The position numbers were made by a program, and so were the translations under genes. Shown piece by piece: positions 1 through 64,000 of a DNA stretch of 64,000 nt; position 1 is the stretch's first letter, and each line of letters starts with the position of its first letter. This DNA is from Candidatus Sulfotelmatobacter sp. (GTDB lineage Bacteria; Acidobacteriota; Terriglobia; Terriglobales; Acidobacteriaceae): positions 1 through 64,000 of the forward strand of contig JAOAPI010000177.1 in assembly GCA_025462865.1 (NCBI GenBank). The letters are read 5' to 3'. The notes under the pieces were generated by a model. That model saw nothing but the letters and a program-made list of their open reading frames with translations. It did not search any database and was not told where the DNA came from.

Positions 1-2
1 AG

Positions 3-191
3 TTCACTATTGCCAGAGCGGATGAAGATCAACCTGGACATCTGCCGCAACCTCATCTCGGAAGGTTTCCCAGCTATGAAGCGGCCGCAAACGAGGCGAC
101 GTACCTCAACCAGCTGAACGGCCTCGATCAGAAGACGGCCTTTGGTATTGTTGCTTCCACAATCCGCGAACAGCATCGGCGCGAGGCTTAG
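3..191 (+). CDS. C-terminal fragment of an unidentified protein (cut by window edge)
   Basis: Frame 3 is open from the first base and ends in TAG at 189-191. The last 62 residues are hydrophilic and helix-prone, ending in AFGIVASTIREQHRREA. The other two forward frames stop sooner (at about 26 and 114), and the residue composition looks coding. I do not recognise the family. The next gene starts about 100 bases later, so they may be co-transcribed. The missing 5' end prevents any functional call. Confidence 0.45.
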   Translation, partial: FTIARADEDQPGHLPQPHLGRFPSYEAAANEATYLNQLNGLDQKTAFGIVASTIREQHRREA

Positions 192-288
192 CCGGCAACG
201 CAGTACTTCCTTCCCATTCCGCTTTGATTGGAAAACAGCCTCTTCTTCCATACCCGGTACGACGCAATCACAGAAACAGGAGAACTTA

Positions 289-2484
289 ATGTCAACTCTC
301 TACTCTTTATTGATAGAGACGCTGATCGGCTTGTTCAAGGACGCCGGATTCGAAATGCCGGAGGACATGAACGAAACCCAACGCGAAGAGTTCGCATTCC
401 ACGCGCTTGAGTATTGCAAGTTGCTGCCAAGCGACGAATACGAACGTCTTACCGCCGCAGCACACTCCGTAGTCAGTGCCTGGGAAACCAGTAAGCTCGC
501 GGAATGTGTTCGTGGCTTAGATCAGGCGCTGAAAGCAACGGCCGGCGAGACCACTACCCCTCGGGTGTTCATCATTTGTCAGGGTGGGCTGGTTCAAGAG
601 GTAGTCGGACTTTCGAAACAAGCTTATGAGATCTGCGACACCGACGCTTTTGAAGACACCAGCTCCGATGAAGCCAAGCGGTACTTCGAGAAGCTCAGCC
701 CGGAGCTTCAGACATGGTTGCGGGCCAGTCACTGGCGGCAGGCTTTGCCGGTTTCCTTGCGAAATGACCCCATTGCGAGCGAGGGCAATATGAAAGATGA
801 AGTAATTGAAGGCAGCCTCGATATTGGCTTGCTAGAAAAAGCCGACCGGGTTTTTGATAACGACAACGGGAGCGTGTTTGTCGAGCTTTTGCAGAACGCT
901 CGACGGGCAGGAGCAAAGTCGGTTGCCGTCTCGATCCAAGAAACGGGCCGCACTCCCGGCGAGTGTCAGGTAACTGTTCACGACGATGGCGCCGGTATAG
1001 ATAAATTCCAGAACCTGGTGACACTCGGAAAGAGCGGGTGGGACAACGATACAAAGAGAACCGAAGATCCCGCCGGCATGGGGTTTTTCGCGCTCTGCCT
1101 GTCGGGAGTAGAAGTCGCGAGTGGCCATCGCTCGGTGACGGTTACGAGGGAGGTCTTTCTCGGTAAAGCGAAGGCACAAACTCAAACCAGCGCTGCTTAT
1201 GTGAGCGGTACACGTTTGCGCTTCGTACGCCAATCAGACAAAAGGGCCCTAGCCCGGACGCTTGAAGATGTAACTGAATTTTATCCTCTCGAAGTACGGC
1301 TCGATGGAGTCCTACTGCCAAGTCATGATTTCTTGGATGGTGCCATTCATCGAGAAATCATTGACGGTGTGGAGGTAGGATTCGCGACGGAATTCGTACA
1401 TCCCACTACCTGCGTCGATGCCAACTGGAACTTTTACGGACTGACCATTCGGCATGCGTTTCCGGATATCTACGGGATCGTCCGTCAGAACGAGAACCGA
1501 GCTTTGGCGCTTCGTGCAAGGTTTAACGTTATAGAAACCGGTCGTATCACTCTCAAGCTGCCCGACCGAAGCAGCGTGGTGAAAGATGACTTCCTCAAGC
1601 AATTTGAGCAAAAGGCGTTAGCTGCTGCATATCGTTGCTTCCAAAAAGAGTCCTGTCACGTGCTTGCGTTCAAAAACTGGCAAGAAGCTCATGACCTTGG
1701 GATCGTCTTGCCTGAAGCAGCCAGCTTACTCGCCACGTGGGCCGCGCCGCCGGCGGACGACTCTGCGGAACCGCTTTTCGGCGACCGAGTAACCGGTGTT
1801 GTGCCGGATCTGAGACGAGCGATCATTGTGCAGTACGACTTGCCGAACGCACACACACTCCAGGGTGCGCTGCATTCCGGTGCAATACTTGAGAACGATC
1901 TCTACACCGAGGATCCTCGCTATTCCGGATATTCATGGTATGACGCGTTGCCTCGCCTGATCGATACCGCCATTCGCGTTGACGGGATGCCTTGGGACGA
2001 GTCCCCACAGTTCACATCAGAGAATCGCCCCTTCAAAATCGAGGTAGTTCTTACCCTATCGCAGCGGGGCCAAAGCGACCGTTTCGTTGCTTTACCGGCG
2101 CAAATTCACGTGGATTCCCAAGAGGTAAATTCCGCGAGCTTCGTGGCAGTGAAGCCAAGTCCATGGGACAAGGACAACAGTTCTGGTCCCTTTCCTTTGC
2201 GCGAATTCATCGTTTGGGCGACATTTCGCTCTTCTGATGACTGGGAGAACGACAGCTGGCAAACCCAACTTGACCAGTATCAAGAGCAGGTCGAGGAGGA
2301 ACTCAATGAATATTTCCGAGGACCTCGCGCGAACCTGCTTGTCCTTCTTAAGAAACTGAGTTTAGATGCAAATGGTCTTGCGGGTCGCGCCGGTGTCACC
2401 GAAATGACTCTCCGGCGTGCTGCACCTAATTCCCACGAGTGGGACATCCAGCTCTCGGGTGCAAACGGCTTAATCGAATCGTAA
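289..2484 (+). CDS. GHKL (Hsp90/histidine-kinase/MORC-like) ATPase, function unknown
   Basis: A 731-residue cytoplasmic protein with a GHKL ATP-binding fold. Visible motifs are the N-box ELLQNARRAG (about 199-208), the G1 box DDGAGI (232-237) and the G2 box DPAGMGFF (260-267). I chose ATG 289 because AGGAG lies six bases upstream; an in-frame start at 142 has no such site and overlaps the preceding gene. The first ~190 residues and the long C-terminal part (about 300-731) match nothing I can name, and there is no phosphoacceptor, HAMP or receiver domain, so it is not an ordinary sensor kinase. Stand-alone GHKL ATPases of this layout occur in mobile and defence islands, but a defence role here is only an inference. 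Confidence 0.75.
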   Translation: MSTLYSLLIETLIGLFKDAGFEMPEDMNETQREEFAFHALEYCKLLPSDEYERLTAAAHSVVSAWETSKLAECVRGLDQALKATAGETTTPRVFIICQGGLVQEVVGLSKQAYEICDTDAFEDTSSDEAKRYFEKLSPELQTWLRASHWRQALPVSLRNDPIASEGNMKDEVIEGSLDIGLLEKADRVFDNDNGSVFVELLQNARRAGAKSVAVSIQETGRTPGECQVTVHDDGAGIDKFQNLVTLGKSGWDNDTKRTEDPAGMGFFALCLSGVEVASGHRSVTVTREVFLGKAKAQTQTSAAYVSGTRLRFVRQSDKRALARTLEDVTEFYPLEVRLDGVLLPSHDFLDGAIHREIIDGVEVGFATEFVHPTTCVDANWNFYGLTIRHAFPDIYGIVRQNENRALALRARFNVIETGRITLKLPDRSSVVKDDFLKQFEQKALAAAYRCFQKESCHVLAFKNWQEAHDLGIVLPEAASLLATWAAPPADDSAEPLFGDRVTGVVPDLRRAIIVQYDLPNAHTLQGALHSGAILENDLYTEDPRYSGYSWYDALPRLIDTAIRVDGMPWDESPQFTSENRPFKIEVVLTLSQRGQSDRFVALPAQIHVDSQEVNSASFVAVKPSPWDKDNSSGPFPLREFIVWATFRSSDDWENDSWQTQLDQYQEQVEEELNEYFRGPRANLLVLLKKLSLDANGLAGRAGVTEMTLRRAAPNSHEWDIQLSGANGLIES

Positions 2485-2716
2485 AAAAGCCTATTGCTCT
2501 CTTAACGGGCGTGGCAGCTTCTCCATACGTCTGCGGTTGAAACCCAGAGAAGGAGGCCGTGTGACTTCGTCCATTGGACGATATCGAGTCGCTGATGGGA
2601 CATCAGAGCCCTCGAACCAGAATGGCGGAAGGCTGTAGACACAGGCAGAAACTTGTGTTCTACGTCGATTAATGGCGATTGACGTCGACGTGTCATTCGG
2701 CTCTATAATCCGGCAC

Positions 2717-3208
2717 ATGAAGCGAGGGTTCGCGATTGTTGTCATCGCTGTGCTCGCCATTGGAACACTCTCATGCACTTCTTCAAAATCAACACCCGCC
2801 GCGACTCCCGCCGTTGCGAAACCAACCCTCCCCAAAGATGAGCAAGGAAACGATCTGCTCATGCCGGAAATTGTTCGCGCTGAGCAGGTACAGACCGACA
2901 ATCACGGCGTGAAGACCATCACTGTCGGAAACGCGAACGGCGAGTATGTTCTCTCGTGCAACATGAAGGCGGACAATTGCATGACGCCGATGCCGGAAAA
3001 GGACTACTACGTGTTTAACAAGAAGACGAAGTGGAAGTTCTCCGGTTCAACTGGCTACGTCACATTGGCATGGTTGCAGGGTTGGTCAGTCTCGTACCCG
3101 AATGGAGAAAACATCGCGCTTATCCCATCTGCGGGCGGGGCGTCCGACGAGGTTGGAATGTATTGGCTCAATTCTTGGTCGGCTGAAGCGAAGACTGGAA
3201 AGCAATAA
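2717..3208 (+). CDS. Small putative lipoprotein
   Basis: A 163-residue protein starting MKRGFAIVVIAVLAIGTLSC. The hydrophobic segment ends in a lipobox (GTLSC), so signal peptidase II processing and lipid attachment at Cys20 are expected. A Ser/Thr/Ala/Pro-rich linker follows and then a ~110-residue domain with two further cysteines (SCNMKADNC). ATG 2717 places the signal peptide at the N-terminus, whereas an upstream in-frame ATG at 2672 would bury it. The family is not one I can name. The gene stands alone, 230 bases after the ATPase gene. Confidence 0.65.
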   Translation: MKRGFAIVVIAVLAIGTLSCTSSKSTPAATPAVAKPTLPKDEQGNDLLMPEIVRAEQVQTDNHGVKTITVGNANGEYVLSCNMKADNCMTPMPEKDYYVFNKKTKWKFSGSTGYVTLAWLQGWSVSYPNGENIALIPSAGGASDEVGMYWLNSWSAEAKTGKQ

Positions 3209-3452
3209 CTGGAGCGACAATGAAGTACAAAGAACCCGTACTGTTCTGTGCAGGGTTGCAAGGGGTTGTTGAGATCGCGGCTTCGGGGGAACACTCCATC
3301 TGTTCTTAGTCGAGTGCCGATTGAATGTGCTACTCCGCGGCAACTTGACCTCGATATCGCTTTTGCTTGCGCGCGTACGCACAATCTGGCGACAACTCTG
3401 ACAAGCTGTTCTTGTACAATCCTTATCCGCGAAATCTGAAAGGTAGGCGGAT

Positions 3453-3860
3453 ATGAACTGGAAGTTAATACTTCAACTCTCTTTGTTCGGGTTAGCGATG
3501 GGAATCGCGACAGTGTTTCTCATTCCTTCGAATATTGAGCCGGCTTTTTGGCTTGCCATCTTCTTAGTGTGTGCTTACTTTATTTCCCAACGGACAGGGA
3601 GGCCATTTTTCCACGGTCTCTTGCTCGGCCTCGCAAACTCGGTATGGATCACAGCTTCGCACATACTTTTCTTCGATCAGTACATTGCACACCATCCGCG
3701 AGAAGCGGCGATGATGAGTTCGATGCCATTGCCGGATTCTCCGAGACTGATGATGGCCCTTACAGGTCCGGTTGTGGGCCTCGTGTCCGGCGGAATCATC
3801 GGTCTAATCGCGATAGCCGCCCGCAAGTTATTAAAACGTCCCAGCCGCAACACTGCCTAA
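3453..3860 (+). CDS. Small integral membrane protein, unknown function
   Basis: A 135-residue protein with four hydrophobic stretches at roughly 7-25, 31-46, 54-73 and 100-125, and a basic C-terminus (KLLKRPSRNTA), so the tail is probably cytoplasmic. AGGTAGGCGG stands just upstream of ATG 3453. No catalytic motif is visible. The 245 bases before it contain no convincing gene, so it is likely monocistronic. Confidence 0.6.
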   Translation: MNWKLILQLSLFGLAMGIATVFLIPSNIEPAFWLAIFLVCAYFISQRTGRPFFHGLLLGLANSVWITASHILFFDQYIAHHPREAAMMSSMPLPDSPRLMMALTGPVVGLVSGGIIGLIAIAARKLLKRPSRNTA

Positions 3861-3948
3861 TGGCTGTCTTGCCAGTCGCAATGCTGATGGATTGCCGCCG
3901 AGCGAAAATTCCAGAGCCCGGCAGGCTACGGAGCTTGCCGGGCCCATT

Positions 3949-4887
3949 TTAGAAGTTAGGCTTTGCGATGAAGCCGTGCATCACACCAGTGGAATCCGTG
4001 TAAACCCCAGCTATCCATCGCAAATCATTCAGCCCCATGGGATAGGTGGCCTTAGCAGTAGGATACGCAACCGAGATGAATCTGGGCTTGCGTTCCGTCG
4101 CGTCATTCGTGCCTTCGTTGGATTCGATGCGCTTGGCAAACCAGCCCTTCCCGCTCGCGAAGTAGCCAATGACATCTGAGTTGGAGTTCACAGCATTACA
4201 ATTTGTATCTGTTGTCACCGGATAAAAATCATCAACGGTTGCACTTTTGAACCAGGCGCTAACGAAGTCGTGGTAGAAGTTTGTCCCGCTGAGAAAACCA
4301 TTGTTGGAGATTCCGTTTACTGACCAGCAGCAAGTGCCGGAAACCGTGTCGCCTGGGTTCATGTTGCTGAAGGTTCCGTTTTGCCATACCCAACCACCGC
4401 TGCCCTGTGGATCGCCGAAAAACCAGAGTCCCCCAACAACAGTGAGGGCTTTATTCACCCCGAATGCCACGGTGTGCAAGTCAGAATTGCCCCCGGCACC
4501 CGGAGCATTGAGTAGCGTCACGACATTCGTATGCAACCAGAGAAATGCGTGTTCGCTTCCATCGTTGAGCTGGGTGACGCCCACAAGATCGCCGTAGTCG
4601 TTTACTCCCAGAATAGCGGTGCTGATTGAATTTGGAACCATGAGCTTAATGATTGTTCCGTTGACCATTTTGAAGCCTTGAACGGTGCAGTTCGGGAATT
4701 GAACTTCTCCCGTCGGTTCCTTGCAGGAATTGGTTGCGTAATAGAAGCCCACCACCTCACCGCTGTTGTTGATCCCACGCGCTTCGGTTGCAACAGCCCC
4801 GGGGACATTGATTGGAGCATAGGTAAAGGTTTGGGCTAATAAAGCTGAAGGTAGAGCTAGAACAACTGCGAGTACGAAACGGCGCAT
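3949..4887 (-). CDS. Secreted HAF-repeat protein
   Basis: A 312-residue exported protein beginning MRRFVLAVVLALPSALLAQ, a clear signal peptide with cleavage expected after ALLAQ. The mature part carries about six HAF-type repeats, each with a core like GINNSGEVVGFY, GVNDYGDLVGVT, AVNSNSDVIGYF or GLNDLRWIAGVY, spaced 40-50 residues apart and usually followed by HAFLW or HGFI. HAF repeats form small beta-rich units in extracellular proteins and are abundant in Acidobacteriota. ATG 4887 is preceded by AGGAG, while an in-frame start at 4944 would add 19 residues before the signal peptide. Function is unknown, probably structural or binding. Confidence 0.8.
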   Translation of the reverse strand: MRRFVLAVVLALPSALLAQTFTYAPINVPGAVATEARGINNSGEVVGFYYATNSCKEPTGEVQFPNCTVQGFKMVNGTIIKLMVPNSISTAILGVNDYGDLVGVTQLNDGSEHAFLWLHTNVVTLLNAPGAGGNSDLHTVAFGVNKALTVVGGLWFFGDPQGSGGWVWQNGTFSNMNPGDTVSGTCCWSVNGISNNGFLSGTNFYHDFVSAWFKSATVDDFYPVTTDTNCNAVNSNSDVIGYFASGKGWFAKRIESNEGTNDATERKPRFISVAYPTAKATYPMGLNDLRWIAGVYTDSTGVMHGFIAKPNF

Positions 4888-5037
4888 CTGTGATCTCCTG
4901 TCGAGGAGAGTGAATCTCTCCTGTCGAGCGAAATAGATGCGCAACTCAGGATGTAGTTGTCCTTGCGATTTGTCAAAACTCCCACCAGCAAGAGAAAGAA
5001 CCGTATAGCTCCTAAGGCAGCTCGGGATTATGACGGA

Positions 5038-5067
5038 AGCTACATATATGAGATATAGCTTTAAGAA
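5038..5067. repeat. AT-rich palindromic repeat, copy 1
   Basis: The sequence reads AGCTACATATATGAGATATAGC then TTTAAGAA. It closely matches 5434-5467, allowing two short gaps. Both copies are bounded by AGCTA and TAGCT, forming a short inverted repeat around an AT-rich centre. Each copy lies upstream of a small plus-strand gene, so they may be promoter or operator elements. Confidence 0.4.
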
Positions 5068-5173
5068 GTGGCGATCCTGAATTACAACCGCTACTTAAAG
5101 AGCTGGCGATCCAACCAGAGGGCGAATACGAGATCAGCGTGTGGGAGGACGACGGCGGAAGGTGCAGTAGATC

Positions 5174-5374
5174 ATGGACTCCCGCGAATTTAAAACCCGT
5201 CATGCTGTCACGTGCAGCATCTGTGGGGTTGGGATTGGAGAAGCCTGCCGCGCCGGGATCCAAGCCTACGATCCGCGCCGCGTCGAGGAAGACCTTCGCC
5301 GCCCGCTGAATCGCGTCCACAATGAGCGCAGAGCAGCGTGGCAGGAATTGCGACGGAAACAGAAGGCTCAATAA
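5174..5374 (+). CDS. Small zinc-ribbon-like protein
   Basis: A 66-residue basic protein. It has a Cys-rich start (CSICGVGIGEACR) of the type CxxCxxxxGxxCR followed by a helical Arg/Glu-rich part ending RRKQKAQ. The pattern resembles a small zinc-binding family common in phages and accessory regions of soil bacteria. The possible ribosome site GGAAGGTG is about 12 bases upstream of ATG 5174. It lies between the two AT-rich repeats. Role unknown. Confidence 0.5.
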   Translation: MDSREFKTRHAVTCSICGVGIGEACRAGIQAYDPRRVEEDLRRPLNRVHNERRAAWQELRRKQKAQ

Positions 5375-5433
5375 AGAAACTCACCCGCTCTCAAATTGTC
5401 TCCACAAAAAAAAGAAATATCTGAATTGCTGAA

Positions 5434-5467
5434 AGCTAATTACGTATATGATATATAGCTTTTAGAA
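5434..5467. repeat. AT-rich palindromic repeat, copy 2
   Basis: Second copy of the element at 5038-5067, centred on TACGTATATGATATATAGC and flanked by AGCTA and TAGCT. It lies 41 bases before the small gene at 5508. The 59 bases between the previous gene and this repeat are A-rich. Confidence 0.4.
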
Positions 5468-5507
5468 TTTGTCACCGTAATGTAACGAATGTCCAGGAGA
5501 TGTAACT

Positions 5508-5663
5508 ATGTCCGCCAAACTGCCAAAACTTCCATATAAGCCTGTCGATTTTGTCCCCGCGGTACTGCCATTCACAATTGCCTTCCGCTTTGGCCGGTGG
5601 GTGGCGTGGGTGTTGGTCGGAAAGCGCAGAGCAGAGCGCAGCGCCCTCAATAAAGCACGCTAG
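5508..5663 (+). CDS. 51-residue membrane-associated small protein
   Basis: ATG 5508 has a strong AGGAGATG ribosome site. The product has a polar start (MSAKLPKLPYKPVDF), a hydrophobic centre from about residue 16 to 38, and a basic tail ending RRAERSALNKAR. It is probably a single-pass or membrane-surface peptide with the tail in the cytoplasm. Its short length and lone position leave the function open. Confidence 0.5.
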   Translation: MSAKLPKLPYKPVDFVPAVLPFTIAFRFGRWVAWVLVGKRRAERSALNKAR

Positions 5664-5709
5664 TTTCACATCACCGAGTCCGATGAAGGTCCAGGTTTAA
5701 TCGAGATAT

Positions 5710-6816
5710 TTAGTCTCGCTCTCGGCGTGTCCGACGTCCTTCCCGCTGACGTACGCTGGTCGCCCAACTCAATAGATCATTTAGTGGCATGAAATTCAAA
5801 ATACGTTCCGGCTGGATTTCCTCCAATAGCGCGGAGGCCAGTCCGAATTCGATGAATCTCAGCTGCAAGGGATCGTGTGAATCGGTGCCAAGCGAAATTC
5901 GGCAACCTGCCTTTTTGGCCAGTTTTACCAGGTCCAAACTCAAGTCTTGTCTGTCAGGGTAACTGTCTATCTCCACTGCCTTGTCAAGTTCAGCTGCAAC
6001 GTCGAATACGCGTTGCCATTGAGCTTCGAGACCGGGACGGAAGTTATAAATCCGTCCGCGAGGATGCCCCAGGATCTGAATGGTTGGGTTTTTCAGAGCG
6101 GTGATGTAGCGAGCCGTTTGATCTTCTTTTCTGCGTAAAGCCGAGTGGAAACAACCAAGCACGACATCCAACCGTCGCAGGGATTTGTCATCCATGTCGC
6201 CTTTGCCGTGCGGATCGAGGTTTAGTTCAATCGAACGCAGCACACGAAACGAATTGCCGTTAGCTTTTAATTTCGCGTTGACATTGGCAATCTCTGTTTC
6301 TTGTTGGCGCAGCTGGTTTTCATCAATGCCTCCTGCGATCTTCAACCCCTTGGAGTGGTCGGTGATGGCAATGTATTCGTACCCTCTTTGAACGGCGGCG
6401 TTGGCCATCTCCTCGATCGTGCCGGAGCCGTCGCTCCAGACAGTATGCATCTGTAAATCGCCTTTCAACCTACTTCCCCAGGAGGGCTTCTTGACTAGGA
6501 CCGAGCGAGCCTCGGGTAGAGTAAGGAAACTGCATCGTATCTTCGGAACATCAGGAACCAAGGGCGGAGCTTCGATCCACTCACGAATCAGCCTGCTCAG
6601 ATGAGGACCAACTCCGGGCAATTCTGTCAGCGAACGCCTTTCCGCCAGTAAAATCGCGGCTTCTTCGGGCCAAAGGATTGCCTTACGCGACGCGCGACGG
6701 AGAGCCTTTTGGAGTGGCATTTTGGCGCCTTCAGCCGCAACTGCTAGCAGTTCGGCAATGGCGGAATTCGTCAGAAAACCATTTTCTACGACAGTGTGAA
6801 TTTTATTTTTCGTCAC
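5710..6816 (-). CDS. PHP-domain phosphoesterase with PolX-like helix-hairpin-helix, polymerase domain absent
   Basis: A 368-residue protein. Residues ~10-85 form a helix-hairpin-helix DNA-binding unit of the DNA polymerase X type (ELPGVGPHLSRLIREW). Residues ~118-340 form a PHP metal-dependent phosphoesterase: GDLQMHTVWSDG supplies the first metal ligands, AITDHS the next, IELNL and GCFHSAL follow, then LGHPRGR and GTDSHDP. In bacterial PolX the order is HhH, palm/fingers polymerase, then PHP. Here the nucleotidyltransferase core is missing. That suggests a nuclease or end-processing enzyme without gap filling. The Ku and ligase genes on the opposite strand 1.2-2.9 kb away support a role in DNA end repair, by inference. 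Confidence 0.85.
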   Translation of the reverse strand: MTKNKIHTVVENGFLTNSAIAELLAVAAEGAKMPLQKALRRASRKAILWPEEAAILLAERRSLTELPGVGPHLSRLIREWIEAPPLVPDVPKIRCSFLTLPEARSVLVKKPSWGSRLKGDLQMHTVWSDGSGTIEEMANAAVQRGYEYIAITDHSKGLKIAGGIDENQLRQQETEIANVNAKLKANGNSFRVLRSIELNLDPHGKGDMDDKSLRRLDVVLGCFHSALRRKEDQTARYITALKNPTIQILGHPRGRIYNFRPGLEAQWQRVFDVAAELDKAVEIDSYPDRQDLSLDLVKLAKKAGCRISLGTDSHDPLQLRFIEFGLASALLEEIQPERILNFMPLNDLLSWATSVRQREGRRTRRERD

Positions 6817-6958
6817 TGGAGTTCACACGACAACCTGATTTGAGATGCAGAATCCCGGCGAGGTGAGTTGGACACACGAGTGAAGTTCTAGGCACCTGGC
6901 TCCAAACCTGCGGCATAATACACTTGGAATTCAGATTGTGTCCGGACTGGCCATTTTG

Positions 6959-7288
6959 ATGAAGAAGTCCCTCAGGAAAAGGGTTACTCAGAAGCGGCAA
7001 TCGAAGACTCAATCTGCCACTCCGACTCTGTTAAAGGGTTGGCAGCAAGTTGCAGCTTTTTTGGGCCAGCCGATCAATGTGGCCCAACGGTGGGAGAAAA
7101 CTGGGATGCCCGTAAGCCGTAATGGCCGAGCTATCACCGCAACCCCAGACGAATTGAATCGTTGGCTTGGCCGCGAATCTGGTGAGCCCGTCCACGTGGC
7201 TACTGCCGATGCAGACCTTTCCGATGAATTGAAGCGCGGCCTGTCCTATGTCCGCCGTGAAACTCGATCCTCCCGCAGGCGATCATAA
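6959..7288 (+). CDS. Small helix-turn-helix DNA-binding protein
   Basis: A ~109-residue basic protein. Residues ~23-68 form an excisionase/MerR-like winged helix: LKGWQQVAAFLG, then VAQRWEKTGMPVSR, RAITATPDELNRWLG. The flanks are strongly basic (start KKSLRKRVTQKRQSK, end RRETRSSRRRS). This small family is common in Acidobacteriota. ATG 6959 is preferred over an upstream in-frame GTG at 6938, but neither has a clear ribosome site. It is the first plus-strand gene of the segment leading to Ku and ligase, and could regulate it or bind DNA ends. Confidence 0.6.
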   Translation: MKKSLRKRVTQKRQSKTQSATPTLLKGWQQVAAFLGQPINVAQRWEKTGMPVSRNGRAITATPDELNRWLGRESGEPVHVATADADLSDELKRGLSYVRRETRSSRRRS

Positions 7289-7342
7289 GGTCCACGAAGT
7301 ACGCAAGCATTCCTGGAACACTTCTTACTACTTACCTGAATT

Positions 7343-7570
7343 ATGTCCACCATTCCTCCCGTCAATGAAGACAATACGATTTCCGATGATGCGACCTGCC
7401 AGGAAGCGTCAATCTGGCCAAGCGTCATCTACGTCCCTTGCGGCGACCGCGCTGTTGCGATTGTGTATCAGCCCAAGGACCGTCGGTCGTATTACATGTG
7501 CGATTCTTGCACTGACCACAACGTGAAGAATCGCGGCGGTCAGCTGATCGCTCGCAAGCCTGCGTTATAA
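7343..7570 (+). CDS. Small hypothetical protein with CxxC motif
   Basis: A 75-residue acidic-to-neutral protein starting MSTIPPVNEDNTISDDATC. It has a CDSC motif near residue 53 and two other cysteines, so it may bind zinc. It lies 54 bases after the HTH gene on the same strand. No family recognised. Confidence 0.4.
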   Translation: MSTIPPVNEDNTISDDATCQEASIWPSVIYVPCGDRAVAIVYQPKDRRSYYMCDSCTDHNVKNRGGQLIARKPAL

Positions 7571-7633
7571 CAAATCTTCTTGGCGCAGTTTCGAACTCCT
7601 TCCTACAGCAGTAGCAGATCCAGGACCTACGAA

Positions 7634-7876
7634 ATGAAGAACAGTCCTCTCTCTGGCACTCTGCGAACCGATGGTTCCGATGAGCAATTGAAAGCCGCAG
7701 CAGCCGGTCTAACTGTGCGGGTCTACCGCTTGCAGGAACAGCTACGCAGACTGCCTCTTCACCCAAGTCAGCCATGGCTTCAGCGAGTGCGTGCCCACGA
7801 CGTCGAGGAGTTGTTCAAAGCTGCGCGTCGCGATCGCTGCCTCCCTCGCGTGAATCCTTGGGCTGCATGCAGTTAA
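7634..7876 (+). CDS. Possible small hypothetical protein
   Basis: An 80-residue reading frame from ATG 7634. The central part (about residues 18-60) looks like an amphipathic helix (EQLKAAAAGLTVRVYRLQEQL), and the tail is arginine- and cysteine-rich. It lies between two same-strand genes and fills an otherwise empty stretch, but other frames here are also open and no good ribosome site is visible. Treat as tentative. Confidence 0.25.
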   Translation: MKNSPLSGTLRTDGSDEQLKAAAAGLTVRVYRLQEQLRRLPLHPSQPWLQRVRAHDVEELFKAARRDRCLPRVNPWAACS

Positions 7877-8021
7877 CCCCCTCCCCCTTCGCCGGCAGTT
7901 GTGCGGTGATGCCTGGCGTGGATGGCTTGGCATCAGCGGTTGAGATGGCAAGCCTGCCACGGTGGGCATGAACCAGTTCAAAAACCGAACTTGCATAGCC
8001 ACACCGTGGGAGAAGTTCCTG

Positions 8022-8864
8022 ATGAAAAAAGCCAAACCGATCCAGCCCACTCTCGCGCCAGCGTTGGGCGGAAGCGACAAGACGCCACACAAAGTGTGGA
8101 CGGGAATGCTGACCTTTGGGCTGATCTCAATGCCCGTTTGTTTGATGACAGCGGCCGCCGAGGAGAAGATCAGCTTTAACCAGCTCCATGAGAAGTGCAA
8201 AGGACGAATCAAACAACAACTGCATTGTCCGGCGTGCGAAGAAGTGGTTCCGAAGACGGGGCTATTGAAGGGATTCGAATTCGAGAAGGGGCAATATCTA
8301 GTCATCACCGAGAAGGAGCTCACTGAATCGGAGCCAGCGGCCGCAAAGGTTCTGGAGCTTTCGGCGTTCGTGCCTGCGAACCAGCTCGATCCGATCTTCT
8401 TCGAATCGTGCTATTACCTCGCGCCTTTGGAGGGTGGCCAGAAGCCGTACGCGCTTGTACGCGAAGCTATGCTCCAGAGCAATTTGGTAGGCATAGCTCG
8501 CATCGTCAAGAACAGCCGCGAGCACATCTGTGTCGTTCGGCCGTATGGATCAGGGTTGATCATCCACACTCTCTACTGGATTAACGAGGTGAGGGGCATG
8601 GCATACCCCGCGCTTCCGGAAACTACTGAATCCGAATTGACGATGGCCAGGCAGTTGATCCAAATGCTCGCCGCCGATTGGGACCCCTCTCTATACAAAG
8701 ACAGCTACCGCGAAGCAGTCATGAACCTGATTGCCACGAAGCGAACCGGCGGGGAAGTCGTTCCGCACTCGCCTGCGATCACCGCTAACTCGAACGTCGT
8801 CGATTTCGCTGATGCGCTGAAGCAGTCCCTCGAAGCAATGAAGGCTAGGAAAGGAGCCGCATAA
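8022..8864 (+). CDS. ku: Ku-family DNA end-binding protein (NHEJ)
   Basis: A ~280-residue bacterial Ku. The family opening HKVWTGMLTFGLISMPVCLMTA is easily recognised, followed by the CxxC-containing segment (EKCKGRIKQQLHCPACEE), ITEKEL, and the core ending in EVRGMAYP and the DPSLYKDSYREAVMNLI helix. Ku forms a homodimeric ring that loads on double-strand ends and recruits a DNA ligase. ATG 8022 is chosen because GGAGAAG lies seven bases upstream; in-frame ATGs at 7962 and 7968 would add ~20 unconserved residues. The ligase gene starts four bases after the stop, so the two are clearly one operon. Confidence 0.93.
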   Translation: MKKAKPIQPTLAPALGGSDKTPHKVWTGMLTFGLISMPVCLMTAAAEEKISFNQLHEKCKGRIKQQLHCPACEEVVPKTGLLKGFEFEKGQYLVITEKELTESEPAAAKVLELSAFVPANQLDPIFFESCYYLAPLEGGQKPYALVREAMLQSNLVGIARIVKNSREHICVVRPYGSGLIIHTLYWINEVRGMAYPALPETTESELTMARQLIQMLAADWDPSLYKDSYREAVMNLIATKRTGGEVVPHSPAITANSNVVDFADALKQSLEAMKARKGAA

Positions 8865-8868
8865 ATCA

Positions 8869-9669
8869 ATGCAGCCAGAGCTGCTTTCCCGGATACTACC
8901 AACCCCCGGCGAACTTTTGCCTGGACTCGCCGGTGCAGCGCGGTTTATCCTCGCCGACCGTTTCTGGGCACAGCAGAAATGGGACGGAGAGCGTCTTTTG
9001 GTTCGGCGCTCCGGGCGGCAGATCGAAGGCTGGAATAAAAAGGGGCAGACCACCGCGGTTGATCCTGCGTTGATGTCTGCCCTACTTTCCATTAGCGTTC
9101 ATAACTTCATTCTCGATGGCGAGTACGAGCCCTCCGGATACAGGTGCTGGGACCTGTTGCAAGCAGGAGATGAAGATCTGAGGTCTTGGCCGTATCGGGA
9201 CAGGTACGGCGTGTTGAAGGTCTTTGCGCCCTGTCCTCGGATCAGCGTGCTCCCAGTTTGGAGAACCAGCGCCGAGAAAGAACGCATAGTATTTGAGCTG
9301 CATTCAAAACGCGCTGAAGGTGTCGCTTTCAAAGACAGCTTGGCGCCTTATCGTCCTGGCCGCGCGGGTCAGCACTACAAACTCAAGTTCGTCAAAACCG
9401 CTACGGTGAGAATCCGCAGCATCGAGGATTCTCGTGACAGTGCGAGAATTGAGATGCTCGACGGGCTTGTTTGGCGCGACGTTTCAGGCATAAAAGTGCG
9501 TCAGGGAAGTGTCAAAGTTGGAGACTTCGTGGAAGTCAGATACTCGTCTGCCAGTGGAAACAAATGCATCCAGCAGCCGGTGTTTATTCGAACCCGCAAC
9601 GATGTGTCCGATCAAGATTGCTCAGTTGAACAACTCGAATACTCCGGGCGATGGGCACCACTCAGGTAG
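8869..9669 (+). CDS. Minimal ATP-dependent DNA ligase (LigD ligase-domain type)
   Basis: A 266-residue ligase made of a nucleotidyltransferase core and a C-terminal OB domain. Visible motifs are I (KWDGER, Lys adenylated), III (FILDGEY), IV (EGVAFK) and V (YKLKFVK). The C-terminal ~85 residues include the OB segment VRIRSIED and GDFVEVRYSS. There is no polymerase or phosphoesterase domain as in full LigD, so these functions must come from elsewhere. ATG 8869 lies four bases after the Ku stop. Its job is presumably to seal Ku-bound ends in non-homologous end joining. Its smallness resembles stand-alone LigD-like ligases found beside Ku. Confidence 0.88.
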   Translation: MQPELLSRILPTPGELLPGLAGAARFILADRFWAQQKWDGERLLVRRSGRQIEGWNKKGQTTAVDPALMSALLSISVHNFILDGEYEPSGYRCWDLLQAGDEDLRSWPYRDRYGVLKVFAPCPRISVLPVWRTSAEKERIVFELHSKRAEGVAFKDSLAPYRPGRAGQHYKLKFVKTATVRIRSIEDSRDSARIEMLDGLVWRDVSGIKVRQGSVKVGDFVEVRYSSASGNKCIQQPVFIRTRNDVSDQDCSVEQLEYSGRWAPLR

Positions 9670-9913
9670 ATTAGGAGAGATGCCGAACCCCGTTAAGGAT
9701 TTAAACTGACGCGGTAAAATTGGCGGCATGCAGAGACTCATGCATGTACAGGTTGATGCGCGATCGTCTTTCGCGAGGAGATAAAAGTCCCACGGACGTC
9801 CCCCTGACAATTCTCATAAGGTGCACAATTCAGCTTTTGGTCGACTCTTTTGAATAGATCGCCCGATGTCGGCTAATTTGTGAATTCTTCCTCGTCGACA
9901 GGTAGACTAGTTC

Positions 9914-10702
9914 ATGCTCACCTCGTTACTAGTTCTGATCTCTTGTGTCGCCCCTATCACTGGCGCCGAGGTAAAAAAGTTCGACTTCTCGGATCTTCCT
10001 CCGGCGGTCAAGACTGTACGGTTGACAGACTTTTTTACGGAGATACAGCGCGAAAGCGCAGTACCGATCCGCTTTCTAAGGGCTGACCTCTCTCTCGCGA
10101 ACCTTGCCGGACAAACATCTTTTTTCCCCACCGAAACGATTGTGAGGTACTCAGTTACCTCAGACGTTGAACTTGAGAATCTTTTGGCTCACGAACTTGG
10201 ACACGTCTTTTTACATGTAAAGGGCCTATCAATGGACGTGCGAACTTCTGGTCTGAACGATGAATTTCTTAACGCTATTCGTGACGATATAAGTTCAGCG
10301 GTCGAAGATTATCTGATTGTCAAGATTATGTTGAAAAGAGGCTTCCGTCCGCAGCTTGTCTGGGAGAATCTCGCAAATAATCTACTGAATCCTCAATACA
10401 TCCCGCCGAATATAGTTGCCGGCGACGGATTTCAGCGATTCGCCGGATTGAGGCTATTTTGCGTTCTCAATCAGAGAGGCTTGTTCGGAAACGAGGTAAC
10501 TATAACGCGAGAGCAACTCGAAAAAGCGGCGATTGCGTTACAACCAAACATAGTACAGCACGAGCGCAATTACCAGGCGGATGTCGGGACTTTAGACTGT
10601 AATGATGCGCAATCGTGTTTTGTGAAGACCAAAAAACTTAGAGATGCCGTCGGGTTTCCTTCCGTCACTGTCCGAAATCCAAAAACCGGGATTTTTGAAT
10701 AG
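9914..10702 (+). CDS. Secreted HExxH zinc metallopeptidase-like protein
   Basis: A 262-residue protein with a signal peptide (MLTSLLVLISCVAPITGA) and a zincin motif HELGH at residues 93-97, extended as HELGHVFLH with a downstream aspartate/glutamate-rich helix (NAIRDDISSAVEDYLIV). The layout resembles small ImmA/IrrE-like or M48-like metallopeptidases, but no closer family can be named. Its export signal places it outside the cytoplasm. Upstream 9670-9913 holds no convincing gene. It is followed by the divergent pair that includes an ApeA-like protein. Confidence 0.65.
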   Translation: MLTSLLVLISCVAPITGAEVKKFDFSDLPPAVKTVRLTDFFTEIQRESAVPIRFLRADLSLANLAGQTSFFPTETIVRYSVTSDVELENLLAHELGHVFLHVKGLSMDVRTSGLNDEFLNAIRDDISSAVEDYLIVKIMLKRGFRPQLVWENLANNLLNPQYIPPNIVAGDGFQRFAGLRLFCVLNQRGLFGNEVTITREQLEKAAIALQPNIVQHERNYQADVGTLDCNDAQSCFVKTKKLRDAVGFPSVTVRNPKTGIFE

Positions 10703-10812
10703 ACCGCCATTAGGCGCTGATACCGATCAGAATGTTCTGAGAGTCGTAACCAGAACTGAATTTGGCCCCGCGAGTACTGTTCCGACTTGCACCGGCCTCA
10801 TCCCCGACGAGC

Positions 10813-11730
10813 TCAACGAAGCAACTTGCTGAAATATTCCACAAGAGCCATCGTGGCCCGCACCACGAATTCCGCGTCTGCTCTCTTGGCAGGAGGCGAC
10901 GAGTTCGCGTGGGCGAGTTGACTGCCTACCTCCCAAATCATCCGCATCTGCTCACTCAGAAGTTTTGCCTGCCTATCGTCAATGTTGGGTAAATGATCAC
11001 CGATGAAAGCGTCCACTTTTTCTCTGAACTTGGCTTGCTGAGGAACCGAGGATGGTTTCGAATCCATTATCACTTCCACTGCGCGGCGGCAATGCGTAAC
11101 AGCTTTATCCCAATCACGTTCTAACAGATACCTCTTTGCATGCTGAATTTCTTCAACAGACTTAGGAAAATGGAACGCGACAACCCCGTGGCCGTATCGG
11201 ACCTCCAAAAGTTCTAAACCTCCGTAACCCAGCCGCGGCAACAGATCCACCCATTGGGATCGCGGAATGTTAAATGCCAAATGATCTACACGTCCCAGCG
11301 AAAAAACTTGCGCTGTCACGTTGTTGTTGTGATGGATGGCCAATAAGGGGCGCAGTATCAGCGCGCACTGTAAATCACCTGTTCGCGCCTCTTCCATTTG
11401 GGTCAGAATTCGGAGGTCCAGTGGAATCTCGAATCGACAGTGGAACTTGTTGGCCGCGTGTGGATTTCCGGCCGTGAGACCAATCTCCTCTTGGAATCGT
11501 ACGATCACTCGTTGGGCGGGAGAACAGAACTCTCCTGCAATTCTAAGCAGAGAGATCGGAACCGCCGCAGGAGGCTTTTTTTGATTGTCGAGGCAAGCAT
11601 GGACTGTGATTTCTGTGGGAATTGTCAGAAACGGGAAGTGCGGATCGCCGTTTGGATAAATGGTACTCACATCCAACGCGATCTCCCCAAGAGTGACATT
11701 AGGGTTCAATATGATGTTAGCTTTTGGCAT
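10813..11730 (-). CDS. Unknown protein with HEPN-like C-terminal helical domain
   Basis: From ATG 11730 this gives 305 residues. The first ~200 are beta-rich and unrecognised (for example SLGRVDHLAFNIPRSQWVDLLPRLG). The last ~110 are helical (SVEEIQHAKRYLLERDWDKA, VTHCRRAVEVIMDS) and end with MIWEVGSQLAHANSS, which resembles HEPN or abortive-infection C-terminal helical bundles. A longer frame from 11856 would overlap the start region of the divergent gene. It sits head-to-head with the ApeA-like gene, sharing a ~125 base promoter region, so the two may work together. Neither the start nor the function is certain. Confidence 0.5.
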   Translation of the reverse strand: MPKANIILNPNVTLGEIALDVSTIYPNGDPHFPFLTIPTEITVHACLDNQKKPPAAVPISLLRIAGEFCSPAQRVIVRFQEEIGLTAGNPHAANKFHCRFEIPLDLRILTQMEEARTGDLQCALILRPLLAIHHNNNVTAQVFSLGRVDHLAFNIPRSQWVDLLPRLGYGGLELLEVRYGHGVVAFHFPKSVEEIQHAKRYLLERDWDKAVTHCRRAVEVIMDSKPSSVPQQAKFREKVDAFIGDHLPNIDDRQAKLLSEQMRMIWEVGSQLAHANSSPPAKRADAEFVVRATMALVEYFSKLLR

Positions 11731-11855
11731 TGTTTTTAATTCGGCGAAATTTCCAAAGAAGACATTGTATGCCGTTGCAGAAAGGTCAGGAAAGCTGACG
11801 CGCGGGGGAGCACGAGGGAGGCCGAGAGCAGGCGGCTGAAACACAGGTGTATACA

Positions 11856-13247
11856 ATGAACGGTTCTATGAAATCGCTCGAACCTGACATTTTTGATTCC
11901 TTTGAACTGCGTGGACGATGGTGGCTTCCCGAAAGACCCGATGACCGTGTGCATGGCACATTGTCATTTTCCTCGAATGGCATCAGGCTTCGACTTGATG
12001 AAACTTTCACTAATCCAGCTGTCAATCATCCCTTCTGGGCCGCTGGATTTAGACCCGAGTGCATCCTCGGCTTCACGGTTGAGGAAGAGTGTTGCACTCT
12101 TTACAAATCGTTTTGCTCTCGCATCGGCGCGACCCAAGAGTTCCTCGGGAACGCTTTACTCAGAGGGGAACACTTTGCGCACGCGTCCGACCTGCTGGTT
12201 ACCGGCGCCCTGGTGGAGTTTACAAATTTGGTGGAGTGGGTTGATCTTACTCTGATAGCGCAGGAGCCCGGAGCAACTCCTGATCACTTTCGGTTACTTA
12301 TCCCCACATCGACCAAGCGCTTATTTACGGTCCGCGAGACGTCACCATTTCGAGAACTGACGCTAATACTGGGATCTCAGATATCCTTGGCCGCAGAGGG
12401 GGTGTCGGCGGAAAGGCGCTCACACTTCGATTTACATTTTCTACATCCATTGCCGTTTCCAGAGGCGGAAGAGATAATCGGCCAACTTGGAATTCTTGTC
12501 TCAGTTCTTCAGGGGGAGAATGCGTACGCAAACCGCATAAGGTTTCGAATTGCCGGTCCAGAAGGCCGCGCTCGATCGCTCGAACTCTTTCGAGTTCCGA
12601 GAGGCAGCAAACCAGCCATCCGCTCTGCCCACGACATGACCATGAGCTTTACGCAACTCTCCGGAGATGCAGCCTGTGTCTTCGGTGCATGGTTTCTTAA
12701 TGCTAATCAGCTCGATCCCGTATACGACCTGCTAGCCAGCTCCTTGAGCCCCAGCCGGCACAGCGTCCGAACTAGGTTCTTGCTGCTGGCGCAAGCAATT
12801 GAGAGCTTCCACCGAAGGGTACTCGGCGGCACCTATGTCAGCGTGGCGGCCTACCAGCCGGTCCACCAAGCAATTGCCGCCGCCATCCCTGGGAATTTAG
12901 AGTCGGCATTTCGGAGCAGGATCAAGGACTCATTGCGGTACGCATATCAGTACTCACTCCGCACGCGGCTGAAAGCGTTGCTCAAGACGTTGACCGTTGC
13001 TACGAAAGCCGTAATCATCCCAGGCAAGGAGGCTGACTTTGTGGACCTGGTGGTGAACGTCCGCAATTATTTGACGCACTACGATGAAAGTACGGCGTTA
13101 TCTCTGGTACACGATGCAATTGGCATGCACAACTTAAACGAGCAGGTTAGAGCGCTTCTGACGATTCTTCTGCTCAGACAAATGGGGCTGTCCGAAGAAA
13201 AGGCCGCGGGAGCCGTCAACCAAAACTTCTACCTGCCTAACCGCTGA
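11856..13247 (+). CDS. ApeA-like HEPN protein (candidate anti-phage defence)
   Basis: A 463-residue cytoplasmic protein. The N-terminus FELRGRWWLPERPDDRVHGT followed by LSFSSNGIRLRL is typical of the ApeA N-terminal domain 1. The C-terminal ~180 residues form a HEPN bundle with RFLLLAQAIESFHRR and the ribonuclease motif RNYLTH (RxxxxH, about 403-408). ApeA is an established single-gene abortive-infection defence protein with a HEPN domain, thought to cleave RNA on infection. ATG 11856 is preferred to the GTG at 11847; ATG 11868 is also possible. All key residues are present, so it is probably intact. Confidence 0.75.
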   Translation: MNGSMKSLEPDIFDSFELRGRWWLPERPDDRVHGTLSFSSNGIRLRLDETFTNPAVNHPFWAAGFRPECILGFTVEEECCTLYKSFCSRIGATQEFLGNALLRGEHFAHASDLLVTGALVEFTNLVEWVDLTLIAQEPGATPDHFRLLIPTSTKRLFTVRETSPFRELTLILGSQISLAAEGVSAERRSHFDLHFLHPLPFPEAEEIIGQLGILVSVLQGENAYANRIRFRIAGPEGRARSLELFRVPRGSKPAIRSAHDMTMSFTQLSGDAACVFGAWFLNANQLDPVYDLLASSLSPSRHSVRTRFLLLAQAIESFHRRVLGGTYVSVAAYQPVHQAIAAAIPGNLESAFRSRIKDSLRYAYQYSLRTRLKALLKTLTVATKAVIIPGKEADFVDLVVNVRNYLTHYDESTALSLVHDAIGMHNLNEQVRALLTILLLRQMGLSEEKAAGAVNQNFYLPNR

Positions 13248-13278
13248 TCGGTATGCAAAAGCATGTTCGGTTCGGTAG

Positions 13279-13587
13279 TTAAAGGAGGTGGAGGGCGTCT
13301 CGTTTTTTTTCGTCCTCATTTTTCGAGTGAACATGTCGTAGCCATTCCTCGGGCGAGAGAGAGCCCCTCTTTTTCTGCAGTGCTTCCCAGAAGGTGAGAG
13401 CGTCGCTCTTGTTCCAGAACAGTCCATGGGCAATCGAGTCCTGCTCCAGAGTGCCGTCGCCATGCGTAATCACCTGCCAAGTGCGAGGCCCGAGTCTGGC
13501 CTGCGGGTCGTCCGCCACATAGGTATGACCAGCCACCCAAGTATCTCTCGGATCGAACGGATTTGGCACAGCGCTCATTTCGGTCAT
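13279..13587 (-). CDS. Hypothetical protein
   Basis: A 102-residue polar protein starting MTEMSAVPNPFDPRDTWVAG. The middle is aromatic-rich (GLFWNKSDALTFWEALQKK) and the end is basic. No domain is recognised. It is convergent with the ApeA-like gene, with 31 bases between the ends. The coding frame is plausible from its composition. Confidence 0.4.
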   Translation of the reverse strand: MTEMSAVPNPFDPRDTWVAGHTYVADDPQARLGPRTWQVITHGDGTLEQDSIAHGLFWNKSDALTFWEALQKKRGSLSPEEWLRHVHSKNEDEKKRDALHLL

Positions 13588-13684
13588 ATCTTTTTAGATG
13601 CCACGCGAGGCGATGGCGCGTGGCCGCGTGGCGGCGGATTAATTCTTATCTAATTTGTTCCTACTCAAGAGCGAAAGAAACATC

Positions 13685-13834
13685 ATGAACAATAATCGTT
13701 TCGACCCCGAACTCCTCACAGAACCAACCGATGCACAGATAATCACGGAGTTCAATCTCGGTTACGACCCACGTCCAGGTCCGCTACTCACTGTCGCCGA
13801 GCTTGAGGATCTGAACGTGTTTACCGAAGGCTAG
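13685..13834 (+). CDS. 49-residue acidic small protein
   Basis: ATG 13685 to TAG 13832-13834 encodes MNNNRFDPELLTEPTDAQII followed by a proline-containing stretch and VAELEDLNVFTEG. It is acidic, with no membrane segment or signal. A weak GAAAGA precedes the start. Short and isolated, but the residue use looks natural. Function unknown. Confidence 0.35.
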   Translation: MNNNRFDPELLTEPTDAQIITEFNLGYDPRPGPLLTVAELEDLNVFTEG

Positions 13835-13865
13835 AGTTCAATCATTGATAAACGAACTTTGTGGG

Positions 13866-16800
13866 CTACTGAATCGCAATCGCAGCAACCCGGTTGTCCT
13901 TCGGAATAGTAGGTACTACTGTCGCGCCTGGCGACGCAGCACTCTGGTTGTTAGCGTCAGATGAGAGCCCGGCCGTGGGACTGGCACTGGTCTGAGCGTT
14001 TGGCACAACCTGAGCATTTGCGGGTTGGTCTGGCGACTTCGGTGGTTGGTACGAAATTGGGGAAAGCGTACCGTTTGAATTCAGCTTCATTAGAGGGAGC
14101 TCGATGAAAGCTGCTGCACTTGGATTGTCTGATGACGCAAGATAAAGAATTCCGCTTTGCTTCGTGGGCAGGGCCGCAGCTCCTTTGTCCACGGTACAAG
14201 CGGTCGTGCTAGGACACGAAATCTTGATACCTTTCGTAGAAGCACCGACTTCGAGGAACTGAAGCGATCTGGTGAAATTTTGGCCGCTCCACGACGTCGA
14301 ATCGGGGCTGATGTAGGAGACCACTGGCGCAATTAGATCGTGGATGTTTAAGAGCTTCAATCTAGCGTCAGAACCGTCCACGGTCATGTCCATTGAGTCA
14401 TACCACCTGAGAATGTCATTCTGAGCGATCGTAAATTTCGCTGAGAACACGCCCTTAGGTGAGTTGCTATTCTTTACTGCTAGCAATTTACTCGTGGTCT
14501 CGGCGCCGCGAGTATTGATATGTACGTATTGCGCCGCCAGTGGGTCAACGTTAACGACCCGGACCGTGAACTCCCAATCAGCAGGCCCGTCGCTCCATTG
14601 CGGATTGTCAACGCTCCATATGGTGGGCGGAGTACACGGATCGTCGCCGCACTCCGCAAGTTCAGTCCAACCTTCTACAGGAGTACCGCTATGTGCCATG
14701 TCTAAGATATGAAACTTCATGTGCTGAGTTGGTTGCGGTGGTATTTGAGTCGAGCCAACGCTCGCAATATAAGACCTGTTCTTCGTGACGCCCGCTCCTC
14801 CGACATTCCCAGTTGCAGTAATCGTGAATTTCACGAGTCCGTCAGTTTTAGGCGTCCCTGACAGAGCTCCCGCCGGCGTTAGAGTGATGCCGTCCGGCAG
14901 AGCACCGGAACTGAGCGCGTATATGGATGCAGCCGGATCCGATGGGTCGGTTATGAACGCCGTTGAGCTCGTACCTTTGTTACCTAAGCTCAGTGCTTGA
15001 AACGCTGGTCCAAGATTGCACACTAGGCGCGCTCCGGAAGACGATGTTGGATCACATTGGAGTCTTTCCTGCCTGTCGCTGCCGTCGAGTACAGCGTAGA
15101 CTTCAGAATTTGTGCCCCAGATCTGTTCCTCGGAACTTGTCACGAGCTGAACTGAGGCCGGGTTTGCCGCTGAGGAAGTACTAAGAACTGGCGCTGTTCC
15201 TCTGACAGTGAAGATGACCTTGTATTCGTTTTTAGAATCGGGCTGCCAACGAGCCGCATTGATTCGAACAAAGGTCGTTTGCTTGTACGCGATAGAAGGT
15301 AGGGCACAAGGAACTTGGTTGCAATGGAATGGCTTGCCTGAAACGGTCACCTTTGTGGCGTCCATAGATACAGATGGGCCCACGGCAATAGGGGCTTGAG
15401 AAGGAGGAACGATCATGATCGTCGGAAAAGACTGCCCGAATTGACCACCGTCTAGATTGACAATAATCGACTTGGCCGACGTTGGCATCCATGTGTTGAC
15501 GTTTGTGAGAGAGTTTGTTTCGAGTAATCCGGGCGCTGTTGTGAGCGAGACCGCTCTACCGAAAGTGTCTCGAGCGCGCTTGATCAACACCCCATTCGCA
15601 TACACCAGGATTTGTGGATCAAGGTTTTGCGAAAAGCGCAAAACCAGGCTAACCAGGACTGGATTTGTGGGCGAATACTTGGCTGGATCGTATGCCGTCC
15701 GATTGAAGTCGATACCTTCCAAAATCTGACTCGGAGGATCTGGTCGGCCCGTGCTCATTGTGGTGTTCACCATGGAGAAGTTTCCGGTTAGCGCCGCCTT
15801 GGCCGCTCCTGACGCTTCACTATCGGCCCTGGGAGTGTGCTTCGGTTTGGCCCACCATACCTTGTCGAATGAAACAATGGGACTGTTGCAGCCGATAGGA
15901 ACGCGAATTAACGCAAATGTTTTCTTGATGTCCGAAGAAATAATCTTGTCTCCAAGTGGTATTCCAAATTTCCATCCGAAATGACTTTGCCCAACACCGT
16001 ACCCCGTGATGTAAGACGATTGCCCCAACAATTGCGTCATCTGCAGGTGCTCGCGGTTATAACTCGCATTCACTCCGAACCCCAGGAAGGAAAGAACGGC
16101 GCCAAGATTAAAGGCCTGATCTTTATAACGTGTATCCGTAATGTTTAATGCTGCCACTCTCGGAAACACATCGACGACGGTCGGACTCGCTGAGGTGTTA
16201 TCAGGGCATGAAAGATCGTAAGTTGTGTCCAGCAGATGTTGCTGGTGAGCCTGTTTCGGAAATGTAGCCGTGCTGAATTCAATAAGATAAAGCCGATCGT
16301 CCGGACCGGCCGAGTCCGGCTGGGCCATTGCGCCTACAACGCGTGCCAACCGAGACCATAAAAGATCGACTTGATTGTCGAGCTGCTTAGTTGCCGGGAA
16401 GGTTGGCCCTCCAGAAACCGTTCCCGTTGATAACGTGGTTGCAGGCACTGCAGAGCTGAAGGCCGTCGTCGGATTAGCGATGCTACCCGTTGCAGGACTC
16501 GGCGTCCACGGCGTTGAAGGCGCTTTCACTAAGGCCATTTGGGCTGAGAGATTATTGATGTTGTCCGTAATTGCCTGCACCTTTTTCGTGGCAATGTCTT
16601 GAGCGGCAGTATCTTTGTTCGCCTGGGCGTTGGCCTGGTCCTCTTTCGCCTGATATAGCTGCTGTTGCGCGGAGAGCTGTTGCTGAAGGATGCTTTGCGA
16701 CTGCTGCGCCAGGACCGATTGATAGCCAAGGTTCGCGACGGCCATCTGCGACGCAACAGAGTTCTGTACACCAGCTAGCTGCCCATATCCCGCCTGAATC

Positions 16801-17177
16801 TGCAATGACTGGACAACCGCGTCCAACTTGGAGGCGTTTGAGGAGTTGTTATTCAAGAGCAAGGGTGCGACCTGACTACTGACCACATCCTCAAACAGCC
16901 CATCTAATAGCGGATAAACGCGGTCGTACTTCCAGACTCTTGCACCGACTGTTATTTCTTGGCCCTGCGGATTGTTTGTTTCCTCATTCTGCTGCCGCGC
17001 TTCGTCTGTCGTCGGGTTAGGTACATCGGATTTCGTCTTTTGAGGCAGGGTAGAGGCATACAGCTGATGCGCCGCCAATGGACTCTTAATTGCCGCATAC
17101 TGATTAGCGCGGATCCGGATGCCGCTACTCGGGTGGGTAATCAATAAAAGCAGAAGACCTGTGACAAATCGGCGCAT
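13866..17177 (-). CDS. Large secreted protein with coiled-coil N-terminus and Ig-like domain
   Basis: A 1,103-residue protein beginning MRRFVTGLLLLLITHPSSG, a signal peptide or anchor. AGGAGAAG is just upstream of ATG 17177. Residues ~140-220 are a Gln/Ala-rich coiled coil (QQQLSAQQQLYQAKEDQANA). Around residue 765-830 is a putative Ig-type repeat (SSGALPDGITLTPAGALSGT, a He_PIG-like signature). The C-terminus is Ala/Pro/Ser/Gln-rich. It is likely periplasmic or cell-surface. No enzyme motif was seen. It diverges from the hydrolase gene at 17507, leaving 329 bases between. Confidence 0.7.
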   Translation of the reverse strand: MRRFVTGLLLLLITHPSSGIRIRANQYAAIKSPLAAHQLYASTLPQKTKSDVPNPTTDEARQQNEETNNPQGQEITVGARVWKYDRVYPLLDGLFEDVVSSQVAPLLLNNNSSNASKLDAVVQSLQIQAGYGQLAGVQNSVASQMAVANLGYQSVLAQQSQSILQQQLSAQQQLYQAKEDQANAQANKDTAAQDIATKKVQAITDNINNLSAQMALVKAPSTPWTPSPATGSIANPTTAFSSAVPATTLSTGTVSGGPTFPATKQLDNQVDLLWSRLARVVGAMAQPDSAGPDDRLYLIEFSTATFPKQAHQQHLLDTTYDLSCPDNTSASPTVVDVFPRVAALNITDTRYKDQAFNLGAVLSFLGFGVNASYNREHLQMTQLLGQSSYITGYGVGQSHFGWKFGIPLGDKIISSDIKKTFALIRVPIGCNSPIVSFDKVWWAKPKHTPRADSEASGAAKAALTGNFSMVNTTMSTGRPDPPSQILEGIDFNRTAYDPAKYSPTNPVLVSLVLRFSQNLDPQILVYANGVLIKRARDTFGRAVSLTTAPGLLETNSLTNVNTWMPTSAKSIIVNLDGGQFGQSFPTIMIVPPSQAPIAVGPSVSMDATKVTVSGKPFHCNQVPCALPSIAYKQTTFVRINAARWQPDSKNEYKVIFTVRGTAPVLSTSSAANPASVQLVTSSEEQIWGTNSEVYAVLDGSDRQERLQCDPTSSSGARLVCNLGPAFQALSLGNKGTSSTAFITDPSDPAASIYALSSGALPDGITLTPAGALSGTPKTDGLVKFTITATGNVGGAGVTKNRSYIASVGSTQIPPQPTQHMKFHILDMAHSGTPVEGWTELAECGDDPCTPPTIWSVDNPQWSDGPADWEFTVRVVNVDPLAAQYVHINTRGAETTSKLLAVKNSNSPKGVFSAKFTIAQNDILRWYDSMDMTVDGSDARLKLLNIHDLIAPVVSYISPDSTSWSGQNFTRSLQFLEVGASTKGIKISCPSTTACTVDKGAAALPTKQSGILYLASSDNPSAAAFIELPLMKLNSNGTLSPISYQPPKSPDQPANAQVVPNAQTSASPTAGLSSDANNQSAASPGATVVPTIPKDNRVAAIAIQ

Positions 17178-17506
17178 ACTCTTCTTCTCCTAATTTTTTA
17201 GTGGTGTATCGCGGGCCGGGGGGAATTCGAAATCTGCGAATTGTAGGTGTGAATAGCTGGAGCACGATTAAGATAATGTGATTTGTTCTGAATTCGTAAC
17301 AATCATTGGTCAATGGTGTATTTATTCGCAGAGCCGAAGCTGCCCTCAGCTATGATCTATTTCGCTCTGCGATGATCTGATTTCTATAACGAATTCCACA
17401 AGCATTTCCCTTTAACGTTGACTCTGGGCTGAGAGATCGGTTTAATTGCGGGGCAAACGCACCTGGCTGCTACGAGTCGCACTAGACCGCCGCACAAACT
17501 GTCGCC
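17178..17506. promoter_or_regulatory. Divergent intergenic region, no gene seen
   Basis: 329 bases between two divergent genes. It includes the ribosome site of the minus gene (17180-17195) and a generally AT-rich stretch at 17270-17420. I see no convincing hairpin, repeat or reading frame. Promoters for both flanking genes are expected here, but no clear -35/-10 pair can be defended. Confidence 0.3.
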
Positions 17507-18379
17507 GTGCGCAAGAGAGGAAATTTGGAACATCATCTCACCTGGACGGACGATCTTCTTCCGGATAATAAGTTACCGGGCTCCTATGCGCTCCTCTCCG
17601 ACGAACCCACTACGGACACTGCAGTGATTTTCTTTCATGGTTTCTGGGGAGACGCTCATGAGACGTGGTTGAACTTCGAAAGCATGATTGATAGCCACCG
17701 AACGAGGTATCCAGAGTGGGATCGCTCCGACCTCTTTTTTTTTCAATATTCGAGTTTCCGCCGTTCGATTTCCGACATTGCCGGGCTTGTATTGAAGGTG
17801 GTTGAAAGCATTTATCCCAACCCACCGACCAAGCTCTTTGAGTTGGACGTTCCCGCGATGGGAATACCCAATGTGTTTCAAAAGTCTCTCGATCAACACA
17901 AATACGAGAAGCTCCTACTGGTTGGGCATTCTGAAGGCGGAGCCGTCCTGCGCCGCGCTATAGAAATCGCGTATAAGAACAAGAAATTGGGAAAAGAGCT
18001 GGCGGGAGCGACAATGAATTTATTCGCTCCAGCTCACCTTGGCTTCGAGCCTAAGGGTTGGATAGGTTCCTGTTTGAGCGTAGCTCGCATATCACAGGTG
18101 GCAATGACAATATTTAACGCGTCCCCTGCATTTGTGGAAATGAAGGAGAAAACCACACTGCTGAATACGGCGACTAACACGAATCTGTACGCGAAAGAGA
18201 GCCCGGATTTCAAAGCTTTGCGTGCGCGGGTGTTGATCGGTCAACATGACATGATCGTTGTACGCGGAGAATTCGCCTATGACGAGGTATTGGATCAAGT
18301 ACCTGACCAGGATCACACGTCGATTTGCAAGCCACGCGGGAAATATCTTACGCCACTAACATTTGCGCAAGGAAAGTAG
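17507..18379 (+). CDS. Alpha/beta hydrolase (lipase/esterase-like)
   Basis: A 290-residue hydrolase with the oxyanion turn FFHGFWGD (about residues 44-51) and nucleophile elbow GHSEGG, with the serine expected near residue 146. A candidate Asp is in VLIGQHDMIV and the His in DHTSICK near the end. The domain resembles serine esterases and lipases of the DUF676/PGAP1 type. The start used is GTG 17507; there is no strong ribosome site, so the N-terminus is uncertain. Its stop at 18379 is two bases before the next ATG, so the pair is translated together. Substrate unknown. Confidence 0.75.
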   Translation: MRKRGNLEHHLTWTDDLLPDNKLPGSYALLSDEPTTDTAVIFFHGFWGDAHETWLNFESMIDSHRTRYPEWDRSDLFFFQYSSFRRSISDIAGLVLKVVESIYPNPPTKLFELDVPAMGIPNVFQKSLDQHKYEKLLLVGHSEGGAVLRRAIEIAYKNKKLGKELAGATMNLFAPAHLGFEPKGWIGSCLSVARISQVAMTIFNASPAFVEMKEKTTLLNTATNTNLYAKESPDFKALRARVLIGQHDMIVVRGEFAYDEVLDQVPDQDHTSICKPRGKYLTPLTFAQGK

Positions 18380-18381
18380 CA

Positions 18382-19308
18382 ATGTATACAGTGCAGGAAT
18401 TCGTGAAGAGAGCAGTGGCGCCGGCGATTCAGGGCGTCATGACGGCGCAAGAGCGACAATTTCTGCCTGAACAAAGAAGAGCACAAGCGGCCGTATTCGA
18501 GTCCTTCTTGTGGCTACATCTAGGGAACGAGGTTGGAGCACTGCCGTCCAAAGCGGTTGCGGAAACCTACGAAAATTACTACAAGGATTTCTTTCGTAAC
18601 CTGAACGCAAGAAAAGACCCGACTCTTGAGCAGGAGCAGGATCTATTCAGAAGCAAGCTTTACGTGAACGATACTGCCCAGTCCAGAGAATTGAAGGCGA
18701 CCTTCCCGAATTTCGTGATCCTGATTGAAAAGGCAATGAGGGGAGAAGATGTTTTTACAGCCCAGCGGAACAGATTCAGGGACCCCGAAGCTTTACGCCC
18801 TATCTTCAAGAATTTTCTTCGTTTAGCCACGACACTCGCTAGCGATCCTCTTCTGCAGGAGTTCACAAGCCTCTTTCAATTCGCGGACCCGCGCGAATGG
18901 GCAAAGCAGTGGGGGTCGGGAGAGTGCACGGCGGAACAAGTGGCATTGGCCGAAGATGAGCCCGACAAAGTTCCGCGCGCCGCTGTTGTTTATGTAGGAT
19001 ACCTTCGGCTTTGGAGTTACACCCACCAGCTTCGGCAGATGGCTGAGTTGTATGAACAAGACCGAAGCATTAGTAGCGACGACCGCTTCAAGTTGATTGA
19101 TCGGGCGAAAGAGATTTTGGGTTGGAGAATCAACCTGACCAGTCTTGAAGCTTCGAAACGTTTTGAACAAGTTGCATCTAGTCTAAAAGCAAAGTTGGAT
19201 CAACAGGCGGAAGAGCAGCCTGATTTACAAGCTGCTGTCGATGAGCTCAAGCGTTCCTTCGATACTGTTTTCCAGTTTTGGTTCAGCTTCGCGACCGTCA
19301 CCGCTTGA
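18382..19308 (+). CDS. Unknown helical protein paired with the hydrolase
   Basis: A 308-residue mostly helical cytoplasmic protein starting MYTVQEFVKRAVAPAIQGVM. ATG 18382 has AAGGAAAG upstream and begins two bases after the hydrolase stop, so the two form a tight operon. The last ~60 residues look like a coiled coil (SSLKAKLDQQAEEQPDLQAA). No motif gives a biochemical role. The tight pairing implies it works with the hydrolase, for example as a regulator or immunity partner, but this is inference. Confidence 0.6.
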   Translation: MYTVQEFVKRAVAPAIQGVMTAQERQFLPEQRRAQAAVFESFLWLHLGNEVGALPSKAVAETYENYYKDFFRNLNARKDPTLEQEQDLFRSKLYVNDTAQSRELKATFPNFVILIEKAMRGEDVFTAQRNRFRDPEALRPIFKNFLRLATTLASDPLLQEFTSLFQFADPREWAKQWGSGECTAEQVALAEDEPDKVPRAAVVYVGYLRLWSYTHQLRQMAELYEQDRSISSDDRFKLIDRAKEILGWRINLTSLEASKRFEQVASSLKAKLDQQAEEQPDLQAAVDELKRSFDTVFQFWFSFATVTA

Positions 19309-19517
19309 TGGGTAATTCTTGCCTACGAACGTAGTTACCTTTGCCACACATGTTTTAGTGACCTGACTTGATAGTGCGTCTCCGTGCACTTCGATTTTCC
19401 GCTCAGAAAATCGTGAAGCTCTTGCCGAATCCAATTTTTCGCTGCATACTTCCGAAGTCTAGAAACGTTCTCCCAGAACAGTTCGCGTCCGCAATCCCAA
19501 TCGAGGGAATTTTGTCC

Positions 19518-20252
19518 ATGTCTTTCCGGCCCGGTCCAGACCACGAACCCTTTATCTCGAATAAAAACGATAGCGTTTCTTCAGAGCCGAAGCGTAAGGA
19601 GTCTTTGGTGCCGCCTGGTTTTGACAATCTCACCGACGAAGAACTCGCGGCTGAATTGGTGAACGGCACTCATGATGCGCTTACCATACTATTTGAAAGG
19701 CACAGCGATTTGGTGTTCTCCATTTGCAATCGCATGCTGCGGGATCAAGGCGAAGCGGAGGAGACCCTACAACAGATCTTTCTGGACGTCTTTCGCGCGA
19801 TTAGTCAATTCGATCCCAAGAAGGCGAACTTTAAAACCTGGTTGTTACAGTTTGCATATCATCGGACTTTTAACCGCAAGCGGCACCTTGAATCGAAAGG
19901 CTTCTATTCGAGAGAGGAGTTAGACGAGGCTGTACTTGGAGCCCAGGTTTATGCTGAGTCTAGCCAGCGACTGCTCCAAATGTTCTCGTCTGAGCTTGTG
20001 CATCTAGTGGAACAACTTTTGGGCACGATTGAGATTCGTCAGCGCAGAGTGATCGAACTCACGTTTTTTGACGGGATGACCGCGGAAGAGATTGCAACGC
20101 AGACCGGCGAAACTGCGAATGTTGTGCGGCATAATCTTTACAGAGGTCTTAGCAAATTGCGCCTCGCGCTACTTGAAAAACGTCAGGCTGGACAAGAACG
20201 AGAAGTCAAAGAACTGGAAGGCATTTTCTTTGCGCAACCACGACGACTTTAA
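19518..20252 (+). CDS. ECF RNA polymerase sigma factor (receptor cassette 1)
   Basis: A 244-residue ECF sigma factor. Region 2 spans about residues 55-125 (LFERHSDLVFSICNRMLRDQ, then EETLQQIFLDVFRAISQFD and WLLQFAYHRTFNRKRHL). Region 4 is about 165-220 (RQRRVIELTFFDGMTAEEIA, then VVRHNLYRGLSKLR). There is a ~40-residue polar N-terminal extension. ATG 19518 follows GAGGGA; earlier in-frame starts lengthen an unconserved leader. It overlaps the anti-sigma gene, and it probably directs transcription of the receptor and peptidase genes downstream. It is paralogous to the factor at 39769, with the same region-2 and region-4 signatures. Confidence 0.88.
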   Translation: MSFRPGPDHEPFISNKNDSVSSEPKRKESLVPPGFDNLTDEELAAELVNGTHDALTILFERHSDLVFSICNRMLRDQGEAEETLQQIFLDVFRAISQFDPKKANFKTWLLQFAYHRTFNRKRHLESKGFYSREELDEAVLGAQVYAESSQRLLQMFSSELVHLVEQLLGTIEIRQRRVIELTFFDGMTAEEIATQTGETANVVRHNLYRGLSKLRLALLEKRQAGQEREVKELEGIFFAQPRRL

Positions 20253-21438
20253 AGCGCTCTCCGCGGCAGCGGTTGCCGGCCAGATCTCTCAGGCCAACCT
20301 CCCGGCCGGTGAGTGGAAGGAGTTGACCGATCACTGGCAGGAGTGTGCCGAATGTCGTGAATTCGTCGGCGATTTTGTTTTTGTGCTAGTCCCATCTCTC
20401 GCGGAAGTAGCTCAGAACCGCCATCCCATGCGGGCGCCGGTTGGCGCGACCGAGCGATTTGTTGCGCGGGCGCGCACTGAAGGCATTCCTCTTCAAAGTC
20501 GAAACCGGCGAGAACAGAAGCGTTCCACGGGAGCCCGGATTGCTTTTCTGGTCGCAGCTGCGATTGCTGGGATGTTGGCTTTGACTCTCGTGGCCAGAAT
20601 ATTCCTCCAACGACACGCCGCGATCAGAGAGCCCGCTCACATCGCCATTGTAAGTCCGTCGTCCCCGGTTCCACCCGTTCCGCCTAAACGAGACTTGGAG
20701 CGGCAAGACTCCGAATTGCGAGCTGAAGTCGCACGATTGCAGTCCCAGGTGAATTCATTGGCAGCGAAATCTGCATCGCAGAAACAAACACTGGATTCTG
20801 CGAATTCTCAGAATGTAGACCTGCGGTCGCAGTTGGAAACGGTCCATAGCGCTAAAGACGAACTGGCAAAGAAAATTGCCGACCGTGAAGCAGAGTTAGC
20901 TCAGCTTCGAACGGTGAAAGACGCGGATGAGATTGCCGTCCGGGTCAAGGACGCAGACGTGGCCAGCCTACGCGAGCACGTTGACAAACTCACAGAGGAC
21001 CTTCACCGCGCAGAGGAGCTTTCCGCAGCCGCGAATGATGCAAAAGATCTCATCGTAGCTCGAAACCTCCACGTGATCGACGTAAATGACAACAACGAGA
21101 ATGGAAAAAGGCAGAAGCCGTTTGGTCGGGTTTATTACGCAGAAGGCCAGATGCTAAGGTTCTATGCCTATGATCTCGCCGATCATCGGGAACTGGACTC
21201 CAAAGTTCAGTTTTATGTTTGGGGAGAGAAAAACGGCGTGATGGTGAAGACACTGGGCGTGCTGCACTCTGACAGCCTGGCCGATGGCCGATGGAGGTTA
21301 GACTTTCACGATCCTCAGGTCCTCGCGAAAATCGATACGGTTTTCGTTACGGTAGAAAAGCAACAGAAGTCCATCACGAAGCCCTCCGGTAAACGAATCC
21401 TCTACGCTGTACTCGGCGACCGGCCAAATCACCCTTAA
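20230..21438 (+). CDS. Anti-sigma factor with periplasmic conserved domain (cassette 1)
   Basis: About 402 residues. The N-terminus has a ZAS zinc motif HWQECAEC (HxxxCxxC) that should bind the sigma factor. One membrane helix follows near residue 105-125 (FLVAAAIAGMLALTLVARIF). After it comes a long coiled coil, then a ~125-residue periplasmic domain starting at LIVARNLHVIDVND and ending RPNHP. That domain recurs in the cassette-2 anti-sigma (40386-41573). No ATG fits: TTG 20230 after GGAAGG is the best start and overlaps the sigma gene by 23 bases, implying coupled translation. Its periplasmic domain may read receptor occupancy, by analogy to FecR. Confidence 0.78.
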   Translation: MRNHDDFKALSAAAVAGQISQANLPAGEWKELTDHWQECAECREFVGDFVFVLVPSLAEVAQNRHPMRAPVGATERFVARARTEGIPLQSRNRREQKRSTGARIAFLVAAAIAGMLALTLVARIFLQRHAAIREPAHIAIVSPSSPVPPVPPKRDLERQDSELRAEVARLQSQVNSLAAKSASQKQTLDSANSQNVDLRSQLETVHSAKDELAKKIADREAELAQLRTVKDADEIAVRVKDADVASLREHVDKLTEDLHRAEELSAAANDAKDLIVARNLHVIDVNDNNENGKRQKPFGRVYYAEGQMLRFYAYDLADHRELDSKVQFYVWGEKNGVMVKTLGVLHSDSLADGRWRLDFHDPQVLAKIDTVFVTVEKQQKSITKPSGKRILYAVLGDRPNHP

Positions 21439-21547
21439 TTGCTGAGTGCTCTCTTTTTGCGGGAATTCACTCTGGTCAAGTAACGCTCTAAATGTTGGCC
21501 AAATTTCTTTGGCACATGGGCATACGGATGTAGGAGGGTTTTCTCTT

Positions 21548-24500
21548 ATGTCGTATACGCGATTGGTTTGTGCCACAGCGGTCGCTGTGATTGTCATCGC
21601 AGGTATGGCCCTTGGGCAAACTGAGAGCGCGACTATAACAGGAAAAGTCACTGACACGTCCAGCGCCGCGGTGACAGGTGCTGATGTGGAACTGCGCTCT
21701 GTCGAACGTGGAACCAATCAAGTTGTGACCACAAATGGCGCCGGCATTTATGAGTTCTCAAGCGTACAGCCTGGTCAATACCGTATGGTGGTCAGGCACG
21801 CTGGCTTTCGGGAAATTGATCTGTTGAGTTTTATTGTGAATGTTCAAGACCGATTGGAAGAGAATTTCCGATTGCAAGTCGGTTCTGTTTCCGAGAGTGT
21901 AACCGTCAGCGGCTCTTCGGCCCTCGTAAATACAGAATCTGCAACTGTCAGCACGGTGATTGACCGGAACTTTGCCGAAAATTTGCCAATGAATGGCAGA
22001 AGTTTTCAGACGTTGATCTATTTGACTCCGGGTGTAGTCCCAGTAGCGATCGGAAATTCTGGTTACGACTCCGGCCAGTTCAGCGTCAATGGACAGAGAG
22101 CCGCTTCCAACTATTGGATGGTGGATGGAGTCAGTGGAAATGTAGGCAGCAGCACATCCAATCAAGGTCAGCAAATAGCTGGAGCCGTTGGAACCTCCAG
22201 CGTCTTGGGGGGTACAAACAGCCTAGTGTCTGTGGACGCTATGCAAGAGTTTCGAATTCAAACATCTTCTTTTGCTCCTGAGTATGGGCGTACCCCTGGA
22301 GCACAGATCTCAATCGTCACGCGGTCGGGGTCGAATGCTCTTCATGGATCGGCATTTGACTACCTGAGAAATGATTTACTCGATGCTAACAATTGGTTTA
22401 ACGGGTACGTCAACAATCCAGCGTTGCCCAAGGCGCGGGAACGTCAGAATGACTTCGGGGGTACTCTTAGCGGACCCGTTTTGCGGAACAAGACGTTTTT
22501 CTTTTTCTCTTATGAGGGGACTCGTCTCCGTCTTCCGACGACTGCTCTCTCTACCGTTCCCAGTGCATCTGCGCGGCAGAGCGCAATACCGGCCATGAGG
22601 CCCTATTTAAACGCCTATCCGTTAGATCCGTCCCAGCCTGACCTAGGTGACGGCACGGCCCAATTTAATTCGAGTTATTCCGATCCCGCAACGCTCGATG
22701 ACTACAGCATCCGGATCGACCATCGGCTTACAGACAAGCTCACCCTTTTCGGTCGCTACAACAATTCGCCGTCGATGATTTCTCAGCGTGGCATTGGGTT
22801 CAATTCTTTGAGTACCGTGGACGTCAATCGAATTGCGGCCCAGCAGCTGACAATAGGTTCTTCTTGGATGTTGTCGTCTCGTGTTATGAACGAGGTGAGG
22901 TTCAACTACAGTACAACGACCGCCTCCGGCGGTTCGCGTCTGGACAGCTTTGGTGGGGCGTCTCCGTTGCAATCTCTGCCATTGCCTAATCCGTTCAACG
23001 CATCAAACGCTTCTTGGGGACTTGTAATTGGCAGTCTGCAGCATGCCGATTTAGGAGAGGGAATTCTAGCCCGGAATGAGCAAAGACAGTTTAACTTAGT
23101 CGACAATCTCACCGCGCAGATGGGGGCCCATGATGTCAAGGTCGGGATGGATTACAGGAGGCTGACTCCGGTACGGGATCCTAATAAGTATCTTCAAAAT
23201 GTGTTCTTCTCGGACATCCCGTCTGCTGATGGCGGTGCTCTGTTCGGAAAGTTTTTAGCGTCTCAGGTCGGCGCAACATTTTTATTCCAGAACATTAGCT
23301 TATTCGCGCAGGACACTTGGAAGATTGGTCCGCGCCTGGTGCTGACATATGGCCTTCGATGGGATACTGATTTGCCGCCGTCGACGATCTCTGGACCGAC
23401 GCTCCTGGCGCTGACTGGCTTTTCTGGGCTAGGAGATTTATCTCAGTTGGCGTTCGCGCCTGCCGGCAGGCCGCTTTTCAAAACTAGTTGGGGAAATATT
23501 GCGCCACGCATCGGTGCTGCGTACCAGCTCTCCCAGCGGCAGGACTGGCAAACCGTGGCCCGTGGTGGATTCGGTGTTTTCTATGATTTGGCCTCTTCAG
23601 AGACAGCAAATTTAGTGTCGAACACCGGGTACCCGTTTGTAGGCGGGTTCAACTTTGTTTCTGGTGGGACTTTCCCTTTATTTCCCCAAGCAGCGGCCCC
23701 GCCCCCAATTGTCCCTCCAAGCGTAACCAATCCGGAAAATATCTCTGGATTTGATCCAAACCTGAAGTTGCCCTATACGCTTGGTTGGAATGTTGCTGTT
23801 GAGCAAGGCCTAGGATCCAAGCAGAGATTGACACTGACTTACGTCGGCGCCTCCGGGCGCCGGCTCATCCAGTCTGTTGGTGTAGTGGCGCCAAATGCTA
23901 TTACGTCGCAAGCATTTTTGAGTTTGAACGGCGGGGTTTCGGACTATAACGCTCTGCAAGCCCAATTCGAACGCAGATTAGCCAGAAATCTTCAGATCCT
24001 CGCCTCCTATACTTGGTCACATTCCTTGGACAATGGGTCCGCAGGATCTGCGGGCACCGGTTCTAACATTCCGTCGTCCACGCAAAACTTGGGGAACCGC
24101 GGACCTTCCGATTTCGATCTGCGCCATGTATTTTCAACCGGCGTGACGTATTCCATACCCGGCATTACTCATGGAAAAGGCATAAACCACGTTACGAGTG
24201 GGTGGTCGCTGCAGAGCATTCTCCAGGCGCAGTCCGCACGACCGGTCCCTATCCAAGATGGAAACTTCTTCCGTTTGACCAACGGATTCAATCCAGATAT
24301 TCGGCCCGACATTACTCCTGGGATCCCGTTATATCTCTACGGTACGCAATTTCCTGGAGGTCGGGCTATCAATAACACTCCCGGGGCGGTTCCAGGCGGA
24401 TGTCCCAACGGTTCTCCAAGTGTGGGTCCTTTTTGCGATCCCCCGGTGGATGCCAATTTTAACGCCATTCGCCAAGGGACTCTGGGACGCAACGTGGTTC

Positions 24501-24778
24501 GAGGATTCGGACTCTTTCAATGGGATCTAGGCGTACACCGCGACTTCGCGATCTCCGAATCCGTGAAGCTGGAGTTTAGAGCGGAGATGTTTAATTTTTT
24601 AAATCATCCCAACTTTGCCCCGCCCGTCGGGGATATAACGTCACCTGACTTTGGTCGTTCAACGGAGATGTTAGGGCAGCAATTGAGTGGGGGCTCCCTC
24701 GGGGCCGGAGGCTTTAGTTCGCTTTATCAAATTGGCGGTCCGCGATCGATGCAAATGGCTCTAAAACTGACTTTCTAA
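21548..24778 (+). CDS. Oar-like TonB-dependent receptor (cassette 1)
   Basis: A 1,076-residue outer-membrane receptor. It has a signal peptide (MSYTRLVCATAVAVIVIAGM), a carboxypeptidase-regulatory-like domain (about 26-110), a plug (ENLPMNGRSFQTLIYLTPGV), a VDAMQEFRIQTS segment, APEYGRTPGAQISIVTRSGS, and a barrel ending MQMALKLTF with terminal Phe. ATG 21548 follows AGGAGGG; earlier in-frame starts lie before the signal peptide. Such receptors import large or rare ligands at the cost of TonB energy. Its position directly before two isopeptidase-like genes, and opposite a lasso operon, argues that it takes up lasso peptides. Confidence 0.88.
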   Translation: MSYTRLVCATAVAVIVIAGMALGQTESATITGKVTDTSSAAVTGADVELRSVERGTNQVVTTNGAGIYEFSSVQPGQYRMVVRHAGFREIDLLSFIVNVQDRLEENFRLQVGSVSESVTVSGSSALVNTESATVSTVIDRNFAENLPMNGRSFQTLIYLTPGVVPVAIGNSGYDSGQFSVNGQRAASNYWMVDGVSGNVGSSTSNQGQQIAGAVGTSSVLGGTNSLVSVDAMQEFRIQTSSFAPEYGRTPGAQISIVTRSGSNALHGSAFDYLRNDLLDANNWFNGYVNNPALPKARERQNDFGGTLSGPVLRNKTFFFFSYEGTRLRLPTTALSTVPSASARQSAIPAMRPYLNAYPLDPSQPDLGDGTAQFNSSYSDPATLDDYSIRIDHRLTDKLTLFGRYNNSPSMISQRGIGFNSLSTVDVNRIAAQQLTIGSSWMLSSRVMNEVRFNYSTTTASGGSRLDSFGGASPLQSLPLPNPFNASNASWGLVIGSLQHADLGEGILARNEQRQFNLVDNLTAQMGAHDVKVGMDYRRLTPVRDPNKYLQNVFFSDIPSADGGALFGKFLASQVGATFLFQNISLFAQDTWKIGPRLVLTYGLRWDTDLPPSTISGPTLLALTGFSGLGDLSQLAFAPAGRPLFKTSWGNIAPRIGAAYQLSQRQDWQTVARGGFGVFYDLASSETANLVSNTGYPFVGGFNFVSGGTFPLFPQAAAPPPIVPPSVTNPENISGFDPNLKLPYTLGWNVAVEQGLGSKQRLTLTYVGASGRRLIQSVGVVAPNAITSQAFLSLNGGVSDYNALQAQFERRLARNLQILASYTWSHSLDNGSAGSAGTGSNIPSSTQNLGNRGPSDFDLRHVFSTGVTYSIPGITHGKGINHVTSGWSLQSILQAQSARPVPIQDGNFFRLTNGFNPDIRPDITPGIPLYLYGTQFPGGRAINNTPGAVPGGCPNGSPSVGPFCDPPVDANFNAIRQGTLGRNVVRGFGLFQWDLGVHRDFAISESVKLEFRAEMFNFLNHPNFAPPVGDITSPDFGRSTEMLGQQLSGGSLGAGGFSSLYQIGGPRSMQMALKLTF

Positions 24779-24826
24779 TTTCCAACGGGCTGCAAATGGG
24801 CACTCAATTCATAGGAGATTCGTCGA

Positions 24827-27163
24827 ATGAAAGCGAACTTTTGGGATGATCGAGTACAAACTTCCTCAGGACGGAAATTATCAGCAGAAAACGCTTGGCG
24901 CAAACTCTGGCGATCATCCGCCTTGCTGGTGCTTTCGGCTGTCGTTAGCCCGCCGAGAGTACATGCCACAACAGAACCCAACCGCAATTTGCGGCCGTTC
25001 ACGGTAGCTGATTCTATCGAGATGACGCATTTTGTCAGCCCGCCGGAACAGCTAAAGGGCGTTCCTCCTGATTTTTCTCCTGACCGGAAAAGTTTCCTCA
25101 TTGTGACGGAAAAAGGAAATCTAAAGACCAATACGCGGGACTACACGCTCCTCAGGTTCGACGTTGATCACTTGAGCGCAGGAGTATCCATCGCTACCTT
25201 TCGATCTTCCTCGAATCGTGCCGGCATAGTGAAACCGGTTTGGCTGGATAACGAATCCATCTCGTTCATTGGTGAGAATCCGGGTGACGCTCCCCAGGTG
25301 TATATGGTGAATTGCCGGTCAGGAAAACTGAAAAAGCTGACTTCGGACCCTTTGGGAGTCGAAGCATATGATATTTCTCGCGATCGCAAAACGATTGCTT
25401 TTTTGGCACACGCCGCGGGGAGCCCAGCTCAAATCAAATACCGCGAGGAACATGGTTTTGCGGTGGAAGACGAATCGCTTGCTGACCTCACAACGGGCAA
25501 TTGGAAACAGCCACCAGATGTATGCAACTTTTACGTTAAGAGAACATCCTCATCAAGGGCGCAGCGAATCGGATCGGAGACGTTCTTTTGTTTGGCCGAC
25601 CGACCGCATATTTGGCTATCCCCTGACGGACGATATGCGGTGACGGAAAAGTCTCCACGTTCTGCGCCCCCAAAATGGGCGGCGTACGAAGAAGGTACCC
25701 TTCAACGACTTGTACGGGAGCAGCAAGGGCGCGTGTACAAGAACCCTAACGATGACCTTGTGCAAGCCGTCTTGGTGAACACGACGTCGGCCACGCTCAG
25801 ACCTCTGGTGGACTCCCCGATATCCAAAGCAACCTCTTTAACAGCTGCCTGGTCGTCAGATAGTCATTCGGTCGTAGTTGGAAACATCTACTTACCTCTC
25901 GATCAAAACGATCAAGAAGAACTCACGCGACGTAAAGTGTCCACAGTAGTTGCGGAGGTGGACGTCCCAAGTCTCGCATACCGCAGAATTGTTGATCTGC
26001 CGAAGGACGAGACATGGAAACTGCGAGCAAGTGATTCAGCTAATTCGTTTCTGGTTGATGTGTGGAAAGTCAGCGACGGAAATATCTACAAGAAACTTGC
26101 CCCCAGAAAATTTCTACGGCAAGGAAGCGAGTGGGCGCAGGGAGCTGAATATGCTGAGCACCATGGAGGCGACGACATCGCAGTGTCTCAGTCGCTTGGC
26201 CACTGGCCGAAGCTGGTGAGAGTGGATCCGGAACATAAGACTGAGACTGTAATTCTTGATTCCAATCCAGAATTCAAAAATGTTGAGTTCGGACGAATAG
26301 AAGTCATTCATTGGACTGGGGAACGCGGGGAGCCGTTAATAGGCGGTCTGGTTTATCCCACTCACTATCGTCCCGGAAAACGGTACCCGCTTGTGATTCA
26401 GACACACGGTTTTAATCCCGATACATTTCTAACGGATGGACCGTTCACAACCGCCTTTGCAGCTCAGGAGTTTGCGAACAAAGACATGGCCGTCCTTCAA
26501 GTGGGTGAGAGCTCGTTGTATGAACACGCTCAAGGAACAGCCGACTTTGGCCCGGTAAATATGTCGCAATTAGAGAGCGCTGTGGACTATTTGGACAGAT
26601 TGGGAGTGATCGATCGCGAGTGCGTGGGTCTAGTTGGTTTCAGCGTTACTGGGTTTCAAGTGATCTATACCTTGGCAAATTCGAAGTACCATTTTAAGGC
26701 TGCTACGTCTTCCGAAGGCAATGATTGGGGCTATTGGTCCTACATCGCCGACGGAAACAGACCTGAATGGCAGGCACAGGTTGAAGCGCCTTATGGCGGG
26801 GCGCCCTGGGAAAATGGCTGGAAGCCCTGGATGGACCATTCGATCAGCTTCAACTTCGACAAGATCCACACACCATTGCGCATCGAGTCCGACAACAACA
26901 GTGTTGCAGAGGTATTGAGCGAATGGGAGAAATTGATAGCGCTAAAGATCCTGCATAAACCGGTCGAATTGATTTTTGAGACAAGCGGCGATCATCCAGT
27001 AGTAAAGCCGTGGGATCGCATGACCTCACAGCAGGGGAATGTAGACTGGATCGCCTTTTGGTTAAAAGGCGACGAAGATCCCGATGCCGCAAAACAGGAG
27101 CAGTATCTACGCTGGCGCGAAATGCGAAAGCTCCAGGAGTCCGAGATTGTGAAGGCGAACTGA
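24827..27163 (+). CDS. S9 prolyl-oligopeptidase family protein, probable lasso peptide isopeptidase 1
   Basis: A 778-residue secreted S9 peptidase. The N-terminal export segment WRKLWRSSALLVLSAVV is followed by VHATT, and then a conserved opening FTVADSIEMTHF. Residues ~60-480 are a beta-propeller (LSPDGRYAVTEK, AAWSSDSHSVVVGN), and ~500-770 the alpha/beta-hydrolase. The nucleophile is Ser606 in GFSVTG, with Asp689 (ESDNNS) and His723 (GDHPVV) as candidate partners. The Ser-to-Asp spacing of 83 matches what I recall for AtxE2. Lasso isopeptidases of this type open the macrolactam in the periplasm. AGGAG precedes ATG 24827. The receptor ends 48 bases upstream, the second peptidase begins 70 bases downstream. 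The substrate is inferred from context. Confidence 0.75.
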   Translation: MKANFWDDRVQTSSGRKLSAENAWRKLWRSSALLVLSAVVSPPRVHATTEPNRNLRPFTVADSIEMTHFVSPPEQLKGVPPDFSPDRKSFLIVTEKGNLKTNTRDYTLLRFDVDHLSAGVSIATFRSSSNRAGIVKPVWLDNESISFIGENPGDAPQVYMVNCRSGKLKKLTSDPLGVEAYDISRDRKTIAFLAHAAGSPAQIKYREEHGFAVEDESLADLTTGNWKQPPDVCNFYVKRTSSSRAQRIGSETFFCLADRPHIWLSPDGRYAVTEKSPRSAPPKWAAYEEGTLQRLVREQQGRVYKNPNDDLVQAVLVNTTSATLRPLVDSPISKATSLTAAWSSDSHSVVVGNIYLPLDQNDQEELTRRKVSTVVAEVDVPSLAYRRIVDLPKDETWKLRASDSANSFLVDVWKVSDGNIYKKLAPRKFLRQGSEWAQGAEYAEHHGGDDIAVSQSLGHWPKLVRVDPEHKTETVILDSNPEFKNVEFGRIEVIHWTGERGEPLIGGLVYPTHYRPGKRYPLVIQTHGFNPDTFLTDGPFTTAFAAQEFANKDMAVLQVGESSLYEHAQGTADFGPVNMSQLESAVDYLDRLGVIDRECVGLVGFSVTGFQVIYTLANSKYHFKAATSSEGNDWGYWSYIADGNRPEWQAQVEAPYGGAPWENGWKPWMDHSISFNFDKIHTPLRIESDNNSVAEVLSEWEKLIALKILHKPVELIFETSGDHPVVKPWDRMTSQQGNVDWIAFWLKGDEDPDAAKQEQYLRWREMRKLQESEIVKAN

Positions 27164-27233
27164 CGCGAACAGACTTATCGCTTCGCGCGCTCCCAAGAAC
27201 ACAAAGGGATCAAACGACAAGGAAGCCCACTGA

Positions 27234-29624
27234 ATGACTACGACCTTTAATAGCGACCAAGCAGATACCCTTCGTCAATGGGGTTCTGGATTTCGTTACC
27301 AGCTGAAAGAAATCGGCAGATTATTCCCGGTACTCTTGTTAGCGGCCAGCGTCAGTCAGCAGGGAGCGCATGCCACAACGCAACCCAACGGCACTTTGCG
27401 GCCGTTCACGGTAGCCGATTCAATTGAAATGACCCATTTCATCACCCCGCCGGAAGAGCTAAAGGGGGTTCCTCCTGATTTTTCCCCAGACCGAAAAAGC
27501 TTCCTCATTGTCACGGAAAAAGGAAATCTAAAGAGCAATACGCGGGACTACACGCTACGCAAGTACGACGTCGATAACTTGAAACCAGGTGTCATCGTCG
27601 CGATCTTTAGATCGTCTTCTAATCGCGCCGGCATCGTGAAACCGGTTTGGCTGGATAACAAATCCATTTCGTTCATTGGTGAGAATCCAGGTGAAGCTCC
27701 CCAAGTGTATATGGTTCATTGCCGGTCACGAAAACTGAAAAAGCTGACTTCGGATCCGATGGGCGTGGAAAGATATGCCATCTCACGAGATCGCAAAACA
27801 ATTGTGTTCTTAGCACACGCCCCTGGGAACAAAGCTGAAATCAAATGGCGCGAGGAGCACGGTTTTGCGGTAGAGAACGAATCACTTGCTGACCTCACAT
27901 CCGGCAATTGGAAAATCCCCCACAATGTGTGCAATTTCTACGTGAAGACCACATTCTCAGCGAGGGTTGAGCGAGTTGAATCGGAGACATTTTTCTGTGG
28001 GTACGGCCGTCCACCCGACATCTGGCTGTCTCCTGACGGACGATATGCGGTGACCGAGAAGTTTACGAGTTCCGCGCCGTCAAGATGGGGAGAATATGAG
28101 GAAGGCGCGCTTCAACAGCTAGTCCGTGAGCAGCAAGGAGGTGTGTACAAGACTCCTAACAGTGACCTTGTGCAAGCTGTGCTGGTCAACACGACATCGG
28201 CCACTCTCACACCTCTGCTGGACGCACCGATATCCACAAAGACCTCTCTAACAGCTGCCTGGTCGGCAGATAGCCAGTCGGTCGTGGTCGGCAATATCTA
28301 CTTACCTCTCGACACAAACGACCGCGCGGAGCTCACACGACGTAAATCGTCCACCGTAGTTGCGGAGGTGGACATACCTAGCCTTTCATACCGCAGGATC
28401 GTTGATCTGCCAAAGGACGAGAGATGGGAAGTGCGAAGAAGTAGTTCACCTAAAGGTTTTCTGGTTGATGCCTGGAAAATTGACGACGGAGAGATCTTCA
28501 AGAAGCTACCTGCGAGAGAGTTCCGTTGGCACCGAGGCGAATGGGCTCAGAACCCTGAATATGCCGAATATCATGACAGCGTAAAGATTGTTGTCAGTCA
28601 GTCCCTCAACCACTGGCCGAAGCTAGTGAGAGTGGACCCGGAACAAAAGAGCGAGAGTGTAATACTTGATTCCAATCCACAATTCAAAGATGTTCAGTTC
28701 GGGCGAGTGGAAGCGATCGACTGGATAGGAACGCGCGGCGAGGCACTTATGGGAGGGCTGATTTATCCCACCGACTATCATGCCGGCGCCCGCTATCCTC
28801 TTGTGATTCAGACACACGGGTTCAGTCCCGACACATTTATAACTGACGGCGCCTTTACTACAGCTTTTGCGGCTCAGGAACTCGCCAACAAGAATGTAGC
28901 TGTCCTACAGATTGGTGAGAGCTCGCTTTATGAGCACGCCCAAGGAACAACGGATTTTGGACCGGTTCAAATGTCACAAATCGAAAGTGCCGTGGATTAT
29001 CTGGACGCACTAGGCATCATCGACCGCGAGCGCGTAGGATTAGTCGGTTTCAGTATCACTGGCTTTCAAGTGATCTATACCTTGGCAAATTCGAAGTACC
29101 ACTTCAAGGCAGCTACATCTGCGGAGGGCAGAGATTGGGGATATTTTCCCTATATTGCTCGGGGAAACAGCCAAGAATGGGTGGCAGAAGAAGAAGCACC
29201 TTACGGCGGAGCGCCTTGGAAAGATAACTGGAGGTCCTGGATGGAGAACTCGATCAGCTTTAACTTTGACAAGATCCACACGCCATTGCGTTTGGAATCG
29301 GACGACAATAGCTCTGCAATGGAGGTACTCAACGAATGGGAAAAGTTTGTAGCGCTGAAAATCATGCTTAATCCCGTAGACTTAATTTTTGAGACAAACG
29401 GCACACATCCGGTTGTGAAGCCGTGGGATCGGCTGACGTCGCAGCAGGGAAATGTAGACTGGATGACCTTCTGGTTGAAAGGCGAGGAAGACCCCGATCC
29501 CACAAGACAAGAACAGTATCTACGCTGGCGGGAAATGCGAAAGTTCCAGGACTCGGGGGGGCATCAAACTGCTGGAAGTGGAGGTCACGAAAAGGGGGAT
29601 CCAATTGCGGCTCCCCCTTTGTAA
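27234..29624 (+). CDS. S9 prolyl-oligopeptidase family protein, probable lasso peptide isopeptidase 2
   Basis: A 796-residue close paralogue of the preceding gene, alignable along its whole length and mostly identical. Candidate catalytic residues are Ser607 (GFSITG), Asp690 and His725. Export signal is LFPVLLLAASVSQQGAHA. It differs mainly in the N-terminal ~45 residues and in a Gly/His-rich C-terminal extension after REMRKFQDS. AGGAAG precedes ATG 27234. It is the last gene of the sigma/anti-sigma/receptor/peptidase operon and converges on the lasso precursors at 29627-30271. The duplication may allow linearisation of different cores. Confidence 0.75.
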   Translation: MTTTFNSDQADTLRQWGSGFRYQLKEIGRLFPVLLLAASVSQQGAHATTQPNGTLRPFTVADSIEMTHFITPPEELKGVPPDFSPDRKSFLIVTEKGNLKSNTRDYTLRKYDVDNLKPGVIVAIFRSSSNRAGIVKPVWLDNKSISFIGENPGEAPQVYMVHCRSRKLKKLTSDPMGVERYAISRDRKTIVFLAHAPGNKAEIKWREEHGFAVENESLADLTSGNWKIPHNVCNFYVKTTFSARVERVESETFFCGYGRPPDIWLSPDGRYAVTEKFTSSAPSRWGEYEEGALQQLVREQQGGVYKTPNSDLVQAVLVNTTSATLTPLLDAPISTKTSLTAAWSADSQSVVVGNIYLPLDTNDRAELTRRKSSTVVAEVDIPSLSYRRIVDLPKDERWEVRRSSSPKGFLVDAWKIDDGEIFKKLPAREFRWHRGEWAQNPEYAEYHDSVKIVVSQSLNHWPKLVRVDPEQKSESVILDSNPQFKDVQFGRVEAIDWIGTRGEALMGGLIYPTDYHAGARYPLVIQTHGFSPDTFITDGAFTTAFAAQELANKNVAVLQIGESSLYEHAQGTTDFGPVQMSQIESAVDYLDALGIIDRERVGLVGFSITGFQVIYTLANSKYHFKAATSAEGRDWGYFPYIARGNSQEWVAEEEAPYGGAPWKDNWRSWMENSISFNFDKIHTPLRLESDDNSSAMEVLNEWEKFVALKIMLNPVDLIFETNGTHPVVKPWDRLTSQQGNVDWMTFWLKGEEDPDPTRQEQYLRWREMRKFQDSGGHQTAGSGGHEKGDPIAAPPL
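29591..29620. terminator. Convergent terminator-like hairpin
   Basis: AAAGGGGGA at 29591-29599 pairs perfectly with TCCCCCTTT at 29612-29620, with a 12-base loop. It overlaps the last codons of the peptidase gene and lies seven bases beyond the stop of the first precursor gene. It could terminate transcription from both sides. It lacks a long T-run, so the strength is uncertain. Confidence 0.55.
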
Positions 29625-29626
29625 CT

Positions 29627-29755
29627 CTATTCGTCTGCTTCGTATGCCGGATCTGTCTTCCCGCCCACATCTAACACGTCTTCAATTTTCGCCATGGTGG
29701 ACTGGATTTGAGAAATGGCTGAGTAGCCTTGAAGCTCCGGTTTCATGTACGTCAT
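29627..29755 (-). CDS. Lasso peptide precursor 1 (cluster 1)
   Basis: A 42-residue peptide. It begins MTYMKPELQGYSAISQIQS, continues TMAKIEDVLDVGG and ends KTDPAYEADE. The leader has YMKPEL, the YxxPxL motif recognised by PqqD-like B1 proteins in lasso biosynthesis. A perfect AAAGGAGGTGA ribosome site precedes ATG 29755. The core start is uncertain: cutting after Gln18 gives Ser1 with Glu7 or Asp8 as ring-closing residue. Unlike its sisters there is no Gly at that place. The last nine residues are almost the same as in precursors 2 and 3. It is the promoter-distal gene of the operon. Confidence 0.75.
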   Translation of the reverse strand: MTYMKPELQGYSAISQIQSTMAKIEDVLDVGGKTDPAYEADE

Positions 29756-29878
29756 ATTTCTCACCTCCTTTCAAAGGCACGAGGTTAAAAGAATGGCAGG
29801 TCCATAACGGCGGACCATCATGGACCTCGCCAATGTTTGCTCCAAGGAGAAGTCGGCTCTCCACCTCTCCCCACGGTG

Positions 29879-30010
29879 TTACTCGTCGGCTTGATAGGCC
29901 GGGTCCGTCTTGATTCGTGGTTCAGTTACGTCGTTGTTCTTATCTGGGCTTCCGTCCTGAATAGCTGCGAGGGCTGAATACCCCAGAAGCTGTGGCTTCA
30001 TGTACGTCAT
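29879..30010 (-). CDS. Lasso peptide precursor 2 (cluster 1)
   Basis: A 43-residue peptide with leader MTYMKPQLLGYSALAAIQD and predicted core starting GSPDKNNDVTEPRIK, ending TDPAYQADE. The leader YMKPQL fits YxxPxL. A core of Gly1 with Asp8 gives the common eight-residue macrolactam ring; cutting one residue earlier would give Asp1-Asp9, which is less likely. A good AGGAGGTGAG ribosome site precedes ATG 30010. 126 bases separate its start from the stop of precursor 3, and it sits between precursors 1 and 3. Confidence 0.78.
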   Translation of the reverse strand: MTYMKPQLLGYSALAAIQDGSPDKNNDVTEPRIKTDPAYQADE

Positions 30011-30136
30011 CTTGCTCACCTCCTTTCTATCGTTTGATTAAAATGCAGGTGGCGTAGACAGTATGCAGTCGCCTATTGCCCTGCAGTAGTAGGTGGACCT
30101 TGATTTGAAAGAGAACATCCACGACTTCATCGAGTG

Positions 30137-30271
30137 CTACTCGTCGGCTTGGTAGGCAGGGTCAGTTCTCGAATGTCCTCCCTCGAGAATGTCGAGGTTT
30201 TTGTTTGGGCTTCCGTCCTGAATGGCAGCGAACGCCGAGTAGCCCAGAAGCTCTGGCTTCATGTACGTCAT
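30137..30271 (-). CDS. Lasso peptide precursor 3 (cluster 1)
   Basis: A 44-residue peptide with leader MTYMKPELLGYSAFAAIQD and predicted core GSPNKNLDILEGGHSR followed by TDPAYQADE. YMKPEL is the leader recognition motif. Gly1 and Asp8 fit an eight-residue ring, as in precursor 2, with a long 17-residue loop and tail. AAAGGAGGTGA precedes ATG 30271. It starts 47 bases after the lasso cyclase stop, so it is the first precursor to be transcribed. Residues between ring and tail vary among the three, while the tail is constant. Confidence 0.8.
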   Translation of the reverse strand: MTYMKPELLGYSAFAAIQDGSPNKNLDILEGGHSRTDPAYQADE

Positions 30272-30318
30272 CTTTTTCACCTCCTTTCGTTGAACAATGC
30301 AGAAAACAGAAAATGGAA

Positions 30319-32235
30319 CTATGCGTTAAGCGCCATGGCAGCTTTCACTTTGCTCGCGACTTCAATTCCAGAATTCACCAACACTCCACGTTGAACCACG
30401 TGTCGGAGCCATGCTTCGAGAGTCACAGTACGCATTACCCGGATCAAGGGCACTTTGTCGCTGTTTCTGAACGCGAGCAATGCCTCGCGAAAAAGTTGTT
30501 GGTCGACAATTCCAAATCGCGAAGTGGCCATGGATTTGGTCAGTGCGGAGAGGCTGTCCCATTCCGTCGAAATTGCTACCCGCGGGCCACGACTGGCAAA
30601 GGACTTTCTTCGTCTTTCTAGAATTTCAGCCGGAACGATGTCGGCCATTGCCCGCCTCATTAACGACCGTCGGTAACCTGGACGCAACAATTGCTCACGG
30701 GGTATCGCAAACGCGAATTCCAGAACGTCCCGATCGAGAAATGGATATCTCTTCTCGAAGGCCGGCTGTGTGGGAAGATACTTGGTCGCTAGCTGTCTGC
30801 GAATGGTATCGAGTGCGCCCATGTTGGCTTGGAAGCTTGGTAAAGGTCCAAGAAAACTTAATCTTCGCCGAAATCCACCAAGTATGTGTGTATGCCGTGC
30901 GACGAAGCGATCGGTTAACCACGGCGCCGGGTGGCGAGATTTGGATTGAGGAACCAGAGAGCCTGGCAAGAAATCGGATAGAGCTTCCGCCAAGATATGA
31001 AACCATGGTCGCCGTTTGGCAAGCGCCCATAGTTTCAGGTTGGTCGCTAACTCACGAAATTTTCCTTGTACGAACAGATTCTGTAATTCGGGCATGGGCG
31101 TGGGCACGCCGCCCATGACCTCGTCGCCTCCTACGCCTGATAGGACTACCCGAATTCCGTTTGATTCGAGGAAACTTGCCTGTTGCCGGAAAGGTTCCTT
31201 CGGCTGCCCACTCGTTTGGCTGGGCAGGGCCGCAAACGATTCGGTTTCGTCAAAATTAAAGATCGATATACCGCTGAAGTTGATATGGAGGCCGGTACGT
31301 CCCCTCTGCTCCTCTACTTTGGAAAAAAATGGCAGCTCATTGGCATTCGGTTCGTCATCGTCGTAAAACGACAACGTTAAGATTTCAGATATGTCGGGAC
31401 AAGTTGAGGCGATAGAATCTGCCATACACGTCACAGAAGGAGAGTCCATTCCCCCGCTGAGTTCAGCGCAAATGGGACGATCGGATCTAAGTCGCCGGTG
31501 AACTGCTTCTTTAAAGACACTTCGGAAGTGCTCCTCATAGTCTCGATCGGACCCATACACAATCCTTTTGCCGGAATTGAAATCCCAATATCTTGCGATG
31601 GTTTCTCGATCGGGCCGAATGGAGACAAATGATGATGGGGGTACGGCGCGAATTCCTACGTAAGGGGTTTCGTCCGCTGCGGGATACGATCCCAGCCAAC
31701 CGGCAACATAAGCATGGTTCAACTCAAACTGCTTTCCGGAGAGAGTAACTAACGGATCGAGTACAGAACTCCACGTTACACGCTCTAGGTCATTTGAATA
31801 ATAAAGCGGACGAACGCCCAAGATGTCTTTGGCCAGGACGAGCAGCCGATCGCGCGCATTCCATATGGTGAGGGCCCAATCACCCAGGAGTTGGGCGAAG
31901 CAACCTGTGTCCCATCGATCAAAGCTGGCGGCAACGATCTCTACATCAGTTGGCTCAGTGCTCAGCACGCCCCTGAGGATGCGAATGAGGTCTTTCCGAT
32001 TATCTAATCGTCCATCCCACACCAACACCGTTCCAGAGCGCAAAATGTAAGGCTGTTTCTCGCGCCTCGACTCCGCAGTCGAATGTAAGGCATGGTGGAC
32101 AAGGGTCAAACCTTTGGTTGTGTATTCGCTCACTCCATCGGGAGCATAAGGACAAAGGATGGAGTTTGCCGCCTCGACCTCATGCGGAGCGACGCGCCGA
32201 CCGTCGAAATTCCAAATTCCAAATTGGATACTCAT
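30319..32235 (-). CDS. Lasso macrolactam synthetase (protein C, asparagine-synthetase-like), cluster 1
   Basis: A 638-residue asparagine-synthetase-B homologue. The N-terminal ~200 residues are a glutamine-amidotransferase fold that begins MSIQFGIWNFDG, lacking the Cys2 needed for glutamine hydrolysis. Residues ~225-600 are the ATP-pyrophosphatase domain with PP-loop SGGMDS (about 260-265) and SGVGGDEVMGG. In lasso pathways protein C adenylates the Asp/Glu side chain and closes the ring with the core N-terminus. ATG 32235 follows AGGGA; an in-frame GTG at 32319 is an alternative. It is followed by the three precursors, which identifies the substrates. Confidence 0.9.
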   Translation of the reverse strand: MSIQFGIWNFDGRRVAPHEVEAANSILCPYAPDGVSEYTTKGLTLVHHALHSTAESRREKQPYILRSGTVLVWDGRLDNRKDLIRILRGVLSTEPTDVEIVAASFDRWDTGCFAQLLGDWALTIWNARDRLLVLAKDILGVRPLYYSNDLERVTWSSVLDPLVTLSGKQFELNHAYVAGWLGSYPAADETPYVGIRAVPPSSFVSIRPDRETIARYWDFNSGKRIVYGSDRDYEEHFRSVFKEAVHRRLRSDRPICAELSGGMDSPSVTCMADSIASTCPDISEILTLSFYDDDEPNANELPFFSKVEEQRGRTGLHINFSGISIFNFDETESFAALPSQTSGQPKEPFRQQASFLESNGIRVVLSGVGGDEVMGGVPTPMPELQNLFVQGKFRELATNLKLWALAKRRPWFHILAEALSDFLPGSLVPQSKSRHPAPWLTDRFVARHTHILGGFRRRLSFLGPLPSFQANMGALDTIRRQLATKYLPTQPAFEKRYPFLDRDVLEFAFAIPREQLLRPGYRRSLMRRAMADIVPAEILERRRKSFASRGPRVAISTEWDSLSALTKSMATSRFGIVDQQLFREALLAFRNSDKVPLIRVMRTVTLEAWLRHVVQRGVLVNSGIEVASKVKAAMALNA

Positions 32236-32346
32236 TGGAAGTCCCTTTTGAAAGCTATCGTTGCCGTTATTTGTGTTCACGAGTAGCGGCCCCATTGCGA
32301 GATCAACGTTGTCGCTCACGTTCCTTCAACTGCGATTTGCTTCAAC

Positions 32347-32721
32347 CTAACAACGATCCACCACGGCGTACATTTCTTGCATGTAAGGTTTGTCATTGAC
32401 CACCCTGCCGTCGACCTCGGCCCACGCGTGGGATTTGAAAGGTGACTGTTGAGTTCCGATGATCATTTCACCGCTGACTCCATACTTCCTCAATAAGCAG
32501 ACTGTCGCTGCGGATCTTTGAAGACATAGGACCTCTTTCCAATACCAAATGCAGGCAATGTCTATGGCATGGCACACACGTTCAACAGCATGGGGGGCGA
32601 CCGGTACCGTTGCTGTCGGACAATTCCGCACCTTCTGATAAAGAGCGTGGAAATTGCCGTTGGCGATATAGAGGTCAATCAAGATCAACTTCGCGTAGGC
32701 TTGTAAAGTGAGAAATCGCAT
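32347..32721 (-). CDS. Lasso leader peptidase (protein B2, transglutaminase-like), cluster 1
   Basis: A 124-residue transglutaminase-superfamily protease. The catalytic triad is visible: Cys66 in CLQRSAATVCLLR, His98 in SHAWAEV and Asp110 in VVND. Stand-alone B2 proteins cut the leader from the precursor after delivery by B1. Its size is usual for a separate B2. The start is ten bases after the stop of the fusion gene. It is intact and shares motifs with the fused B1-B2 of cluster 2 at 46949-47677. Confidence 0.88.
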   Translation of the reverse strand: MRFLTLQAYAKLILIDLYIANGNFHALYQKVRNCPTATVPVAPHAVERVCHAIDIACIWYWKEVLCLQRSAATVCLLRKYGVSGEMIIGTQQSPFKSHAWAEVDGRVVNDKPYMQEMYAVVDRC

Positions 32722-32731
32722 AAAGACCCCT

Positions 32732-35700
32732 TCAAACGGTTAGCGTCAACTGATCGCACAAGAACGCCACGCGATCAGACAGTGCCTCCACCCGAGTGCT
32801 TAACGGCAAGACCGGCGCGTGTCCGCGATATTGGCTGTAATCGAGAATGATGGGACGCGGTGATGTGTTCGTCGCTTGCAGGCGTGCAACCATTTTGCGT
32901 GCATGAAACGGATTGCAGGTCTGATCTGAATCCCCGGAGACCATCATCACTGCCGGATATTGCGTATTTCTGACGATGCAGTGATAAGGTGAATAGCTCC
33001 ATAGCACCCTAAAGTCGTCGGCATTGTCGGCAGTGCCGAATTCTTCCTTCCACTTTACGGCTCCATCGACCAGGTGGTAGCGAATCATGTCGAGAAGAGG
33101 GGAGATACAAAGGACAGCGCGAAATAGCTCTGGCGCCTGCGTCATAGCCACCCCGACCAGCAATCCTGAATTTGATCCTCCGAAAATGGCAATCTTGTCC
33201 CGCGCAGCTATCCCTGTATCTATCAACCATCCAGCCGCGCTCAGAAAATCGTCGAAGGCGATCTGGCGCTTCTGCCTCCTTGCTGCTTCGTGCCATTCAG
33301 CGCCAAATTCACTTCCTCCGCGAATGGCAGGCAAGGCGAACACACAACCGACGCTCATCAGAAAAGCCACCAGTACACTGAACTGGGGTGTCATCGGATG
33401 GCGAAACCCCCCGTAGGAGGTGAGGATCACCGGATTGTCGTTCCGATCCAACACTTCGCGCTTCCCAACAAGAAATATGGGGATTCTCGTGCCATCTTTA
33501 GACTCGTACCAAGCTTGTCGGTGATTGTAGGTTTCCTTGTCGAGCGAAATAGCTGGGCGATTCCAGGGAATTCGTTTGTTGTTGGGAATTGAATATCTAT
33601 GAATCGCAGGCGAGAGTAAAAACGACTCCGTTTCAAATAAAACTTCCTCATTCTTTTGGTCTCCCGCAATGAGGCGGACTGACTCATCGTTGTGGACAGG
33701 GATTTCTCCAATTTGCCTCCCAAACAGATCAAACACGAGCACCCTGAAGGAAGTGCCTTCGACGTAGGAGACTACGATGTAGCTCTGAAAAGCTATCCAG
33801 TGCCATATCATGTGGTCGCGAGCGGCCACAATATCGCGAAACTCGTGGTTTCCATTCGCACCTAAACAGAGCTCGACGACACGATAGTTCGGAGAGTCTT
33901 GTCTTGTGAGCAGAAAAAAACGATCGTTGACAATTTGTATGGAGGACAGGTCGTTTCCGGTCAGAACCTGCTTAGCCGGAAGACCGGAGCCCACAATGTG
34001 TACGTAGCAGTCCGTAATTCTCGTAGGGACAAATCGTTGGATCATTATCAGTAAATGAATACCACCCGAAACGAAAGTCAGGCGCACGTCTTTGATCGTG
34101 CCTGCATCGAACAGGACCCGATCATCTTTTAAAGATGTGCCCAATTCATGTTGATAGATCGCTTGAATCGATGCCTCTGACTGTCGAAGTGAATCCTGCA
34201 CGTAGTAGAAGCTCTGGGAATCAGGCGCAAAGGAAAAGGCGCGTAGATAGGCGAGTGGTAAGCCATCCGGAAGTCGCGTGCTGGAAGCTATGTCCAATAG
34301 TTCCACGCGGCTTGCCCTCTGGCCGCCCTCTTTGACCTCATAGGCAAGTATCTTTCCGTTCGGCGACACAGCAAGCGGCTTTACTGCGGTGTGATTGCTT
34401 ACGTTCAAATCTGCAGGATCAACTAATAATTGATCCTGGCCGTTCGCATCCCGCGTGTATATGGACGGTTGTTCCTGACGAGGGAGTCGCTTTCGGAAGA
34501 AGTAGCGTCCACCCTCGACCAAAAGTGTGTCATAGGTTTCTATTTCGAGGAATGCGCGGATCTGTGTCTTGATACTTGCGCGCGCGGGCAGCCCATCGAG
34601 GTACTCCCGCGCGAACGCGGACTGAGCCCTAAGCCACTGACGCGTGAGCGGAGAGTCTTGGTCTTCAAGCCAACGATACGGATCGGTGACCGGAGTTTCA
34701 TGGATTATTTCCGTTACCGGATTGATTTCCGATTCTGGCGGGTGAGGAAAGGAATCACGTAAGCTCCCTCCATTTAGTCTGGATGCTTCTTTTTTCATGA
34801 TTCGCGCTAGGCTACGTAGGTATCCTGCGATGCCGGGGCGTGCGAGCAGCGCTGGGGTGCGCCACGAATTGCTGGCTATTGCGCTAGCAAATACTGCTAC
34901 AAGTCTGGCGAACTCAAGTGCGCGATCAAGCTGTTCCGCGGAATGAGCTGACAGATAGGCAAGCCAATGCTGTTTGTACTCGTAGCGCAGGCGATGACCT
35001 AGCTCGGAATCAGTCGGGTGGCTTTTCCGAAAATGAGCAACCAAATATTCGAAGGTTAAGGTTGGATTGCCGACGTGAGCGGCGGCCCAGTCTATGAAGA
35101 CGCAATTCTGTTCACCGATCAGTATATTGCCGGGATTAAAATCGCTATGGCCAATGACATCGGGAAGGTTAAGCCTTGAAAGCTCGCTTATCGCCTCACG
35201 CAGGATAACAGCGATCTCGGACAACTCCCTCGTAGTGAGTGGCGCTGGCGGATTTGTCGTTTGCCGCTCCATCAAATCGCCCATAAATTCGAAGAAGGGA
35301 TCGACGAGGGCCTGCAAGGTCGACAGTCGTAAATCCACGCAGTTCATTCCTAAAAATTCAGTAGCTCTGCAAATCGATTTAATCTGCAGTTCTGCCAGAC
35401 GACCAGCGACCATTACCCACGTATCGAGTTCAGTACATTCCCGAAGGTTCGTCTCACCACCACTCTCCATCAACCATGCGGTCCACGATGAATTTAAAGA
35501 AACGATCGCAGGAAGATAAGTTGGAAACCATTCAGCCAGTTGTACTGTGTGAGCAAACTCTTGTGCGCTGGACTGTCCAACCGCTTTAAGCCAAAGCGAC
35601 CTAGTTGCGGTTTCGAACCTGATCAGAGCGGTATCGTCGCTTCCGCTTAATTGGCGGATCGAGACTGGCTCCAAACCAGAAACCTGCCGAACCCAGTTCT

Positions 35701-36157
35701 CGACGTCGTATTTCCACCCGAGTCGGGTAAACGGACCTACATCATTGCCCGACGGTCGCGCCATCGCGCTCGAGTGAGATGTTGAGAGAAAACTTATGTC
35801 GCCGTCGTCGGGAAGAACTGCCAAGGCATCAAGTACGGAATGCTTGGTAAGGCCAGGTATAACTCCACAATTTCTCGGCGCCTCAAGAGCAGCATAGAAG
35901 TGACCTTGTGGTGCAGAAGGGGCGCAATCGAGTTTCAAAAGCGACGTGGTGATGTCCCATCTTTCCTGTACGGTTGAGGTTATTTTCTCCACGATGCGGG
36001 TGAACTTAGGGACAGCGACTTCGGGAAGTGCAAGCTTTCCATCGGTATTCGTCAGCAACAGACGAGTGCCTGTGTCGTCGAAGATTACAAGCCGATAGCG
36101 TTCACTCTGGTCGACGTCGTACGGCACATCTCGAATTGGAGTTATGGCAGAGGCCAC
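32732..36157 (-). CDS. Nudix-like / APH-type kinase / prolyl-oligopeptidase fusion in the lasso operon
   Basis: An 1,141-residue three-part protein. Residues ~20-125 look like a Nudix fold without the Nudix box (YRLVIFDDTGTRLLLT). Residues ~140-460 are an APH/choline-kinase-type phosphotransferase with Brenner motif HSDFNPGN (337-344) and metal-binding Asp356 in VFIDW. Residues ~475-1141 are an S9A prolyl oligopeptidase: PYRWLED, propeller, YGGF, Ser995 in GGSNSG, Asp1078 in SGDSD and His1113 in RGHAP. The arginine following the Asp in classical POP is replaced by threonine. No signal peptide, so it is cytoplasmic. GTG 36157 overlaps the B1 stop by one base. Role inferred: peptide phosphorylation and/or cleavage or immunity. 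Confidence 0.85.
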   Translation of the reverse strand: MASAITPIRDVPYDVDQSERYRLVIFDDTGTRLLLTNTDGKLALPEVAVPKFTRIVEKITSTVQERWDITTSLLKLDCAPSAPQGHFYAALEAPRNCGVIPGLTKHSVLDALAVLPDDGDISFLSTSHSSAMARPSGNDVGPFTRLGWKYDVENWVRQVSGLEPVSIRQLSGSDDTALIRFETATRSLWLKAVGQSSAQEFAHTVQLAEWFPTYLPAIVSLNSSWTAWLMESGGETNLRECTELDTWVMVAGRLAELQIKSICRATEFLGMNCVDLRLSTLQALVDPFFEFMGDLMERQTTNPPAPLTTRELSEIAVILREAISELSRLNLPDVIGHSDFNPGNILIGEQNCVFIDWAAAHVGNPTLTFEYLVAHFRKSHPTDSELGHRLRYEYKQHWLAYLSAHSAEQLDRALEFARLVAVFASAIASNSWRTPALLARPGIAGYLRSLARIMKKEASRLNGGSLRDSFPHPPESEINPVTEIIHETPVTDPYRWLEDQDSPLTRQWLRAQSAFAREYLDGLPARASIKTQIRAFLEIETYDTLLVEGGRYFFRKRLPRQEQPSIYTRDANGQDQLLVDPADLNVSNHTAVKPLAVSPNGKILAYEVKEGGQRASRVELLDIASSTRLPDGLPLAYLRAFSFAPDSQSFYYVQDSLRQSEASIQAIYQHELGTSLKDDRVLFDAGTIKDVRLTFVSGGIHLLIMIQRFVPTRITDCYVHIVGSGLPAKQVLTGNDLSSIQIVNDRFFLLTRQDSPNYRVVELCLGANGNHEFRDIVAARDHMIWHWIAFQSYIVVSYVEGTSFRVLVFDLFGRQIGEIPVHNDESVRLIAGDQKNEEVLFETESFLLSPAIHRYSIPNNKRIPWNRPAISLDKETYNHRQAWYESKDGTRIPIFLVGKREVLDRNDNPVILTSYGGFRHPMTPQFSVLVAFLMSVGCVFALPAIRGGSEFGAEWHEAARRQKRQIAFDDFLSAAGWLIDTGIAARDKIAIFGGSNSGLLVGVAMTQAPELFRAVLCISPLLDMIRYHLVDGAVKWKEEFGTADNADDFRVLWSYSPYHCIVRNTQYPAVMMVSGDSDQTCNPFHARKMVARLQATNTSPRPIILDYSQYRGHAPVLPLSTRVEALSDRVAFLCDQLTLTV

Positions 36158-36555
36158 TAGTTTTCTCCTATCGCTTTTGTTCTGTGGGCCGGCTTCTTAG
36201 GGCGCCGAAGACTTTTGAGCCAGATTGGAAGTTTCGCGGTGAGGCTGCCGAACCACCGATTTCCGCCGGCAATGTCGGTTGAGGAAAGGAGATGTTCCCG
36301 CTGGAGTGCGGACACAAACTCAAGGATGTCTTGATTTACCCGCTCAGGAGAAACTTGAAACTCATTCACCAACGCATCTGTGATTTCGTCTAGTGGTCGG
36401 TGCTGTTTAAGCATCTTCCAGATCCTGGAGCCTACCTGATCCAGAGGGAAAGTGCGTCCGTGTAGGGGATCAAGCAGTACGATGCCATCGGGAGTTTCGG
36501 TCTCTCGAATTCGGTCCGCCGGATAACTGGCCTGTTCCTGGACTTGAACTTGCAT
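36157..36555 (-). CDS. Lasso RiPP recognition element (protein B1, PqqD-like), cluster 1
   Basis: A 132-residue protein with a PqqD-like fold: GIVLLDPLHGRTFPLDQVG, SRIWKMLKQHRPLDEITDAL, VNEFQVSPERVNQDILEFV. B1 binds the YxxPxL leader motif and delivers the precursor to B2. It has a basic C-terminal tail of ~35 residues beyond the usual ~85, ending RTKAIGEN. It is the first gene of the minus-strand operon B1, fusion, B2, C, precursors. It overlaps the next gene by one base. Confidence 0.82.
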   Translation of the reverse strand: MQVQVQEQASYPADRIRETETPDGIVLLDPLHGRTFPLDQVGSRIWKMLKQHRPLDEITDALVNEFQVSPERVNQDILEFVSALQREHLLSSTDIAGGNRWFGSLTAKLPIWLKSLRRPKKPAHRTKAIGEN

Positions 36556-36899
36556 ATTGCAACCTATTGGTAATCGATCACTCTAGAATGCGGAAGTGTG
36601 GCTTGCGCGGTGGGACGCATAAAGCACCTCAATCCCGTTCAGTCAAAAAGTAGACCGGAACGCAATGGTTCAAACTAAATTCTTCTCGGCCGCCACAAAT
36701 TGTGGCGGCAGAGCGACCTCTGGCGAACAGACGCTCCGTAACTTTGAGGAAGTAAAGGACGCTGAAGAGCAGAACCCAAGAAGTGAAAGCGAGTCCAAAA
36801 CTTGGCATGAACTATCGGAGAGCGCAATAGCGACACCGAATGTGGCGCTCGATAAACTTGTTGTCGGGCTAAAGCGTCACGGAGTTAGGATCGCTCGCG
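36556..36899. promoter_or_regulatory. Divergent promoter region between lasso operon and exporter gene
   Basis: 344 bases between the B1 start and the exporter start. Promoters for both must lie here. A plus-strand reading frame starts at ATG 36665 and runs into the exporter in another frame; its first ~90 residues are polar and could be a small gene, but I see no family for it. No hairpin or operator could be defended. Confidence 0.4.
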
Positions 36900-38714
36900 A
36901 TGCTTTACTCGCTGAAATCCTGCAACGATGGAAGTGGCAAATGGTTGGTCCGGTATCTGCTGCCGATGTGGCCGCGGGCTCTCTTCAGCATGATCGCTGC
37001 GATTGTCAGCGGCGTCCTGGCCATGATCGATCCCCTCTTGATTCGGAGACTCATAGATATCGACCTTCCGGAACATCATCAATCGCTCTCTCTGTTGATC
37101 GTTTTGGCTGTGCTTATCTGCCTTTTGGGTCGATCACTTCTCCTGTTGTGGAGCAACTTTGTGAATTTCACCGTGCAGCAGGATTTTGGACAGATCTTAC
37201 GAATCTCCATCCTTTCTCAACTCCAACGCCTTTCGGCCGATTATCACGAAGCAACACCCGTAGGCGAGAAACTTACCCGCTTAGAGAACGACGTGGATCA
37301 AGTTGCTGAACTTGGCTCGAACCTGATTACCTCTTCTGTGCGAGCTATCGTTTTACTCGTCGCAAACATGATCGTGATGTTGAAGCTTGACGCTTCGATC
37401 ACCATGTTCCTGCTGCCGGCGGTCGCCGGCTTTCTTTGGATCCGCTCTCGCTACGGTCGGACTCTTCGGAAGCTTTCTGACTCTGCTCAAGCAATTACAG
37501 GTAGGAGTGCTGCGGTCCTCAATGAATACCTGGCAGGAATTTTGCAGATTCAGCTGTTGGGGGCGGAGTTGATGCTCGCCGAAAAAGCGGCAGCCGCGTG
37601 GAAGGACACGATCGGGGTTCGCCGGAATCAGCGGAGCAAAGAGTTGCAGTATGCAGCTGCTGTGAACGCTTTACTCGCAATATGCACCGCGCTTGTGCTT
37701 GGTTTTGGAAGCTATCTGACATTGAAGGAGCGACTAACACTGGGCGGACTTGTCGCGTTTTACACTTGTGCCACCCGAGTGTTTGAGCCGGTAGCAGTTG
37801 GCATGGATGTGTTCTCCAAAATCCAGCGGGTAGGCGCAAGCATAAGGAGAATTCGCGAACTTCTAGAAGTGAATTCCACCGTCGAAGATTCGGGCACTCA
37901 CCGCATCTCTTCCGCTGAGCTGAAATCCGGCATAACTCTGGAATCGGTCGGCTTCCGCTACGGAAAAGAGAATATTGCTCTGCAAAATATCTCAGTTCGG
38001 ATCGACCCCGCAGCGTCTCTCGGTGTCGTAGGGCCAAGTGGATGCGGGAAAAGTACACTCGCAAAACTCCTGGTCCGCCTAGTCGATCCTTATGTTGGCT
38101 GTCTTCGCCTGGATGGGCGATTCTATCGAGATTATGCGCTTTCATCCATTCGTGCGGCCGTCTGTTATGTGCCGCAGTCTCCGCTTCTGTTCAATGGCAC
38201 AATTCGGGACAACCTGAGTTTTGCGAATCGCGATGCTACTGCAGCCCAGATTGACTCGGCTCTCGAAGTCGCACAGCTTTCATCGCTATTAGAACGGCTT
38301 CCGAAAGGTGCTCATACCGAGATTGGACCTGGTGGTTATAGTCTGTCGGGAGGAGAAAAGCAGCGGATCGCGATTGCGCGTGCCTTATTGCGTGGAGCGC
38401 CCGTGTTAGTCCTGGATGAAAGCACATCGGCTCTTGATGGTCCTACTGAGCAGCTTATTCTGCGAGATATTGCCATGATTTATGCGAGTCGCAACCTCAT
38501 TGTCATATCTCATCGATTGCTATCAATCTCATGGATGAACCGTATCATTGTGTTGGATCGCGGTCGTGTAATCGCGGTTGGCAATCACACCGCGTTGTTC
38601 CGTGAATGCGACCTCTATCGCTACATGTTCGAATCTCACAAGGAGGGCGCCGCGATCGAATCAGCGCTGCAGCCTTCGCTCGGAATAATCCAGCCGATTG
38701 GTCAGGGCTCTTGA
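36900..38714 (+). CDS. ABC exporter (lasso protein D)
   Basis: A 604-residue fused permease-ATPase. Residues ~20-290 carry six membrane helices (ALFSMIAAIVSGVLAMIDPL, LLIVLAVLICLLGRSLLLLW). The nucleotide-binding domain has Walker A GPSGCGKST (about 379-387), signature LSGGEKQR, Walker B VLVLDEST and the H-loop VISHR. In lasso clusters protein D exports the mature peptide and confers immunity. ATG 36900 has no strong ribosome site, so the N-terminus could begin slightly later. It diverges from the biosynthetic operon. Cluster 2 has no transporter, so this one may serve both. Confidence 0.87.
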   Translation: MLYSLKSCNDGSGKWLVRYLLPMWPRALFSMIAAIVSGVLAMIDPLLIRRLIDIDLPEHHQSLSLLIVLAVLICLLGRSLLLLWSNFVNFTVQQDFGQILRISILSQLQRLSADYHEATPVGEKLTRLENDVDQVAELGSNLITSSVRAIVLLVANMIVMLKLDASITMFLLPAVAGFLWIRSRYGRTLRKLSDSAQAITGRSAAVLNEYLAGILQIQLLGAELMLAEKAAAAWKDTIGVRRNQRSKELQYAAAVNALLAICTALVLGFGSYLTLKERLTLGGLVAFYTCATRVFEPVAVGMDVFSKIQRVGASIRRIRELLEVNSTVEDSGTHRISSAELKSGITLESVGFRYGKENIALQNISVRIDPAASLGVVGPSGCGKSTLAKLLVRLVDPYVGCLRLDGRFYRDYALSSIRAAVCYVPQSPLLFNGTIRDNLSFANRDATAAQIDSALEVAQLSSLLERLPKGAHTEIGPGGYSLSGGEKQRIAIARALLRGAPVLVLDESTSALDGPTEQLILRDIAMIYASRNLIVISHRLLSISWMNRIIVLDRGRVIAVGNHTALFRECDLYRYMFESHKEGAAIESALQPSLGIIQPIGQGS

Positions 38715-38789
38715 CCTAGACGTATCCGAACTCTTCCCGTTTCAGAACACGCTTAAAATATTTCGCCCGCAAGCGAAGAAAACTTCGTT

Positions 38790-39632
38790 TTGATCGGTAT
38801 TAAGGAGAGAGCGACCAGGAGGTTCTTCATTACCGGCCACCCACAATCTGGCAGCGATTTCGCTCGTTACTTGTCTAACCAGTTGCGGCACAGTGGCTTT
38901 TCACTGGCCGAAATTGCTCGAAGAAGCGAAATGCTTGCCGAGGAGATGCACCGGCCGGGGTTTGCATTTACCAGGCAAGCTATCAGCTCCTGGTTGCATG
39001 CGGTCCGAATTCCGCGGCTGGAGCACAGAAAGGCGCTGGCCACTGTTTTGGGTGTGTCGCTGCGGGAGCTAAGTCAAAAGTGTGAAGTAAATACTACATC
39101 TGAGATTGGTACTAATCCGTTTCTTCGAAATGTTGCTGTGCATGTCTTTGGAAGTCAAGACTTGGTGTTCCATTACAGTTTGGCACTGGCAAAGGGCGTC
39201 GAGCTTTCCAAGCTGGCTGTTTATACACACTGGGCCGACATGTTCGCCGCCGGCTCGTCGCCGTTGAAACGCCATTTTCGGACGTTTCGATACAGAGGAT
39301 ATGCATGGATTCCAGATTCTGCGGCCCATCCTCATGTGCTGCGGCCGCCCTGTCTAGTTCCCCTGGGAACCGATCGCACGTCCCCCGAGAATGGCACTTC
39401 TAACGATAGAAAAGTATGGCTTTTCTATGACTCAGGAGGTGTGCTGCGTGTGGGCCTTACTTATCGGGAAGGGCGATCTTTGTTCTTGCTGCAAAACGGC
39501 AAAAATGAAGTGCAACGATATCCGCTGGGTCGGGTCGACCTAGTCGGCTATGTCCAGGGGAAAACTCTCTTTCATATTCCGAATGAGAATCTAGTCCAGA
39601 TCAATGGATACGCACTCCCAAAAGTGAGCTAA
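38790..39632 (+). CDS. XRE-type HTH regulator, probable lasso cluster regulator
   Basis: About 280 residues, with an N-terminal helix-turn-helix (SGFSLAEIARRSEMLAEEM, then FTRQAISSWLHAVRIPRLEH, KALATVLGVSLRELSQKC). The remaining ~180 residues contain no recognised domain (QDLVFHYSLALAKGVELSKL and GRVDLVGYVQG). The start used is TTG 38790 close to the exporter stop (75 bases); a later start is possible. It is the third element of the D-side transcript and probably regulates the lasso operons, which is inference. Confidence 0.6.
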   Translation: MIGIKERATRRFFITGHPQSGSDFARYLSNQLRHSGFSLAEIARRSEMLAEEMHRPGFAFTRQAISSWLHAVRIPRLEHRKALATVLGVSLRELSQKCEVNTTSEIGTNPFLRNVAVHVFGSQDLVFHYSLALAKGVELSKLAVYTHWADMFAAGSSPLKRHFRTFRYRGYAWIPDSAAHPHVLRPPCLVPLGTDRTSPENGTSNDRKVWLFYDSGGVLRVGLTYREGRSLFLLQNGKNEVQRYPLGRVDLVGYVQGKTLFHIPNENLVQINGYALPKVS

Positions 39633-39768
39633 CGATTAGGAGTTTCTAATTAACAAAAACTTACGAAGTTTCACTATCCGGAACGCAACGAAAGAAGGAT
39701 ATTATGCAGGGAACTGACCCTCCAGTTTTTGATCGTCCGGCGCCGCTTCGCCTTCTCGGGACTGGATC

Positions 39769-40395
39769 ATGTACTCAAGGCGTTTTGTTGCTCTTGCAAA
39801 TCTTGAGGACGAACAGCTTGTCCGCGCAATTCTCGAGGGACGGCACGAAGCCCTAAATACGCTTTTTGAAAGGTATGCCCCGAGGGTATTCCGGATGGCG
39901 CGTGGGATTCTAGGAGATGACGGTGAAGCCGAAGACACAACGCAACAAGTGTTCTTCGAATGTTTTGACGCTTTGAAAGAATTCGATTCCAGCAAAGGAA
40001 CTTTTAAGAAGTGGCTGCTGAGCCGAGCATTTCATCGTGCAATCAACCGGAAAAACCATTTGCGCGCGCAACGTTTCTATCAGTGGGAAGGATTGGATGA
40101 AGAAAAGCTCCGTTCTATAAGGAGTCCTGGAATATTGAACCTGTCTGAAATAGAGCAATCACGGCTCATTCAGGAGCTGGTTTCTTCTTTACGGCCCCAG
40201 GAGGGCGAAGTTCTCAAGTTCAAGTTCTTTCATGGACTTACCCTTCAGGAGATTGCAGCGGAAACCCACGCCTCCGTGTCATCGGTGACGCGCACCTTAT
40301 ACCGAGCCCTGCGGCAATTACGGACGTATCTGGATAACAGTAAGTCCTCAAAGATCGTTAAGCGATCGGAAATAGAAGCAAGGAAATGTCGCTAA
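39769..40395 (+). CDS. ECF RNA polymerase sigma factor (receptor cassette 2)
   Basis: A 208-residue ECF sigma factor. Region 2: LFERYAPRVFRMARGILGDD, TTQQVFFECFDALKEFD, WLLSRAFHRAINRKNHL. Region 4: KFKFFHGLTLQEIAAETHAS, SVTRTLYRALRQLR. ATG 39769 is used. A better ribosome site lies before ATG 39704, which is in another frame and would need a frameshift to reach this protein; I note it but do not use it. The gene ends inside the next one (TAA 40393-40395 versus ATG 40386), so the pair is translationally coupled. Shared with cassette 1 in order and domain layout. Confidence 0.88.
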   Translation: MYSRRFVALANLEDEQLVRAILEGRHEALNTLFERYAPRVFRMARGILGDDGEAEDTTQQVFFECFDALKEFDSSKGTFKKWLLSRAFHRAINRKNHLRAQRFYQWEGLDEEKLRSIRSPGILNLSEIEQSRLIQELVSSLRPQEGEVLKFKFFHGLTLQEIAAETHASVSSVTRTLYRALRQLRTYLDNSKSSKIVKRSEIEARKCR

Positions 40396-41573
40396 CGGCG
40401 CACCAACAATACGAGGAACTCTGCACACTAGCTGCACTCGGAGACATTTCGGAGGACGAGTTTGAGGACCTGAAAAAACATACCGAAGAATGTGCAGGGT
40501 GCAAAGGCCTGGTACGCCAGTTGCACGAAACGTATGGGGTGCTTACCGCTGGTTCAGCGATAGATGATCAATTACCGGAGGGTATGCGCCGTCGTTTTGA
40601 CCAGCAAGCTCGACTGAGAGGGATATTGCCTCCCAGGCCTCGTGGCTTGGTCCAACAGATCCGGTCAGCAGCTGCCGGCAAAGAAGTCCTTATCAGCCTC
40701 TCTCTGGCCTGTATTGTGCTTAGCATCTGCTTGGCCGCTGCCTTCTTTGAACTCGCCTACGTGCGGAAGCACCTCTCAGCCACACAGCGTCAACCCAGCA
40801 TTCCTTCGAACGATTACCTAACACTTGTAGAACAGAATCAAGCGCTTCAACAACAACTGGGAAATTCTGAGAAGGAAAGGGAAGCGGTTGCCGAAAAGCT
40901 CAAAATTCAGCAACTACAGGCCGATGAAGACTCCCAAAGACTATATGCGTTGAACTCGAGAATCGCGACCCTTGTGGGAGACAGTACCGAACTGCGGGAC
41001 CGACATGCTGCCAGTCAGAAGGCGGTAGCGGAATTGCAGCAAACAATTCAACAATTAGAGACGCAGCGCGACGCGCAAGCGACCGCCTCCGTTGTAGAAG
41101 AGGCGGAAATCAGAAACCTGAAACAAGAGCTGCAGCGAGCAACCGAACAAGTTGAAGAACAGCGCCGACTCAACGTGGCAACGGCTCAAGTTAGAAAATT
41201 GATCGAAGCTCGAAATCTGCACATCGTGGATATTCACGATACAGACGAAAATGGCAGACAACTGAAGCCTTTCGGTCGAATCTTTTCGGACGGTAAGCAA
41301 CTGCTTTTCTATGCCTATGATCTGCCACATCCAAGGCCTGGCGAGGCTATTGTCGCATTTCATGTTTGGGGCGAACGCACAGGTTCTAAACAATCACCGA
41401 GGAGCTTGGGTGTTTTTCAGCCCGACGACGTTTTGGATGACCGTTGGTTGATTAGAGTACAGGAACCTAGTGTGCTCTCTGAAATCGATCAGGTCTTTGT
41501 CACAGTATCGGCCAAGCCGGAAGGAAAGCGATTCTTGAGCGTTCGGCTCGATACAAGACCGAACCATCCTTGA
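40386..41573 (+). CDS. Anti-sigma factor with periplasmic conserved domain (cassette 2)
   Basis: A 395-residue protein. N-terminal ZAS motif HTEECAGC, one membrane helix (VLISLSLACIVLSICLAAAF, residues ~101-120), a coiled coil (QALQQQLGNSEKEREAVAEK), then a periplasmic domain that begins LIEARNLHIVDIHD and ends RPNHP. That domain is clearly homologous to the one in the cassette-1 anti-sigma. ATG 40386 with AAGGAA overlaps the sigma gene, and its stop overlaps the receptor start. It probably sequesters sigma until the periplasmic domain receives a signal from the receptor. Confidence 0.82.
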   Translation: MSLTAHQQYEELCTLAALGDISEDEFEDLKKHTEECAGCKGLVRQLHETYGVLTAGSAIDDQLPEGMRRRFDQQARLRGILPPRPRGLVQQIRSAAAGKEVLISLSLACIVLSICLAAAFFELAYVRKHLSATQRQPSIPSNDYLTLVEQNQALQQQLGNSEKEREAVAEKLKIQQLQADEDSQRLYALNSRIATLVGDSTELRDRHAASQKAVAELQQTIQQLETQRDAQATASVVEEAEIRNLKQELQRATEQVEEQRRLNVATAQVRKLIEARNLHIVDIHDTDENGRQLKPFGRIFSDGKQLLFYAYDLPHPRPGEAIVAFHVWGERTGSKQSPRSLGVFQPDDVLDDRWLIRVQEPSVLSEIDQVFVTVSAKPEGKRFLSVRLDTRPNHP

Positions 41574-44500
41574 TTACTTTTCTCTTCTCTCCCGAATCCG
41601 TGATTCTCAGGCAATCGCTTTGGCTTGCGATCTTTATGGTCGCATTATGCCGCGATGCTGCGAGTCAGATAGATTCTGGCGTTGTGGCCGGCATGGTTAC
41701 GACAACAACCGGCGAAGTCATAAAGGACGCACATGTAGCATTAATTGATGCTGATCGAAATCTCAGAACTCGTGTAGACGCCAACGCTACCGGTCTCTAT
41801 CTGTTTCCCGATGTTCGGCCAGGTCATTACAAATTGGAGGTGACCGCGCCTGGGTTCAAGACAGTGCTGCTTTCTGGAATCATCGTCAACGTTCAGGACA
41901 GTATCCAAGAAAACTTCCAACTGGCTGCGGGCACCTCCTCTGAGACCCTCACAGCCATTTCTTCCACTGCGCTCAGCAAGATGTCTGGTTCTGTTCGAAC
42001 TGCGATTGACCAAACACTGATGCGAGAATTGCCGCTAAATGGAAGATCTTTTCAGACGCTGTTTCAATTGACGCCAGGGATTGTCATTGCACAGACGAGC
42101 TTTGCCAGCCAAGGGCAATTTAGTGCGAACGGCCAACGTACCAATACCAACAATTTCTTGGTCGATGGCGTGAGTGCAAATTTCGGAATGGCGGCCGGTG
42201 TAGATCCAGGTCAATCGGCTGCCGGCACATTGCCAGCGCTCAGTGCATTTGGCAGCACTAACATTCTGGTGCCAGTGGATGCTGTTCAGGAGTTTGCGAT
42301 CGAGACATCCACGTACGCCCCGGAGTTCGGGCGAATGCCAGGTGCGCAGATCTCGATTGTCACGCGCTCCGGGACCAACGAATGGCATGGTGATGTCTAT
42401 GACTACTTGAGAAATGCGATCCTAGACTCGAATGATTGGTTCGCAAATCGTGACCACCTTCCTCGGGCCGGCATAAAGCAAAACGACTTCGGTGGAAACA
42501 TTGGGGGACCGCTGCAAAAGGGACATACGTTTGTTTTTGCGTCCTTCGAAGGGCTCCAGCTGCGACAACCGGCCATCGTTGAATCTCTTGTTCCATCCTT
42601 TGCGGCGCGTTCTGCCGCGGTGCCGGCCATCCGTCCTTTTCTTGATGCCTATCCCCTGCCGCAATCACATGACGATAACAATGGGTTAGCTCCCGCAATT
42701 GCTAGCTTCTCTGATCCGTCCAATCAGGAGAGTGGAAGCATCAGGTTCGATGACGAACAGGAAACCTACGGGTGGTTTGCTCGGGTAAACATAGGCAACT
42801 CCAGCCGGTCTCAACGCGGCGCCCAAGACAATGCATTGAGTTCGGTTACGATCACTGAATTCTCCCCGCGCACTCTGACTTTTGGGGCACGACAAACTTG
42901 GCGATCTTTGGCCAATCAATTTCGGGCGAATCTGAGTTCAGCAACCGTCTCGACGAAGAACATCCTGGACGGCTTCGGCGGAGCGGTTCCGCTTCCAATG
43001 GATGTTCCGTTTCCTGCTCCGTTCAATGACGGCAATAGTCTCTTTCAGTTCATTCCTGGCGCGTTTGGCACTAATATGCAACTGCTGATCGGGCGAGGTG
43101 TTCACAATGAGCAGCGCCAGATTCAGATGGTTAATACGGTGTCCTGGCAGCTGAAGAATCATCTCTTGCGTGTAGGCGCAGATGTTCGTTTCCTGAGACC
43201 TACTGTGACACCCGCACAATACGAACTTGCTTCAGTTTTTTCAGGCTTACCTTCGGTTCTTAACGCGCAAAGCTCAATTGACGTCGTAGAAGCGCAGCTC
43301 AGGGTGAAATCCAGGTTTGATGATTATTCTATGTTTGCTCAGGACACGTGGTCACTGGCTGATCATTTGACGGCAACATTCGGATTGAGATGGGATTACG
43401 CGCCTGCACCATCTGGACGCGCCAGCAATGGCCTCTCTCCTTTCATATTAAAAGACTTCATTTCGCTTTCTCACTTTTCAATTGTTCCTAATCAACCTTT
43501 GTATAAATCAGAAGTGAAGAACTTTGCGCCGAGAGTTGGCTTCGCTTATCGACTCTGTACATGTCGAGCGTCTGTGGTGTTAACGGGGGGTGCGGGTGTG
43601 TTCTATGACTCGACTAATAGTGCGGCGGGAAACGCCTTCAGCGGAAACTTTTTCCCGTTCGCTGCGTTGAAAATTCTGGGAGGAGCACAGTTCCCATTGA
43701 CCCTACAAGAGTCGTCCCCGGCCGTCATAGGCACAACACCCATTATTCCACCGATTGCTGCTTACGCGCCTATTCTACGAACACCGGTTGTTTCGCAATG
43801 GAATATCTCCCTTGAAGGAGTGCTGAACAAGAATCAAGTCGTGAGTCTTGGGTACGTCGGTTCGAGCGGACATGAACTCTATCGAACCGAAATGTACACC
43901 GGAGGCCACGCTGGGGTACCAACTCAGTTGGAGGAAATTCTTTTCACCAATAATGCTGGCGTTTCAAGTTACAACGCTTTGCAACTAACGACCCATTTGC
44001 TGACCAAGGGTCTTGATCTATCGGCTTTTTATACGCTGTCCCACTCCTTGGATAACGTCTCAACTGACGCCGTATTCCAGGGCATACCAACCCGATTCAT
44101 CGATCCCGCACTAGACTACGCTCGGTCTGATTTCGACATAAGACATAGTGCTTCATTGGCCTTTGCTTACCAAATTCCGTCCTGCGATTCGTGCGACTCT
44201 TTGCGAGGTCTCTTCAGCAACTGGAGCATGAACGTGATTTCAATTCTGCGATCCGCACCCCCAGTCGATGTCGTCGTGTCTCGGGACATAGGCTTCGGCG
44301 TCTATGACTTTCGCCCCGACGTCACGCGTAGTGAAACTTTGTACTTACAAGATTCCAATGCGCCTGGAGGAAGGCGCTTGAACCCGGATGCGTTTTTGAT
44401 TCCGCCTATACGGCAAGGTGCTCTTGGGAGGAATGCGCTATCAGGATTCCCGGCTTTTCAGACGGACATCGCCCTATCAAAGCAGGTACTGCTGCGAGCT

Positions 44501-44746
44501 CCCGTACCTCTCCAACTCCGTGTTGAGATCTTTAACGTTTTTAATCATCCAAACTTTGCGCCACCATCCGGCGTACTAGGCAGCGTGGATATGGCAGGAA
44601 ATTTCAATGCCAATTCTGGCTTCGGCGTTTCTTCTCAGACGCTGGCACGTGGCCTTGAAACCGGCACCTTTGGAAGTGGATTTGCATCGTTGTATCAGAT
44701 GGGCGGTCCAAGATCCGTACAGATTGTGCTAAAACTGTCGTTCTGA
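41570..44746 (+). CDS. Oar-like TonB-dependent receptor (cassette 2)
   Basis: A 1,058-residue paralogue of the cassette-1 receptor. It has an N-terminal membrane signal (ILRQSLWLAIFMVALCRDAA), a carboxypeptidase-regulatory-like domain (about 32-115), the plug segment RELPLNGRSFQTLFQLTPGI, VDAVQEFAIETS, and barrel ending SVQIVLKLSF. The start used is TTG 41570, overlapping the anti-sigma stop by three bases; no ATG fits before the signal. It faces lasso operon 2 across a terminator. The ligand is presumably the cluster-2 peptide or a similar one. Confidence 0.82.
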   Translation: MITFLFSPESVILRQSLWLAIFMVALCRDAASQIDSGVVAGMVTTTTGEVIKDAHVALIDADRNLRTRVDANATGLYLFPDVRPGHYKLEVTAPGFKTVLLSGIIVNVQDSIQENFQLAAGTSSETLTAISSTALSKMSGSVRTAIDQTLMRELPLNGRSFQTLFQLTPGIVIAQTSFASQGQFSANGQRTNTNNFLVDGVSANFGMAAGVDPGQSAAGTLPALSAFGSTNILVPVDAVQEFAIETSTYAPEFGRMPGAQISIVTRSGTNEWHGDVYDYLRNAILDSNDWFANRDHLPRAGIKQNDFGGNIGGPLQKGHTFVFASFEGLQLRQPAIVESLVPSFAARSAAVPAIRPFLDAYPLPQSHDDNNGLAPAIASFSDPSNQESGSIRFDDEQETYGWFARVNIGNSSRSQRGAQDNALSSVTITEFSPRTLTFGARQTWRSLANQFRANLSSATVSTKNILDGFGGAVPLPMDVPFPAPFNDGNSLFQFIPGAFGTNMQLLIGRGVHNEQRQIQMVNTVSWQLKNHLLRVGADVRFLRPTVTPAQYELASVFSGLPSVLNAQSSIDVVEAQLRVKSRFDDYSMFAQDTWSLADHLTATFGLRWDYAPAPSGRASNGLSPFILKDFISLSHFSIVPNQPLYKSEVKNFAPRVGFAYRLCTCRASVVLTGGAGVFYDSTNSAAGNAFSGNFFPFAALKILGGAQFPLTLQESSPAVIGTTPIIPPIAAYAPILRTPVVSQWNISLEGVLNKNQVVSLGYVGSSGHELYRTEMYTGGHAGVPTQLEEILFTNNAGVSSYNALQLTTHLLTKGLDLSAFYTLSHSLDNVSTDAVFQGIPTRFIDPALDYARSDFDIRHSASLAFAYQIPSCDSCDSLRGLFSNWSMNVISILRSAPPVDVVVSRDIGFGVYDFRPDVTRSETLYLQDSNAPGGRRLNPDAFLIPPIRQGALGRNALSGFPAFQTDIALSKQVLLRAPVPLQLRVEIFNVFNHPNFAPPSGVLGSVDMAGNFNANSGFGVSSQTLARGLETGTFGSGFASLYQMGGPRSVQIVLKLSF

Positions 44747-44762
44747 GGAAGAGCGTCCTAAA

Positions 44763-44799
44763 GCAAAGAGCGGAGCGTTCCAACAGGCTCCGCCTTTGC
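44763..44799. terminator. Convergent terminator-like hairpin
   Basis: GCAAAGAGCGGAGC at 44763-44776 pairs with GCTCCGCCTTTGC at 44787-44799, with one mismatch and a ~10-base loop. It lies 16 bases past the receptor stop and 55 bases past the precursor stop on the minus strand. It probably ends both transcripts. Confidence 0.55.
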
Positions 44800-44853
44800 G
44801 ACTAGAAGTGAGCGAATTCAAGTCATCCAAGAGCACAGGATTTGGCGACTTGC

Positions 44854-44991
44854 TTATTCTTCGTCAATAAGCGGCATCTGGCACATAAGGCTGAGGGCAA
44901 TTCCATCGCCGTCATAGCGCGGGCCGGCGAAGGCTTGAATGTGTCCGCTAGCCGCATCGATGACATCGACTTCCGGTGCTTGGTATTCCAT
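44854..44991 (-). CDS. Lasso peptide precursor (cluster 2)
   Basis: A 45-residue peptide starting MEYQAPEVDVIDAASGHIQ, then AFAGPRYDGDG and IALSLMCQMPLIDEE. Tyr3 and Pro6 give YxxPxV, spaced exactly as in the cluster-1 leaders. AAAGGAGG lies five bases before ATG 44991; the frame is open further upstream, but this start gives the expected leader. The ring is ambiguous: Gly23 with Asp29 (7), Ala22 with Asp29 (8) or Ala20 with Asp27 (8). It begins 34 bases after the cyclase stop. It lacks the TDPAYQADE tail of cluster 1. Confidence 0.7.
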   Translation of the reverse strand: MEYQAPEVDVIDAASGHIQAFAGPRYDGDGIALSLMCQMPLIDEE

Positions 44992-45025
44992 GTTTCCTCC
45001 TTTCCCCACCATATACGTCATCAAA

Positions 45026-46939
45026 TCAGGCTCGTCGGTGGCTTGCGCCTGAAGCTTCTCTGGCTGTCGAAGCAGGCTCCGGTGAAACATGAACAAATTC
45101 AAGTGATCGTAGCCATCTCTCAAGTGAGAGAAGACGGAACAGAGCGCCGCTGCAGGGCAGGATCCCTTTACGCGTTTTGTCGAAAGCGATGAAAAGCTCC
45201 CGTGGCTTAGCTATTTCTCGCCTACAGACTTGCCATTGCGGGATGGTGTGCGCATGATGGCTTTCTCTTTGCAGTGCTCGGACGATTGCCTCGTCTACGT
45301 TCGCTTTGCTACGGCGCCTCGTCACTCTTCTCGGAAGAACTTTTTCAAGACTCCGTCTCATTAGTGATCGGGTGCTCCCTTTACGCAGAATCTGGGAGAA
45401 CGGAATACTTAGACAGAACTCAAGCAATGGCCGATGCGTGTACGGGTGAGAGACGTAAAGGTTTCGATACTCCGCGAAGAAGCCGGCACCTAGATCCCGA
45501 AAGAGAAGATCGAACGCGAAAAGTTGAACCTGCTTCGAGGGACGGCCGAACGCCGTACAGGAAGCGCCAACGACTGTATCCTTATTATTAGGCGTGCCCT
45601 TCAGCCGGAGCCAATCCGGGGAGGGAAGCTGCTTGTAATGTGAAAGCCTGTTCAGAGGTCCGAGGAGCGCCACCTTTGCTGCAAGCCAAAGCAGTTTCAC
45701 TAGTGGTACACCGGAGCTTCGACTCCATGTGCTCCCCTCGCGCCAAGCCCTTACCAATCTAAGCTTTGCGAGCTCATCGGCCACTAAAGCGGTTCCGTCT
45801 GGCTCACTCCAGAAAAGATGGTCGCCGCCACGGCCCGTAAGCAAGATCTTTGAACCACAACGACGCATCACCTCAGCTACGGCCGTATATCGTCCAGGGA
45901 AGATGTGAAGAGGATTTGGCACTCCAGTAAAAGTTGGCTGATCGAATCCAAGCGTCGTGTCCAACGCGCATTCTGATATCCGGTGGGTTTTTATTCCCCT
46001 TGCCTCTTCTACCGTGGAGATAAATGAGTCTTCATCACAAGTTGTTGATTCCTCGTACACACACGAGACTGTCTGCAAGCGCTCAGAATAGCCGGTTGAG
46101 GAATGGCTTACCCTGTCAGCAATCAATACTAGCGATGAAGAATCCAGGCCGCCACTTAACTCACAAAACACAGTGCCTTTCGCGCGTAGTCTCCGACGTA
46201 CCGCGTCCGTGAGCTCCGCTCGTAGCTGCTCTTCACACTCATGATCGTCGCGATAGGTAGTCGTCTGAATTTTGTCTGCCGGATTCCAGAGGTCGCGCCT
46301 TGATCTCAGTTTTCCTAATTCAAAAACGAGTACTTGGTTCGCAGGCACTACAGCTATGCTCCGTAGGGGCGATTCAAGAGCGCTGGGGTGGGACAATAGA
46401 TACTCGATTACAAATTCATGATTCACTTCCAGATCGGCCGCGGAGGTTCGAACCAGATGTTCAAAATCGGTTGACCATTGCAGCCGCTCGTTTCGCAGCA
46501 CGTAGTAAAGAGTTCGGGCGCCGCAGGTGGATCGCGCCAGCCGCAGCGTGTGATTCTCCCTGCACCAGAGGACAAGAGCAAATTCGCCGACAAGCTTGCT
46601 TAGGGCGTCGTCCCCATAGCGTTCAAAGTATTGAGCAACGAGAGAAGCATCCGACGTGCGCCTCAGATCGGTAATACTCAACCAAGAAGCGATTTCCTCT
46701 CGGTTGTCGAGGCGCCCATCCCAGGTGAGGACCAGTTTTCCCCATTGAATGGGCTGGTTCTCATACTCTTCTTCGTGCGTGAGCAGATTTCCGCGGTAAA
46801 CCATGGCCAGCGGACCGTCGAGCAACTGTCCCGCTACCTCACAATGTTCATGCCGGGCGTAACTGACAATGTCGCGTAGATCAAGCGTGACTGCCTTTTT
46901 GCCATCCCAATGGACAACACCGGTTTGAAAGGTCGCCAT
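45026..46939 (-). CDS. Lasso macrolactam synthetase (protein C), cluster 2
   Basis: A 637-residue asparagine-synthetase-like protein starting MATFQTGVVHWDG, again without Cys2. The amidotransferase-like half includes LVLTWDGRLDNREEIAS and FALVLW. The PP-loop is SGGLDSSS (about 262-269), followed by RGGDHLFW. The C-terminal ~40 residues are Ser/Ala/Arg-rich and likely disordered. It begins nine bases after the B1-B2 stop. It is distant from the cluster-1 cyclase, so a simple recent duplication is unlikely. Confidence 0.88.
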   Translation of the reverse strand: MATFQTGVVHWDGKKAVTLDLRDIVSYARHEHCEVAGQLLDGPLAMVYRGNLLTHEEEYENQPIQWGKLVLTWDGRLDNREEIASWLSITDLRRTSDASLVAQYFERYGDDALSKLVGEFALVLWCRENHTLRLARSTCGARTLYYVLRNERLQWSTDFEHLVRTSAADLEVNHEFVIEYLLSHPSALESPLRSIAVVPANQVLVFELGKLRSRRDLWNPADKIQTTTYRDDHECEEQLRAELTDAVRRRLRAKGTVFCELSGGLDSSSLVLIADRVSHSSTGYSERLQTVSCVYEESTTCDEDSFISTVEEARGIKTHRISECALDTTLGFDQPTFTGVPNPLHIFPGRYTAVAEVMRRCGSKILLTGRGGDHLFWSEPDGTALVADELAKLRLVRAWREGSTWSRSSGVPLVKLLWLAAKVALLGPLNRLSHYKQLPSPDWLRLKGTPNNKDTVVGASCTAFGRPSKQVQLFAFDLLFRDLGAGFFAEYRNLYVSHPYTHRPLLEFCLSIPFSQILRKGSTRSLMRRSLEKVLPRRVTRRRSKANVDEAIVRALQRESHHAHTIPQWQVCRREIAKPRELFIAFDKTRKGILPCSGALFRLLSLERWLRSLEFVHVSPEPASTAREASGASHRRA

Positions 46940-46948
46940 CTTGTCCCG

Positions 46949-47677
46949 TCAGTAACAAGCAACCACGTCATAGAAATCTCTTACCGTCGGCCAATCGTTG
47001 ACAACTCTATCCTCGACCTCAACCCAGGCGTGGCTCAGAAAAGGAGTGCATCGGGCACCGATTACGAGTCGTGCGGGAAATCCAATGAATCGCAACAGGC
47101 AAGTCGTTACCGCGGATCTTTGCAAGCACAGAGCTTTGCCGGGGTACCACACGCAAGCCTTTGACACCGCATGACATACCGGTCCTGCGTCTGCAAGGTC
47201 ATTTTTTCGTGGACTACGAACGGGCCAACCATTAACGACGGAACAGAGGGCTCTAAATGAAATCAAGAGGAGGAGATCAAATGCGAAGAGGCCCGTTAGC
47301 GCACAGACCAACGTGCGTATTCGTGTTCTTGACGGCTCTGTTTGCGGACACCCATACCAGGGAAACAAGCTGGGCACCGAACGCCGCGGCAATTCAGGCA
47401 GGCCTTGAACTGCTATATTTTCGACACCGTATTCGTTCAGCTTTTTCGAGAAAGCTCGAACGTCCACAGCGGCTCGCTGAAGCGTGATTCCGTACGTGCG
47501 TGAGATTTCACCCGCAATTTCCGTTTCCGTTTTTCCTTCAAGAAGCGCCTGCCAAATCTCTGAACCAACGCGGTTCAACTTCACGAATCGATCAAGACGG
47601 GTGTCCAGGAACACTGTTCCGTCGCGACCCGAAGTCATGATTGACGCGCCATATGTGGAATTCAGACGGCGATCCAC
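46949..47677 (-). CDS. Fused lasso B1-B2 protein (PqqD-like + transglutaminase-like), cluster 2
   Basis: A 242-residue fusion. Residues ~10-92 are PqqD-like (TVFLDTRLDRFVKLNRVGSE, ETEIAGEISRTYGITLQRA). Residues ~120-242 are the leader peptidase with Cys184 (CLQRS), His216 (SHAWVEV) and Asp228 (VVNDWP). Fused B proteins occur in many lasso clusters, while cluster 1 has separate B1 and B2. The start used is GTG 47677, and no clear ribosome site is present. It is followed directly by the cyclase and precursor. Confidence 0.85.
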   Translation of the reverse strand: MDRRLNSTYGASIMTSGRDGTVFLDTRLDRFVKLNRVGSEIWQALLEGKTETEIAGEISRTYGITLQRAAVDVRAFSKKLNEYGVENIAVQGLPELPRRSVPSLFPWYGCPQTEPSRTRIRTLVCALTGLFAFDLLLLISFRALCSVVNGWPVRSPRKNDLADAGPVCHAVSKACVWYPGKALCLQRSAVTTCLLRFIGFPARLVIGARCTPFLSHAWVEVEDRVVNDWPTVRDFYDVVACY

Positions 47678-47737
47678 GAATAATCGTCTCTAATATTGGA
47701 ATGCCGTCGGGAGCGGCGGATTTCGCCAACGCAGACT

Positions 47738-48274
47738 TCAAAATCTAACGAGAAATGGCTCTCGTTCGTCGCGAGACAGCCTTTGGCTAATAACTTCGGT
47801 GCTCTGAGCAGATACGATCACGAATCCGTCGCTTCCCACCTTCACGTCGAATGAAACTCGGCTATTTCGGGAAGGAGTTGGCATTCGCCGGTTTATGATG
47901 TCGAGTACCTGATCAGAACAGCCTACATAACAGCGCAACTGCGGCACGCCGGGCTTCACTATGGCGCAGTATGGACCCACGGCGATGTTCTCAAAATGGA
48001 AGCCGTTTCTTCTTTCACGATGGCGTTTCACTACAAGGGGCCTTGCGGTCGGAGCGTCTTCTTTCCACCAGGTGAATTCAACGAAGAGATTCCGGAACTC
48101 GACTTCATCCGAAAGGTGAAGTAATTTGTCCGTCCTTCGTTCCTTGTTAGAACGCTGATGCCATTTTCTAGAAACGTCTGACCAACGAATGTGGGCAGAA
48201 TACTGTGTTTGCTGTTGACTCGGAGCACGCTCACCGGTATCTGATCTTTTTTGTCGCGCGCTGTAGCAGAACAT
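47738..48274 (-). CDS. C-terminal half of a split zinc-finger/regulatory protein
   Basis: A 178-residue product from ATG 48274, which follows AGGAGGTT. Its last ~115 residues align with the second half of the intact gene at 56961-57662: FRNLFVEF, ERRNGFHFENIAVGPYC, MPTPSRNSRVSFDVKVGSDG and VIVSA. The upstream N-terminal half (48395-48838) is in the same frame but separated by three stop codons. So the ancestral gene was split by nonsense changes, or the two are now independent genes. The good ribosome site favours expression. It lies 60 bases before the B1-B2 gene. Confidence 0.6.
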   Translation of the reverse strand: MFCYSARQKRSDTGERAPSQQQTQYSAHIRWSDVSRKWHQRSNKERRTDKLLHLSDEVEFRNLFVEFTWWKEDAPTARPLVVKRHRERRNGFHFENIAVGPYCAIVKPGVPQLRCYVGCSDQVLDIINRRMPTPSRNSRVSFDVKVGSDGFVIVSAQSTEVISQRLSRDEREPFLVRF

Positions 48275-48394
48275 CCAAACCTCCTGCAACGATGGCCAGT
48301 ACGATTCTGAACGCTCCCTAAAACAAGATCGCCATAATCAACGCTTCGGTAAACTTGGCACTCATTTATTTCCCCACAGCGGCCCAGGTAGCAA

Positions 48395-48838
48395 TTATTC
48401 AGTGGCTCCGTCAGAGGGCGAACCACTTCGAATCTCGCCGTCGATGGAAGTAGATGTGAGAGGGCGGTCACTGCACAGTTCGCTATTTCGTAATCCCGCG
48501 AGGTTTGCTCCCCGAGAACGCTGGCGCCATTGTTCCAAAACTTCTGGCAAGAAACGTCGGCAAAGTAATTGGCTTTGCTCCGGAGCCAAACCCTGGGGCT
48601 CTTCTGTAAAAATGCGTTGGAGGGCCGTCACAAACCTCACGCACAATTGCAGTTCCTCAGCACAGGCAGTGCATCCGAATACATGGTTTTCCAATGCTTC
48701 GCGCTCAGCGTCACTCAACTCCTCGAGAATGTATGCTTCGACAGCATAAGTATCGACAACCGTCTGATGGTCCATACCCACCGGTTCATCGACTGGCGTG
48801 AGCTTATGAAGGTTAATGGGAACCACTTTTGGTGGCAT
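48395..48838 (-). CDS. Zinc-finger (anti-sigma-like) N-terminal half of a split protein
   Basis: A 147-residue protein. Residues ~22-70 carry MDHQTVVDTYAVEAYILEEL, SDAEREALENHVFGCTACAE, a ZAS-like zinc motif with HVFGCTAC (HxxxCxxC). The first ~85 residues match the beginning of the intact paralogue at 56961-57662 (MDHQTAIQTYALEGYILDEL). ATG 48838 overlaps the XRE stop as TGATG, so translation is coupled. No membrane segment is present, so it resembles a soluble anti-sigma-type regulator. Continuation into 47738-48274 is interrupted. Confidence 0.65.
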   Translation of the reverse strand: MPPKVVPINLHKLTPVDEPVGMDHQTVVDTYAVEAYILEELSDAEREALENHVFGCTACAEELQLCVRFVTALQRIFTEEPQGLAPEQSQLLCRRFLPEVLEQWRQRSRGANLAGLRNSELCSDRPLTSTSIDGEIRSGSPSDGATE

Positions 48839-49116
48839 CAGACACCTTTCAGCAAGTCGTAAATAGTCGTCTTTAAGGTGCGAGCTAAAATCAGCATTGT
48901 CGCAATGGTCACATTTGACTCGCCTCTCTCTATCTCGCCCATATGACTACGGTGAAAGTTGCACCTATCAGCAAATGCCTCCTGCGACAGGTCGAGTGCC
49001 TCTCTTGCCTTGCGGACGTTCGCCCCCAACGTAACCTGAGCATCACGTTGCGGGGTTGTCGTGTGGTTCTTTCGCCTTGTCCATCGTGCGCTCTTTTTTG
49101 TTGGTGGTTTGCCCAT
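48838..49116 (-). CDS. XRE-family transcriptional regulator
   Basis: A 92-residue regulator with a basic N-terminus (KKSARWTRRKNHTTTP) and a Cro/C1 helix-turn-helix (LGANVRKAREALDLSQEAFA, DRCNFHRSHMGEIERGESNV). The final helix is TIATMLILARTLKTTIYDLL. ATG 49116 follows GAGGG at five bases; ATG 49143 is also in frame. It is coupled to the zinc-finger gene. It may control the minus-strand operon that continues into lasso cluster 2. Confidence 0.8.
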   Translation of the reverse strand: MGKPPTKKSARWTRRKNHTTTPQRDAQVTLGANVRKAREALDLSQEAFADRCNFHRSHMGEIERGESNVTIATMLILARTLKTTIYDLLKGV

Positions 49117-49203
49117 CCAGCCCTCGACTTTCTCATCACGCAATTTGTCAAATATCGCTCGTCAAATCAGAAACATCTACATTCAAATTCCGATTCGAAC
49201 CGC

Positions 49204-49632
49204 TCATTTGCGCATTGGTAACGAAAAGTGCTCGTTTACGATCTGCAACGTTCCGTCCGCTGAAACGCTGAATATCTGTGTCGCTCTCCCGTTAGTTATC
49301 TCCTCAACAGCCGCTTTCCCCCCTGTCACTGGGGATGCACTGAACTGGAACGTATATGCCGCAATCGCATTTCCCCCAGGCAAAATCATGACTTCAATGG
49401 GACCAAGGCTGTATTTCAGCCTCGTGCCATTACCGAAGTATTCCCGGCTGCGTCTAACAATGGTCAATCGAGCAGGTTCAGGTTTCACAGACTCTGTCCC
49501 AAGAGTGATCGCATCGGGAGCGAAGAAGCTTTGGAGTTGTTCGACAGACCGTTCGCAGAAAGCGGACCAATAACGGGTAATCTCGGCCTGAACCAGACCA
49601 TCGGTGAGCTGAGCTATGGAAATCTTTTGCAT
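49204..49632 (-). CDS. NTF2/SnoaL-like (DUF4440-type) protein
   Basis: A 142-residue protein with an NTF2-like alpha+beta barrel: YWSAFCERSVEQLQSFFAPD, ITLGTESVKPEPARL, and the ending TLQIVNEHFSLPMRK. Such proteins bind small ligands or act as isomerases or accessory folds. No catalytic residue can be assigned. It starts 16 bases after the response regulator stop on the same strand. Confidence 0.7.
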   Translation of the reverse strand: MQKISIAQLTDGLVQAEITRYWSAFCERSVEQLQSFFAPDAITLGTESVKPEPARLTIVRRSREYFGNGTRLKYSLGPIEVMILPGGNAIAAYTFQFSASPVTGGKAAVEEITNGRATQIFSVSADGTLQIVNEHFSLPMRK

Positions 49633-49648
49633 TTCTGAAAACCTTCGA

Positions 49649-50320
49649 TTATTCTCTGACTTTTCTTACAATTTGCCAGGTCGTGAGAAAACCCCTGGGT
49701 GGTCCGTGGCCTATTCGATGTTTGTCCTGCAGTGATCCCAGAATTGAATCGATAACGAGGCCGCTAATTCCGAATTTCTCAAACTGTTTGTAAATTTCCT
49801 CAGGCGTGACCGCCTCGGGTCTCGTTCCTAGCCAATTCATGACGATCCTTTCATAGACATCAGCATCGCTTTTCTGTGTGCCGTCCGAAAGTGGCAGGGG
49901 GACCGTCTTATCGCTCATAGTTTTCTCCAAAAGGTCAGTGATGGCCCTAAGGAACTCTGGTACGGAAAACGGTTTTTGCAAGAACAAAGTTCTCAAATTG
50001 GCGCTGAGTGTCTCCGCTTTAGGTGAGCCCGACATCAACAACACCGGGACTTCAGGACGGTGTTCTGTCAATTCGGTCACAAGCTCCCTTCCGTGAAAGC
50101 CCGCGCAGCCACTATCGAGTATTAGGATATCGACCTGCGCAGCGGGATCTAGCCATATTGCGAGTGCTTCGGCGGCAGAGGTCGCAGACAACGTGCGATA
50201 GTCATTGCGGCACAATACCGCAGTCAAGACGTCCACCAGGGCGATCTCATCGTCCACAATCAACGCAGAAATCGGCCTTCCGTTCCGGTAAGATTTACTA
50301 GAAGGTTCAATCGAAGTCAT
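49649..50320 (-). CDS. Response regulator receiver-domain protein
   Basis: A 223-residue protein. Residues ~17-135 form a CheY-like receiver: ALIVDDEIALVDVL (acidic pocket), phospho-Asp in LILDSGCAGFHG, the switch Ser in LLMSGSPKAE, and Lys in FLQKPFS. The C-terminal ~85 residues (VYERIVMNWLGTRPEAVTPE, IYKQFEKFGISGLVIDSILG) resemble a small winged-helix-like output domain that I cannot name. There is no partner kinase nearby. It lies six bases after the gene at 50327-50716. Confidence 0.8.
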   Translation of the reverse strand: MTSIEPSSKSYRNGRPISALIVDDEIALVDVLTAVLCRNDYRTLSATSAAEALAIWLDPAAQVDILILDSGCAGFHGRELVTELTEHRPEVPVLLMSGSPKAETLSANLRTLFLQKPFSVPEFLRAITDLLEKTMSDKTVPLPLSDGTQKSDADVYERIVMNWLGTRPEAVTPEEIYKQFEKFGISGLVIDSILGSLQDKHRIGHGPPRGFLTTWQIVRKVRE

Positions 50321-50326
50321 TGTGAC

Positions 50327-50716
50327 TCACCGCTGTTTTTCTACAGGCTGCTCATTCCTTTGTCGCCGCGTGGCCGTCCGTGGTTTCTCCCCGTCAACCT
50401 CACTGAAGTTAGCTTTGAACCCCGGCACCAACTCGTTCCAAGCAAGCTCGCTTCGACTGGCAAGCATTACGGGACCATAGATTTCGGCTAGAGGTTCCAG
50501 TGCTGAGCGGCGTAAAAGTGAAATAGCTTTTGCGTTGCGATCAGCACCTGATTGCGCGGCAGTTAGGTTCACCACGATAAACGACAGCGGGTTCAGCATA
50601 TACAATCCAACGGCGGCCCCTATCATCGAGTTGATTTCCTTTCTTCCGAACCCACGACGAGATTTACTGGGTTGCAGTTCCAACACGGTACCATCCGGAA
50701 GGAGCAGAGTTGCCAT
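50327..50716 (-). CDS. DUF3846-like hypothetical protein
   Basis: A 129-residue protein starting MATLLLPDGTVLELQPSKSR. A central hydrophobic segment (INSMIGAAVGLYMLNPLSFI) is followed by a helical region and a basic, Glu/Arg-rich tail (RTATRRQRNEQPVEKQR). The first ~50 residues resemble DUF3846-like proteins, seen in phage and accessory loci. It is the first gene of the minus-strand run leading to lasso cluster 2. Function unknown. Confidence 0.5.
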   Translation of the reverse strand: MATLLLPDGTVLELQPSKSRRGFGRKEINSMIGAAVGLYMLNPLSFIVVNLTAAQSGADRNAKAISLLRRSALEPLAEIYGPVMLASRSELAWNELVPGFKANFSEVDGEKPRTATRRQRNEQPVEKQR

Positions 50717-50763
50717 GTTCGATATTGAGGTCCTTTATCACGGACGTTCCATGTACCCCAAAA

Positions 50764-50789
50764 GGGACCGCGCGCGGGAGCCCGGTCCC
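50764..50789 (-). terminator. GGGACC hairpin (module copy 1)
   Basis: GGGACC at 50764-50769 pairs with GGTCCC at 50784-50789 around a GC-rich loop. On the minus strand the stem is followed by TTTT. A similar hairpin occurs in the second module copy at 57829-57850. It lies between divergent genes, so it could be a terminator or an attenuator for minus-strand transcripts. Confidence 0.45.
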
Positions 50790-50812
50790 CAACTAGTCTG
50801 CAACTAGTTGGG
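50788..50812. repeat. Perfect 10-bp inverted repeat
   Basis: CCCAACTAGT and ACTAGTTGGG are perfectly complementary with a five-base loop. No T-run follows. It could be an operator or an RNA hairpin upstream of the promoter at 50846. It was not found in the second module copy. Confidence 0.5.
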
Positions 50813-50832
50813 CGATGATTCGGCCAGGTGTC

Positions 50833-50886
50833 GAACCATCTGGTCTGATATACTAACACTCGTTTCAATTAGCGCATAGCTAATTT
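50833..50886 (+). repeat. Duplicated promoter/operator element, copy 1
   Basis: About 54 bases nearly identical to 57911-57965. The element includes ACCATCTGGT, an extended -10, and an inverted repeat TTAGC...GCTAA at 50869-50883. It sits just before the gene at 50896. The second copy precedes the pseudogene fragment at 57973. Confidence 0.7.
50846..50854 (+). promoter_or_regulatory. Extended -10 promoter element
   Basis: TGATATACT is a TGn extended -10 with hexamer TATACT at 50849-50854, one mismatch from TATAAT. It is conserved exactly in the second copy (57924-57932). The transcript would start near 50861 and carry the TTAGC/GCTAA inverted repeat in its leader before ATG 50896. Confidence 0.5.
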
Positions 50887-50895
50887 AACAGCCTA

Positions 50896-51192
50896 ATGAT
50901 TTTCAAGGAATATGACCGAGTCACGATAGTCCTTCGTGGAAAGAGTATGGCAGGTCGTATTCTGTTGGCATCGCGGGATACTCTCAGTTTGATGGTCAGC
51001 CTTGACTCAGATGGCGATGTCTTTGGGGTGCTTCTTCCTCTTATATGGTTGGACGGCTGTTACTTAGATCTTTCAACCGGGCAGGAGGCTTGTATATCGA
51101 CTGAGAACGTAGGTTGCAGGGAACCCGTGCAATCCTTTAAGAGGCAAGGGCAATCCTCGCAAACTGCTCCAACGCTCCAGAATTCGGAGTAA
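50896..51192 (+). CDS. Hypothetical small protein
   Basis: A 98-residue protein starting MIFKEYDRVTIVLRGKSMAG. The first ~60 residues are beta-rich (GRILLASRDTLSLMVSLDSD), perhaps a small Sm-like or SH3-like fold; the tail is polar. It lies downstream of a clear extended -10 promoter and is convergent with the TetR gene. No functional motif. Confidence 0.5.
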   Translation: MIFKEYDRVTIVLRGKSMAGRILLASRDTLSLMVSLDSDGDVFGVLLPLIWLDGCYLDLSTGQEACISTENVGCREPVQSFKRQGQSSQTAPTLQNSE

Positions 51193-51203
51193 ATGGGGCG
51201 CGT

Positions 51204-51785
51204 CTACCTGAGTGGGGTAACGCCTTGGATCCATTGTTGAATCATTCGGTCAACCACTTCGCGTTCTTTCTCGCCGCGCTCGATTAGAGACCTGCTGCTT
51301 CTGACATGAAGAAGGGATAAAATCAGAGTTCTCGCGGAAGCGGTTGCGTCCAGTTTGTTTTTTCGTGACTTCTGACCTTGGGCTTGGATCCCTTCAGCGA
51401 GTCTCTTAGAAATTTCCAAAGTTCGGGCAAAGCCGAGTTCCCGCCACTCCTCCTTAGTAGATAGCGCGGAATAGGCTAGGAGACGGGCCGAGCGTGGAGT
51501 GAGAGATGAATACCAGCGCCGCAGGGCCCGGTGCAGCGCCTGTCCGAGGTCCTTCTCGCCGACTTCAAGCAGCTTGCTGAATTCATCAGGGTCCAGGGAA
51601 CTCGAGACGACCGTCTCTAACACCTCATCGAACAGCTTCTCCTTCGACTCAAAAAGCCGAAAAATCGACGACGGAGTTACATCGGCAGCTTGTGCGAGCT
51701 CTCTAATTCCCACTCCGCTGTAACCTTCCGATGCGAACAGATCAATCGCGGTTTCGAGAATTTGCCGCTTAGCCTTCGATGCCAT
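51204..51785 (-). CDS. TetR-family transcriptional regulator
   Basis: A 193-residue regulator. The N-terminal helix-turn-helix is typical: ILETAIDLFASEGYSGVGIR, ELAQAADVTPSSIFRLFESK, EKLFDEVL. The C-terminal ligand-binding domain spans ~60-190 and carries no identifying motif. Its gene is convergent with 50896-51192, and its upstream region (51786-52214) holds the likely operator. TetR targets are often adjacent, so the 52215-53851 genes are candidates. Confidence 0.88.
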   Translation of the reverse strand: MASKAKRQILETAIDLFASEGYSGVGIRELAQAADVTPSSIFRLFESKEKLFDEVLETVVSSSLDPDEFSKLLEVGEKDLGQALHRALRRWYSSLTPRSARLLAYSALSTKEEWRELGFARTLEISKRLAEGIQAQGQKSRKNKLDATASARTLILSLLHVRSSRSLIERGEKEREVVDRMIQQWIQGVTPLR

Positions 51786-52214
51786 TTGATTCCGAGATCC
51801 TTAGCAGGTGATCGTTTGCAAGTAACATACTATTGATTCTCGCCTTGCACTAGCGAGATTTCATTCACGCTAAGCGACAAACAGTCAGATACCATGGCTT
51901 GTTGCAAGACGATATGCTGCGCCTTCCGCCCCAAAACAAGGCGAGATGACCCACATGCTCCAAATATAGAGAAGCGCGTGGACACGACGCAGTATACAAG
52001 GTTCGGTGTACAACATCTTAAAACGCTCTTGCCTCTTTTGTCCTCGATTATAAAGCAGGCAGCATAACGTAAAGGGACGCCTACCTTGCACCTTATAAAA
52101 TAAGGCGTTGTCTTCCGTAAACCGGAAAAGATGACTTCTTGATATGGGAACCGGCTGCACTATGCTCTCTAAACACGTCCATCAAGGACTAATTCCGCCA
52201 AAGGAGAAATAACA
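51786..52214. promoter_or_regulatory. Intergenic region between TetR and small secreted peptide genes
   Basis: 429 bases with no convincing reading frame. It lies between the divergent TetR gene and the 50-residue peptide gene, so both promoters should be here. The end carries the AAGGAG ribosome site of the peptide gene. No clear palindrome was seen. Confidence 0.3.
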
Positions 52215-52367
52215 ATGAGAACAAAAACATTTCGTCTAATCTGGGTTACGCTGATTGTGCTCGTAGGTGGCTGCACCGCCGTGATGGCAGACGGAAGCGT
52301 TCCACGACCGATCTGTTACCCGGGTGATAGCGGGTGTCCCAACGTGCATTTAGTCAATGTTCGGTAG
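52215..52367 (+). CDS. 50-residue secreted or lipid-anchored small peptide
   Basis: ATG 52215 follows AAGGAGAAATAAC. The product starts MRTKTFRLIWVTLIVLVGGC with a signal segment, possible lipobox LVGGC, then TAVMADGSVPRPICYPGDSG and CPNVHLVNVR. If cut after VMA, the mature peptide is ~25 residues with two cysteines (ICYPGDSGCPN) that could form a disulfide. No known family. It precedes two membrane-protein genes on the same strand. Confidence 0.5.
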   Translation: MRTKTFRLIWVTLIVLVGGCTAVMADGSVPRPICYPGDSGCPNVHLVNVR

Positions 52368-52475
52368 CGGAGCTACCTGGATGGGGGCGTACTGGCTCTA
52401 CGGTAGCGCTCCCACCAGTTCTGCCCAGCAGCGCTGGGGGAGCGCGCCGCTTCAGATTCAGTTGGAAGAACAACA

Positions 52476-53222
52476 ATGCACCTAGGAGCTTTGGATATAG
52501 TACTTGCGATACTCACCTGCCTTTCTCAGCTGATTCTCCTCTTCTTGTTATTCAGGCGCGGTCACTGGACTGGCTTCCCCATGTTCTGTTCGTATATTTT
52601 CTACGCCGCCGTCGCAGAACTGAGCTTCGTCACTGTCGACAAGATATGCAGCCGGCGTACGTACTTTGTCTTCTATTGGGCGGCCCAAGGCATGTACACG
52701 ATACTGGGACTTGCAGCGATGGACGAATCCATCGTCAAGGTTCTACGGTCGCCTTTCGTCTCGACCCAGCGTTTGCGTCGAATCGAACTCGGAACGGTGA
52801 CACTTGTATTTATTTTGGTCGCCTGGTTGTGGATCCAACAGGCGCCCATCCAAGCCAGTTATGTGATGACCGCATTTATTTGCTTTGACTTGGCAGCCGA
52901 CTATATGAGGGCTGCTGTGTTTGGATTCTTCGTTATCGGGGTGGTGTATTGGAGGCCGCAATGGAGCCGATACGCCGTTGGAATTATGCGCGGTTTCGGC
53001 CTTTTCAGCATCGTCGGTTCTCTCGCCGGTCTTATGCGTTCTGTTTTCGGAATAAAAGCAAATGTACTGTTTGCTCACGCACCATCTGTGGCATATATAT
53101 TCGCTTCCTTTATTTGGTTAGCGGCCTTCGTCAGACCGGATCCGCCCGTGGCACCAAAAGCACGAGTAAACCGTGACGAGATAGTAGAAAGGCTAGGCAG
53201 GCTTATGGGGGTACTGAAGTGA
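52476..53222 (+). CDS. Multi-pass membrane protein (about seven helices)
   Basis: A 248-residue protein with hydrophobic segments at about 4-27, 34-55, 66-85, 101-120, 126-150, 155-178 and 191-215. The C-terminus is cytoplasmic and basic. No motif for transport or catalysis. Small conserved membrane proteins of this type are frequent in Acidobacteriota. The stop overlaps the start of the next gene by four bases. Confidence 0.65.
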   Translation: MHLGALDIVLAILTCLSQLILLFLLFRRGHWTGFPMFCSYIFYAAVAELSFVTVDKICSRRTYFVFYWAAQGMYTILGLAAMDESIVKVLRSPFVSTQRLRRIELGTVTLVFILVAWLWIQQAPIQASYVMTAFICFDLAADYMRAAVFGFFVIGVVYWRPQWSRYAVGIMRGFGLFSIVGSLAGLMRSVFGIKANVLFAHAPSVAYIFASFIWLAAFVRPDPPVAPKARVNRDEIVERLGRLMGVLK

Positions 53223-53851
53223 CAAGTATGATGCCAAGTGTTCTGTTGTTGTTCGTGTCTCTGGGTGTTGCAGGCCTGTTCATTGGATTGTTCATTTATC
53301 GTCAATTCCAGTTACGAGAACGCACCATAGACGAGGTGATAATTTTCCTTCGAAAAATAGACTGGGACGAGCTCGCTGAAATCTACAATGTTGGAGCAGA
53401 GGGTTTGGCCGTTATATTCGCGGATAGCGATTATACGTGCTTTCGGCGTAGCCTACGTGTACGAATTCACACTGCCCGCGAGTTTGCCTGGCGAATGTAC
53501 AACAACGCTCGTGTCGTCCAGCAATGGGCGACAACGGAACTCGCCGATGTTGACCTAGAGCTTGACGATAGACGCGAAGAGCAGGCACAGAAAATCCGAC
53601 AAGTAGTAGTTCTTGCCACGGAAGCACGAGCTATCCTGTTCATGCAACTCATCAAACTCACTACATGGACTGTGCTACGGGCCGACCGGTGGCCTCGACA
53701 TTGGATTCCCAGCGTTGCAGGGCTTCGCAAATGGCACGGTCAGCCATCTCTGGATGTTATCGAACTGTACAGTAAGTTGAAAGTCACAGCTGCTGATCTC
53801 GCAAGGCGCTACGGTCAGCAGTTTTACGATGAAGTATTAGGTGCATTCTAA
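53219..53851 (+). CDS. Single-pass membrane protein paired with the preceding gene
   Basis: A 210-residue protein with one N-terminal helix (MPSVLLLFVSLGVAGLFIGL). The rest is cytoplasmic and helical, ending TAADLARRYGQQFYDEVLGAF. GTG 53219 overlaps the preceding stop (GTGA). A pseudogene tail (57973-58077) matches the last ~33 residues, showing that this gene was once present in two copies. Function unknown. Confidence 0.65.
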   Translation: MTSMMPSVLLLFVSLGVAGLFIGLFIYRQFQLRERTIDEVIIFLRKIDWDELAEIYNVGAEGLAVIFADSDYTCFRRSLRVRIHTAREFAWRMYNNARVVQQWATTELADVDLELDDRREEQAQKIRQVVVLATEARAILFMQLIKLTTWTVLRADRWPRHWIPSVAGLRKWHGQPSLDVIELYSKLKVTAADLARRYGQQFYDEVLGAF

Positions 53852-54136
53852 GCCAACCCTCAACTGGCTCGCCAGGACCACGTCGGTCTCCCTCCCGCAT
53901 ATCTCAAAACATCTTTGTCACACCATAATGTCTTCGTGGATTCTAATTAGACTTCATTCGGCCGCAGTGAGCAGAACGAGTGGTATGATTTCCGAGCGAG
54001 TGATATTGCTATTTTGAATTATCTCGGCTAGACTCCCGAACTGTTTCAGTATTCGGTTAGGTTGGATTCTGAGTAGTTGCCTTTTGGAAATAGATTTCGG
54101 AGCCAGCCACAGCTTCTTCAAGGAAGGGAAAGACGA

Positions 54137-54850
54137 ATGATGCACTCGCGATTTGCTTCAGCCCTTCTCTTCTTGCTGTTCGCGTCGCAGGGCTTCGCTC
54201 GGGTCGGCGTCGCAGTTGAGAATGTTCGATTGGAAAAAGATGCAAGAGTCGCTTTTGTCCGATTGATAAATGAATCTACACAGGACATCACGGCGTTGAA
54301 CATGACCGTAGATGTCGTTTTTCAAAATGGAAGCAGGGACCATTTTGAACACACAACTGATTTGTTGCGCCAATTCATGGCTACAGGCAGCGGCGCCATT
54401 CATGCAGGAGATCGTTATGAGGTCAGGCTTGATCTCCATCGCAAAGTTGCAAGTATCACCGCGAAACCAGATGTAGTTGTGTACGCCGATCTCGCCGCGG
54501 ATGTAGACCACAATTCCGACGCCCTGGATCGCATAGTAGCAGAGAGGAAGAGCTCGGCCCTGGCTGCCCATAAGGCGGCAGAGGTCATCAACGAAGCCGC
54601 GGGTAACAGCGTGACACCTGATCCTCGCAGTATGGCACTTCGTCAGTTACGAATCCTGGCCGATCAAGCCAAGAAGACGCCGGATGTGAGCGAAATGGAG
54701 TTGAGGCTGATTATTTCTGATCTGGAGAACCAAGTCCCCTCACGCTCTAAGGATATGTCATCAAGAGATGCCTTGAAGGAATACGCATTGCGAAAGACCA
54801 AAGACGCTGAAACCGAATCGGCGCGCTCTTTGATTAGGAGGGCACAATGA
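54137..54850 (+). CDS. Secreted hypothetical protein
   Basis: A 237-residue protein with a signal peptide MMHSRFASALLFLLFASQGF. Residues ~25-120 look like a beta-sandwich (ALNMTVDVVFQNGSRDHFEH). The C-terminal half is helical (SSALAAHKAAEVINEAAGNS, EYALRKTKDAETESARSLI). AGGAAGG precedes ATG 54137. It lies before the structured RNA candidate at 54903. No family recognised. Confidence 0.6.
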   Translation: MMHSRFASALLFLLFASQGFARVGVAVENVRLEKDARVAFVRLINESTQDITALNMTVDVVFQNGSRDHFEHTTDLLRQFMATGSGAIHAGDRYEVRLDLHRKVASITAKPDVVVYADLAADVDHNSDALDRIVAERKSSALAAHKAAEVINEAAGNSVTPDPRSMALRQLRILADQAKKTPDVSEMELRLIISDLENQVPSRSKDMSSRDALKEYALRKTKDAETESARSLIRRAQ

Positions 54851-54902
54851 AATATAGGCAGAGTCCGCTGGGGTGGATCCTGCTTCTTCATGGATGAAAG
54901 TT

Positions 54903-54990
54903 TCAGGCAAGAAGGAGCCAGTGGGTAGTCACCAGCTTCCGGTGAATGCCGGAGGGCAACGCTGACAAGCTACCCAACCTGATTGCCTGA
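54903..54990 (+). ncRNA. Structured RNA candidate with three nested stems
   Basis: An outer stem pairs TCAGGCAA (54903-54910) with TTGCCTGA (54983-54990), eight pairs. A middle stem pairs TGGGTAG (54922-54928) with CTACCCA (54970-54976), seven pairs. Within it CAGC pairs with GCTG (54933-54936 and 54961-54964), and TCCGG with CCGGA (54938-54942 and 54949-54953). The arrangement is more than chance would give. It does not match a family I can name with confidence; a riboswitch, a group II intron domain I remnant, or an Acidobacteriota-specific motif are options. It sits in a 380-base gene-poor gap. Confidence 0.5.
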
Positions 54991-55232
54991 TGACGAGGGG
55001 CCGGGACTTAAGAGCTAAGCCGGGAAAATTACATTACCAGGTTGCTGGCCATGAGGAATTGACGGAACTTGCGAGGGTCGGTGTTCAAGACGACACTCCG
55101 GCCGTATTGTCGATGATCAAGGGAGTACAAAATGCATTGTTGCGTGCAGACCTTCTCATTGCTGCTGCAAATGGCATTCTGGACAGTCGCAACTCTGCCA
55201 ATTGATAGCGTTATATCGGAGTGCTGAAGTGC

Positions 55233-55565
55233 ATGGAAGACAATAAGCTGATCAAAAAGATTCAGCCCCAATCAATGGATGCTCATGACAAAAAGACGGT
55301 TCGCGAATACCTGTTGGGATATCTGCCTGAAGAGCGGTCCACAACCATTGATGAAAGGCTATTTGTTAGCGAACACTTCTTAGCGATGATCGAGCAAGTG
55401 GAAGACGAAATCATAGACGAATACCTTGAAGAAAGCCTTTCTGCTGCCGATAAGCTGGCGGTGGAAGAACACTTCTTGCAGCCTGCTGAACGGCGGGACA
55501 AGCTGCGATTCGCCGGCATGCTCCGGTCGCAAATTCAACAGAACCCTCCGCGCTCAAGCGACTGA
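55233..55565 (+). CDS. Small anti-sigma-like acidic protein
   Basis: A 110-residue protein from ATG 55233 (a GTG at 55221 is also in frame). Its body follows a pattern common to Acidobacteriota regulatory proteins: VREYLLGYLPEERSTTIDER, LFVSEHFLAMIEQVEDEIID, EYLEESLSAADKLAVEEHFL. This resembles N-terminal zinc-finger/anti-sigma-like domains that lack the cysteines. No membrane helix. It may be a regulator or a truncated receptor protein. Confidence 0.55.
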   Translation: MEDNKLIKKIQPQSMDAHDKKTVREYLLGYLPEERSTTIDERLFVSEHFLAMIEQVEDEIIDEYLEESLSAADKLAVEEHFLQPAERRDKLRFAGMLRSQIQQNPPRSSD

Positions 55566-55581
55566 TCAACATTCTCGATGC

Positions 55582-55902
55582 TTAGAAGAATTCGGAGTGG
55601 CCAAGAACCGTTTCGGATCTGGATATCAGCATGGCTCTGAAATTACCGACAATTCGCTGCGAAAGGCATACATGATGGCTCATGAATTCGCTCACGCAGA
55701 ATACGCTCAGACACCTGGCGCGGAGGGGGTTTTGAAAGAGTTCCACAAGAATGGAGAGTTCCTAGAGGACAAATTCGAGAAGCTTGGAGTTCAACCGGCA
55801 CTAAGAGATCCAGAAATTAAAAAGCTAAATCAGCAGCAAATCGACACCGGGAACCGGCTCGAACACCAAGCCCACGAACGTGCATGGGAGGTCGTGACCA
55901 TA
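55582..55902 (+). pseudogene. Remnant of a HExxH toxin-like domain
   Basis: The frame reads EEFGVAKNRFG, then AYMMAHEFAHAEYAQTPGA and RLEHQAHERAWEVV. HEFAH is a zincin motif and the layout resembles metallopeptidase toxin domains found at the C-terminus of RHS and polymorphic toxins. No start or export signal precedes it; it begins within the end of the previous gene. It is fused in frame to the next protein. Probably a displaced toxin tail. Confidence 0.5.
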
Positions 55903-56541
55903 ATGAACCGACTTCTACAGGTTTTATGCGCCTTGTTCACGCTCTGTGCTGCCACTGTTGGACAGACCGCGACGGATGCTTCAGCAGTGCCTTGCGAGAA
56001 GTTGCCGACTATCCGCGAGTTGACGAGTAAAGAGGCGAAGAGGGTTCTCGCGGCTTTCGGATACAATCTTCGCCAACCATATGATTGTACAAAGTTGACT
56101 TCCCGCTGGTACGGCACGAGTATGGTTCTTTTATTCCGTTCTGTGCCAACGCGGCTAGACGACCAAACGAACTTTTCTGTCGTTTTCACTTCTAGCCCAC
56201 ACGAAATCTGGGTTCTGGCCATCGCATCAGGAATGGTCGAATACCCTCGCGTTGAAAGCGACCCGCACAACCTCGCTGCCTTCAACGCACTCCTTGCCGG
56301 ACAGACGGTACCGACAACCGACCCGGAGTGGATTTCTTTGGCACGAAGCTATCTCGCCATCATCGGTCACGAGAAGGCCATGCTCTCACCTCAAATTTCT
56401 TGCGCGGGAGGAGAATGCACGGTGGAGTTGTCTGAGCAACAATCACCACAAGTACTCATTCAATGGGCGCTGAGTTTCGACAAAACTGGGCGCACTGCTC
56501 GGCTGCAGGATGTGTCCAGAGAACTCGGCAAGCGCGAATAG
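55903..56541 (+). CDS. Secreted hypothetical protein
   Basis: A 212-residue protein with a signal peptide from ATG 55903 (MNRLLQVLCALFTLCAATVG). The mature part has PCEKLPTIRELTSKEAKRVL and two C-terminal cysteines in SCAGGECTVEL. It is in frame with the upstream HEFAH fragment, with no stop between, so a longer fused product is possible, but the signal peptide and GGGAGG upstream favour 55903. It might be an immunity protein for the toxin remnant, which is inference. Confidence 0.55.
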   Translation: MNRLLQVLCALFTLCAATVGQTATDASAVPCEKLPTIRELTSKEAKRVLAAFGYNLRQPYDCTKLTSRWYGTSMVLLFRSVPTRLDDQTNFSVVFTSSPHEIWVLAIASGMVEYPRVESDPHNLAAFNALLAGQTVPTTDPEWISLARSYLAIIGHEKAMLSPQISCAGGECTVELSEQQSPQVLIQWALSFDKTGRTARLQDVSRELGKRE

Positions 56542-56626
56542 CCGTATGATGCGGACCGCTTACGTAAGCTTTCATTGGTGAACCATGGAACGCTGTTAAG
56601 CCGCATCATCAATGCGCAAAATGCAT

Positions 56627-56857
56627 CTACGTATCCCGGGTTAGAATGTACACAGATACACCGAGCTGTTCGGCGATGTGCAAAACAGTGGCAACGGTAA
56701 TGTCTCTCTCGCCGCATTCTATTAGGCCCATCTCAACACTGCTAATTTCGCAACGCTGGGCCAGATCCTTCTGCGTAATCTTCTGTGCTTCTCGCTCGCT
56801 TCGAATGTTCATTCCCACTATGCGCTGTGCGCGCCGAACTGCTTCATCGTTACTCAT
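56627..56857 (-). CDS. XRE-family transcriptional regulator
   Basis: A 76-residue regulator with a Cro/C1-type helix-turn-helix: IVGMNIRSEREAQKITQKDL, AQRCEISSVEMGLIECGERD, TVATVLHIAEQLGVSVYILT. ATG 56857 is preferred to GTG 56887. It lies ~100 bases after the stop of the zinc-finger gene. The pair mirrors 48395-49116, in reversed order. Confidence 0.78.
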   Translation of the reverse strand: MSNDEAVRRAQRIVGMNIRSEREAQKITQKDLAQRCEISSVEMGLIECGERDITVATVLHIAEQLGVSVYILTRDT

Positions 56858-56960
56858 TGACTTGTTCCGGTTTCGTTTGTATGCCACTAGTTTTTTTGTG
56901 CATGGTCCAAAGTCTTGGTTCGCTCTTCTTGTGGTGCCCTTTCCCCTTGAGTTGGCGACC

Positions 56961-57662
56961 TCACTCCGAGCGGTCTATTTCGGATTTTGGAATCGTTTCG
57001 GCGTGAATACAAGCAAGGCGAAAAAGAGTATCGCTCCGGTCGTTCTTAGCCGACACAATACCGATACCGTCTTTTCCAACTTCGATTTCAAACGATATTC
57101 GACTCTTTCGGGCAGGCGTGGGCATTCTTCCGTCAATCACTCGAAAGACGTCACCAGAACAACGTACGTAACAAATGATTGGGGCGGAGTTCGGCTTTTT
57201 TATCGTGCAGCGTGGACCTACCGGAATGGTCTCCAGGCGAATATGATTGCGTGGCCCTCGTTCGCGCTTCGCATTTAGCGGGATTGCGGGCGGAGCTTCT
57301 GGTTCTCGATAACTGTATTCCGGGAACAGATCTCGGAAATCAACGATATTGGGCAGATGCAGTGGTCGGTTAAATGTGTGAGGAATCTCTTGAACTTTGG
57401 AGCGGAATCGCAGAACAGTGTAGCGGAAGAAAGATTGTTGCTGTTCGTCGGTCGCCCCTATAGAGGGATTCTCTTCAAAGGCTGCCCGCAAAGACGTAAC
57501 AAATCGAGAGAGCATCTGCACGTCTTCTGCACACGATATGCACTCAAAAATATGGGCCTCGATTGCGTCACGTTGTTCGGAAGACAGCTCATCAAGGATG
57601 TAACCTTCAAGTGCGTAGGTTTGTATGGCTGTTTGATGGTCCATGTCATTGCCCCGGTCCAT
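56961..57662 (-). CDS. Intact zinc-finger regulatory protein, paralogue of the split gene
   Basis: A 233-residue protein. N-terminal residues ~7-60 hold MDHQTAIQTYALEGYILDEL and the zinc motif HIFECISC. Residues ~125-215 form a second domain: FRDLFPEYSYREPEAPPAIP, RGPRNHIRLETIPVGPRCTI, GRMPTPARKSRISFEIEVGK, IVSA. Both halves occur as separate frames at 47738-48838. It probably binds a sigma factor or another regulator. It is followed by an XRE gene, and a minus-strand terminator lies upstream at 57821-57850. Confidence 0.68.
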   Translation of the reverse strand: MDRGNDMDHQTAIQTYALEGYILDELSSEQRDAIEAHIFECISCAEDVQMLSRFVTSLRAAFEENPSIGATDEQQQSFFRYTVLRFRSKVQEIPHTFNRPLHLPNIVDFRDLFPEYSYREPEAPPAIPLNAKRERGPRNHIRLETIPVGPRCTIKKPNSAPIICYVRCSGDVFRVIDGRMPTPARKSRISFEIEVGKDGIGIVSAKNDRSDTLFRLACIHAETIPKSEIDRSE

Positions 57663-57820
57663 CGCCCGGCTGGAAGATGTAGCCTGCTGGTTTTGACTTT
57701 CGAGATTGCATCATGCCGCTTTTGAGAGTGTCGATATCCAGTAGCGAGAGACTTCGTCCTTGATGAATTCTGGAGAAACCTCAGCGATCATCACCACTGA
57801 CCCCCACTCTGCTCGATTCT

Positions 57821-57850
57821 TTAAAAAAGGGACCGCTGAAGAACGGTCCC
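57821..57850 (-). terminator. Rho-independent terminator-like hairpin (module copy 2)
   Basis: GGGACCG (57829-57835) pairs with CGGTCCC (57844-57850) with an eight-base loop. Read on the minus strand it is followed by TTTTTT, giving a classic terminator. No minus-strand gene is seen upstream to be terminated, which suggests it is left from rearrangement. It corresponds to the hairpin at 50764-50789. Confidence 0.55.
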
Positions 57851-57910
57851 AAGAAGAGCCAAGGTTTCAGTTGTCAGCTTTGTCACGAATCAAAATGGCC
57901 CGGTATTTCG

Positions 57911-57965
57911 GAACCATATGGTCTGATATACTAACACCTGTTTCAGTTAGCTCATAGCTAATTTT
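57911..57965 (+). repeat. Duplicated promoter/operator element, copy 2
   Basis: The second copy of 50833-50886. It has the perfect palindrome ACCATATGGT (57913-57922), the extended -10 TGATATACT (57924-57932), and the inverted repeat TTAGCT-CAT-AGCTAA (57947-57961), which is more complete than in copy 1. It now drives only the gene fragment that follows. Confidence 0.7.
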
Positions 57966-57972
57966 GCTTGAA

Positions 57973-58077
57973 GGTTGGGATCTCATCGCATTGTATGACT
58001 CTCTCCGGAAAGCGTCCGCCGACCTTGCCGGTAGGTATGGTCAGAAATTTTACGATGAAGTGATCGCTGCTTTCTGA
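57973..58077 (+). pseudogene. Truncated copy of the 53219-53851 gene (3' end only)
   Basis: The frame ends WDLIALYDSLRKASADLAGR then YGQKFYDEVIAAF and TGA. It matches the last ~33 residues of the 53219-53851 product (ADLARRYGQQFYDEVLGAF). There is no start codon or membrane segment. It follows copy 2 of the promoter element directly, so the promoter and this tail were joined by a deletion of about 3 kb. Confidence 0.7.
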
Positions 58078-58599
58078 CTTTTCGCACCATTCTGTACTGC
58101 TAGGCCTCCTTCCTTCGAAATGTCACTCCATCATGTCATTAGCACTCGCTAATTGTGTACGTTTCGAGCCGAATCACTCGGTATGATTTCAGACCGAATG
58201 TTCTTGCAAAACAAAATCGGCTTCGGTAGACTTCCTGCCAATGGTTGAGTCGACATATGAGATGAAATGAAGACAAATATTACAGGCAACTCAACCGACG
58301 TTGCACGCAGCGGTGTCAAATTGAACTAGGAGCGAACTCTGTTGCGAGGAAGTAAACAACCGATACGCCACCAATGCAACGCTGTTCGGCTTTGTAACGG
58401 AAACAAAAAACCAACCCGCCATTTGGCGGCTTACACCTATCCTTATTTCTCACTTCTTTCGGAGTGACCCCTAATCGGTACGATGACACATTTGCAGAGC
58501 GATGCGTTCGGAGTCTCCCCCCGGCTCTGTCTCTGCTGATCTCGTTCACGATTAGATAGGCCCCGGGTCCCCAGCAGTCACAAAAATGTGGAGGTAAGC
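58078..58599. promoter_or_regulatory. Gene-free region before the large surface protein
   Basis: 522 bases without a convincing gene. The start (to ~58210) weakly resembles the region downstream of the 53219-53851 gene, sharing GGTATGATTT-type words, which fits the module duplication. The end has GGAGG before ATG 58600. No clear promoter was found. Confidence 0.35.
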
Positions 58600-61500
58600 A
58601 TGCGTAACTTTCCAGAGTTCGTTGCAGCCTTTTGTGCAGGTACTCGCATCGGCGTAAGACAGTTTTGGGTGCGCATTGGTCTCTTCTTATTGGTCTCATC
58701 CCTCACCTCTCTTTTCATTGCAGCGCCGGAGCCTGTATGGACGGCACATGCAACTACAATCGCGACGACCGGATCTCTCCAGTACTTACAAGCCCCCCAG
58801 GCGTTGCCGGCTACCCATAATGGTCCCGCGACCGTGACACAGGTACTCGATTCAGGAGGGGCGCAGCCAGTTTCCCTTGGGCAGAGCGACTTTGATGGCG
58901 ATGGAGTTCAAGATCTGGCAATCGGATATGCCGTACCAGGCGGACGCGGCATAATTGGCGTACGGAAGGGGAATTTGGATGCCTTCGCGCCTCAGACTCA
59001 TCTTTCATGGCAGGCCATTGCACAAGGCCAATTTCCATCTCCATTTTCGGGCACCGAAACGGCGTTCTCGATTCCGCAATCGCCCGACTTCCTTGGCGTA
59101 GGTCGGTTCGCTGGTACAGACCACGACGATCTAGTTGCAGCCGCCCGCGGAAGCAGTACCGTGTATCTGCTTCCAGGCGATGGCCAGCTTCAGTTTTCTG
59201 CGCCACGGCAGTTTCCAATTTCGGGAGTTGTGACTTTTTTAGCTGCGGGTCGCTTTGGGTCACAAGGTCGGTATGGTTCTCTGCTCGTGGGCACAACCTC
59301 TGGTCAGCAAAACTCCCTTTTAGTTTTCCACGGATCAGCGACGGGCCTATCCCTCTCTGCAAGTTACCCACTGCCGGCGCCGGCAACGGCTATTACGTTC
59401 GGGGATTTGGACGGAGATCTTCTCTCCGACGCAGTCATTATTTCTGGCGGGCAGCTATTGATTCTGCATTCCGCTCCAAACGCAACCCCTAAGTTGGAAA
59501 CGCTGTCGCTTCCCATTAATGCTCAAGCAATCATTGTTGGTTCGTTTGTACATGATCGCCTTTGGCGCCAGCAGATGGCCGTACTTGGAGCAGATGGAAG
59601 TATTTCTATCGTTGCCCATGGCGGATTCGATCCTCGCGGATGGAGCCGGGCCGAGACACTCGCGATGTGGAATGCGCGAGTGCACCGTCTTCCGAACCCA
59701 TATGGCCGCTCGACAGCTCCGACTTATGACGGATGGCGGATCATCGAGACATTTTCAGCCGTCGCTCCTTTTGTGAACAATACGCCGCTTCTATATTCGG
59801 GCCGCATCTCCGCGCAAGGAGCGGAAGATGTGATGGTCATGGACGGCGACACCAATCAGATGGCGTTGATTTCACACGCCAGTGTGCCTGCGGCGGCTAC
59901 TACATTCGTTCCTGGACAGGTTTCGACCCGACCATATTTGAGTGTGCCAGTAGGTGGGCTATCAGCGAGAGTAAATATTGACGCGCGCCCTGGCATGATC
60001 GTACTCAATCGAGGACAGGCGGTTGTATCGGCAATGATGCCGTTGCCGGATCCCACCTTCGTGGTGAACACTTCGAACGACACCGTTGACGTTCATCCGG
60101 GCGATGGCGTGTGTGCAGATGTAAACGGCCAATGCAGCCTTCGCGCCGCAGTCATGGAGGCAAACGCCAACATGAATGCGTCAGATCCCACAAGCCCAGC
60201 GAATACTCAGGACACCATCATGGTTCCCGCCGGAACCTACTCGCTCACGATTCCCTATGCCGGCACCTTTGATGCATCGACGGGACATCTGGACATCAAT
60301 GATGGCGTCAATATCGTCGGCGAAGGGCTGGCAAACACGATTATTCAAGCGTCGAACGGTGATCAAGTTTTTTCTATTCTCGACTTGCAACCGGCCATTA
60401 CGCCAGATCCCGGCAACCAAGGTCCCGGCATCACTGTAAGCATCGCTAATTTGGCAATTACTGGCGGACAAGCATCTTCATCCAATTTCTTCAACTTGGG
60501 AGGCGGCGGGATCGTATTTGACGCAGGCCTAGCCGGAACAGGAAGCCTCACTCTCAACTCGGTCGCCCTACACGGTAATTCCTCCACCAGCTTCGGCGGC
60601 GCACTCGCTGTCTCCGATTCCGCTCAAATTCCCGGGAGTACCGTCAGTATTTCGCAAAGCACAATTCAATCCAACGGTGCTTTGATGGCCGGAGGGGGCG
60701 TCGCCACGAGCGGACCTCTGTCGTTCACTCTCGCAAACAGCCAGCTAACGAATAATTCAGCCATCGATGCGAACGGTTCCGACCAGTCACCGCAACAAGG
60801 TGGTGCGCTTTATCTGTTTTCTCTTGTACCTACAACTGCCAAAATTGATGCCAGCACGATCGCTACAAATACCTCTGGTGTCGTGGGTGTGGGACAAGGT
60901 GGCGGCGTTTGGACCAATGAGGCGTTGCTCATCGGAAAGGGAACGATTCTCACTAGCAATAGTTCCGGAGCTGATGGCGGTGGAATATGGATCGGCTTAG
61001 TAAATCCTTCTGACTCTGTGACATTAATGGATTCCAACTTACAACAGAACCGAGCCGCAGGATTCGGAGGGGCAGTTCAGGTTGACCAACAGAACACAGG
61101 TAGCGTCAACCTTGTCTTCAATCGAATTGTAGACAATAGCTCCCCTAATCCTGGAAACGGAGTAAACGTTGTGGCTAATCTCGGCTCTGTAACTGCCGAT
61201 GATAACTGGTGGGGATGTAATCAGGGCCCAAGCGTGGCGTCGGCTGGATGCGACCAAGCATCTGGAATTGTGCCAGCGACCAACATTGCCTTCTCCAACT
61301 CAGCTAATCCGGGGACATTGTTGTTGGGAGGAACTGCACAAGTCACGGCTATGTTTCAAGATAGTAACCCGCTGTTTGCGTCCAATTTTGACGGATTCGT
61401 AGGCTTGCCAGTCGTTTTCCAAAACCCGATAAACGGGACACTATCGAACATCCAAACAACTCTGCAGAGCAATGGAAGCGCGTCCGTTGCATTTACCGCA

Positions 61501-63474
61501 ACCGTTGCAGGAACGGGCTCGGTACAGGCTGTTGCCGACCATCAAATCGCGGCCGCGGTTCTGGCAGTACAGGACTTTGCGATGTCTGCCACACCCACAG
61601 CGATTCAGACGGTGAATGCTGGAACGCCAAATTCTGAAAGCTACACCATCTCTTCCACAGCAGTTAATGGGTTCATTGGAACGATAAATCTTACAAACAG
61701 CATTTCGAGCATAGTTGCAAACGGTCCCGTAGTGACCATGAGCCAGAATTCAATTCTCAGCTCTGGGTCCGCCATCCTGAACATTGCGACCACGGCGGCC
61801 ACACCTCCTGGAACCTACACGGTCACGATTAATGGAACGTGCGGAGGACTCAGTCACGTCGTCAATCTCACACTTGTGGTTGCTGACTTCACTTTGTCTG
61901 CTGGAACTCCTGCGATTCAAAGCGTCAACGCGGGTCAGGGCTCGACAGCGTTCAGCATCATTGGCACCAGTTCCAACGGTTGGGATGGCCCGGTCCAATT
62001 CGCGCCTACTGCTGTAACTGGACTGCCAGCCGGAGCTTCAGCTTCTTTCAGCATTTCGCAAATCAATGTCGCTGATGGATCTAGCACGAATAATACGGGC
62101 CTGACTGTTTTTACCTCGACTGCCACGCCTCCGGGAAACTACCCACTCACGATCACGGGAACCAGTGGAAGTTTGTCGCACAGTGTTCAGGTGACTCTCA
62201 GTGTGGCGAGCTTCACTATCGGAATCTCTTCGAGCCCCGGAGCGTCACTCACTGTGACGGCTGGCTCACCTGCAACATTTAGCTTGTTTGGCAAGTCTTT
62301 GAACGGATTTGCGGGAACGGTCAACCTGAGCGCATCCAGCAGCGGCATACAACCAACCTTAAGCACAAATAGCATCAATATCGCCAGCGCCGGGCAAGCG
62401 GCATTCACAATTTTAGTTAATACCGACCCGCTAAGCTCTTTGCCCGGCACCTACACAATCAACGTGACAGGCGGAAGTGGAAGCATTACCTCGACCGTAT
62501 CTCTAACACTGATAATCAACCCTCCACCGCCGGACTTTCGACTCTCCCTCGACCAGCCTTCCGAGAGTGTTTTAGCAGGTCAATTCGCCTCGTACAACGT
62601 CACCGCACTGTCTATTGGAGGGTTCAATACGGCTCTTCTTTCCGCGAGTTCCACTGTCTCCCCCGCAGGGCCTACCCTGACCACGTTTAGTAATCCAAAC
62701 GGGTTGACTCGCTTCACTGTGAATACTGTTGCACCGAATACTGTTCCCGCAACGTACTCAATTACCGTGACGGTTAGCGGTGGTGGCATCACGCACCAAA
62801 TATCAATGACCCTGAATGTGGTTCCTCCTGACTTTACATTTACCGGGGGAGGAAGCCAGACGGTCAATGCGGGGACGAGCGCCACATTTCCTTACTCTCT
62901 GTCTAACGTCAATGTCAACGCAGCCACCATCAACATCTCCGTCAGTGGTCTCCCTCCCGGAGCAACCGCTACTGCAAGTCCGACTCAGTTCATAACGCTC
63001 GGAAGCGGGACTGTCACTGTTAACACGACATCGGCGACACCAGGGACTTATCCAATCACTATTTGGGCTATCGGCGGCGGCGTAACGCACACGGTCACCG
63101 CCAACCTAACGGTAAACGGATTCTTATTCTCCGTTGGACGACCTGGCTCTATTTCGCCCGGCGGTAGTGTGACGATTCCTTACAGCATCACGAATATGGT
63201 CGGTTTGTTTGGCGGCATTTCTGTTTCCTATTCTGGCCTGCCATCAGGAAGCATCGGAACCTTAACTGATAATGGAACCTCGTTCGGCAGCGGCGGTGGA
63301 CAGCTAGTGATCAACACTACCTCGGGAACACCGCCCGGCACCTACACGATTACTTTTACTGCTTCCGGCGGCGGTTTCACTCGCACGGCGGCCACTATAT
63401 TGACCGTTACTGGCGCGGCACCTAAGCCGACCCCCCAAGGTTGTTCTCTTATCATCGGCATTCCCAAATGCTGA
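58600..63474 (+). CDS. Large secreted FG-GAP / CSLREA / Ig-repeat surface protein
   Basis: A ~1,624-residue exported protein. A signal segment lies at about 20-50 (RIGLFLLVSSLTSLFIAAPE). FG-GAP-type Ca-binding repeats follow (QSDFDGDGVQDLAIGYAVPG, FGDLDGDLLSDAVI). Near 490-545 is a CSLREA-like segment (GVCADVNGQCSLRAAVMEAN), then parallel beta-helix repeats (~550-870) and about seven Ig-like repeats with TPPGTYTVTI-type ends to the C-terminus (GCSLIIGIPKC). ATG 58600 follows GGAGG; a GTG at 58588 is in frame. It is likely an adhesin or surface-binding protein. An RHS-type gene follows 52 bases later. Confidence 0.82.
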   Translation: MRNFPEFVAAFCAGTRIGVRQFWVRIGLFLLVSSLTSLFIAAPEPVWTAHATTIATTGSLQYLQAPQALPATHNGPATVTQVLDSGGAQPVSLGQSDFDGDGVQDLAIGYAVPGGRGIIGVRKGNLDAFAPQTHLSWQAIAQGQFPSPFSGTETAFSIPQSPDFLGVGRFAGTDHDDLVAAARGSSTVYLLPGDGQLQFSAPRQFPISGVVTFLAAGRFGSQGRYGSLLVGTTSGQQNSLLVFHGSATGLSLSASYPLPAPATAITFGDLDGDLLSDAVIISGGQLLILHSAPNATPKLETLSLPINAQAIIVGSFVHDRLWRQQMAVLGADGSISIVAHGGFDPRGWSRAETLAMWNARVHRLPNPYGRSTAPTYDGWRIIETFSAVAPFVNNTPLLYSGRISAQGAEDVMVMDGDTNQMALISHASVPAAATTFVPGQVSTRPYLSVPVGGLSARVNIDARPGMIVLNRGQAVVSAMMPLPDPTFVVNTSNDTVDVHPGDGVCADVNGQCSLRAAVMEANANMNASDPTSPANTQDTIMVPAGTYSLTIPYAGTFDASTGHLDINDGVNIVGEGLANTIIQASNGDQVFSILDLQPAITPDPGNQGPGITVSIANLAITGGQASSSNFFNLGGGGIVFDAGLAGTGSLTLNSVALHGNSSTSFGGALAVSDSAQIPGSTVSISQSTIQSNGALMAGGGVATSGPLSFTLANSQLTNNSAIDANGSDQSPQQGGALYLFSLVPTTAKIDASTIATNTSGVVGVGQGGGVWTNEALLIGKGTILTSNSSGADGGGIWIGLVNPSDSVTLMDSNLQQNRAAGFGGAVQVDQQNTGSVNLVFNRIVDNSSPNPGNGVNVVANLGSVTADDNWWGCNQGPSVASAGCDQASGIVPATNIAFSNSANPGTLLLGGTAQVTAMFQDSNPLFASNFDGFVGLPVVFQNPINGTLSNIQTTLQSNGSASVAFTATVAGTGSVQAVADHQIAAAVLAVQDFAMSATPTAIQTVNAGTPNSESYTISSTAVNGFIGTINLTNSISSIVANGPVVTMSQNSILSSGSAILNIATTAATPPGTYTVTINGTCGGLSHVVNLTLVVADFTLSAGTPAIQSVNAGQGSTAFSIIGTSSNGWDGPVQFAPTAVTGLPAGASASFSISQINVADGSSTNNTGLTVFTSTATPPGNYPLTITGTSGSLSHSVQVTLSVASFTIGISSSPGASLTVTAGSPATFSLFGKSLNGFAGTVNLSASSSGIQPTLSTNSINIASAGQAAFTILVNTDPLSSLPGTYTINVTGGSGSITSTVSLTLIINPPPPDFRLSLDQPSESVLAGQFASYNVTALSIGGFNTALLSASSTVSPAGPTLTTFSNPNGLTRFTVNTVAPNTVPATYSITVTVSGGGITHQISMTLNVVPPDFTFTGGGSQTVNAGTSATFPYSLSNVNVNAATINISVSGLPPGATATASPTQFITLGSGTVTVNTTSATPGTYPITIWAIGGGVTHTVTANLTVNGFLFSVGRPGSISPGGSVTIPYSITNMVGLFGGISVSYSGLPSGSIGTLTDNGTSFGSGGGQLVINTTSGTPPGTYTITFTASGGGFTRTAATILTVTGAAPKPTPQGCSLIIGIPKC

Positions 63475-63526
63475 CCGGAAACTGATTTTCTTAGCGGCAT
63501 ATTTTTTAACAGAAAGGTTCATCGCG

Positions 63527-64000
63527 ATGGGAATACAGCTCGAAGCATTCATCGTTCGAAATTTGAAGTCCGTTGTTCGGGTTATATTAACGCTGCTGCT
63601 GACGGGAGCGTTTTTTCCGCGGCTTGTGTGCGCACAAACAGCATCTACTACCCCGTCTCTGGATCTGCAAACTGGCGTATCGCAATATGGCAGCTACCAC
63701 GGCGGGAATATCGACACGATTGACTTGAGTAACGGTCATTTGATGGTCGATATTCCGCTCATTTCGTACCCGCAACGGGGAGGGCACCTCAAATTAGGTT
63801 GGGTGCTCCATTACACAAATACTGGCATCTACACGCCAGGATCCTTTCCGACCCTAACGGGTTGCTGCATTGTTTTCCCTTTCGACAGTGGGTTTGAGCC
63901 GGAAGAAATTGGCCTACCCGGCTTTTCCGCTGGTTGCCAGGTGCAGACTTGGTCATTGGGAAGTCCGGCGGGCTCATCTGGCGGAGGTTTTGACCAATGC
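63527..64000 (+). CDS. RHS-type secreted protein, N-terminus only (cut by window edge)
   Basis: The first 158 residues of an open frame. A signal peptide (NLKSVVRVILTLLLTGAFFP) is followed by LDLQTGVSQYGSYHGGNIDT, IDLSNGHLMVDIPLISYPQR, which is the usual opening of Acidobacteriota RHS/YD-repeat secreted proteins. The repeats and any toxin tip lie beyond 64000. AAAGG precedes ATG 63527. Co-transcription with the preceding surface protein is likely. Confidence 0.75.
   Translation, partial: MGIQLEAFIVRNLKSVVRVILTLLLTGAFFPRLVCAQTASTTPSLDLQTGVSQYGSYHGGNIDTIDLSNGHLMVDIPLISYPQRGGHLKLGWVLHYTNTGIYTPGSFPTLTGCCIVFPFDSGFEPEEIGLPGFSAGCQVQTWSLGSPAGSSGGGFDQC

What the first reader, a model, noticed from the sequence alone, without database searches (positions are those of the whole stretch)
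32732..36157. Nudix-like/APH kinase/prolyl-oligopeptidase fusion inside a lasso operon
A single 1,141-residue protein joins a degenerate Nudix-like domain, a phosphotransferase with intact HSDFNPGN and IDW motifs, and an S9A peptidase with an apparent Ser995-Asp1078-His1113 triad. It is locked between B1 and B2 by one- and ten-base spacings. Lasso kinases and isopeptidases are known as separate proteins; I know of no described fusion of this kind. It could phosphorylate and cut the peptide, for example acting on the conserved Thr/Tyr tail, or serve as cytoplasmic immunity. It lacks a signal peptide, unlike the two downstream S9 peptidases.
Basis: partly seen in the sequence, partly recalled or inferred. 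Interest (0 to 1): 0.92.

Follow-up and report, generated by a model that had tools for sequence, protein, structure and literature searches.

The report
Fused lasso-peptide kinase and peptidase
An acidobacterium has welded together two enzymes, a peptide kinase and a prolyl-oligopeptidase, that its relatives in the genomes searched keep as separate neighbouring genes for making lasso peptides; the fusion looks like a one-off, but the enzyme pair behind it recurs widely and its job has yet to be tested.

Summary
One minus-strand frame (32732..36157, 1141 aa) joins a Nudix-fold domain without its catalytic box, an intact APH-type kinase and a true S9A prolyl oligopeptidase (POP), between lasso B1 and B2. 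The fusion is a one-off: of 44 distinct lasso clusters compared that carry both genes it is the only fused one. In the 24 relatives printed a POP start overlaps the kinase stop in another frame; here the junction is 5 nt shorter than in 15 of 16 measured relatives, merging the frames. The real novelty is the module. POP is optional and forms its own branch, with Cys at an active-site position (52/52 lasso POPs) that is Val in 24/24 non-lasso ones. Precursors of kinase clusters end in [ST]xx[AG]YxxDE; the Ser/Thr is present in 55/65 kinase-positive against 8/23 kinase-negative clusters. Glu after the Tyr goes with POP (32/41 against 6/24), though not in two of the window's own three precursors. 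Tree-based tests of both links are underpowered. Best reading: the kinase phosphorylates the tail Ser/Thr and POP processes the tail during biosynthesis (inferred, untested). A kinase in such clusters is in print; the searches made showed no lasso POP. New variant of a known kind.

The parts
32732..36157 (-). Fusion gene, 1141 aa: Nudix-fold domain (about 18-132), APH-type kinase (about 148-463), S9A prolyl oligopeptidase (about 470-1141)
34763..36157 (-). Kinase half (residues 1-465), a separate gene of about 465 aa in the relatives seen; K191, E200, H337, D339, N344, D356-W357
32735..34762 (-). POP half (residues 466-1141), a separate, optional gene in relatives; S995, D1078, H1113; W1036; lasso-type signature C1081 and R1111
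36157..36555 (-). Lasso B1 (PqqD-like RRE), one-base overlap with the fusion start
32347..32721 (-). Lasso B2 leader peptidase (Transglut_core3), ten bases after the fusion
30319..32319 (-). Lasso C, asparagine-synthetase-like cyclase
30137..30271 (-). Precursor 1, tail TDPAYQADE
29879..30010 (-). Precursor 2, tail TDPAYQADE
29627..29755 (-). Precursor 3, tail TDPAYEADE
27234..29624 (+). AtxE2-type isopeptidase-like S9 protein (NF033523 3.9e-45, below that model's cut-off)
24827..27163 (+). Second AtxE2-type isopeptidase-like S9 protein (NF033523 4.9e-46, below that model's cut-off)
21446..24778 (+). TonB-dependent-receptor-like protein; the name is my reading from position and sequence, the only NCBIfam hit is weak (E 0.06)
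36900..38714 (+). ABC transporter, divergent from the operon

Best explanation
It is a bifunctional tailoring enzyme of an acidobacterial lasso-peptide pathway, made by an in-frame fusion of two neighbouring genes that overlap in relatives. Shown here: the domain make-up, the intact catalytic residues, the lasso operon, the two-gene state in relatives, and the tail motif [ST]xx[AG]YxxDE whose Ser/Thr goes with the kinase. Inferred: B1 presents the precursor; the kinase, helped by its box-less Nudix domain as a binding platform, phosphorylates the Ser/Thr four residues before the tail Tyr (Thr in TDPAY[QE]ADE here); B2 removes the leader and C closes the ring; the POP domain then cuts in the tail, most likely after a small residue next to the Tyr (P|A|Y), with its altered active site selecting the tailed, perhaps phosphorylated, peptide. 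Fusion would couple the two steps one to one. My odds: fusion real and lasso-linked 0.96; kinase acts on the tail Ser/Thr 0.6; POP acts on the tail in biosynthesis 0.4.
For: Separate, overlapping kinase and POP genes in relatives, and in the same genome two paralogous clusters, one with and one without POP. Ser/Thr at -4 in 39 of 44 kinase-positive against 7 of 19 kinase-negative clusters; in clusters fetched later 16 of 21 against 1 of 4; pooled 55/65 against 8/23, Fisher 1.6e-5 (not corrected for kinship). In kinase-positive peptides that position is Ser/Thr in 51 of 57, while none of the other eleven positions from -12 to -1 exceeds 32%. One cluster of the same genus with no kinase detected keeps POP, and its three tails all lack Ser/Thr at -4 (L202). 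Among kinase-positive clusters Glu follows the Tyr in 24/27 with POP against 6/17 without, later 8/14 against 0/7. Lasso POPs have Cys at the position of pig POP Val644 in 52/52 (and in one truncated row), non-lasso POPs Val in 24/24, and Arg two before the catalytic His in 43 of 44 kinase-positive clusters but Trp in 7 of 8 kinase-negative ones. Precedents: the APH-type peptide kinase CaoK (PMC9486802) and FlaP, a RiPP POP selective for the fully modified peptide (PMC10885120).
Against: No activity is shown. Phylogenetic pair tests on the cyclase tree are underpowered: kinase versus Ser/Thr goes the same way in 2.5 of 4 pairs on average, POP versus Glu in 2.2 of 5 (1.9 same, 0.5 opposite of 7 when kinase-negative clusters are included), none significant. 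The window's own precursors have Gln after Tyr in two of three, and POP-positive L202 has Gln in two of three and Pro in the third. Arg1111 is not strictly tied to the kinase: L202 has Arg without kinase, L225 Trp with kinase. Eight of 23 kinase-negative clusters do have Ser/Thr at -4, among them L114, L206 and several of the YxDWE type. Ser/Thr at -4 fell from 39/44 to 16/21 in the later set. Pro within four residues before the Tyr is no commoner with POP (15/38 against 6/18 peptides).
Confidence: 0.5

Rival explanations
1. The POP domain is a disposal or self-protection protease: it degrades unthreaded or re-imported linearised peptide in the cytoplasm, while the kinase alone is biosynthetic.
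For: POP is optional; its presence changes 15 times on the cyclase tree. Most clusters also have isopeptidase-like and receptor-like genes, so linear peptide may return. POPs generally degrade short linear peptides (recalled).
Against: POP overlaps the kinase gene in the biosynthetic operon and is not with receptor and isopeptidase; lasso POPs have a distinct active-site signature and separate from non-lasso ones in the tree; Glu after the tail Tyr goes with POP.
Confidence: 0.3
2. The kinase phosphorylates another residue: the tail Tyr, or a ring Ser/Thr as BsfK does on Ser3; the tail motif is only a docking site.
For: BsfK acts on Ser3 (PMC10368454); the tail Tyr is present in 56 of 57 kinase-positive peptides; window precursors 1 and 2 have Ser at core position 3.
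Against: By eye, no ring-region Ser/Thr is constant in the cores printed. Tyr is also kept in 21 of 36 kinase-negative peptides, a weaker link to the kinase than that of Ser/Thr(-4) would need only in part: Tyr 56/57 against 21/36, Ser/Thr 51/57 against 11/36.
Confidence: 0.25
3. The fusion is an assembly or base-call artefact joining two overlapping genes.
For: Draft genome of 189 contigs; in relatives the two frames overlap, so a small length error could merge them.
Against: From a conserved kinase Glu codon to the conserved POP Asp codon there are 105 nt here against 110 in 15 of 16 relatives and 107 in one, so a single-base error does not explain it. The only start codon near the junction in the POP frame is Met454, inside the kinase C-terminal helix; the next is residue 546, so POP has no start where relatives have theirs.
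Confidence: 0.04

Closest known systems
Acidobacteriaceae lasso clusters of Duan et al. 2023 (PMC10368454)
   Same: Precursors with Ile/Val at leader position -2, and the statement that all such clusters found encode a kinase or phosphotransferase
   Different: The kinase studied there (BsfK, Bradymonas) is of HPr type; 'oligopeptidase' does not occur in the main text; the passages read give no APH substrate site, tail motif or fusion
Soil lasso cluster BGC 482.1 (PMC9064862, Table 1)
   Same: Order B1, 1404-bp APH-family gene labelled Kinase, B2, C, two precursors, from acidobacteria by Blastx
   Different: No POP in the rows shown; no function tested in the passages read
HPr-kinase-type lasso kinases PadeK, ThcoK, BsfK
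   Same: Peptide kinases of lasso clusters acting on the linear precursor; B1 helps BsfK
   Different: Other family (no HPr-kinase hit for the window protein); they act on the C-terminal Ser or Ser3
CaoK and other APH-type kinases of class V lanthipeptides (PMC9486802)
   Same: APH-like kinase that phosphorylates Ser/Thr of a precursor peptide
   Different: Works with the HopA1-like lyase CaoY to dehydrate; none of the nine window proteins scanned matched such a lyase
FlaP (PMC10885120) and the POP of the myxarylin pathway (PMC12951456)
   Same: POP in RiPP maturation; FlaP prefers the fully modified peptide
   Different: Those are assigned to leader removal; here B2 should do that, and the POP has Cys at the Val644 position and Arg two before the catalytic His
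AtxE2 lasso isopeptidase
   Same: S9 superfamily serine peptidase in a lasso cluster; two AtxE2-like genes lie beside this operon
   Different: P0001 has no hit to the AtxE2 model; its POP half matches prolyl endopeptidases

Membership tests
Lasso peptide biosynthetic cluster | Precursor, RRE (B1), transglutaminase-like B2, Asn-synthetase-like C | tested here: met
Lasso peptide biosynthetic cluster | Acidic residue at core position 7-9 for a ring to the N-terminus | tested here: inconclusive
   Window cores have D9, D9 and E7/D8, but over 56 kinase-positive cores this is at shuffle level, 17 against 17.7, while Lys followed by D/E at +6 or +7 holds in 55
APH-type kinase (PF01636) | HxDxxxxN catalytic loop, second Asp, N-lobe Lys and Glu, bilobal fold | tested here: met
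   PF01636 hit in 35 of 37 family members
APH-type kinase (PF01636) | ATP-dependent phosphorylation of a peptide | not testable with these tools
   needs assay
HPr-kinase-type lasso kinase | Match to an HPr-kinase family | tested here: not met
   No such family among Pfam or NCBIfam hits up to E 1
Nudix hydrolase | Nudix fold | tested here: met
   Foldseek, 278 PDB matches at E 0.001 or better; of 50 listed the first three are chains of 3rh7 (titled putative oxidoreductase), the others Nudix proteins by title or to my knowledge; TM about 0.5-0.6
Nudix hydrolase | Nudix box GX5EX7REUXEEXGU | tested here: not met
   0 of 37 family members; no Pfam NUDIX hit in 24 N-termini
S9A prolyl oligopeptidase | Propeller plus hydrolase domain, Ser-Asp-His triad, S1 Trp | tested here: met
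   best profile match 2bkl, 2.6e-167
S9A prolyl oligopeptidase | Cleavage after Pro | not testable with these tools
   W1036 kept, but the Val644 position is Cys and the Arg643 position is Thr here
AtxE2 lasso isopeptidase | Match to NF033523 | tested here: not met
   no hit of P0001 up to E 1

The most novel reading that the evidence does not exclude
These clusters make a lasso-like peptide by a phosphorylation-gated route: the APH kinase marks a Ser/Thr in a conserved C-terminal follower, a dedicated POP reads the mark and removes the follower, and the macrolactam is anchored on a Lys at fixed distance from an Asp/Glu (K-x5/6-[DE]) instead of on core residue 1. The window's protein is the natural one-polypeptide version of the kinase-protease pair.
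Probability: 0.15. Interest if true: 0.88.

Novelty: new variant of a known kind. Interest (0 to 1): 0.6.

Why it matters
If the inferred steps hold, lasso pathways have a second class of peptide kinase (APH fold) with a readable substrate motif, and a protease that trims the tail end of the peptide, which would set where the lasso ends. The fusion gives one protein in which both steps can be tested at once, and the conserved tail makes the question testable in dozens of clusters. It also warns that lasso products predicted from acidobacterial precursors with the whole tail, or with a ring to residue 1, may be wrong.

Tried and rejected
Fusion as a conserved architecture: rejected, 1 of 44 distinct kinase-plus-POP lasso clusters whose POP was compared (29 and 15, the window included). 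Among kinase matches listed, the next longest open frames were 625 aa and 635 aa. Clusters with a broken or cut-off POP (L069, L098) are not in the 44.

POP cutting specifically after Pro of TDP|AY: not supported as a general rule; Pro near the tail is no commoner with POP. Extra N-terminal trimming by POP: Lys lies further from the core start with POP (mean 4.9 against 3.9, p 0.015), but kinase-positive clusters without POP show offsets too, so I did not adopt it.

A strict link of Arg1111 with the kinase (29/29 against 0/6) broke in the later set and is reported as a tendency. Nudix by sequence: no hit in Pfam or PDB; it rests on the model. A joint alignment for the whole fusion (A5) had low identities that I took for misalignment and was not used, so the full-length fusion and the POP half were not modelled. 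A plasmid hit in Nostoc has no annotated lasso genes around it. PHROGs gave nothing.

Rows dropped before counts: clusters L161 (upstream cut off), L166 and L170 (no credible precursor), L168 and L169 (partial kinase frames); L168's peptide lacks the tail motif, so counting it would lower the kinase figure to 39 of 45. Clusters without a recognised precursor do not enter tail counts. L156 and L157 are near-copies counted as two, both kinase-negative with Ser at -4; L069 and L070 are near-copies counted as two kinase-positive. Two mis-framed non-lasso rows (L171, L190) were dropped. The precursor finder needs a leader motif and a purine-rich site, so odd precursors are missed. The later set (36 clusters with C, 27 new, 21 kinase-positive with a precursor) is not fully independent: it comes from overlapping draws of the same family, deduplicated on cyclase and precursor sequence, and its four kinase-negative clusters were fetched as POP or B2 hits. 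Kinase loci came from searches with the kinase, so its share among all lasso clusters is not measured here. The genome-contig scan used two short patterns and can miss diverged relatives.
Full report
What is there. The frame 32732..36157 lies on the minus strand, starts with GTG and runs 1141 codons without a stop. Pfam finds APH at 286-375, Peptidase_S9_N at 473-866 and Peptidase_S9 at 925-1137. B1 ends on the first base of the fusion's start codon and B2 begins ten bases after its stop. C and three precursors follow; two AtxE2-type isopeptidase-like genes and a TonB-receptor-like gene face the operon, and an ABC transporter diverges from it.

Domains. Residues 1-150 model well (pLDDT 85) and match Nudix structures in the PDB with Foldseek E values from 1e-6 and TM-scores of about 0.5-0.6; the Nudix box is missing from all 37 family members examined, and no sequence search finds Nudix. 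Residues 1-465 model at pLDDT 90 with an APH/choline-kinase fold, best 3i0o at 1.1e-10. The lysine and glutamate taken as those of the N-lobe (K191, E200) and D339, D356 are invariant in 37 rows. The rest is a genuine prolyl oligopeptidase by sequence: the profile of 18 such proteins matches Myxococcus prolyl endopeptidase 2bkl (species recalled) at 2.6e-167 and oligopeptidase B at 4.7e-75 at best. The POP half was not modelled.

The fusion is a one-off. The kinase half was found in 33 of 399 genomes of the class and 54 of 398 of the family, overlapping draws with different queries and cut-offs. Of 43 stretches annotated (window, two paralogous clusters of the same genome, 40 fetched), most show the order B1-kinase-(POP)-B2-C; four have none of B1, B2 or C near the kinase (L063, L076, L081, L082), four more lack B2 or C (L047 and L075, B1 only; L067 and L073, no C), and in L059 the kinase follows C. 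The 28 loci of the genome-contig scan all bear acidobacterial names. In the genus, 45 genomes, the only listed match spanning both halves in one frame is the window's. Counting distinct lasso clusters whose kinase and POP were both compared, 1 of 44 is fused. The two genes separate: POP without a kinase beside it was seen in L111-L115, L160, L202 and L206 (some contigs are short, so a kinase elsewhere is not excluded), kinase without POP in 17 clusters of the first set with precursors.

How it arose. In the 24 relatives printed, a POP start codon overlaps the kinase stop and the POP frame is +2 to the kinase frame. From a conserved kinase Glu codon to the conserved POP Asp codon there are 110 nt in 15 of 16 relatives measured, 107 in one, and 105 in the window, which merges frames that are two apart. 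Downstream of Met454 there is no in-frame start codon until residue 546, so POP cannot begin where its relatives do. This argues for a real fusion in the genome as assembled.

The kinase's likely substrate site. Precursors of kinase-positive clusters end in [ST]xx[AG]YxxDE. In 57 such peptides Tyr is present in 56, and the position four before it is Ser or Thr in 51; none of the other eleven positions from -12 to -1 exceeds 32%. By cluster it is 39 of 44 with kinase and 7 of 19 without (Fisher 5.8e-5). In 21 kinase-positive clusters fetched later it is 16, in four kinase-negative ones 1. Pooled p is 1.6e-5, not corrected for kinship. L202, of the same genus, has POP, B2 and C but no detectable kinase, and its three precursors lack the Ser/Thr. 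The kinase-less lasso cluster in this same window also lacks the motif. Against: eight kinase-negative clusters have it (among them L114, L206 and several of the YxDWE type), L046, L059, L061, L068 and L102 lack it with a kinase in the first set, and the pair test on the cyclase tree has too few changes to be significant.

The POP. Its presence changes 15 times on the cyclase tree. Lasso POPs fall apart from 24 non-lasso acidobacterial POPs in the tree. All 52 complete lasso POPs aligned have Cys where pig POP has Val644 (numbering, and its place in the S1 pocket, recalled); all 24 non-lasso ones have Val. Two residues before the catalytic His there is Arg in 43 of 44 kinase-positive clusters (Trp in L225) and Trp in 7 of 8 kinase-negative ones (Arg in L202); the 24 non-lasso ones have neither. 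This suggests, without proving, that POP was fitted to a substrate that differs with the kinase. Among kinase-positive clusters Glu follows the tail Tyr in 24 of 27 with POP and 6 of 17 without; later 8 of 14 and 0 of 7. The window's own precursors fit in one of three. The tree-based test is again not significant.

Mechanism. The operon order and the overlapping genes favour a role in making the peptide. APH-type kinases phosphorylate RiPP precursors (CaoK; PMC9486802, passages read), lasso kinases act on the linear precursor (PMC9266682 and PMC8498205, passages) and BsfK is helped by B1 (PMC10368454, first two of six parts and passages read), and a RiPP POP can require the modified peptide (FlaP; PMC10885120, passages read). 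From this I infer: phosphorylation of the tail Ser/Thr, leader removal, cyclisation, tail processing by POP. Only the anatomy and the correlations are shown.

What is in print. PMC10368454 states that all its Ile/Val(-2) clusters, acidobacterial ones included, encode a kinase or phosphotransferase, and Table 1 of PMC9064862 lists an APH-family kinase gene in a soil lasso cluster assigned to acidobacteria. Searches for lasso peptide with prolyl oligopeptidase and kinase, Acidobacteria, phosphotransferase, aminoglycoside phosphotransferase, fusion protein with kinase and protease and phosphorylation with isopeptidase showed no lasso POP or such fusion in the listed titles and abstracts; most of the listed papers were not opened, and PMC13352647, PMC8498205 and PMC9266682 were searched by term only. 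The library lacks most subscription papers and no supplements were read, so this is weak evidence of absence.

Verdict.

Noticed in passing
window 29627-30271 (three precursors) and the precursors listed: Cores of kinase-positive clusters carry Lys followed by Asp/Glu at +6 or +7 in 55 of 56 (shuffle mean 7.6, maximum 18 in 2000 shuffles), while an acid at the canonical core position 7-9 is at shuffle level (17 of 56); later set 20 of 22 and 10 of 22. The ring may be anchored on Lys rather than on core residue 1, if the leader ends just after Ile/Val(-2).
   Followed up: partly
window 41570-47677: A second lasso cluster without kinase or POP: receptor-like gene 41570..44746, C 45026..46939, one frame with B1-like and B2-like parts 46949..47677, precursor 44854..44991 without the Tyr tail.
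   Followed up: partly
own genome, contigs C33, C74, C93, C118, C149 (two), C164, C187: Eight lasso B2 places in one genome, against at most two in each of the other 44 genomes of the genus searched.
   Followed up: no
L063, L076, L081, L241-L246: Further kinase paralogues with no B1, B2 or C beside them, mostly about 6-13 kb from a kinase of a lasso cluster on the same contig (L081 about 32 kb).
   Followed up: no
L223, 2719-5304: POP and B2 lie in one open frame of 862 codons: another possible fusion, at the next junction of the same operon type.
   Followed up: partly
L152-L158, L204, L205: A related lasso type with two C genes, no kinase or POP, other enzymes upstream in several, precursors ending [AG]YxDWE, mostly with Asp/Glu at +8 after Lys in L152-L158.
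   Followed up: no
window 24827-29624 and 31 isopeptidase-like proteins aligned: The two window AtxE2-like proteins have no GxSxG; the conserved serine sits in GFSxT in the eight rows printed, and one His is conserved.
   Followed up: partly
L009, 3332-8449: The paralogous cluster with separate kinase and POP has a receptor-like gene but no isopeptidase-like gene in the stretch; a protein of another kind stands in its place.
   Followed up: no
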